A stretch of 22,439 bases of DNA, taken from a virus. The stretch covers positions 1 through 22,439 of the IMG/VR virus record IMGVR_UViG_3300027788_000097; one strand, 5' to 3'. A program made the translations under genes and the position numbers. Below the pieces are notes generated by a model. It had not been told where the DNA came from. It saw nothing but the letters and a program-made list of their open reading frames with translations, and did no database searches. Below, in pieces: positions 1 to 22,439 of the stretch (position 1 is its first letter; each line of letters starts with the position of its first letter).

Positions 1-2
1 TG

Positions 3-215
3 ACACCCAGCGAGAGTTGGTTCAAAGTAGAGACTCTAACAGGGGACGGTGGGTTTATGTTCCTGAATGGTCGACGTGTCCACCCCATGGATCCAATTGA
101 AGTAGTGAAAGGGCAATTGCCCGAAGTTAAGGAATTGAACAGACACGATGATGTGGAAGTGTTCCTCAATTATAGGGCAGATTATCTTGTCCAAAATAGG
201 AGTGAAGTAGTATGA
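3..215 (+). CDS. Partial hypothetical protein (3' end of a gene)
   Basis: An open frame enters from the left edge and ends at TGA 213-215, giving about 70 residues. The visible part has no transmembrane segment or catalytic motif; it includes FMFLNGRRVHPMDP and ends in QNRSEVV. The stop overlaps the ATG of the next gene as ATGA, the arrangement of translationally coupled phage genes, which supports it being coding. The true start lies outside the window, so length and family are unknown. I do not recognise the protein. Confidence 0.6.
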   Translation, partial: TPSESWFKVETLTGDGGFMFLNGRRVHPMDPIEVVKGQLPEVKELNRHDDVEVFLNYRADYLVQNRSEVV

Positions 216-427
216 GTGCGAAGTATATTTTGATGGATCGAAAGATGACCGAATTGCAGAAGGAAATTGGCAAGTTGCAGATCGTCAAGTGGGTGTTGTT
301 ATTTATTTCAATACCAACAATGGTTCTGTTTCCTTTGGGTGTTATCACATTCTTTGTTTGTGGTTCAAAGCAGAAGAAGTTGCAGAAAGTCGTTGATGGA
401 TTGGAACTTGATATGGCATCTGCCTAA
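212..427 (+). CDS. Small membrane protein, 71 aa
   Basis: A 71-residue protein. Residues 1-24 are charged and amphipathic (MSAKYILMDRKMTELQKEIG), residues about 27-50 form one hydrophobic segment (WVLLFISIPTMVLFPLGVI), and the tail is basic (GSKQKKLQK). This predicts a single-pass inner-membrane protein. The start is supported by AGGAG at 198-202 and the ATGA overlap with the upstream gene. It begins a run of coupled small genes of the kind T4-type phages express early. Function is not recognisable; a role in altering the host membrane is only a guess. Confidence 0.75.
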   Translation: MSAKYILMDRKMTELQKEIGKLQIVKWVLLFISIPTMVLFPLGVITFFVCGSKQKKLQKVVDGLELDMASA

Positions 428-428
428 C

Positions 429-575
429 ATGAGCGGATGGTTGGTAGCATTGACAGGGGTGATCTACTTCTACATATGCGCTGAGCAATCATTCAAAGGC
501 AACGTCCCCATGGCACTATGCTATGCTGGATATGCCTTTGCGAATATCGGTCTTTATTTGGCAGTAGATAAGTGA
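429..575 (+). CDS. Very small membrane protein, 48 aa
   Basis: A 48-residue hydrophobic protein beginning MSGWLVALTGVIYFY, with two predicted membrane segments (about residues 3-17 and 27-45, the latter containing ALCYAGYAFANIGLYLAV). I chose ATG 429 because the frame upstream of it is only the shadow of the previous gene and starting there removes the overlap. Its stop overlaps the GTG of the next gene (GTGA). Short proteins with a YAGYAFANIGL-like segment are, as I recall, common hypothetical proteins of marine T4-type phages; no function is assigned. Confidence 0.7.
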   Translation: MSGWLVALTGVIYFYICAEQSFKGNVPMALCYAGYAFANIGLYLAVDK

Positions 576-871
576 GTATAGATATGACAGAACGCGAAGC
601 AATCATCGATGGTATCGATGCGGTAAAAGATAATTGTGAGGATTATCTTCAGTGGGGAGAGATGAAGTTATTGATCGACCGTCTTTCCCATATGACAATA
701 GAACAACCACATGTGATGATTGCACTTCTGGAGTCAGCATTCACAGCAGGATATAAACTTGCTTGTGGTCGCTGCGAAGGTGTCGCCCGAGCGGTTGTGT
801 ATGAAGCAAATGAGAAGGAAGCGGCAAAGGACGACTATGGTCAGTTCGAGCAAGAATTCTTAAACAAGTAA
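572..871 (+). CDS. Hypothetical protein, 99 aa
   Basis: A soluble, acidic 99-residue protein, probably alpha-helical. It starts at GTG 572, overlapping the preceding TGA by four bases. ATG 584 is a possible alternative start (MTEREAIIDGIDAVKDN). Residues 45-75 contain a small hydrophobic helix with two cysteines (LACGRCEGVARAV), but not a complete zinc-binding set. It sits in the coupled small-gene run. I do not recognise the family. Confidence 0.7.
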   Translation: MSIDMTEREAIIDGIDAVKDNCEDYLQWGEMKLLIDRLSHMTIEQPHVMIALLESAFTAGYKLACGRCEGVARAVVYEANEKEAAKDDYGQFEQEFLNK

Positions 872-903
872 AACCAGTCGGCATCAGACAAGGAGAAAGT
901 CCT

Positions 904-1149
904 GTGGCGTTATTTATTTTTAATTATTATAAGGAAGCAATTCCTCAGTCAGAACTCGTGGGTGTCACCCCGAGTCGAACAGTGAAGTACGACACTCTTG
1001 TCGAAGCGGTGTCCGAAGGCACTGCTCTGATTGACAACGTGAACTACAAGACTGGTTTGGTAGAATTAGAAGGATCCCCCAAATTATATTATTTCTTCAA
1101 GAAAGCAACAGGTCGTTGCGTGGGTTCTTCTATTGAGGAGAAATCATAA
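904..1149 (+). CDS. Hypothetical protein, 81 aa
   Basis: An 81-residue protein beginning MALFIFNYYKEAIPQSE with a GTG start at 904. AAGGAG at 890-895 is a well-placed ribosome-binding site and decides the start. The 32-bp gap from the upstream gene is the largest in this run. The body alternates short strands and turns and has no membrane segment or motif I can name. Its stop overlaps the next start as TAATG. Function unknown. Confidence 0.75.
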   Translation: MALFIFNYYKEAIPQSELVGVTPSRTVKYDTLVEAVSEGTALIDNVNYKTGLVELEGSPKLYYFFKKATGRCVGSSIEEKS

Positions 1150-1421
1150 TGCAAATGATTCGTGAAGTGACTGAGTGGACTCAATGTCAGCACAAAGTTA
1201 CCAACATGGATTACCTCATCAATGATGAGGGAATGCTTGTAGCGATTAGAACACCAGACTGCGAAGACTGGCAGAAGTTCAGCAAACCAATTGTCAACTT
1301 CTCCAGGTCGCGCAGGAAGTTCAAGAAACTGAAGGAAGAAATTCCCACTACTTTTATTAAACCATTCACGCCTGATCCATGGGACAGCGTGTCGTACAAT
1401 TCACTCGAAGGATTCATGTAA
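1149..1421 (+). CDS. Hypothetical protein, 90 aa
   Basis: A 90-residue protein rich in basic residues in its middle (FSRSRRKFKKLKEE, residues about 51-64) and aromatic near both ends. It begins at ATG 1149 in a TAATG overlap with the previous gene and ends in the same overlap with the next. The basic stretch could bind nucleic acid, but no fold can be assigned by eye. It belongs to the same coupled run. Confidence 0.7.
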   Translation: MQMIREVTEWTQCQHKVTNMDYLINDEGMLVAIRTPDCEDWQKFSKPIVNFSRSRRKFKKLKEEIPTTFIKPFTPDPWDSVSYNSLEGFM

Positions 1422-1690
1422 TGAGCAAAGCAAAGAAGAAAATAATCCCAGCACCAGTGGACATTCCAGGGCGCAGGGTATCTTGGAAACCAAGCAGTTG
1501 GTCCGATATATTATACGGTGAGGTTCTTTCTGTACACATGAGACTCGCTCAGTGTCCTAAATATGAACACGCTAGGGTCATGAAGAAAGTGTTAAAGGTT
1601 ATTATCCCCGATGGAAGAATCTTCACCCTGTCAGGCGAACATGAGAACTTACAGAAAATCGGAATGGCAGTAGTGACTGCTGAGGATTAA
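1421..1690 (+). CDS. Hypothetical basic protein, 89 aa
   Basis: An 89-residue protein starting MSKAKKKIIPAPVDIPG. ATG 1421 is preferred over the upstream in-frame ATG at 1379 because it overlaps the preceding stop (TAATG) and the extra 14 residues would lie wholly inside the previous gene. The C-terminal half (VLKVIIPDGRIFTLSGEHEN) looks like a small beta domain. No catalytic motif is visible and the family is unknown to me. The next gene follows after two bases. Confidence 0.7.
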   Translation: MSKAKKKIIPAPVDIPGRRVSWKPSSWSDILYGEVLSVHMRLAQCPKYEHARVMKKVLKVIIPDGRIFTLSGEHENLQKIGMAVVTAED

Positions 1691-1692
1691 CA

Positions 1693-2694
1693 ATGCGTTG
1701 GTTAGCACTACTCACATCAATCTCAATTGCTGTTGTCGCAGCATGGTATAGTATCATTGGACTCATGGCAATATTCGCAGGTGCGACAATTGCTATCGCA
1801 ATCATGGGTGCTGTGCTCGAGGTCGGCAAGTTAGTCACTGCTGCTTGGTTGCACGGCAACTGGAAAGCAGCACCATGGTTGATGAAGTCGTACCTCACGT
1901 TTGCTGTGTTGGTACTGATGGTGATAACTTCCCTCGGCATCTTTGGGTTTCTATCCAAGGCACATCTGGAGCATACCATATCAACAGGTGGTATCAATGA
2001 TCTCCAGATAACAAACCTCGAGCGACAGATACAAAACGAGGAGCGAACGATCAGCGACTCTACAGTTGTCATAGCACAACTCGACCGAACGGTCGCCACC
2101 CTCTTGGAGTATGACAGGGTGCGTGGACCAGACGGTGCAGTAGCAACGAGGAAGGCGCAGAGCGATGAACGTGATGCTATGAATGCTGCCATCAATGACG
2201 GGTATGCGAAGATAGAGGATCTACAGGCACGACTGACACCACTACAGCAGGAGAAACTTGCCATAGAGGTAGAGGTTGGACCGCTCAAGTACATCGCAGA
2301 GATGGTGTATGGCGAGGAGAATGCGAAGGACTACTTTGACGAAGCAGTGCGCGGAGTTATCATACTGATCATTGTGTGCTTTGACCCACTGGCAGTTGTA
2401 CTGCTCCTTGCTGCGTCTATGGGATTTAGGCAGAAGAAGATGTCAAAGGTATTCTACGATGACGGCAACCACAAAATATCACCGAACAACGTGGTCAGCA
2501 TCGATGTCGAGGAACCACAAGAGTACACCGAAGAAGTTATTCTAGACATACCTGATGACGAAGATCTGGAGGACTACGAAATTTATGTTCCAGAAGATGA
2601 TGGCCTGCCTGAGATTGTCGCTGGACAATACACGAAGGATATGACCCATCGCGAAAAGATGCTGTATAATAAGAAATACGGAAGTGAAGAATGA
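1693..2694 (+). CDS. Multi-pass membrane protein with periplasmic or cytoplasmic coiled coil, 333 aa
   Basis: The largest early-region membrane protein, 333 residues. Hydrophobic segments lie at about 3-50 (probably two helices), 66-88 and 221-245. Between the third and fourth is a helical region (about 100-200) with heptad-like patterns such as NLERQIQNEERTISD and IEDLQARLTPLQQEKL, so a coiled coil is likely. The C-terminus (about 265-333) is very acidic (DIPDDEDLEDYE) and probably disordered. Marine T4-type phages, cyanophages included, often carry 'coil-containing' membrane proteins of this layout; I infer membership of that group from architecture only. The gene overlaps the next one by four bases. 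Confidence 0.8.
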   Translation: MRWLALLTSISIAVVAAWYSIIGLMAIFAGATIAIAIMGAVLEVGKLVTAAWLHGNWKAAPWLMKSYLTFAVLVLMVITSLGIFGFLSKAHLEHTISTGGINDLQITNLERQIQNEERTISDSTVVIAQLDRTVATLLEYDRVRGPDGAVATRKAQSDERDAMNAAINDGYAKIEDLQARLTPLQQEKLAIEVEVGPLKYIAEMVYGEENAKDYFDEAVRGVIILIIVCFDPLAVVLLLAASMGFRQKKMSKVFYDDGNHKISPNNVVSIDVEEPQEYTEEVILDIPDDEDLEDYEIYVPEDDGLPEIVAGQYTKDMTHREKMLYNKKYGSEE

Positions 2695-3275
2695 ATAGAT
2701 TTATTATTGAGGACAACCCAGTTGGATGCGCGCAGTCACTATGTGACTCGCATGTGATCAAGATGGTACTGGAAGAAGGTCAGATGCTTTCTACAGTACA
2801 CCGACTGGTAGATGGTGCCGAGTATACTGGCAAGACAAAGACAGGCAGGAACAAGAGGGCATGGAAGATTGTCTATGGTGTTGCCCAAAGTCAACGGGAA
2901 GATACGCTGTACAAAGCATGTCACTACAACCACCCATGCACTATCTGGTCCAGAGAGACTCGTGGCAACTACGAGTGGTCATTCAAACTCTTCGAGGCAA
3001 TCGCCAGAGAGTACACGCACCGATACGAAAAGACACACAAGACATACCAAGCACTGGCCAAGTATCTGTACTGGCCACCAGCAAACATCGACCCGAGCGC
3101 AGAGGTCACTCAATTTCCTCTTGCTATGGGTGCTGCGCCTGAGTGTATAGACATTAACAATCCAATACAATCATATCGCGACTTCTACCACACGAAGCAG
3201 CATCGTTTTAAAATGAAGTGGACTGGGCGCGAAGCACCAAGTTGGTGGCAAGGAGTTTCTTACAATGCCAATTGA
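2691..3275 (+). CDS. Conserved marine-phage protein with CDxHVxKM motif, 194 aa
   Basis: A 194-residue soluble protein. Near the N-terminus (about 13-40) it has CAQSLCDSHVIKMVLEEGQM followed by LSTVHR, then LYKACHYNHPCTIWSRET (about 73-90), then a C-terminal IQSYRDFYHTKQHRF and a Trp-rich end. This pattern (CDxHVxKM, QxLSTAHR, HPxxIW, YRxxYxxxK) matches a conserved hypothetical family I recall from cyanophages and other marine myophages. The spaced His, Asp and Glu suggest an enzyme; a remote likeness to T4-type pyrimidine-dimer glycosylase (DxH near the N-terminus) is possible but unproven. It overlaps the preceding gene by four bases and the next by eleven. Confidence 0.75.
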   Translation: MNRFIIEDNPVGCAQSLCDSHVIKMVLEEGQMLSTVHRLVDGAEYTGKTKTGRNKRAWKIVYGVAQSQREDTLYKACHYNHPCTIWSRETRGNYEWSFKLFEAIAREYTHRYEKTHKTYQALAKYLYWPPANIDPSAEVTQFPLAMGAAPECIDINNPIQSYRDFYHTKQHRFKMKWTGREAPSWWQGVSYNAN

Positions 3276-3510
3276 TAAGGACAAGCACGGTAACACGCAA
3301 CTATTTAATATTCGCGTGCCACATTATCTACACCAGCAGTTCAAGGCAGTAGCAAAAGAGAGAGGTGTTTCTATGGCAAACCTGTTGCTGGGTTATATGG
3401 AGCGTGTTGTAAACGGCGAAGAGGAAGCATTAGAGAAGACGAGAGAGAACATAGACTTCGATCCACTGGCGGATATAAGGAACCAGTATGTACAAGGGGA
3501 AGACTTTTGA
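3265..3510 (+). CDS. Ribbon-helix-helix-like small DNA-binding protein, 81 aa
   Basis: An 81-residue protein. Residues about 11-48 (TQLFNIRVPHYLHQQFKAVA, then KERGVSMANLLLGYMERVV) have the layout of an Arc/CopG-type ribbon-helix-helix domain: a short strand with alternating polar residues, a helix, a glycine turn and a second helix. The C-terminus is acidic. Such dimeric proteins usually bind operators, so this is a candidate phage regulator, but targets cannot be inferred. The start ATG 3265 overlaps the previous gene by 11 bases and the stop overlaps the following TTG. Confidence 0.7.
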   Translation: MPIDKDKHGNTQLFNIRVPHYLHQQFKAVAKERGVSMANLLLGYMERVVNGEEEALEKTRENIDFDPLADIRNQYVQGEDF

Positions 3511-4121
3511 GTTTAATTTCACTCAAGCGGGAAAAACTGTTTCCTATTAACTTATACTGGTGCAAGAGTGATTTGCCGCATGCCGCAATAGAAGATTATG
3601 TTCGCGATAAGTTGGGACAATATACAGGATACACATCGTTCTATGACGACGAGTTTAACAGAGAGATGCAATTTGGACAACCTTTCGCCAAGGAAATGGA
3701 AGAGGATATGCGAAAACTATCAGCATCCTATTTACAAGAATGTGGAGTCCCGATAAAATATTATAAAGATGAAAAACCAAAGTGGTGGTACTCTTTATAC
3801 CATGCTGGTGACGACCACTGCGTACACAATCATCCCAAATCCATAGCGGCGGGGACATATTATCCATACGCGGATAAAGATTCATCCTCCATACGTTTCT
3901 CACATCCTGTTCGTGGGTTGATGGATTGGATAAACTGTTATCCGACAGAGGGCGGCCCGATTGGCGATGCAGATAATGGTGTGGACTTGTACAGGAAAAG
4001 TTTTTGTCCAGAAACTGGAGCGATGGCGGTCTGGCCATCTTGGTTAGACCACGAAGTCAAACCCCAAAAACCCGTCTCAACTGACAAAGCAAGGATTGCA
4101 ATATCATGGAATTTCGGATGA
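3507..4121 (+). CDS. 2OG-Fe(II) oxygenase family protein, 204 aa
   Basis: A 204-residue protein of the small 2-oxoglutarate/Fe(II) dioxygenase type common in marine phages. The double-stranded beta-helix signature spans residues about 94-204: HNHP (107-110) followed by AAGTYYPYAD and SIRFSHP, then AVWPSWLDHEV with distal His182, and RIAISWNFG with Arg196 for 2-oxoglutarate. The HPxxxxxGxYY...PSWLxHxVxP...RxxxSxN order is typical of the family. Proteins of this kind hydroxylate proteins, nucleic acids or small molecules; the substrate here is unknown. Translation likely starts at TTG 3507, which overlaps the preceding TGA and follows AAGGGGAAG; that is unusual but well placed. Confidence 0.85.
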   Translation: MSLISLKREKLFPINLYWCKSDLPHAAIEDYVRDKLGQYTGYTSFYDDEFNREMQFGQPFAKEMEEDMRKLSASYLQECGVPIKYYKDEKPKWWYSLYHAGDDHCVHNHPKSIAAGTYYPYADKDSSSIRFSHPVRGLMDWINCYPTEGGPIGDADNGVDLYRKSFCPETGAMAVWPSWLDHEVKPQKPVSTDKARIAISWNFG

Positions 4122-4264
4122 AAGAGACCAAGAAAATAATTATAGCACTTGCCATGTTGGTCCCCATAGTTGTCACCATCTTGACGATATCGCATATCGA
4201 TCGATGGTGGTCATCCCCGATTGAACCCACCTCCCTCCAAACACACAGTATAGAACTCCCATAA
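4118..4264 (+). CDS. Small membrane protein, 48 aa
   Basis: A 48-residue protein starting at ATG 4118 in an ATGA overlap with the oxygenase gene. After MKETKK comes a hydrophobic stretch IIIALAMLVPIVVTILTI (about residues 7-24), then a short polar tail with two tryptophans. This predicts a single-pass membrane protein with its N-terminus in the cytoplasm. It is the last gene before promoter cassette 1. No function is recognised. Confidence 0.65.
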   Translation: MKETKKIIIALAMLVPIVVTILTISHIDRWWSSPIEPTSLQTHSIELP

Positions 4265-4270
4265 CTATAA

Positions 4271-4360
4271 GTTGTTGATTCTATTCACTTTTTTAGAACT
4301 TGTTCTTGTACCCTGATAATGCTATAATGGTTGTAAGTTGAGAGAGAAACCAAAGGGAAT
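4271..4360 (+). promoter_or_regulatory. Promoter cassette copy 1 (upstream box + sigma70-type core + leader)
   Basis: The gap before the gene at 4361 holds TTGATTCTA at 4275-4283, a -35 hexamer TTGTTC at 4300-4305, a 17-nt spacer and a perfect -10 TATAAT at 4323-4328. A conserved leader follows (GTTGAGAGAGAAACC) and the ribosome-binding site AAAGGGA. The distance from the upstream box to the -35 (25 nt, start to start) is identical in all five full copies. It probably drives early transcription by host RNA polymerase, with the upstream box as a possible activator or repressor site. Confidence 0.85.
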
Positions 4361-4621
4361 ATGAAGATGAACAAAAATGAACAGATAGTCCTCCAAGCGT
4401 GTATCGATAACCAAAACGAAAACGGTGGAGACTTCGGTTTCGGTAATGAAGTTGCACCGATGGTCGAGTCGCTGTCAGTGAACCAAGTCGCTGGGTATCT
4501 TTCAGCACTCCAGTCAAAGTCTTACATCTACGTTGATGGTGTTGTTGTTGAGGGAAAACTCTGTGGACAGTTCGTCGTGATGCGTGCTGCTGTCGATGCA
4601 CTAGCATTCGCAAGTGCTTGA
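4361..4621 (+). CDS. Hypothetical protein, 86 aa, possible winged-helix-like fold
   Basis: An 86-residue protein directly downstream of promoter cassette 1 with ribosome-binding site AAAGGGA and start ATG 4361. The pattern helix (NEQIVLQACIDNQ), helix (LSVNQVAGYLSALQSK) and strand pair (YIYVDGVVVEGKLCGQFVV) could be a small winged helix, which would suggest DNA binding, but the match is weak. Its TGA stop lies inside the TTGATTCTA box of promoter cassette 2, so cassette and gene end are fused. Confidence 0.7.
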   Translation: MKMNKNEQIVLQACIDNQNENGGDFGFGNEVAPMVESLSVNQVAGYLSALQSKSYIYVDGVVVEGKLCGQFVVMRAAVDALAFASA

Positions 4622-4707
4622 TTCTATTCACTTTTTTAGAACTTGTCCTTGTACTCTGATTGCGCGATAATGGTAACAGTTGAGAGAGAAACCAAGAGGA
4701 ATATGAA
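4617..4707 (+). promoter_or_regulatory. Promoter cassette copy 2
   Basis: The box TTGATTCTA is at 4618-4626, -35 TTGTCC at 4643-4648 and -10 GATAAT at 4666-4671, with a 17-nt spacer. The stretch ATTCTATTCACTTTTTTAGA is identical to copy 1, and the leader repeats TTGAGAGAGAAACCAA and a GAGGAATATGAA start region. The first ATG after it (4703) is followed at once by TGA, so ATG 4708 is used. It serves the small genes at 4708 and 4815 and probably those coupled downstream. Confidence 0.85.
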
Positions 4708-4812
4708 ATGAAAGACCTACTAATTGACCTGAAATATCACGCTATCATTGTTGTTGTACTTGCCAGCGTGCTTGTACCACTATACCTCATCGCTGTCGCA
4801 AAAGGAATATAG
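4708..4812 (+). CDS. Tiny membrane protein, 34 aa
   Basis: A 34-residue ORF starting MKDLLIDLKYHA, followed by one hydrophobic helix (IIVVVLASVLVPLYLIAVA) and KGI. It lies directly under promoter cassette 2 with an AGAGGA ribosome-binding site, which makes it very likely to be expressed despite its size. It predicts a single-span membrane peptide. The next gene starts three bases after its stop. Confidence 0.65.
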   Translation: MKDLLIDLKYHAIIVVVLASVLVPLYLIAVAKGI

Positions 4813-4814
4813 AA

Positions 4815-5012
4815 ATGCCTGAATATAAGATTACATATCATGACAACTTTGGTATCAAGTTGTCTACTATAGTGGGTGCCACTAATAGTCATGCAGCAAT
4901 CGAGTATGCTCGTGAGATGTTCGACGACCTCCGCATGATCTTGGATGTAGAAGCAGTCACTTCTATGACATTGGGTTCAAACGGAGAGGCACTCGTAAAT
5001 GGAAAAATGTAG
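4815..5012 (+). CDS. Hypothetical protein, 65 aa
   Basis: A 65-residue protein of alternating strand and helix: YKITYHDNFGIKLSTIVGAT, then SHAAIEYAREMFDDL, then a C-terminal strand. The order strand-strand-helix-strand with 'SHAAIEYA' recalls small phage proteins built to modify or imitate a partner surface, but no family is named. ATG 4815 follows AAAGGAATA, which serves as ribosome-binding site. The last 14 bases overlap the next gene. Confidence 0.65.
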   Translation: MPEYKITYHDNFGIKLSTIVGATNSHAAIEYAREMFDDLRMILDVEAVTSMTLGSNGEALVNGKM

Positions 5013-5571
5013 CATCACCAAGACTGGGCGATTAGGCAAAACAGATATGAGGAAGATCGATCGGGACGAAGGCATTTCCCGAATCGCCAAGGTGGGCAAG
5101 ATTGAATTGTTTGCATGTTACATTGGTCGTGAGATGTTTGTGTCGGGATATATCCGAGACAACAGCGGCAACAAAGGCGATATGGTTATCTCATTGACCC
5201 TCGAGGAAGAGTACGGTGACTTTGAGCGCAGACAGTTCTACTCAGTCACCATGGTTGAGATTTGTCGACAATACAGCGGGTATGGACTGGCACCGAAGTT
5301 GTACCGCGCATTGATGCGAGCAACAGGCATCAATATCATTTCTGGATCCATCCAGTCGCGTGGTGGGCAGTCTATATGGAACGGGATGTTCGACACCAAA
5401 GGTATTCGACTGATGGCATATCGCCACACCGAGAGAAAACCACGCTGTTTGCGTGACGTCACGTTCAATGAGTTTCAAGAAGAACTCAACGCAGATGACG
5501 ATTTGGTCAACATCTGGAGCGATTCAGAATACAACAACTGGCGACTCGTCGCTGAATATACAGGAGCATAG
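4999..5571 (+). CDS. GNAT-like acetyltransferase fold protein, 190 aa
   Basis: A 190-residue protein. The central part (about 78-120) reads FYSVTMVEICRQYSGYGLAP followed by KLYRALMR, which resembles GNAT motif A: a beta-strand carrying the substrate/cofactor site, then the (Q/R)xxGxG/A acetyl-CoA loop (here RQYSGYGLA), then a helix. A strand plus an aromatic/Asn segment (SIQSRGGQSIWNGM) follows, as in motif B. GNAT enzymes transfer acetyl groups from acetyl-CoA to amines. The target is unknown and loss of activity cannot be excluded. The start at ATG 4999 overlaps the previous gene by 14 bases. Confidence 0.6.
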   Translation: MEKCSITKTGRLGKTDMRKIDRDEGISRIAKVGKIELFACYIGREMFVSGYIRDNSGNKGDMVISLTLEEEYGDFERRQFYSVTMVEICRQYSGYGLAPKLYRALMRATGINIISGSIQSRGGQSIWNGMFDTKGIRLMAYRHTERKPRCLRDVTFNEFQEELNADDDLVNIWSDSEYNNWRLVAEYTGA

Positions 5572-5572
5572 C

Positions 5573-5812
5573 ATGGCAGGAATCACACGATACAAGATCA
5601 CGAAGACCACCACAGCGATTCAGTTTGTGGATGTCGATACAGACAACGATGACGTCAACGTGTTCTCCACTTCGGATGACCACTGGGTGGTCATGGAAGA
5701 AAAGAAGCAGACTGAATTCTATCAGCAGTACGATAGCATTGAGGAAGCACGTGGACTACTGATGCACACCGACAACGCAAAGAACAAAGCAGAATATGGA
5801 GGCACCATATGA
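5573..5812 (+). CDS. Hypothetical protein, 79 aa
   Basis: A 79-residue acidic protein beginning MAGITRYKITKTTT. I start it at ATG 5573, one base after the stop of the previous gene and preceded by CAGGAG; the upstream in-frame ATG (5453) would add 40 residues inside the previous gene. The sequence includes VDVDTDNDDVNVFS and HWVVMEEKKQTEFYQQYDS, suggesting a small beta-sheet with a helix. The stop overlaps the next start (ATGA). No function is recognised. Confidence 0.65.
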   Translation: MAGITRYKITKTTTAIQFVDVDTDNDDVNVFSTSDDHWVVMEEKKQTEFYQQYDSIEEARGLLMHTDNAKNKAEYGGTI

Positions 5813-6003
5813 AAGATCAGGTTATATATCTGATGCAACAGCGAGTTGGTGATGCTCAATGGCAGAACCTCTACTATACAACGGGCATGGATTGGCAACG
5901 TGCAGACGAATGGTCAAAGGTATGCCCACGGTCTATCTCGGTTGATGGGTTTCCCGTCTATCGTCGACTGGTCTCTCTTCCACCGATGGTCTGGTTCGAC
6001 TAA
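5809..6003 (+). CDS. Hypothetical protein, 64 aa
   Basis: A 64-residue protein rich in Trp and Tyr (QWQNLYYTTGMDWQRADEW), with a C-terminal FPVYRRLVSLPPMVWFD. It begins at ATG 5809 in an ATGA overlap with the upstream gene. The aromatic pattern suggests a small interaction domain. I do not know the family. About 50 bp of non-coding sequence follow before the next gene. Confidence 0.6.
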   Translation: MKDQVIYLMQQRVGDAQWQNLYYTTGMDWQRADEWSKVCPRSISVDGFPVYRRLVSLPPMVWFD

Positions 6004-6053
6004 TGAATGATATACAGTAATGTGAAAGAAATTTTTGAAGAGGAAGGTTTGAT

Positions 6054-6323
6054 ATGATCAAGAAAGAACATTGGAGTATCCTCGAGGCACGAGTCTTTGG
6101 GGGTCAACATGGTGACATCGAAGCACGTGGTTATATCGTTTCCGATGGTCCAGAACAGATATGGTTATTTTGGTATGATGAGCGAGTTGAAGAGATGCAG
6201 TACAACCTTCTCCAGCAAGTAGAGAAGGAAGATGATAAATACCTCTCATTCTTCTTTGATTATGATTATCTCCAAGTCGAGGTTTTGCCCACACCAACAA
6301 ACACATACAGGAAGAGAGCATAA
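6054..6323 (+). CDS. Hypothetical protein, 89 aa
   Basis: An 89-residue acidic protein starting MIKKEHWSILEARVFGGQHG. GAGGAAGG at 6039-6046 is a good ribosome-binding site and supports ATG 6054. The core alternates strands (IWLFWYDERVEEMQYNLL, LSFFFDYDYLQVEVLP). It ends in a TAATG overlap with the next small gene. No catalytic motif is apparent. Confidence 0.7.
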   Translation: MIKKEHWSILEARVFGGQHGDIEARGYIVSDGPEQIWLFWYDERVEEMQYNLLQQVEKEDDKYLSFFFDYDYLQVEVLPTPTNTYRKRA

Positions 6324-6436
6324 TGAATCTCGACTTCTTGGGAACTACATTGCTGACAATTGGCATTTTTGTAATTCTTTCCCCGATACTTGGGTGGATA
6401 TTTCTATTTTCTGCAATTACACTAGGTCTAATATAA
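6323..6436 (+). CDS. Tiny membrane protein, 37 aa
   Basis: A 37-residue hydrophobic ORF (MNLDFLGTTLLTIGIFVILS, then PILGWIFLFSAITLGLI). ATG 6323 shares TAATG with the preceding stop and its own TAA shares TAATG with the next ATG. Because it is coupled at both ends, it is likely translated even though short. It predicts one long or two short membrane helices. Confidence 0.65.
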   Translation: MNLDFLGTTLLTIGIFVILSPILGWIFLFSAITLGLI

Positions 6437-6753
6437 TGCCAATGTATGGTTCGATGAGACACTCGCCTTGTGGTCGTAAGATCAAGAAGAAAGCGGCAAA
6501 GGGCGAGACATTCAAGAAATACACCCCACCATCCGAGTTTGTAGCAGACGACTCTTGTGGTGGTGGGTATCGTAGAGGCGATACATCACAGTACAAGTCT
6601 GCTGACTCAGAGCAGCGTGGGGTGTGTAGTGCACCAGAGAAACATGCGTACACAGGTACACTGATCAAGGGTATCAGTTGTATGCACAAGAGCAATGCAG
6701 TTCCAGTCTTGAATAATCAAGAAATAATAGACATAGCGAGGATGCGAAGATGA
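6436..6753 (+). CDS. Conserved hypothetical protein, 105 aa
   Basis: A 105-residue basic protein from ATG 6436 (MPMYGSMRHSPCGRKIKKKA), coupled to the small membrane gene by TAATG. It has an internal CGGGYRRGD segment and a C-terminal SNAVPVLNNQEIIDIARMRR. The SNAVPV...IDIARMRR ending is a pattern I recall from hypothetical proteins of marine T4-type phages. Three of its cysteines (CG, CGGG, VCSA) might bind metal, but spacing does not fit a known zinc finger. The stop overlaps the dCMP deaminase start. Confidence 0.65.
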   Translation: MPMYGSMRHSPCGRKIKKKAAKGETFKKYTPPSEFVADDSCGGGYRRGDTSQYKSADSEQRGVCSAPEKHAYTGTLIKGISCMHKSNAVPVLNNQEIIDIARMRR

Positions 6754-7220
6754 AGATGAAGAAGGAAGTTTGCCGAGCGTATATGGATACAGCGCGAAAC
6801 TTTGCGCAATGCTCCACTGCCAAACGGTTGAAGGTTGGCGCGATCATTGTCGACCCGAGCACAGGAGCAATCGTTTCTGTTGGGTACAACGGAATGCCTG
6901 CTGGACTGTCTAACGTCTGCGAGAGTAAGGTGGACGGTGAGTCGAAGACCAAGGAGGAAGTCCTCCATGCTGAGGAGAATGCCATCTGTAAGATGGCACG
7001 AAGTAGTTCTTCCAGTGAAGGAACCTGGATGTTCGTGACACACTCTCCCTGCATCAAGTGTGCTCGCCTGATTGCAGCAAGCGGTATTGCTCGAGTGTTC
7101 TACTCCGAACGATTCAAAGGGCGAATTGGTTGCGGGTTGGAACTGCTGTCTAAATGTGGTGTCAAGACAATATATGTCAAACCATATCCAGAAGATACTA
7201 ATTGCCGTAGAACTAAATAG
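6750..7220 (+). CDS. Deoxycytidylate (dCMP) deaminase, 156 aa
   Basis: A member of the zinc-dependent cytidine/deoxycytidylate deaminase family. The catalytic signature is complete: HAEENAI at residues 73-79 (zinc-ligand His73, proton-shuttling Glu75) and PCIKC at 100-104 (zinc ligands Cys101 and Cys104). VGAIIVDP and SVGYNGMPAG (residues 29-52) are typical of the dCMP subfamily. The enzyme converts dCMP to dUMP, feeding thymidylate synthesis during phage replication, as T4 gene cd does. At 156 residues the length is normal. The start ATG 6750 overlaps the preceding stop (ATGA); ATG 6756 is a possible alternative. Confidence 0.93.
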   Translation: MKMKKEVCRAYMDTARNFAQCSTAKRLKVGAIIVDPSTGAIVSVGYNGMPAGLSNVCESKVDGESKTKEEVLHAEENAICKMARSSSSSEGTWMFVTHSPCIKCARLIAASGIARVFYSERFKGRIGCGLELLSKCGVKTIYVKPYPEDTNCRRTK

Positions 7221-7260
7221 AACCAATAGAATAAAATGAATTACTATTGCAGAGGATGTT

Positions 7261-7608
7261 ATGAAGGAAAGAGTTGAAGATTTACACCCAGCGGTGTTGC
7301 AGTGCGTGGATGAACTATCTACCTATTTAAAACAGGATGCAATGGCACAACACGATAGCAACGACCTGATGGTGTTTATGTGGACATTTGAACATAAAGG
7401 CGATCCAGTACAAATCCATATGATCAAGACGCAGAATGGTGGATATGCTCTTGCTGCTGCAGACTTTGGACAAGACGGGGTTCTGGCAAAGTCATGGACA
7501 CGCAGCAATGGTGGGAAGTGGAAAGGAGCGAAGAGAATTGTTTGCCAAACACAGAATCTGCCGAACATATATGTTGGACAAGATGGTGTTGACGACTTAA
7601 TATATTGA
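7261..7608 (+). CDS. Hypothetical protein, 115 aa
   Basis: A 115-residue protein with a helical N-terminus (VEDLHPAVLQCVDELSTYLK), then a beta-rich portion (LMVFMWTFEHKGDPVQIHMI, YALAAADFG). AGAGGA shortly before ATG 7261 is the likely ribosome-binding site. The gene stands 40 bp from the deaminase and just upstream of the left direct repeat of the sulfotransferase insertion. No motif gives a function. Confidence 0.7.
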   Translation: MKERVEDLHPAVLQCVDELSTYLKQDAMAQHDSNDLMVFMWTFEHKGDPVQIHMIKTQNGGYALAAADFGQDGVLAKSWTRSNGGKWKGAKRIVCQTQNLPNIYVGQDGVDDLIY

Positions 7609-7624
7609 GGTAGAATTAGAGTAC

Positions 7625-7649
7625 GAATAAAGCGAAGCAGTTTAAAGTA
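7625..7649 (+). repeat. 25-bp direct repeat, left copy (remnant of a gene start)
   Basis: This 25-bp segment beginning GAATAAAGCG is identical to 8273-8297, where it encodes the start of the nuclease gene. Here the three bases corresponding to the ATG read ACG (7623-7625), so it looks like a dead gene start left by duplication. The two copies flank the sulfotransferase-like gene exactly, 648 bp apart start to start. Confidence 0.9.
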
Positions 7650-7651
7650 AA

Positions 7652-8278
7652 ATGATTTATACTAATCAATGGGCATTCTTGCATATTCCAAAAAATGGTG
7701 GATACAACTTTAGGGAAAGAGCATTGCAGTCTCGACACATCATAGTCAGAGGTCAGCAGTATACTCCAAAATACAGAGAAGATCTACCCAATCAATTTCC
7801 CCACTGGCACCAACCTATATCATATCACATAGAGCACATCCCGCATCTTAAAAATTTGCAGTGGATATGCATAGTTCGCCACCCAGAAGATCGTTTGGCA
7901 AGTTGGTATTATTTTATAAAGACAAGGCACGAACCAATATTTAAAATGAATTTTCCATATGGCATTTCCTTTGAAGAGTTTGTTGTTGAAAATCGGATTA
8001 AAGATTTTATAGCGGATAAAGATTTTGATGCAGAGGAAGGATTGTGGAGAGTTGGAGATTTACAATCTAAGTGGTTAAATGTTCCTGATGGAGTCAACCT
8101 TGCTCATTATCGTTTGGAAGACCAACTTGGTGAGTTAGAATCTTATGTGGGGTTTAAGTTTTCTGACACAAAACATAATTATACAAATAGACCGAAAGAT
8201 TCACATTACACAGATGAAATGAAACAGATAACATACATCAATTATCAAGAGGATTACGAGAGATTTGGATATGAATAA
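7652..8278 (+). CDS. Sulfotransferase-like protein, 208 aa (inserted gene)
   Basis: A 208-residue protein with the two PAPS-binding signatures of sulfotransferases. The 5'-phosphosulfate loop is FLHIPKNGGYNF (residues 9-20; compare hxHIPKtGGtS). The 3'-phosphate motif is IVRHPEDRLASWYYF (74-88; compare RdPxxRxxSxYxy). The C-terminal YINYQEDYERFGYE matches the 'DyxxFgY' ending of the membrane/carbohydrate type (Sulfotransfer_2-like). It would move sulfate from PAPS to a sugar or other hydroxyl. The gene is visibly AT-richer than its neighbours, lacks a strong ribosome-binding site, sits between perfect direct repeats and gets its stop codon from the right repeat, all signs of recent insertion. 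Confidence 0.85.
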   Translation: MIYTNQWAFLHIPKNGGYNFRERALQSRHIIVRGQQYTPKYREDLPNQFPHWHQPISYHIEHIPHLKNLQWICIVRHPEDRLASWYYFIKTRHEPIFKMNFPYGISFEEFVVENRIKDFIADKDFDAEEGLWRVGDLQSKWLNVPDGVNLAHYRLEDQLGELESYVGFKFSDTKHNYTNRPKDSHYTDEMKQITYINYQEDYERFGYE

Positions 8279-9014
8279 AGCGAAGCAGTTTAAAGTAGAT
8301 CTTGTTGATCTCCCGAAAATAAAGAGAGTCAATATTGAAGGCAAACGCCACTATGTGCGAGCAGATGGATTGATCGCTGTCCCGTATCCATCAGTGACGA
8401 CCATAACATCCTCCTGTAAGAAGTTACAGGCAGGACTCCATGCTTGGCGGCGAAGGGTAGGTGCGGAAGAGGCGCAGCGAGTTTCTACTGCTGCTTCTAC
8501 ACGAGGCACATCTGTTCACCAACTCATCGAGGACTACTGCCAGAACGATGGCATTGTTGTCGAAGAAACTTCTCTTGGCAGGAAACTGCCAGAAGGTGTT
8601 ATGCCTGACTCATATGACATGTTCAGTCGTCTGCGCGATGTTGCAAATAAGTCCATTGATAACATCCGTGTTGTGGAAGGACTCATGTACTCTGACCATC
8701 TGCGAACAGCAGGCACGGTTGATATGGTTGCTGAGTTTGATGGCGTATTGTCTGTCATCGACTGGAAGACCTCGAACAAAAGAAAGACTCGTTCTATGAT
8801 ATATAATTACTTTAAGCAGGAAGCAGCATATGCTGTCATGTACGAAGAAATGACTGGAGTACCAGTGACACAATTAGTAACAGTCATCACTTCTTCAGAG
8901 GGAGACTCACAGGTGTTCATCGAGCACCGTGATGAATGGATTGGTGGGTTCCAAGAACTAAGGGATGCGTATGAAGAAAAGCACGGGAGTAAAGAGAATG
9001 TCTTGGAACTATAG
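8271..9014 (+). CDS. RecB-family PD-(D/E)XK nuclease, 247 aa
   Basis: A Cas4/RecB-like single-strand or exonuclease-type protein. Motifs in order: SVTTIT near residue 41; RGTSVHQLIE (79-88) with the conserved His83; VVEGLMYS (134-141) with Glu136; GTVDM (148-152) with Asp151; VIDWKTSNK (162-170) carrying the D-x-K of the catalytic site; QEAAYAVMY (183-191) with the trailing Gln-Tyr motif. The family cuts DNA ends in recombination, repair or host-DNA breakdown. ATG 8271 is preferred over TTG 8265. It starts inside the right 25-bp repeat and overlaps the end of the sulfotransferase gene. Confidence 0.88.
   Translation: MNKAKQFKVDLVDLPKIKRVNIEGKRHYVRADGLIAVPYPSVTTITSSCKKLQAGLHAWRRRVGAEEAQRVSTAASTRGTSVHQLIEDYCQNDGIVVEETSLGRKLPEGVMPDSYDMFSRLRDVANKSIDNIRVVEGLMYSDHLRTAGTVDMVAEFDGVLSVIDWKTSNKRKTRSMIYNYFKQEAAYAVMYEEMTGVPVTQLVTVITSSEGDSQVFIEHRDEWIGGFQELRDAYEEKHGSKENVLEL
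8273..8297 (+). repeat. 25-bp direct repeat, right copy (in the nuclease start)
   Basis: Identical to 7625-7649. It contains codons 2-9 of the nuclease gene (NKAKQFKV) and also supplies the TAA stop (8276-8278) of the sulfotransferase gene. The identity stops abruptly on both sides (C versus T upstream, A versus G downstream), as expected of a duplication made at an insertion junction. Confidence 0.9.
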
Positions 9015-9240
9015 AGTAACATTCAGACCCACGAGCGCGGATCGTGGATATGAGATCCGTGAGGTGTACTACAACGAGGATGGAGAAATCTCCCTATACA
9101 GTGTAGACCCTGCTACTGCATTTGGCGACTCAACTGACGAACTCGAAGTGAACATGAACCTCATGGTTGATGCGTTCAACTCTGATGTGGTCAACCTTGA
9201 CAATGTCGACTATCAGCATCGAAAAATAAATCTAGAATAA
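8998..9240 (+). CDS. Hypothetical protein, 80 aa
   Basis: An 80-residue acidic protein beginning MSWNYRVTFRPTSADRGYEI. Its sequence (YEIREVYYNEDGEISLYSVD, then DELEVNMNLMVDAFN) is a pattern I recall in short phage proteins: two or three strands followed by a helix. ATG 8998 is preceded by GGGAGTAAAGAGA and overlaps the nuclease gene by 17 bases. The upstream in-frame start at 8965 would lie entirely in the nuclease. The gene ends just before a hairpin facing the opposite strand. Function unknown. Confidence 0.7.
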   Translation: MSWNYRVTFRPTSADRGYEIREVYYNEDGEISLYSVDPATAFGDSTDELEVNMNLMVDAFNSDVVNLDNVDYQHRKINLE

Positions 9241-9265
9241 AAAAATGCACCCATTGCGGGTGCAT
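9241..9265 (-). terminator. Intrinsic terminator for the minus-strand gene
   Basis: An 8-bp perfect stem (ATGCACCC at 9245-9252 with GGGTGCAT at 9258-9265) closes a 5-nt loop. Read on the minus strand it is followed by a run of T (complement of the A-run at 9238-9245), the form of a rho-independent terminator. There is no T-run on the plus-strand side, so rightward transcripts are probably not stopped here. Confidence 0.8.
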
Positions 9266-9288
9266 AGCGTTGAAAAAAATGTACCATT

Positions 9289-9681
9289 CTATTGGTTAAT
9301 CTCATCCACATCTTCTTCTAGTGTCGACGCTCGTTCTTCCAAACGCCCCAACCTATCATGTATTATAAAACCCAAGTCCCTTATGTGTCCCGCGTGATCT
9401 GTTACGCGCAACTCGATGGTGGCATGAGAATCTTTAACATGTCTCAGTTGAAGATCGACATAGTTCATGATACCAAATACTGCTGTTCCCATGACCCCCA
9501 AGAGACCTACAATTCCAGAGATGATGGGCATCATGTTGGTCTTGGTTGAACCGTTGAGCAGGTGCTCTTCAATTCGATCAATGTTTCCAACAACTTGCCT
9601 CATATCCTGTTCTGTGTGTTTTAGTCTCCCCTCGTGAGTATACAGTTTTGTTTCGACTTCAGAAATCCTTTCGTCGTTCAT
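9289..9681 (-). CDS. Coiled-coil membrane protein, 130 aa, only minus-strand gene
   Basis: A 130-residue protein with an N-terminal helix (about 4-42, ERISEVETKLYTHEGRLKH), one membrane span (about 51-74, MPIISGIVGLLGVMGTAVFG) and a second charged helix (about 80-128, ending LEERASTLEEDVDEI). The consensus-strength ribosome-binding site AGGAGGT lies six bases before the ATG at 9681 and decides the start over the in-frame ATG at 9711. The helix-span-helix form loosely recalls XhlA-type or superinfection-exclusion proteins. Its lone orientation, own terminator and strong ribosome-binding site suggest independent control. Confidence 0.8.
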   Translation of the reverse strand: MNDERISEVETKLYTHEGRLKHTEQDMRQVVGNIDRIEEHLLNGSTKTNMMPIISGIVGLLGVMGTAVFGIMNYVDLQLRHVKDSHATIELRVTDHAGHIRDLGFIIHDRLGRLEERASTLEEDVDEINQ

Positions 9682-9746
9682 GAATACACCTCCTTTCTGA
9701 GATAATATCACAAATCAATGTTGTAACTTGCTGCCACTTCATACCT

Positions 9747-9791
9747 CTATTTATGCATATCATCCTGTAATATGACATATTCGCATAAATA
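9747..9791. promoter_or_regulatory. Divergent late-promoter-like boxes (CATAAATA on both strands)
   Basis: The gap between divergent genes has CATAAATAG on the minus strand (complement of 9747-9755) and CATAAATA on the plus strand (9784-9791). Each is one base from the T4 late box TATAAATA and lies 48-67 bases from the start of the gene it faces. Marine T4-type phages tolerate variation at the first base, so these may be late promoters for 9289-9681 and 9840-10175. This is weaker evidence than the exact boxes elsewhere. Confidence 0.4.
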
Positions 9792-9839
9792 TACAGAGAA
9801 ACCGTGGTTGTGGACATGTTGAGAAGAAAGGAAACAGAT

Positions 9840-10175
9840 ATGTATAAGTGTATAGCAGGACTGTTAGTATTGGCATCCCTCGGTGGGTGTGCTACTGGAC
9901 AACCAAAGCAGAAAGCAGATTTCGACAAGACTGGTGTGGAGATGTCCATCACTGTTATCGCATATGAGCATATGCCCGAACTGCTCGATGTTTACAACTG
10001 TACCCGCGCATCATCTTACCAGTATCCACATGGTGAGACGATTGACGGTTTTGCTGTCTTCTCGCAGAAAGGTCTGGTCTGTACTATCCACGTGTATAAG
10101 GCACCGATGTCAAACGAGTACAATAACTATCTTGGTCACGAGATGCGACACTGTCTCGAGGGCAACTGGCACTAA
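9840..10175 (+). CDS. Lipoprotein with HExxH motif, 111 aa
   Basis: A 111-residue protein with a clear lipoprotein signal: MYKCIAGLLVLASLGGC, with the lipobox LGGC putting the modified Cys at residue 17. The mature part ends in YLGHEMRHCLEGNWH (about 97-111). HEMRH fits the HExxH zinc-binding motif of metallopeptidases, followed by a Glu and a His that could be further ligands. The protein is very small for a protease. It would sit in the outer or inner membrane facing the periplasm. ATG 9840 follows AAAGGA; the upstream in-frame ATG 9804 would spoil the signal peptide. Its TAA directly abuts promoter cassette 3. Confidence 0.75.
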   Translation: MYKCIAGLLVLASLGGCATGQPKQKADFDKTGVEMSITVIAYEHMPELLDVYNCTRASSYQYPHGETIDGFAVFSQKGLVCTIHVYKAPMSNEYNNYLGHEMRHCLEGNWH

Positions 10176-10269
10176 GTTGTTGATTCTACAGGGTATTTGA
10201 GACTTTGTCTTTGTACCCTGATTGCGGGATAATATATTCTGAATTGAGTGAAACAGGAAGGAAGTAGAT
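10176..10269 (+). promoter_or_regulatory. Promoter cassette copy 3
   Basis: Directly after the TAA of the lipoprotein gene: GTTGTTGATTCTAC, with the TTGATTCTA box at 10180-10188. The -35 TTGTCT is at 10205-10210, with a 17-nt spacer to -10 GATAAT at 10228-10233. The leader carries GAATTGAGTGAAAC and the ribosome-binding site AGGAAGGAAG before ATG 10270. Box-to-core spacing is the same as in the other full copies. Confidence 0.85.
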
Positions 10270-10596
10270 ATGTGTGATATAGAAGCAGGCAAGGCAAGAG
10301 TCAAAGAAATACTGGAAAGTGACTATGCACGGTGGTCCACAGATTCATACGGCAAGGCATATGAAGACTGCCACAACAGATACACTATTATCTTCAAAGA
10401 TGGTCGAAACTACATCAAAGTCATTCGGAGCGAGGGAATCCGCGAGTCAGTTGTTGGGTTCATCGTGAGGAAAGAGACCAAAGGATTCAAGGTCGGTGAC
10501 ATCCTCAAGGCAGCGTCTTGGCATGCTCCAGCACTGAACTTTGCTCGGGGTCACGTTGATGATCAAGAATTGAAATTATCATGGGCAGGGATCTAA
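10270..10596 (+). CDS. Conserved hypothetical protein, 108 aa
   Basis: A 108-residue protein under promoter cassette 3. The N-terminal half is helical and then a beta portion (YTIIFKDGRNYIKVI, ESVVGFIV) leads to FKVGDILKAASWHAPALNFA followed by RG. The GDILKAAxWxxPAxNxARG pattern is one I recall from T4-type phages of marine bacteria, whose role is unknown. AGGAAGGAAG upstream fixes ATG 10270. The HNH gene follows directly. Confidence 0.75.
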   Translation: MCDIEAGKARVKEILESDYARWSTDSYGKAYEDCHNRYTIIFKDGRNYIKVIRSEGIRESVVGFIVRKETKGFKVGDILKAASWHAPALNFARGHVDDQELKLSWAGI

Positions 10597-10598
10597 TT

Positions 10599-11075
10599 AT
10601 GACATACAAAACAGTCAATGACTGCCGAACAGTCCGATACAACAACGAGTCCTTCCCCGATTATGTCATGTGCGGTGAGGGTAATGTCTACAACAAGAAG
10701 ACGGGGAGGATGTTGAGACCCAACTATCGTTCCAAAGGTGGTAAGAATCCAGCGTATCCAACCCTCGGTTTGATGCAAACTATTGTCAACCCCCACTCGA
10801 GGATAGGTGGCACAATGAGGAAAACTCGCACAATCTTGGTGCATATTGCAGTTTGTGATACATTCAACAGAGACTCGATGCCCATACCAGATGGCGTAAC
10901 TGAGAAAGAGTGGAAGCGCACCCCAGCGTCGGTCAAAAAACAAATGAGATTTGCATTTCAGGTGAATCACAAAGATCACGACCAGCACAACCACCACCCA
11001 AGCAACCTGGAATACACGACTGCGAAACAGAATCAGGCAGCATACCAAGCGCACAAGAATAAGAAAACTGCGTAA
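10599..11075 (+). CDS. HNH endonuclease (NUMOD4/HNH type), 158 aa
   Basis: A homing-type endonuclease. The N-terminal part (FPDYVMCGEGNVYNKKTGRM, about residues 18-37) is the NUMOD4-like 'YxVSxxGxVyn..tgr.l' module. A linker with ILVHIAVCDTF ('v..lva.aFi') follows, then the HNH core VNHKDHDQHNHHPSNLEYTT (about 126-145) and KQNQ, in which NHKDxxxxNxxxxNLE(Y/W) is the canonical pattern. Such enzymes make a site-specific cut that spreads their gene, though free-standing copies may lack activity. I start at ATG 10599, three bases after the previous stop with a GGCAGGGA site, rather than ATG 10581. Copies 3 and 4 of the promoter cassette flank this gene and 10270-10596. Confidence 0.88.
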   Translation: MTYKTVNDCRTVRYNNESFPDYVMCGEGNVYNKKTGRMLRPNYRSKGGKNPAYPTLGLMQTIVNPHSRIGGTMRKTRTILVHIAVCDTFNRDSMPIPDGVTEKEWKRTPASVKKQMRFAFQVNHKDHDQHNHHPSNLEYTTAKQNQAAYQAHKNKKTA

Positions 11076-11169
11076 GTTGTTGATTCTACTCAGGTTCTAG
11101 GAACTTGTCCTTGTACCTTGATTGTGCGATAATATAGTCTGAGTTGAGTGAAACGAGAAGGAAGTAGAT
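11076..11169 (+). promoter_or_regulatory. Promoter cassette copy 4
   Basis: Begins immediately after the HNH stop codon with the same GTTGTTGATTCTAC as copy 3. The box TTGATTCTA is at 11080-11088, -35 TTGTCC at 11105-11110, spacer 17 nt, and -10 GATAAT at 11128-11133. The leader GAGTTGAGTGAAAC and GAAGGAAGTAGATATG matches copy 3 closely. It drives the gene at 11170 and probably the following two. Confidence 0.85.
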
Positions 11170-11451
11170 ATGAGCATTACAATTGAACAGTTGCAAGAAC
11201 GTAGTGAAGCACGCAATCCCGCTCAGTGGGACTGGCGTCTGCTGGACGCAGAAGCAGCATATGCTGGGAACTCACCAGTTCTCAACACAAAATTCAGACG
11301 CACTGTTATAAGTAGTAACAGGAGTTTCTCAAACCTGTGCAGGAATAGACTGCGCAATAAAATGAAGCAGCGTCGCGCTGCACAACGCACGTGGAGTGGT
11401 GCCTATGCACTGCCCACTCATCTTAAATACCTAAAATTGGGAGGACTGTAA
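11170..11451 (+). CDS. Hypothetical basic protein, 93 aa
   Basis: A 93-residue, strongly basic protein (SNLCRNRLRNKMKQRRAAQR at about 54-73) with an N-terminal helix (ITIEQLQERSEARNPAQWDW). The Arg-rich middle suggests nucleic-acid or nucleoprotein contact. AGAAGGAAG before ATG 11170, in cassette 4, supports the start. No family is recognised. The next gene begins two bases after its stop. Confidence 0.7.
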   Translation: MSITIEQLQERSEARNPAQWDWRLLDAEAAYAGNSPVLNTKFRRTVISSNRSFSNLCRNRLRNKMKQRRAAQRTWSGAYALPTHLKYLKLGGL

Positions 11452-11452
11452 A

Positions 11453-11827
11453 ATGAGTCCAAGCATGAATAAGCGAAACACATCGATCACTCTTTGTGGT
11501 GCACTACTGGGAATGTCAATATTCCTGAGTTGTGATGCGCAAGCAGAGCAGACAATGACTATCACAATACCAATGGGGACTAAAATAGTCGAGACTGAAT
11601 CTTCTTGGTGTGAACCAGTCTACAACGAATCGCAGAATTCGTTGTATGTTCCACGCTGCTGGAGATTGAAACAAGAACCAGCACCACCGAATGCCCTCGA
11701 GCGTATAATCAGTCGTGCTACGAAAGACACCGCTCAGACCATAGAGAACCAACTCAGTAACGCTGCAGAACGTCAGATCTACGATATGGGTCAATCTATG
11801 CAGAACTGGTTAGGAACGGACAAGTAG
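11453..11827 (+). CDS. Exported (periplasmic) protein, 124 aa
   Basis: A 124-residue protein with an N-terminal signal peptide: a basic start (MSPSMNKRNTS), a hydrophobic core (ITLCGALLGMSIFLS) and a likely signal-peptidase I site after AQA (about residue 31). The mature protein has two Cys (SSWCEPVYN, VPRCWRL) that could form a disulfide, a Pro-rich turn and a C-terminal helical region (TKDTAQTIENQLSNAAERQI). It is probably periplasmic; a spanin-like, lysis or cell-wall role is only a guess. It precedes the putative peptidase gene. Confidence 0.7.
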   Translation: MSPSMNKRNTSITLCGALLGMSIFLSCDAQAEQTMTITIPMGTKIVETESSWCEPVYNESQNSLYVPRCWRLKQEPAPPNALERIISRATKDTAQTIENQLSNAAERQIYDMGQSMQNWLGTDK

Positions 11828-11835
11828 ACTGTCTC

Positions 11836-12282
11836 ATGCAAATTGACTTTTGCAGTAGAACACCTCTCTATTTGGAGAGGTTTACTTTCTTTGCTGCCAA
11901 GCAGTTAGGACTGGCCAAACTCCGTGGTGAGATACACCTGTCATATTATCCGACTCTCGAGAACGACAGTTATGGATTGTGCTGGGGCGATGGCAAGGAA
12001 GCAGAAATTCATATTGCATCGAAGATGTCAGACCGCAAGGTCAGCAAGATTGATAAGATGAAGACCGTGGCGCACGAACTCGCCCACGCAAGGCAGTTTC
12101 TACGAAGAGAATTGTGCTTGGGTGGAGGAGATGATGAGTGCAACTGGCATGGCAGGTTGTTCAGGTATGACCCGCAAAACGAATCAGAAGCACCTTGGGA
12201 AGTCGAGGCAGTATCAGTAGAGCAACCCATATATGACGCATGGTTGACTTATATTTGGCAACAGCGCATGGGCATTGTATAA
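11836..12282 (+). CDS. Putative zinc metallopeptidase (HExxH), 148 aa
   Basis: A 148-residue protein whose core is KTVAHELAHARQFLRR (residues about 76-91). HELAH fits the gluzincin-type HExxH motif: two His zinc ligands and the catalytic Glu. Downstream, PWEVEAVSVEQPI (about 120-132) could supply the third Glu ligand, as in SprT-like and related small phage peptidases. No signal peptide is present, so it acts in the cytoplasm or virion. Its stop overlaps the late promoter at 12278-12285. No clear ribosome-binding site precedes ATG 11836. Confidence 0.72.
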   Translation: MQIDFCSRTPLYLERFTFFAAKQLGLAKLRGEIHLSYYPTLENDSYGLCWGDGKEAEIHIASKMSDRKVSKIDKMKTVAHELAHARQFLRRELCLGGGDDECNWHGRLFRYDPQNESEAPWEVEAVSVEQPIYDAWLTYIWQQRMGIV

Positions 12283-12286
12283 ATAG
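12278..12286 (+). promoter_or_regulatory. T4-type late promoter (TATAAATAG)
   Basis: An exact TATAAATA octamer, the core of T4-type late promoters (recognised by gp55-class sigma with sliding-clamp activation), 21 bases before ATG 12307. GAGGAG at 12295-12300 lies between predicted transcription start and ATG. It overlaps the TAA of the upstream gene. It marks the start of late expression in this window. Confidence 0.82.
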
Positions 12287-12306
12287 ACCTATCACGAGGA
12301 GTATAC

Positions 12307-13587
12307 ATGCCAGCATTCAAAGAAAGAGACGACCTGAAGATCCAATTGGACAGCAAGTGCGGGTATAAGGACTTCAAAGACCAAACAAGGAAAGGATTGG
12401 TCGTTCTCATACCAAAGGGTGGCGACAGGATCGCTACTCTTGAGACCATAGCGAAGAAGTTGAAGAGTTATGGAGGAAAGTATGACCCGAACGGTGGCAG
12501 TTCATCAGTAGGCAGAACAGTCTTCACTGGTGGTTTCTTTGCCGAGTGCAAGATCAAAGGTGGTGGTGGTAGTGGCGCAGGTTCAGACCTGACCGCATTG
12601 ACTGAATCCGCTCAGTGCGTCTATAGCGCAGCACTGTATAACAACAAGAAGTATACCCACGCAGACCTCAAAGCAGTCAAGAATTTCTACATCATCGATG
12701 ACAAGATTCAGAGTGTACTGACCAAGTTGCCTGATGATTGGATCGAGTCCTCCAAAATAATTGCAGCGAAACTCAAGAAAGAATTTCCAGCAAGTGGTAA
12801 GAACTATGTACACCACCGTGGTTCTCCGTGGGTCAACAAACTCGAGCAGCACTGGAAGAAACTCAATCAGGATGCTGGCAAACCATTCTCCAACCTCAAC
12901 AAATGGTCACCTGCTGATACATGGATGATCTCGTCCAAGGGTAAGCAGATTGACATAACAAAGACAAAGACATTGGTTGAGTTGAACAACCTGCTGGCGA
13001 AGAACCTCAAGAGCAAAGATATAGTTGGAGTGTCCCTGAAGAAAGCGGTGGGCACGGTGTCGTTCAAATTGTTGAACACCTCAAAGAACCGTCCCGTGTA
13101 TGCATTCGAAAAGGCGGCGATCATTGGTAAGTCTGGGTTCTTTGGTTCGGGCGATTGCTATCTGATATTCGACGGTGGCAAGGCACAGTTCAGAAAGTTT
13201 GGATCGACATGGCAGGGTGAGTTGAAAGGTAAGAACGCCAACATGGGTAAGATGTCAGGTGGGCCAGTCAAAGCACTGCTTGATAATATAACAGGCGACA
13301 ACTTTATACCACAGCGCGATCTTTTGGAACGCGACGAAGAGACGATTGATCTATTCTACAAATGGTACAATGCCTGCAAAGATACACCGAAGATGAAGAA
13401 GTATGACTTCTATGCGGAAGTGGCGAAGAAAGATCAAAACTGGTTCGTTTCGAAGATACTATGCACCCAATTAGTTTCTGTGGTGGAGTCGATGTCAAAG
13501 AAAGACCAAGACCGTTTCACCTCGGGCATGGTCAACTACGCTGGATCTGAGTCCGAGTTGTCTGGACCGTACTGCAAGGTGTATTGA
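12307..13587 (+). CDS. Late-expressed protein with possible restriction-enzyme-like core, 426 aa
   Basis: A 426-residue, basic protein under a consensus late promoter. Recognisable pieces: a glycine-rich stretch leading to GAGSDLTALTESAQCVYSAA (about 91-109), KWSPADTWMISS (199-210), LVELNNLLAKN (223-233) and DIVGVSLKKA (238-247), then a beta-rich C-terminal half with FEKAAIIGKSGFFGSG. The PAD(T/I)W ... ELN ... VGVSLKK order recalls conserved marine-myophage proteins and, distantly, the D...xSxK site of PD-(D/E)XK enzymes; activity is unproven. Late timing and no membrane segment suggest a virion or packaged protein. It ends near the structured element at 13631-13750. Confidence 0.7.
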   Translation: MPAFKERDDLKIQLDSKCGYKDFKDQTRKGLVVLIPKGGDRIATLETIAKKLKSYGGKYDPNGGSSSVGRTVFTGGFFAECKIKGGGGSGAGSDLTALTESAQCVYSAALYNNKKYTHADLKAVKNFYIIDDKIQSVLTKLPDDWIESSKIIAAKLKKEFPASGKNYVHHRGSPWVNKLEQHWKKLNQDAGKPFSNLNKWSPADTWMISSKGKQIDITKTKTLVELNNLLAKNLKSKDIVGVSLKKAVGTVSFKLLNTSKNRPVYAFEKAAIIGKSGFFGSGDCYLIFDGGKAQFRKFGSTWQGELKGKNANMGKMSGGPVKALLDNITGDNFIPQRDLLERDEETIDLFYKWYNACKDTPKMKKYDFYAEVAKKDQNWFVSKILCTQLVSVVESMSKKDQDRFTSGMVNYAGSESELSGPYCKVY

Positions 13588-13590
13588 TAA

Positions 13591-13612
13591 CCTCTTGATT
13601 CCATTCAGGTTT
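13591..13612 (+). repeat. Truncated promoter-cassette upstream box (copy 5, incomplete)
   Basis: CTCTTGATTCCATTCAGG here matches the upstream part of the cassette (TTGATTCTATTCA with one change), directly after the stop of the 426-aa gene. At the position where the -35 would be expected (13620) the sequence is TCTCCT, so no promoter core remains. The adjacent GC-rich element begins here. It looks like a cassette whose core was lost or replaced. Confidence 0.7.
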
Positions 13613-13630
13613 CCCTATTTCTCCTCATTT

Positions 13631-13747
13631 CTCCTCTCGGGAGGCGCGAGGAGGACGCGAGAGAGCGTTTCGAGGGTCACAGATACGCTGGGGAAGGGAC
13701 TCGAAGGAGTCCTCTCGAGGGCGCGAGAGAGCGTCTCTCGCCTCCTA
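13631..13747 (+). ncRNA. Candidate structured RNA or DNA element, GC-rich
   Basis: This segment, unlike its surroundings, is GC-rich and full of CGAGAGAG-type words. By hand it folds as: P1 GGAGG 13640-13644 with CCTCC 13741-13745; P2 CGAGgAGGAC 13647-13656 with GTCCTCTCG 13709-13717 (one bulged G); P3 TTCGAG 13669-13674 with CTCGAA 13700-13705; P4 CGAGAGA 13724-13730 with TCTCTCG 13734-13740 (loop GCG). All can coexist, giving a branched fold. CGCGAGAGAGCGT occurs twice (13656-13668, 13722-13734), so alternative pairings exist. It lacks a terminator T-run. It may be a regulatory RNA, a recombination site or an inserted repeat; expression is unproven. A 52-codon open frame crosses it but lacks a ribosome-binding site. 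Confidence 0.5.
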
Positions 13748-13750
13748 CCG

Positions 13751-13831
13751 TAAGTCATTGATTCTATTAGGTTTATTGGAACTTGCTTTTGGACCTCAAT
13801 TGAGCGATAATATAGTCTGAATTGAGGAGAA
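13751..13831 (+). promoter_or_regulatory. Promoter cassette copy 6 (fifth full copy)
   Basis: TTGATTCTA at 13758-13766 is followed 25 nt later (start to start) by -35 TTGCTT at 13783-13788, then a 17-nt spacer and -10 GATAAT at 13806-13811. The leader has TATAGTCTGAATTGAGGAGA and AAATGAATATG, with GAGGAGA as ribosome-binding site. TAAG precedes the box, as in the cassettes that abut gene ends, though no confident gene ends here. It drives the gene at 13832. Confidence 0.85.
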
Positions 13832-14044
13832 ATGAATATGTTGAACCTGAAAGAAATTAGCAACCAAGAACTTGCCACTATGCGCGATAACGCATATGAA
13901 GCAGAAATGCGAACGCGGAATATGCGGTGGATGCACGACACTAAAGCGTCAGTGTCTAGGCGAAGCACATCAGTCTCGCAAGAGGTATGTCGCAGACTGG
14001 TTGAAGGTACGATAGAATTTGATGATAATGGAGAATTGAAATGA
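13832..14044 (+). CDS. Hypothetical protein, 70 aa
   Basis: A 70-residue helical protein from ATG 13832 (MNMLNLKEISNQELATMRDN), with a basic middle (RTRNMRWMHDTKASVSRRST) and an acidic end. The NQELATMRDNAYEAEM stretch looks like an amphipathic helix. It is the first gene of cassette 6, and its stop overlaps the next start (ATGA). I do not recognise it. Confidence 0.65.
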   Translation: MNMLNLKEISNQELATMRDNAYEAEMRTRNMRWMHDTKASVSRRSTSVSQEVCRRLVEGTIEFDDNGELK

Positions 14045-14226
14045 AAATGAGTTTAGAAGAAGCAGAAGCACTCGGAGTCGATCTGACTGTAGGATACGAA
14101 CCACGTGGCCACAATGAAGCGGCACTGGCGCGATGGAACGCAGTCAAGTATCGTGAGAAGACAGAAGCAACAATCCGTGACACCAAGGTGGTCGATGAGA
14201 TCGCTGCAATCATAGAGCGTATGTAG
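14041..14226 (+). CDS. Hypothetical protein, 61 aa
   Basis: A 61-residue helical protein (SLEEAEALGVDLTVGYEPRG, then EAALARWNAVKYREKT and VVDEIAAIIERM). It is coupled to the upstream gene by ATGA, and its stop abuts the start of the ligase-like gene. The size and context suggest an early-expressed accessory protein. Function unknown. Confidence 0.6.
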   Translation: MKMSLEEAEALGVDLTVGYEPRGHNEAALARWNAVKYREKTEATIRDTKVVDEIAAIIERM

Positions 14227-15435
14227 ATGGCAGAAAAGAATACTCACATGACCCACATCGAGGACAAAGTCCTCTATGGTGGAATCGACGGGACTCGACA
14301 AGCAATCGCTGGTCTGGTCTCATTGCGCAACATGCTTCAGGGGAATCACAAGGGTGATGTCTCAGTGAAGTGGGATGGCGCACCAGCAATATTCGCTGGG
14401 ACAGATCCATCGGATGGCAAGTTCTTTGTCGCCAAGAAAGGAATCTTCAACAAGAATCCAAAAGTTTATAAGACTCAAGCAGACGTTGATGCAGACACCT
14501 CGGGTGACCTCAACAAGAAGATGAATGCTGCCCTAGAGTTGCTGCCTGCACTCGGCATTAAGGGTGTCATACAAGGCGACTTCATGTTCAGTGCCGATGA
14601 CGTTGAGACAAAGAAGATTGACGGGCAGAGGTATACTACGTTCCACCCGAACACACTTGTGTACGCAATTCCATATAAGGATCCAGGAGCAAAGTCAGTG
14701 CGCGATGCGCAGATCGGTATCGTGTGGCACACCACATACAAAGGAGACTCATTCGAGAATATGTCTGCGTCATACGGAGTCGACGTCAAGAGGTTGAAGA
14801 AATCAAGAAAGGTTTGGTCACAGGATGCTATGCTGCGTGATTTTAGCGACACAGCGACTATGACTTCTGCTAACACCAAGAAGGTTGACGCATACCTCAG
14901 TGACGCAGGGAAGATCTTTAAAAGAATATCATCTGGCGTATTGCGAGAGTTGGAGGCGCACCCTGAGTTGCCCCAATTGATCGAGCAGTTCAACAACACC
15001 TATGTCCGAAAGGGCGAGATGCTGCCCGATTCCAAGATACATGTCCTCCACCTACAGAGTTGGTTGAATACTAAGTATACCAAAGAGATCGACAAGAGGA
15101 AATCAGAAAAAGGCAAGAAGGTACAGCAGAAGAAGTTGTCCTTGTTGTTGAGGTTCTTTTCGAAGAGCAATACCGCTGCGCTAATTCAGATGTTCGAATT
15201 ACAAAAGAAATTAGTATTAGCGAAATTGATCCTTATAAATAGAATGAGTAAGTTGGCAGGAATCAGCGCGTTTGTACGCACGAAGAAAGGGTACAAAGTA
15301 ACTGGTCAGGAAGGGTTTGTGGTTATAGACAAACTCGGGGGCAGTGCTGTTAAACTAGTCAACCGTATGGAATTTTCGTACAATAATTTCTCTCCAGATA
15401 TCCTCAAAGGTTGGGAGAATAACAACAGGAAGTAG
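14227..15435 (+). CDS. Putative covalent nucleotidyltransferase with ligase-like motifs, 402 aa
   Basis: A 402-residue protein. KWDGAPAIF (residues 48-56) resembles motif I KxDG of ATP-dependent DNA/RNA ligases and capping enzymes, where the Lys takes the AMP. IQGDFMFS (115-122) and TLVYAIP (143-149) could be motifs III/IIIa, EGFVV (362-366) motif IV and VKLVNR (375-380) motif V. Order and sequence fit the fold, but about 210 residues separate III from IV, far more than in a minimal ligase; the insert includes a basic helical part (KYTKEIDKRKSEKGKKVQQ). I recall homologs in marine phages filed as a domain of unknown function with KWDGAPA. Real ligase activity needs testing. ATG 14227 follows the previous TAG directly. 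Confidence 0.6.
   Translation: MAEKNTHMTHIEDKVLYGGIDGTRQAIAGLVSLRNMLQGNHKGDVSVKWDGAPAIFAGTDPSDGKFFVAKKGIFNKNPKVYKTQADVDADTSGDLNKKMNAALELLPALGIKGVIQGDFMFSADDVETKKIDGQRYTTFHPNTLVYAIPYKDPGAKSVRDAQIGIVWHTTYKGDSFENMSASYGVDVKRLKKSRKVWSQDAMLRDFSDTATMTSANTKKVDAYLSDAGKIFKRISSGVLRELEAHPELPQLIEQFNNTYVRKGEMLPDSKIHVLHLQSWLNTKYTKEIDKRKSEKGKKVQQKKLSLLLRFFSKSNTAALIQMFELQKKLVLAKLILINRMSKLAGISAFVRTKKGYKVTGQEGFVVIDKLGGSAVKLVNRMEFSYNNFSPDILKGWENNNRK
15234..15242 (+). promoter_or_regulatory. T4-type late promoter inside the ligase-like gene (TATAAATAG)
   Basis: An exact TATAAATAG lies within the coding sequence, about 200 bases before the gene at 15437. The following GAAT matches the late box at 21267, which argues against chance. 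It would start transcription near 15247 and give late expression of the three virion-type genes downstream separately from the ligase-like gene. An internal ATG at 15245 lies at the predicted transcript end. Confidence 0.6.
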
Positions 15436-15436
15436 C

Positions 15437-15823
15437 ATGGCGAAGACACTGAAGGAGTTTGTAGACAGCGGAGAGGTCGAACAGACCACCGAAGCACTCA
15501 CACATGCCCAAAGAATCCAAGCATCTATTCGAATGAAGAAGATGAAGAACCGAATTAAGATTGGGCGTGAACGTGCTGCTCGCCGAACTCCGACCATGGA
15601 CGTGGTCAAGAAACGCGCCATGCGTAAAGCAAGACTGACTGTACTGAAGAAATTGACCAAAGGGCAGAGTAAATCAGATTTGGGTTTCTCTCGCCGTGCC
15701 GAAATTGAAAAAAGACTGACAAAGAAGACGGCACTTATACAAAGGTTGGCGAAGAAGTTGATTCCTGTAGTGAGAAAACAAGATAGAGACCGCAAGAACG
15801 CAAGCAAGACCGAGGAAGACTAG
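15437..15823 (+). CDS. Highly basic virion-type protein, 128 aa
   Basis: A 128-residue protein that is strongly basic after residue 25 (IRMKKMKNRIKIGRERAARR, then KKRAMRKARLTVLKKLTKGQ and SKSDLGFSRRAEIEKRL). The N-terminus MAKTLKEFVDSGEVEQTTEA recalls the T4 internal-protein leader (M.xxxEF) but lacks the L/I-x-E protease site. A long arginine/lysine-rich helix next to other head-targeted proteins suggests a DNA-condensing internal head protein. I recall very similar basic proteins as conserved hypotheticals in marine T4-type phages. AGGAAG before ATG 15437 is the ribosome-binding site. Confidence 0.75.
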   Translation: MAKTLKEFVDSGEVEQTTEALTHAQRIQASIRMKKMKNRIKIGRERAARRTPTMDVVKKRAMRKARLTVLKKLTKGQSKSDLGFSRRAEIEKRLTKKTALIQRLAKKLIPVVRKQDRDRKNASKTEED

Positions 15824-15828
15824 TAGAA

Positions 15829-16842
15829 ATGCCAATATCATTTAAAGACTACCTTGTTGAAGAGGATAAGGTGGCATTCTTCACCTTTGGTAGAATGAAT
15901 CCACCAACCATTGGACATGAGAAAGTCCTAGACAAACTCGCTAAGAATGCAGGAAAGAATCAATACTTCATATTCTTGTCGCAGTCCCAAGATGAAAAGA
16001 AGAATCCACTCACATACACCAATAAGGTGAAGCACGTGCGCAAAATGTTTCCGCGCCATGCCCGCAGAGTGATGATAAATAAGAAGGTGCGCACTCCTTT
16101 TGATGCAGCATCGTATTTGTACGATCAGGGGTTTCGAAGCGTTTCTATGGTCGTAGGTTCTGATCGTGTCCGTGAATTCAAAACACTATTAGATAAATAC
16201 AACGGCGTCAAGGGCAACCACGGTTTCTTCAACTTCCAGTCAATAAATATCATTTCTGCTGGTGAGAGAGATCCAGACTCTGATGGGATTGATGGTATGT
16301 CTGCTTCGAAGATGAGAGAGTTTGCAGCTGCAAATAACTTTGCTAATTTCTCTCAGGGTTTGGGAAGTCTGAACACCAAAGACGCCAAGAAAGTCTATGC
16401 AGATGTGCGCGCTGGAATGGGCATTAAAGAGACGAGCGTATTCTCCCGACACGTTGAATTGGAAACGGTCTCAGAAAGAAGAGAGAAGTTTGTTAGGGGC
16501 GAACTGTTTGAGTTGGGGGACCAAGTGATTGTCAAAGAGTCTGACGAAGTGGGAACCATAACACATCTAGGTACCAACTATGTTATCGTCCAGATGAGCG
16601 AAGAAAGTTTTGTGCGTAAGTGGTTAGAGTCTGTCGAGAAGATCGAAGAGGTTTCTCCACCATCAAGCGCAGAATTTATTCCCTCACCAACAGGAGGTAG
16701 ACGGAGTGCTGTTGTCGACGACCAGATACGCAAACCATTCAAACTACTCGACAAGAAAGAAACCAGCGGATTGATAAAGGCATTGAAAAACCGAAAAGTG
16801 TTCACTGCCAATAAACTAAAAGGAGCAGATAATGCCAGATAA
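15829..16842 (+). CDS. Cytidylyltransferase-fold (NMNAT-like) protein with head-targeting N-terminus, 337 aa
   Basis: A 337-residue protein. The first 11 residues MPISFKDYLVE look like the T4 capsid-targeting peptide (compare MKTYQEFIAEA), with LVE fitting the gp21 protease (L/I)xE cleavage rule. Then FFTFGRMNPPTIGHEKVL (17-34) carries the (T/H)xGH motif of nucleotidylyltransferases, VVGSD (108-112) and GMSASKMREF (156-165) the matching SxSxxR region. NMNAT/PPAT enzymes join AMP or CMP to a phosphate-bearing partner such as NMN. Residues about 224-272 (LFELGDQVIVKESDEVGTIT) form a small SH3/KOW-like domain. A late-expressed, packaged enzyme is inferred. It overlaps the tail protein gene by 11 bases. 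Confidence 0.78.
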   Translation: MPISFKDYLVEEDKVAFFTFGRMNPPTIGHEKVLDKLAKNAGKNQYFIFLSQSQDEKKNPLTYTNKVKHVRKMFPRHARRVMINKKVRTPFDAASYLYDQGFRSVSMVVGSDRVREFKTLLDKYNGVKGNHGFFNFQSINIISAGERDPDSDGIDGMSASKMREFAAANNFANFSQGLGSLNTKDAKKVYADVRAGMGIKETSVFSRHVELETVSERREKFVRGELFELGDQVIVKESDEVGTITHLGTNYVIVQMSEESFVRKWLESVEKIEEVSPPSSAEFIPSPTGGRRSAVVDDQIRKPFKLLDKKETSGLIKALKNRKVFTANKLKGADNAR

Positions 16843-18919
16843 ACAAACCTTGAATGTGGGAACTGTTGCCAACGATGGCACAGGAGACACTCTGCGCGCA
16901 GCAGCAGGAAAAATTAACTCCAACATGGATAACCTTTGGACAGCAGTTTATGATGGAACTGTTTTTTCTCGCACCGACAGGGTTAAACATATCATACCAT
17001 TTCCGACGACACTACTTTTTGGCGTCATCGCTATGGGGAACACGTCGGACATCAACACATTTATGTTAACGTTGGATCTCACCTTGGCCGAAGACCATGT
17101 TGTAGATCTCGGCGGACACACTTATGGTTGTGACGAGACAATAAACTTGACCAATCTCGATGGGATTCGATTTACTAATGGAGTGTTTACTCGAGGAAAC
17201 GGCAATCCTAACCTGGTTGGTTCTCCCCTCACATATTGGCCAGTGTTCGAGTTGACGAACTGCACGAGATGCTCCTTCGACAACATGGAGATGAAAGACG
17301 ATAGAGTTGAAGTAGCGGTGAACTTTTTCGATGGACTTTCTTATGATGGACACTTCAGTGTTACACCTAATCCGACGATTCGCGCAGATTTCGAAGTGCC
17401 ACTGGACCCTGTGAAATTTGCTCGTAATGGAGTACCAACAGCATTTATGAAGTTGACAAACAGCAACGATATCACTTTAGATAACTGCAGGATGTTAGAT
17501 ATTGTCTATGGTGTTATTGCAGCTGGGTCCGAGAAACAAAGAAGAATCGACATAAGAAACTGTACCTTCTCTACTTCGTCGGGAATAACCGATGGGAAAA
17601 TGGGTGATGCAGTTTATGGAAATGGTTTGCTTGACGATTGTACATTTACAAACAATTCGGTCAAAAACGCAATGAGCGCAGTAAATACAGGAAGTGTTGG
17701 TAATAGATGGAATGTTTCAAACAATCTTATCGAGAATACAATAAACTCCGCCGTATTTTTGAGGGGAAAGGGTCATGTTGTAACAGGCAATACTATCACA
17801 TATTCTGGGAGGGACGGTATCGAGGTACAGACAGATCCCACCCCTTGGTTCGGGAAAGTGGGAATTGACTCCGACGAAGGATCTTCTAGCATAACAGGAA
17901 ACGTGGTCAAATTTGCTGGGTATTATCAAGAGGGAGGGGGGATGTGCATACGTTCTTATGGGGCAAATAATATAGTTAGTACGAACTTCTGTGAGATCGA
18001 CAGTGCTGCTAACATGAATGTGACTTCGCTCGCCGCTGGTGTTTCTATCGCTGGAAGAAACACTATTGTTTCCTCAAATAGTATTGTTGGTCCATATGCC
18101 TTCCCCAATACGAAAGCATCAATTGCGGGTAATAGTTATTATGGAATACGTCTTGCCTCAAGTGAAACCTGGAGGGGAAACAAGTGTATAATCGGTTCCA
18201 ATAATATTAGGAACGTAACATCGGGAATCACTGCTATAGGAGCGAGTGCAATAAACGAAGATCACACCCTATACAGTACACAAATATCAAACAACAGTAT
18301 TTCTGGTTCTAAGTGGGGGATTTACATAGTCCCAGAGGATAAAACCGGAGTATTTTCAGATTTCATGATCAAAGACAACATTATTGATAGTTGTGAAAGC
18401 ACGGGTATGTGGTTTAAGGGCAGCGGTCCAATTATTGTGGAAGGAAACTCTTTCAACAATATGAGCGACAAGATTATTAGGGTTGGTGGGGTAAATGATG
18501 TAGGGACTTTCAGGAATAATGTATGGGACGGGGAGACGCTGGACCCGACGACGGACCCGATATTAGTGGAAGTTTTAGCAACAGAATCGATCATAACAGA
18601 GTTAGGAAACTCATGGAATCCCAAAGAGTCCACGATTGTCAATGTAAGTACCCAAACAGCAGACTATAGTGCCAATGTTATTACAGACAGCACCATACTT
18701 GTCGATGCTACAATCGCAGCAGTAACGATTACTCTCCCGACTGCTGTTGGATATACTGGTAAGAACTTTCGAATCAAGAAAGTTGATAACACTGCCAACG
18801 CAGTCATTATAGACGCCGACGGTTCGGAAACTATTGATGGGGCGTTCCAAGTCACTATCAGTACACAATATGGTGTATCTGACATTGTTAGCGATGGAAC
18901 AAACTGGCATATTTGTTAA
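16832..18919 (+). CDS. Beta-helix tail protein (tailspike-like), 695 aa
   Basis: A 695-residue protein. The N-terminal segment (about 7-36) has LNVGTVANDGTGDTLRAA, a pattern shared by marine-phage tail proteins that anchor to the virion. Residues about 80-600 contain many Asn-, Ser- and Gly-rich repeats such as ITGNVVKF, CIIGSNNIRN, TQISNNSISG and FMIKDNIIDS, which form rungs of a right-handed parallel beta-helix (pectate-lyase-like). The C-terminal domain (about 615-695, ITLPTAVGYTGKNFRIKKVD) is a tail-fibre module I recall from phage proteins. It probably binds or degrades a surface polysaccharide; catalytic residues cannot be assigned by eye. AAAAGGAG precedes the start; no internal stop is present. 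Confidence 0.85.
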   Translation: MPDKQTLNVGTVANDGTGDTLRAAAGKINSNMDNLWTAVYDGTVFSRTDRVKHIIPFPTTLLFGVIAMGNTSDINTFMLTLDLTLAEDHVVDLGGHTYGCDETINLTNLDGIRFTNGVFTRGNGNPNLVGSPLTYWPVFELTNCTRCSFDNMEMKDDRVEVAVNFFDGLSYDGHFSVTPNPTIRADFEVPLDPVKFARNGVPTAFMKLTNSNDITLDNCRMLDIVYGVIAAGSEKQRRIDIRNCTFSTSSGITDGKMGDAVYGNGLLDDCTFTNNSVKNAMSAVNTGSVGNRWNVSNNLIENTINSAVFLRGKGHVVTGNTITYSGRDGIEVQTDPTPWFGKVGIDSDEGSSSITGNVVKFAGYYQEGGGMCIRSYGANNIVSTNFCEIDSAANMNVTSLAAGVSIAGRNTIVSSNSIVGPYAFPNTKASIAGNSYYGIRLASSETWRGNKCIIGSNNIRNVTSGITAIGASAINEDHTLYSTQISNNSISGSKWGIYIVPEDKTGVFSDFMIKDNIIDSCESTGMWFKGSGPIIVEGNSFNNMSDKIIRVGGVNDVGTFRNNVWDGETLDPTTDPILVEVLATESIITELGNSWNPKESTIVNVSTQTADYSANVITDSTILVDATIAAVTITLPTAVGYTGKNFRIKKVDNTANAVIIDADGSETIDGAFQVTISTQYGVSDIVSDGTNWHIC

Positions 18920-18930
18920 ATATTATATTG

Positions 18931-18938
18931 TATAAATA
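18931..18938 (+). promoter_or_regulatory. T4-type late promoter (TATAAATA)
   Basis: An exact late box in the 58-bp gap between the tail proteins, about 40 bases before ATG 18978. AAGGAT at 18963-18968 may be the ribosome-binding site. It allows the adhesin to be transcribed separately from the beta-helix gene. Confidence 0.8.
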
Positions 18939-18977
18939 TTTGCAAGATTGCGATCACAATACAAGGATAGACGGTAA

Positions 18978-20600
18978 ATGGCATGGCTCTTAATACCAAA
19001 TAATCGAGTGTGGGAATACGATAATGCACCACCAGACCCAGGTGCGAATAGTCCATACCGACCACTGTGGTTAAAACAAACTGCGGGAGTTCGGACAAAT
19101 AGTGACGGACAAAAAGTTTTCACGAAAGTTCGTAAGGTTGGAAGCACTGTCGATACTATGGGCGAGATAGCTAAAACATACTGGGATGTTAAGGGAGATG
19201 ACCTAAAGTTTCAGATGGAGGTGTTGATACCATCTGACGACCGAGACTTCACAATACCTTGTCAGGAGGACGGAGGAGTAGCATTCAGTGCTATAATTGA
19301 TTGGGGTGATGGTACGACAACAACCACTACCACATATAACGGGGGTGGACTAACTCACACTTATTCTGCTGGCGGCACTTATACGATAAAGATCGATGGG
19401 ACTTTCCCGAATATATATTTTGCTAACGTTGGTGATAAAGATAAAGTAAGAAAGGTACTAAACTTAGGTCACGTTGGTTGGACAAAACTTGACAATGCTT
19501 TTTTTGGATGTGTTAACTTAACTGAATTTTCAGCAGGTGCTTCAGATACATCAAGTGTTACAACCTTCGCTGGTTGCCTCCAATCATGTTCCGGACTGAC
19601 TATACCAGAGTTAGGATTTAGTACTGAATCCGCACAAAGGTTTGATGCTTTTTTAAATGGATCCAACGCCTTGACAGATGCTCCTGGGATAGAGAAGTGG
19701 GACATCACTAATCTAACCGTGACTCCAGTAAATAATCTATACCTATTTATTTATGCCTCCGGAAAAATGACAACAGAAACATATGATGCTATGTTGATTG
19801 CATGGGCAGCACAAACACCTCTCGCGCCAGTAGGTGAGTCCAAGTTTGGACTGAGTCAGTTTAGCGGATTACCAGGACCAGCAGCAACTGCGCGAGAGGT
19901 GCTTGTCAATGCCTTTGGATCAATCGTAGATGGCAATGCGGTTCCTCTTACTTCAGCGCATACTCTCGCTGGAGCAAGTGATTGGTGGGATCCTATTGGC
20001 ATTGTTTATGATGGTGGGAAACAGTGGTTCACCAACCCTAATCCCGATCAAGGTGCTGCTGCACAACCCAGCAATTCTGGAGCAAGAGCGTGTGCATTTA
20101 ATGATACAGGTTTTACTGATGTGTCGGTGTCATCGACTCGGCACAGCGCAGTTGGTGGGCACTCTGGTCCGGTTGTTTGTATAAATCCCGATGATACTAA
20201 GTTCGGGTTGTCACTCTTCATTGAGGATCTCTACGGCAATGGTTTTCTCACCTATATCCTGTGGGAACTCGGTAGACAGCCTGATGATATCGCCCCGATA
20301 TTATTGGCATATGCTCCAAACCGTGTTGTGGGTCATGACGTAGTTCTGCGTATGGACGTAGTTGGGGGCATTCTGAAGTGCTACGCAGATGATGTGCTGA
20401 TTACATGGACAGATGGGTCAACTACTTATGACATATCCGCATTGGCACCTGGTTTGCTTAATAGCACAAAGCATGGTATGAGTGTTGATGTAAACGGGGA
20501 TGGTCCCCAGACTGATGCAATGAAAGCAGGAACAGTGCCATTCGAAAGGCAAGGTAACATACCTTGTGGGATATACCCGACCGTTATTCTGCCCCTCTAA
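18978..20600 (+). CDS. Tail adhesin with PKD-like, leucine-rich and lectin-like domains, 540 aa
   Basis: A 540-residue virion-surface protein. An N-terminal anchor (about 1-70, MAWLLIPNNRVWEYDNAPP ... RKVGSTVDT) resembles marine-phage tail-fibre starts. A PKD-like beta domain follows (about 95-140: AIIDWGDGTT ... THTYSAGGTYTIKI). Then comes a BspA/DUF285-like repeat region (about 155-245: NAFFGCVNLTEFSAG, TFAGCLQSCSGLTIP, DAFLNGSNALTDAPGIEKWD). The C-terminal part (about 330-520) is a jelly-roll/concanavalin-like domain (GNGFLTYILWELG, VVLRMDVVGGILKCYADDVL). The mix is typical of receptor-binding proteins. No catalytic site is evident. A late promoter precedes it. Confidence 0.82.
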   Translation: MAWLLIPNNRVWEYDNAPPDPGANSPYRPLWLKQTAGVRTNSDGQKVFTKVRKVGSTVDTMGEIAKTYWDVKGDDLKFQMEVLIPSDDRDFTIPCQEDGGVAFSAIIDWGDGTTTTTTTYNGGGLTHTYSAGGTYTIKIDGTFPNIYFANVGDKDKVRKVLNLGHVGWTKLDNAFFGCVNLTEFSAGASDTSSVTTFAGCLQSCSGLTIPELGFSTESAQRFDAFLNGSNALTDAPGIEKWDITNLTVTPVNNLYLFIYASGKMTTETYDAMLIAWAAQTPLAPVGESKFGLSQFSGLPGPAATAREVLVNAFGSIVDGNAVPLTSAHTLAGASDWWDPIGIVYDGGKQWFTNPNPDQGAAAQPSNSGARACAFNDTGFTDVSVSSTRHSAVGGHSGPVVCINPDDTKFGLSLFIEDLYGNGFLTYILWELGRQPDDIAPILLAYAPNRVVGHDVVLRMDVVGGILKCYADDVLITWTDGSTTYDISALAPGLLNSTKHGMSVDVNGDGPQTDAMKAGTVPFERQGNIPCGIYPTVILPL

Positions 20601-20638
20601 ATTTAACAATAACCCACAAGGAACGAGGGAAAGAGAAT

Positions 20639-20845
20639 ATGACCATGATAACAAGAACATCAGGATTTGGGATTATAGGAACACGGGCATATTTTCCCGA
20701 TCCTGCTTATCCTAATGCTTGCATTTCCTATCGTGACGATACGGTTGTCCAAGAGTTTGCTACTAAAGAACTCTTGATGTCTGCTCACAGAGAACAGTTT
20801 CCAGATCAACATAGAGAACAGTTTCCAGAAGAGTACGGTGATTAA
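20639..20845 (+). CDS. Hypothetical protein with tandem HREQFP repeat, 68 aa
   Basis: A 68-residue protein from ATG 20639 after GAGGGAAAGAG. The N-terminus MTMITRTSGFGIIGTRAYFP is followed by a helix and then two copies of HREQFP(D/E) (about 50-65), encoded by a tandem 24-bp duplication at 20786-20833. I see no membrane span. The 38-bp leader after the adhesin gene contains nothing else. Role unknown; a tail-fibre chaperone or accessory protein is possible from position only. Confidence 0.65.
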   Translation: MTMITRTSGFGIIGTRAYFPDPAYPNACISYRDDTVVQEFATKELLMSAHREQFPDQHREQFPEEYGD

Positions 20846-20857
20846 AAGGAAGATAAA

Positions 20858-21253
20858 ATTTTTACAATACCTACAGCAGAACTTATAGGAAAGCATCTCT
20901 ATCAGGTTGAATCTTGGTTGGATAGTATTGCCCCAGAAGATTATACAGCAAAGACCATAGCACTCGGACTGCAATGTAGAAAGTTGGAAATGTTTTTTGT
21001 ACACTCGGACACAGATAATTGTCTGATGGGAATAGTAATCGTTTATTCTGAAGATATTGATAACAATCTGCTTGTCGTGGGTGCTGCTGGGGATGTTAAC
21101 AATGAGTGGGAGATGCTCGACAAAGACTACACAGAACTAGCGAAGTCGAGAGGATGCACCTCTTATGAGTTTCGTGCGCGCAAAGGATTCTTGCGAAAGT
21201 TTAAGAAATTTGGAATCGTTGAGAAGTATACAGTCATGCGTAAAACATTTTAA
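20858..21253 (+). CDS. GNAT-like protein lacking a standard start codon, about 131 aa
   Basis: The frame is open from just after the previous stop, and the coding-like sequence begins IFTIPTAELIGKHLYQVESW, well before the first canonical start (TTG 20918). AAGGAAG at 20847-20852 is well placed for ATT 20858, so ATT initiation (as in infC) or a lost ATG is likely. The rest has GNAT-like features: LMGIVIVYSE and LLVVGAAGDVNNEW (strands), YTELAKSRGCTSYEFRARKG (helix, strand) and a C-terminal KKFGIVEKYTVM. Similar acetyltransferase-like proteins lie near tail-fibre genes in marine phages as I recall. Substrate unknown; activity uncertain. Confidence 0.6.
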   Translation: MFTIPTAELIGKHLYQVESWLDSIAPEDYTAKTIALGLQCRKLEMFFVHSDTDNCLMGIVIVYSEDIDNNLLVVGAAGDVNNEWEMLDKDYTELAKSRGCTSYEFRARKGFLRKFKKFGIVEKYTVMRKTF

Positions 21254-21266
21254 CATACAGGAAGTG

Positions 21267-21275
21267 TATAAATAG
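21267..21275 (+). promoter_or_regulatory. T4-type late promoter (TATAAATAG), abutting the next ATG
   Basis: An exact late box ending five bases before ATG 21280. By the T4 rule the transcript begins at about six bases after the octamer, which would place its first base near the A of the ATG. The mRNA would be almost leaderless, or translation starts further in (ATG 21403). Confidence 0.75.
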
Positions 21276-21279
21276 AATC

Positions 21280-21675
21280 ATGAAAGGCGAGAAGAATAAA
21301 AAAACAAGGAAGTGTGATGGTTATGACCCTTCTACACACGAGTGGGGCACGGATGCCTCCGTTCTTCGAGCAAAGAATTTGACACCAAACGAGAAGACAG
21401 GCATGAAGTCGTTTAAAGAGTTCACTGAGGCGACATATCAGGGTAAAAAAGTTACACTAAACAGTCCTAGTGCTGGTGACGTGAAGAAGTCTAAAGTATT
21501 TGTAAAGGATGGAGACAAGGTCAAGAAAGTTAATTTCGGTGACCCCAATATGACCATCAAGAAAGACCAGAAAGGAAACAAGGCATCCTATTGTGCAAGG
21601 TCTGCTGGCATTGAAGGCGGTGGCAAGGATAAGACGAAAGCAAACTATTGGTCGCGCAAAGCGTGGAACTGTTAG
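21280..21675 (+). CDS. Small basic virion-type protein, 131 aa
   Basis: A 131-residue Lys-rich protein. An upstream part (CDGYDPSTHEWGTDASVLRA, about 12-31) is followed by MKSFKEFTEATYQGKKVTL (about 42-60), where MKSFKEFTEA resembles the T4 internal-protein leader MKTYQEFIAEA, and then KKSKVFVKDGDKVKKVNFGD, MTIKKDQKGNKASYCARSAG and a C-terminal KANYWSRKAWNC. The GDPNMTIKK ... FRARH/YCARS ... KAxYWSRKAW pattern is one I recall from marine-phage proteins. The start is either ATG 21280 (upstream segment looks coding) or ATG 21403 (leader-like N-terminus). A packaged or head-associated role is inferred. Confidence 0.68.
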   Translation: MKGEKNKKTRKCDGYDPSTHEWGTDASVLRAKNLTPNEKTGMKSFKEFTEATYQGKKVTLNSPSAGDVKKSKVFVKDGDKVKKVNFGDPNMTIKKDQKGNKASYCARSAGIEGGGKDKTKANYWSRKAWNC

Positions 21676-21696
21676 AGAAAATTAAAAAGGCAACCC

Positions 21697-22439
21697 ATGA
21701 AAAATAAAGGTACACCACCGTCAAATAAGGGCAACCCAGTTGCGAAGCATATGAGAACTTTCAACAAGGCAACTGTCCAGCGCGACCGTAAGAAAGACGA
21801 CAAGCGTGGTTACAGCAAGCACTCGAAGACATACGAGTCTGCTGAAGAGTTTGTACCCCATGATATGTTTCACCCAGAGACAGGCGAGAAGAAACGTGCC
21901 GACTCCAAAGCAACCCACCTTGTATTGAAGGCAAGAGGTTGGACCCATAGTAAGAACGAATCTGTCGAGCAGGTTGATGAGGACTATTTTTCTGTCCAGT
22001 TTTATGATGCGAAAGGTAAAGTAGATTCTTCTTCGAAAAGTTTCAAAGATCAAGCATCAGCAAAGAAGTATCTTGCTAAAGCAAATGCTACGACTAAGGT
22101 TGGATCTTACAAGATGCACAAAGTCCAAGGTCGAATGGAATCTGTCGAGCAAGTTGATGAATCTAAAGAGACGAAAAAGCAACACCAAGATGCGCTCATG
22201 AAACTACATGCACTTAAAGGCACACGTTTCTTCGACAGGAAAAAGGTCAAATACCACGAACTCGAATTAAAGAAATTGAGAGAAGAAAGTATGGAAGAAT
22301 CTGTCGAGCAAGTTGATGAGAAAGTTGTACCATACAACAAGGAACTGTTAGCGCGTATGATAGACCTTGTGCAAGACTATTTGGTAGATATTAGTTCTCA
22401 TGGCGATATCACTGAAAAAGATTACAAAAGTGCAATGGC
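21697..22439 (+). CDS. Partial basic protein with three ESVEQVDE repeats (runs off the window)
   Basis: An open frame from ATG 21697 to the window edge, 247 codons so far. The N-terminus is highly basic (MKNKGTPPSNKGNPVAKHMR, then QRDRKKDDKRGYSKHSK). The body has three copies of ESVEQVDE (at about 88, 148 and 201), each starting a new small helical or beta segment (DYFSVQFYDAKGKVD; KETKKQHQDALMKLHALKG; KVVPYNKELLARMIDLVQDY). Repeats of the 'VEQVDE' kind are familiar to me from head-associated proteins of marine T4-type phages; they may be linkers or prohead-protease sites. The 21-bp gap before ATG has an AAAAAGG site. Confidence 0.78.
   Translation, partial: MKNKGTPPSNKGNPVAKHMRTFNKATVQRDRKKDDKRGYSKHSKTYESAEEFVPHDMFHPETGEKKRADSKATHLVLKARGWTHSKNESVEQVDEDYFSVQFYDAKGKVDSSSKSFKDQASAKKYLAKANATTKVGSYKMHKVQGRMESVEQVDESKETKKQHQDALMKLHALKGTRFFDRKKVKYHELELKKLREESMEESVEQVDEKVVPYNKELLARMIDLVQDYLVDISSHGDITEKDYKSAM

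Follow-up and report, generated by a model that had tools for sequence, protein, structure and literature searches.

The virus DNA analysed here, a 22,439-base IMG/VR phage record (the window), carries five copies of a compact promoter cassette, which is likely to be a sigma70 early promoter with a phased site for host IHF serving as an architectural activator. The core would be a sigma70 promoter with a TTG -35, 17 nt and a KATAAT -10, and the IHF site would stand upstream on a fixed face of the helix; this candidate site covers about -67 to -41 and would comprise the box YAANNNNTTGATW, 8 nt and a T-tract. The box is the IHF consensus WATCARNNNNTTR reverse-complemented. IHF, which is abundant in host cells, introduces a bend of ~160 degrees at its site, and a strong IHF site has been defined as the consensus plus an A-tract (PMC8421141).

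The window has T4-type gene content, including genes for dCMP deaminase, an exonuclease, a DUF6267 protein, a cytidyltransferase and baseplate/tail proteins. Among named phages, megablast gave no DNA-level match to the window and blastn gave none to one cassette; by protein comparison, C48C1 (Kyanoviridae) comes nearest among them, with 65% for the DUF6267 protein. Neither a tRNA nor an Rfam match was found in the window, the latter result meaning that no known RNA element is present. A 154-kb relative, IMGVR_UViG_3300027833_000015 (G001), shows ~77-89% identity with the window over most long aligned blocks, and the window phage is considered T4-like because G001 encodes homologues of gp20, gp23, gp43, gp44, gp45, gp55, gp33, gp32, UvsX, uvsY and regA. 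By gp23, the nearest cultured kin of G001 with known hosts are Pelagibacter, Methylophilales and Stenotrophomonas phages; a host encoding IHF is presumed from these nearest cultured relatives, all of which have Pseudomonadota hosts. The relatives themselves and C48C1 are without the cassette, and no copy was found in C48C1, HTVC008M, Melnitz, DLP_6, P-SSM7, AAT-1, J2-1, Mallos, AMA1, PSTCR6 or lambda. Two bare matches to the pattern in C48C1 and another in P-SSM7 were left out of the cassette count.

An earlier note on this DNA had placed cassettes at box starts 4275, 4618, 10180, 11080 and 13758, and a search for TTGATTCTA followed by 16 nt and TTG returned exactly these, all on the + strand, with none elsewhere on either strand and 0 matches in the window to the reversed-pattern control. 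When a motif model of the five copies was run on the window as a weight matrix, as had been proposed, the copies scored 68-79 bits and the next best site -0.4. With one mismatch allowed, TTGATTCTA alone is near chance (13 found against 7.8 expected), while the compound cassette is not. The described distances (box to -35, 25 nt; -35 to -10, 17 nt) hold in all five copies, but the 25 nt is not exact in relatives, whose 72 cassettes have 25 nt in 60 cases, 24 in 10 and 26 in 2. Similarly, GATAAT was correctly given as the -10 of four copies, but the copy at 4275 has TATAAT in register, with its GATAAT 8 nt upstream and out of register. The box had been drawn too short in starting at TTGATTCTA: the conserved part extends 7 nt further upstream (TAAGTTG, TAAGTCA or CAAGTGC), and in relatives the final CTA varies most within the box.

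All features of the five cassettes lie on the + strand, and a small ORF with a ribosome-binding-type sequence starts 20-36 nt after each of them. In cassette 1, the IHF-type site TAAGTTGTTGATT (4268-4280), a full match to YAANNNNTTGATW, is followed 8 nt after its TTGATT by a T-run (4289-4294), as in lambda H', and by the core promoter (4300-4328; -35 TTGTTC at 4300-4305, 17 nt, -10 TATAAT at 4323-4328); its ORF of 86 aa (4361-4621) has no Pfam match. Cassette 2 has the IHF-type site CAAGTGCTTGATT (4611-4623), a T-tract (4632-4637) and a core promoter (4643-4671) with TTGTCC, 17 nt and GATAAT at 4666-4671, and is followed by a hydrophobic ORF of 34 aa (4708-4812), possibly a membrane peptide. 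The site TAAGTTGTTGATT recurs in cassette 3 (10173-10185), with TTGTCT, 17 nt and GATAAT (10228-10233) in the core promoter (10205-10233) and a 108-aa DUF7717 ORF (10270-10596), and in cassette 4 (11073-11085), where a core promoter (11105-11133) with TTGTCC, 17 nt and GATAAT (11128-11133) precedes a 93-aa ORF (11170-11451) with no Pfam match. Cassette 5 consists of the IHF-type site TAAGTCATTGATT (13751-13763) and a core promoter (13783-13811) with TTGCTT, 17 nt and GATAAT at 13806-13811, ahead of a 70-aa ORF (13832-14044), again with no Pfam match. The copies had been called intergenic, which is not strictly so, as the gene upstream stops at the box TAA in the copies at 10173 and 11073 (ORFs 9804-10175 and 10581-11075, respectively) and the box at 4618 includes the TGA stop of the ORF upstream. 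A sixth, promoter-less half-copy, consisting of the IHF-type site TAACCTCTTGATT followed by CCATTCAGGTTT (13588-13603, +), is kept in G001. From this half-cassette to cassette 5, the window (13590-13757) is GC-rich and repetitive, with GCGAGAGAGCG repeats.

The identity of the box was examined in 72 distinct cassettes from 19 contigs, which were collected by two variable-spacing pattern scans of IMG/VR and then by whole-record searches; the many single matches of the first loose patterns were left out as chance matches. A full match to YAANNNNTTGATW is present in 64 of the 72 and in all five window cassettes, and the remaining eight have one mismatch. YAA, TTGAT and W, in this order, are invariant, giving the forms TAAGTTGTTGATT, TAAGTCATTGATT, TAACCTATTGATT and CAAGTGCTTGATT; the first base is either T or C, both of which are within the degenerate consensus. 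The four middle "N" positions are the most variable, yet are confined to S-Y-Y-R, and the reader may therefore discriminate more than E. coli IHF is usually said to. After the box, T makes up 77-93% at +15 to +19 of the cassettes. The same pattern run on lambda (NC_001416) recovers H1, H2 and H'; H1 is TAAGTAGTTGATTC, with a single mismatch to the window box over 14 bases, and the T-run of H' lies at +14 to +19 from TTGATA, in the same place as the T-tract of the cassettes. The window has six perfect IHF-consensus sites, where 1.6 would be expected, and five of them fall within cassettes; in G001 it is 15 of 24. Rather than being a phage-specific motif, the box matches a host IHF binding site, and the same layout is found in many other viral contigs. 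IHF-type sites were also seen in other settings: a second relative (G003) has two of them in tandem, 28 nt apart, with no recognisable promoter (16895-16960), and a box-like TAAGTTATTGATTTTATT with a T-tract but no phased promoter stands upstream of the terminase small-subunit gene in Pseudomonas phage AAT-1 and near the genome end in Xanthomonas phage Mallos, where such sites are possibly IHF sites for packaging.

The spacing of the box is a matter of helical phase. IMG/VR was scanned with 4-34 nt allowed between the box and TTG-N20-KATAAT and with the -35/-10 distance fixed at 17 nt, and among the 221 unique matches listed the gap was 18-19 nt in 122, 28-29 nt in 41 and 23-26 nt in 5. These two peaks lie one helical turn apart and, among the matches listed, both persist after similar cassettes are clustered. 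For the TAAGT-type box, half-turn gaps of 22-26 nt gave 3 matches in the entire viral collection, about the number predicted by a reversed-box control, which returned 33 stretches in all over 31 gap lengths, flat and with no phasing. Among the matches listed, phased sites occur in 155 contigs belonging to 86 nucleotide groups, with a GC range of 26-55%, and 110 of these 155 contigs have C48C1-type (T4-like) proteins. The view that fixed spacing reflects protein-binding geometry, and not descent alone, is borne out by these unrelated contigs, which cluster one turn apart and leave the half-turn at background. The site is phased on the helix relative to -35 and -10, as expected of an IHF-activated sigma70 promoter. 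IHF boxes in the opposite orientation are also frequent in IMG/VR, where, in many viral contigs, they form gap clusters at 4-9, 16-18 and 26-28 nt ahead of TTGACA/TATAAT promoters; orientation is therefore not a strict requirement. In prokaryote genomes the 18-20 nt arrangement gave 4 seemingly unconnected matches in 257 Gb, so the layout looks like a virus trait.

These data bear on who reads the box. A phage-encoded activator, a functional equivalent of MotA, might read the -60 box, its likeness to an IHF site being convergent; this would fit a box that is tighter than the IHF consensus at the N positions and recurs inside a single phage clade, in the manner expected of a phage regulon. We consider it unlikely, given that no phage-encoded IHF/HU homologue (PF00216) was found in 13 phage records, that the same box and phasing recur across the nucleotide groups and GC range given above, among the matches listed, and that known host-IHF sites of lambda match the box. 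There is even less to recommend an ordinary strong sigma70 promoter that has an A/T-rich UP element, in which everything else would reflect common descent of duplicated cassettes. The T-tract at about -46 to -41 does occupy the proximal UP position and the copies are clearly homologous within the clade, but invariance is highest in YAA and TTGATT, at -67 to -55, and not in an A-tract, and common descent gives no reason to expect another peak exactly one helical turn off with the half-turn empty.

Under the favoured reading, activation through host IHF, the protein would already be in the cell before infection, and would bind the site and sharply bend the DNA at a fixed angle to RNA polymerase. 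The bend would wrap upstream DNA back onto the polymerase, at the alpha-CTD or the rear face, and so raise initiation from a promoter whose -35 (TTGTCY) is weak, a weakness that fits a need for help from IHF. In this way, dispersed small early genes could be switched on without a phage-made activator, and late genes would be served by the T4-type TATAAATA/gp55 class. IHF can activate or repress, and the site abuts the -35, so that IHF bound at -67 to -41 might conversely keep these promoters off until it is titrated or displaced. Such repression is improbable, as the weak -35 suggests a need for help and a steric block would not require one-turn phasing. That IHF binds, that it activates, that it does so through the alpha-CTD and that it acts early are steps we infer from these features. 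Natural variation in the gap already amounts to the half-turn displacement experiment, so the proposed activation by IHF is directly testable.

Early timing is suggested by gene context, as the genes driven by cassettes are mostly small and have no assigned function, which is typical of early accessory genes. G001 has 17 cassettes, all on one strand and in three zones (23-27 kb, 95 kb and 123-153 kb), of which the 95 kb zone lies directly ahead of gp33/gp32; none is found in the structural block at ~38-92 kb. The T4-type late promoter motif TATAAATA, in turn, occurs 17 times on the coding strand of G001 against 3.25 expected, through the structural block and beyond, and 4 times in the window against 0.55 expected, all on the coding strand (12278-12285, +; others at 15234, 18931 and 21267). 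With cassettes off the structural block and TATAAATA through it, the cassettes form a class distinct from T4-type late promoters, in keeping with the promoter class of their own that had been suggested; they have KATAAT with a -35, and the TATAAATA sites are a separate set.

The cassette might also act as a recombination patch that often gives the upstream gene its stop codon, which would make promoter-plus-gene modules swappable. Window cassette 4275 shares its left flank with G001 cassette 141807 and its body and right flank with G001 cassette 141222; the 585 bp that separate these two G001 cassettes (minus strand) are absent from the window. This missing module consists of one cassette and a 167-aa gene with an HD_4 domain (PF13328), whose product, with a SpoT/Mesh1-like fold, may act on ppGpp, and its gain or loss would be explained by one-step recombination between cassettes. 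In 48 of the 72 cassettes, an upstream frame of at least 40 codons ends at the TAA of the IHF site, and in 10 more it ends at the TGA of TTGAT; for two control frames in the same 72, the numbers open are 16 and 24. A role as stop codon could account in part for the conservation of the TAA, although CAA variants, and cassettes in which a stop comes earlier, speak against its being the whole cause. An IHF site that serves recombination, replication or packaging, with its position at a promoter secondary, is the least probable explanation of all, for although lambda attP carries IHF sites of the same form, look-alikes stand by the terminase small-subunit gene or genome end in AAT-1 and Mallos, cassettes lie at module boundaries and the half-copy at 13588 lacks a promoter, it gives no reason for helical phasing to -35 and -10, and 17 copies in the G001 genome are too many for origin or packaging sites.

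As an IHF-assisted promoter, the cassette has counterparts in other phages. In lambda pL, the IHF site lies at about -90. Like Mu Pe and lambda pL, the cassettes would have a host IHF site upstream of a phage sigma70 early promoter; each of those is one promoter with its own IHF distance, whereas the cassettes are multi-copy, have the site fixed at ~-60 and belong to T4-like phages. The lambda attP sites H1, H2 and H' share the consensus with the cassettes, and H' has its T-tract in the same register, but their role is in integration and excision, and no phased -35/-10 lies downstream of them. In sigma54 promoters such as Pu, an IHF bend lies at about -65, between the upstream DNA and the polymerase; these have a sigma54 core promoter and an enhancer-bound activator, neither of which was found in the cassettes. 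At Mu Pe, an IHF-aided phage early promoter, removing the Mu IHF site has been shown to lower transcription (PMC3820752).

Among the promoters of T4 itself, those of the middle class have a MotA box at -30 in place of a -35. The cassettes resemble them as phage promoters with an extra protein box, but keep the -35 TTG in 72 of 72 and have the box at -60; they differ from T4 late promoters, with TATAAATA at -10 and no -35, in having KATAAT with a -35. T4 PeSL elements, reportedly characterised by Arbiol and colleagues in 2010, are said to be mobile regulatory cassettes in which an early promoter is linked to a stem-loop terminator. The likeness to PeSL drawn in the earlier note holds for repeated promoter units ahead of small accessory genes and for the shuffling of modules between them, as with the 585-bp module, but not for a paired stem-loop terminator: no terminator-like site on the + strand adjoins the window cassettes, and the GC-rich fold before cassette 5 is strong, yet no stronger than shuffles (z -0.53). 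Since the stem-loop partner is absent, the cassettes are not PeSL elements by that criterion. T4 early promoters have been described as UP/-35 (GTTTAC)/TGn/-10, with no IHF site (PMC2988021; PMC1524935); the cassette -35 is TTGTCY and not GTTTAC, and an extended -10 TG was flagged in one of three window copies among the matches listed. T4-type early promoters have been characterised as strong sigma70 promoters that need no accessory factor, and IHF is absent from the text of a review of T4 prereplicative transcription (PMC2988021). Marine T4-like phages, the relative Melnitz among them, have been reported to be without identifiable middle promoters (PMC9004378).

In the literature searched, in which subscription journals are partly covered, no report of IHF at T4-like early promoters was found. 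IHF-assisted sigma70 promoters are already known, and what appears to be new is a multi-copy, helically phased cassette in T4-like phages. As the layout is common to many uncultured phages, part of their early programme may depend on a host architectural protein. A stronger version, which we put forward tentatively and think somewhat doubtful, is that a large uncultured T4-like group has much of its early programme under obligatory host-IHF control, with cassettes that are also recombination joints. Multi-copy promoters based on a host nucleoid protein would be another route of transcription takeover, would leave these phages dependent on IHF, and would provide a motif for early-gene calling in many unannotated contigs.

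Several other genes were noted in the window, including a 2OG-Fe(II) oxygenase (PF13759; 3507-4121), the dCMP deaminase (phrog_174; 6750-7220) and a sulfotransferase-like gene (7652-8278) with a weak PF03567 match below the cut-off. The last of these is flanked by the direct repeat GAATAAAGCGAAGCAGTTTAAAGTA (7624-8297), which takes in the 5' end of the exonuclease gene. G001 lacks the segment between the repeats, and the positions corresponding to window 7631 and 8283 nearly adjoin there.

Follow-up and report, generated by a model that had tools for sequence, protein, structure and literature searches.

Related systems

Covalent nucleotidyltransferases, such as T4 Rnl1 and Rnl2, trypanosome REL1, Trl1 and the DNA ligases, carry their motifs in the order KxDG...EG(F/Y)V...K. 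In bacterial Pnkp/Rnl RNA repair, a ligase core with an insertion domain (PMC4411300) is accompanied by kinase and phosphatase partners, and phage Pol-beta transferases, kinases and phosphoesterases cooperate with RNA ligases (PMC7824862). T4 gp24 and internal proteins are made with propeptides of 10-20 residues, termed capsid-targeting sequences, which are cut by gp21 (PMC5694885). Cyanophage virions contain a cytidylyltransferase/NMNAT (T4-GC190), and two virion papers already propose that a virion NMNAT enters the host (PMC9602691, PMC10665884). Finally, phage NAD salvage involves NadV, NadM and NadR, NadV having been found in every phage with NadM (PMC9503650).

The window analysed here, i.e. 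the whole stretch of 22,439 nucleotides of the viral record IMGVR_UViG_3300027788_000097, contains three ORFs of 402, 128 and 337 aa (Table 1), and the late cluster reported in a preliminary description is real. The 402-aa protein belongs to Pfam DUF6267 (profile search, E 3e-100; also phrog_455), a phage-only family without assigned function. It has the motif order and predicted core of the covalent nucleotidyltransferases, but no detectable sequence relation to them; in addition it has a helical insert of about 130 residues, no OB domain, and a distribution limited to phages. The Pnkp/Rnl likeness, namely an insertion in the ligase core and kinase and phosphatase partners, comes from the literature only; no Pnkp ligase is among the best 50 structural matches, an absence that carries no weight against the likeness. 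The 337-aa protein is homologous to T4-GC190, with the same type of leader; its gene is shorter, separate and next to a separate basic-protein gene. With NAD salvage it shares the HIGH-superfamily nucleotidyltransferase fold. With T4 internal proteins and Alt, the cluster has in common a short leader of the same framework ending in E, and a gp21-type protease is found in relatives of the window. Of the earlier proposal of an injected modification system similar in concept to Alt, ADP-ribosylation of the Alt type was rejected: Alt belongs to the ADP-ribosyltransferases, whose fold neither cluster enzyme has, and only the idea of packaging is common to both. Virion NMNAT-like proteins were known already; no report of the DUF6267 ligase fold or of the leader signature was found, and none of the papers searched names DUF6267.

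Table 1. Annotated parts of the three-gene cluster and of its upstream neighbourhood in the window
Feature	Position	Strand	Basis or remark
TATAAATA	12278..12285	+	precedes upstream gene 12307-13587
phrog_1462 protein	12307..13587	+	PHROG profile match
DUF6267 (phrog_455) gene, 402 aa, leaderless here	14227..15435	+	predicted covalent nucleotidyltransferase, ligase fold
Motif I KWDG, residues 48-51; Lys48 predicted nucleotide acceptor	14368..14379	+	invariant in 252/252 relatives covering the motif
DUF6267 helical insert, model residues 214-343, preceding motif IV	14866..15255	+	AlphaFold2 model
TATAAATA, T4-type late promoter sequence	15234..15241	+	inside DUF6267 gene, 195 bp before basic-protein gene
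Motif IV EGFVV, residues 362-366; E362 and G363 invariant	15310..15324	+	alignment of relatives
Motif V VKLVNR, residues 375-380; K376 and R380 invariant	15349..15366	+	alignment of relatives
Basic protein, 128 aa, 38 K+R, pI 11.2	15437..15823	+	phrog_23027 domain
337-aa HIGH-superfamily nucleotidylyltransferase, predicted NMNAT/NadD/PPAT fold	15829..16842	+	profile matches, model
Capsid-targeting-like leader MPISFKDYLVE of the 337-aa protein, LxE cleavage-type site	15829..15861	+	
TIGH, (H/T)xGH motif of the 337-aa protein, residues 27-30	15907..15918	+	
SASKMR, second ATP-binding motif of the 337-aa protein, residues 158-163	16300..16317	+	
337-aa protein: predicted fold, residues 13-201; small beta domain, 232-271; C-terminal tail of low confidence			model

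The three genes form a widespread unit

Pairwise fusions in other phages show that the DUF6267, basic and NMNAT-like genes form one unit: DUF6267 is fused to the NMNAT-like protein in a 591-aa protein of S-PM2 and in the phrog_455 profile, and the NMNAT-like protein to the basic one in DLP_6 and in loci L216, L220 and L236. The order DUF6267 - basic - NMNAT-like is preserved in C48C1 and Melnitz, and the NMNAT-like gene lies downstream of DUF6267 in 55 of the 72 dereplicated loci whose sequence extends far enough. By tblastn, DUF6267 was found in 465 phage records, mainly Synechococcus and Prochlorococcus myoviruses, but also in Melnitz, HTVC008M, DLP_6 and C48C1, and the NMNAT-like protein in 517. 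Three scans of viral contigs added up to 240 loci. Over 460 records of isolated phages carry DUF6267 and its partner, as do hundreds of contigs of marine viruses; T4 itself has no DUF6267. We conclude that the module is a real, widespread enzyme unit, in which a new predicted ligase-fold family is paired with an enzyme of the HIGH fold whose leader is of the packaging type. Occurrence in cellular genomes was also considered: among 84,980 species, with one genome apiece, DUF6267 was seen in just 15 contigs, nearly all labelled metagenome-assembled, and these are most likely phage contigs.

The protein between the two enzymes had been described as very basic with a similar leader. It is very basic, whereas its leader in the window resembles the pattern weakly; full leaders are present on basic proteins of relatives (MPLRFKQFISE in L079, MLSFKQFVSE in C48C1).

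The sequence TATAAATA occurs four times in the window, always on the + strand (12278, 15234, 18931 and 21267, where 0.65 is expected by chance), and three of the four sites end at most 40 bp before an ORF start, as expected of T4-type late promoters. Among related NMNAT-like genes, 25 of 98 have it within 200 bp upstream, versus 2.0 expected. These late-promoter sequences, the very basic partner and, in cyanophages, nearby genes with head-protein annotations would fit both proteins acting in head assembly or DNA condensation, their enzyme folds being relics. Full conservation of the motif residues across very diverse phages is unexpected for relic enzymes, and we hold this explanation to be very improbable.

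Predicted ligase fold of DUF6267

The motifs KWDG, EGFVV and VKLVNR had been noticed in ligase order in the 402-aa protein, and they are indeed there. Superfamily motifs I (KxDG), IV (EG) and V (K) are present in this order and invariant across 252-253 aligned relatives, with KIDG in the DUF6267 protein of S-CREM2 and KMDG in that of S-SCSM1. Conservation of Lys48, on which the initial proposal hinged, is total (252/252 relatives covering the site), and among about 250 relatives K48, D50, G51, Q116, D118, E362, G363, K376 and R380 are invariant where aligned.

An AlphaFold2 model built on an alignment (A1) of 38 diverse DUF6267 proteins reached a pLDDT of 88.7 and a pTM of 0.85. Compared to the PDB with VIA-align, ligases made up 48 of the best 50 rows, headed by REL1 (1xdn, Z 7.8), the Naegleria RNA ligase (6vt1, Z 7.7) and T4 Rnl1 (2c5u, Z 7.2); Trl1, Rnl2 and DNA ligases ranked likewise high, and unrelated rows started at Z 5.9. 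With a best Z of 7.8, below 8, this is strong support rather than proof, and would be unconvincing if taken alone. Foldseek alone gave weak matches (E > 0.1), though its top ranks were DNA ligases. Taken with the order of the motifs and with motif residues conserved throughout, the VIA Z scores make it likely that DUF6267 has the covalent nucleotidyltransferase (ligase) fold. Together with the model of the 337-aa protein (see below), this agrees with the nucleotidyltransferase folds proposed earlier for both enzymes. Peculiarities of the DUF6267 model are the insert before motif IV and the lack of the OB domain that DNA ligases have at their C-terminal end, motif V being followed by no more than a single helix and 14 residues.

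Sequence comparisons were silent on this relation: no known RNA or DNA ligase Pfam family was matched, DUF6267 itself being the only profile with a family-wide match, a PDB sequence search with the DUF6267 profile found no relative, and hhalign gave no link to T4 Rnl2 and gp30.

Ligase families PF01068, PF09414, PF09511 and PF01653 had no match in 14 of 16 phage genomes with DUF6267, while the T4 control scored in three of the four. Several of the 16 genomes plainly encode T4-like replication genes, yet 14 lack the four families. With its predicted ligase fold and invariant active site, DUF6267 is a candidate for the ligase seemingly missing from many T4-like cyanophages. It might simply be the missing ligase, for DNA or RNA, that DUF6267 phages use in replication and repair within the cell, without being packaged, next to an NMNAT-like gene with a role of its own. 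Its place after UvsX and the gp41 helicase in cyanophages and HTVC008M points the same way, as do the cyanophage DUF6267 proteins, leaderless and absent from the listed virion data. We consider this somewhat unlikely: most DUF6267 proteins outside cyanophages bear a packaging-type leader, S-PM2 has the protein fused to the virion-associated NMNAT-like enzyme, and G003 and DLP_6 keep DUF6267 alongside an ordinary DNA ligase.

The NMNAT-like protein and NAD metabolism

The (T/H)xGH and SASKMR motifs and the leader with LVE, ending at residue 11, were recovered in the 337-aa protein as first described. It matches CTP_transf_like (E 3.7e-5) and the PHROG cytidyltransferase family (E about 1e-65), and its model matches NadD (8aih, E 4.6e-6), PPAT (3otw, Z 14.2) and NadM (2r5w, Z 13.2). 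With this modelled fold and both (H/T)xGH and SxSxxR-type motifs, it is clearly predicted to be a HIGH-superfamily nucleotidylyltransferase. PPAT, NadD and NMNAT tie in the structural comparison. The PHROG family named nicotinamide-nucleotide adenylyltransferase matched weakly (E 0.02), and a PDB sequence search with the NMNAT-like profile gave merely a weak MJ0951-type motif similarity.

A NAD link, one option raised at first, stays putative, NMNAT and PPAT being inseparable by structure and NadV (PF04095) not being found in 15 of 16 DUF6267 phages, with DLP_6 as sole exception. No NadR-type AAA_28 kinase scored over the cut-off in the nine genomes tested, and NadR/NadM salvage was discarded as a candidate.

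The same data bear on whether the NMNAT-like protein is carried in the virion to make NAD+, acting against NAD depletion or shifting host metabolism, with DUF6267 supportive or unrelated. The predicted NMNAT/NadD fold and the repeated virion detection speak for it, and the same proposal stands in PMC9602691 and PMC10665884. Given that PPAT scores equal NMNAT, that NadV was not found in 15 of 16 DUF6267 phages whereas PMC9503650 finds it in every phage with NadM, that the AAA_28 kinase is below cut-off, and that the nicotinamide-specific PHROG family matches so weakly, we regard it as unlikely.

Leaders and virion data

Using the pattern M.{1,3}F..[FYH][IL].E, strict leaders were found in set 1 on 65 of 80 DUF6267 and 65 of 73 NMNAT-like proteins, and in set 3 on 62 of 80 DUF6267 proteins; in the HTVC008M set, neither protein had one. 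Since start codons in these sets were picked with the pattern in mind, the fair tests are a genome-wide ORF count and the neighbouring families. In two near-complete relatives, with one rule for all ORFs, the leader was present on 4 of 203 and 3 of 201, all within the cluster (probability of such clustering by chance about 1e-4 and 5e-3, respectively). By family, 90 of 131 DUF6267 proteins had it, against 0/61 neighbouring helicases and 0/46 RecA proteins. The T4 leaders of Alt (MELITELFDE), gp24 (MAKINELLRE) and IPI (MKTFKEF) share its framework, and a Peptidase_S77 protease (gp21-type) is present in 5 of 5 long relatives, the window itself being a 22-kb fragment.

NMNAT-like homologs, reported as cytidylyltransferase, were detected in purified virions of S-SM1 (PMC3037559), S-CREM2 (PMC10665884), S-SCSM1 (PMC9602691) and S-SZBM1 (PMC9146016), and they start with MKKFSAFLNE, MKNFSSFLTE, MKSFLQFLKE and MRFRQFIIE, respectively. 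Cleavage is not mentioned in the text consulted, and for S-CREM2 the authors caution that detection could be carry-over (PMC10665884). As for DUF6267, the proteins of S-SZBM1 (neighbour of the NMNAT-like gene) and S-CREM2 (58914-59762) are leaderless and absent from the virion tables, and S-SCSM1_257 is leaderless and carries no virion-protein flag. Leader and virion presence thus agree in this small sample (S-SZBM1, S-SCSM1, S-CREM2 and S-SM1). The 402-aa protein of the window has no leader either: it starts with MAEKNTHM, and a TAG stop directly precedes the ATG.

Since this protein and three cyanophage DUF6267 proteins are leaderless, the latter being unreported in virions, good support for packaging is confined to the NMNAT-like protein, and the DUF6267 of the window has none. 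The injected pair initially envisaged is retained in part. Overall, the leader suggests that the NMNAT-like protein, and in most close relatives both enzymes, is tagged for the head and delivered with the viral DNA. It predicts head-carried proteins of marine phages, and would make injected effectors searchable.

A virion-reported NMNAT of S-CBWM1 was rejected as a family member, the NMNAT-like profile finding no match in that genome. Long NMNAT-like proteins contain five internal copies of the leader motif versus 0.6 expected, but three are in one protein. The NMNAT-like polyprotein L212:8693-11245 has three tandem leader-like FxxFLxE(S/E) copies at residues about 368-398, a layout suggestive of cleavage into several parts as the head matures.

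Proposed role and neighbouring genes

We tentatively favour, at somewhat less than an even chance, an adenylyl-transfer module made up of three genes in marine T4-like phages, combining end joining and cofactor making early in infection; the plain intracellular ligase and then the NAD+ maker follow closely. The leader (M..F..[FYH][IL].E) would direct the NMNAT-like protein into the prohead, a gp21-type protease would cut it after LxE, and the enzyme would leave the head together with the DNA, aided by the basic protein in travelling with it. DUF6267 would take AMP from ATP onto Lys48 and pass it on to the 5' end of a nucleic acid to seal breaks; the kinase, HAD-phosphatase and Pol-beta enzymes of related clusters would heal the ends. 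The NMNAT-like enzyme would supply the newly infected cell with an adenylylated cofactor such as NAD. Against this module stand the lack of a sequence-level ligase link, the Foldseek and VIA scores (E > 0.1, Z < 8), the leaderless DUF6267 proteins of the window and of cyanophages, the HTVC008M group without strict leader, and the chance that virion detection reflects carry-over.

The HAD phosphatase and the kinase, moreover, are found in only a minority of loci. In some relatives a zeta-toxin/AAA_33 kinase lies between the DUF6267 and NMNAT-like genes, or HAD phosphatases that bear the leader and are related to polynucleotide kinase neighbour the cluster. A Pol-beta-type nucleotidyltransferase of the same cluster (L267:6513-7226, S-CREM2 gp156) is on the S-CREM2 virion list. 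Some relatives have a phrog_1462 protein as the neighbour upstream of DUF6267, sometimes with a leader. In a broader version of the adenylyl-transfer module, which we find somewhat unlikely, a widespread class of marine T4-like phages would deliver a nucleic-acid repair and cofactor kit along with its DNA. The kit would consist of DUF6267 as a new family of RNA/DNA ligase, the adenylyltransferase, and interchangeable partners (kinase, HAD phosphatase, Pol-beta transferase, HD hydrolase, nuclease-like proteins), of which a number share one capsid-targeting leader.

Known defence families were considered and set aside, PADLOC giving marginal matches only. Among the neighbours in relatives, an HD_4 (SpoT-like) hydrolase at L211:12168-12722 bears the capsid-targeting-like leader too, and is possibly a packaged (p)ppGpp-type hydrolase. 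Directly upstream of DUF6267, L063:4910-5971, L226 and others encode leader-bearing proteins with PKTDxxIGxxRxSLK, which resembles a PD-(D/E)XK nuclease core; the scanned relatives had no Pfam match. Elsewhere in the window, genes resembling those for a pyrimidine dimer glycosylase (2691-3275), a dCMP deaminase (6750-7220) and a PD-(D/E)XK nuclease (8265-9014) were seen. The gene of a tail protein (16832-18919), in which an N-terminal domain of T4 gp9/10 is combined with a right-handed beta helix, directly follows the cluster and overlaps its last codons, and the phrog_7595 protein at 21280-21675 corresponds to the module found at the end of the NMNAT-like polyprotein (1027 aa) of L216.
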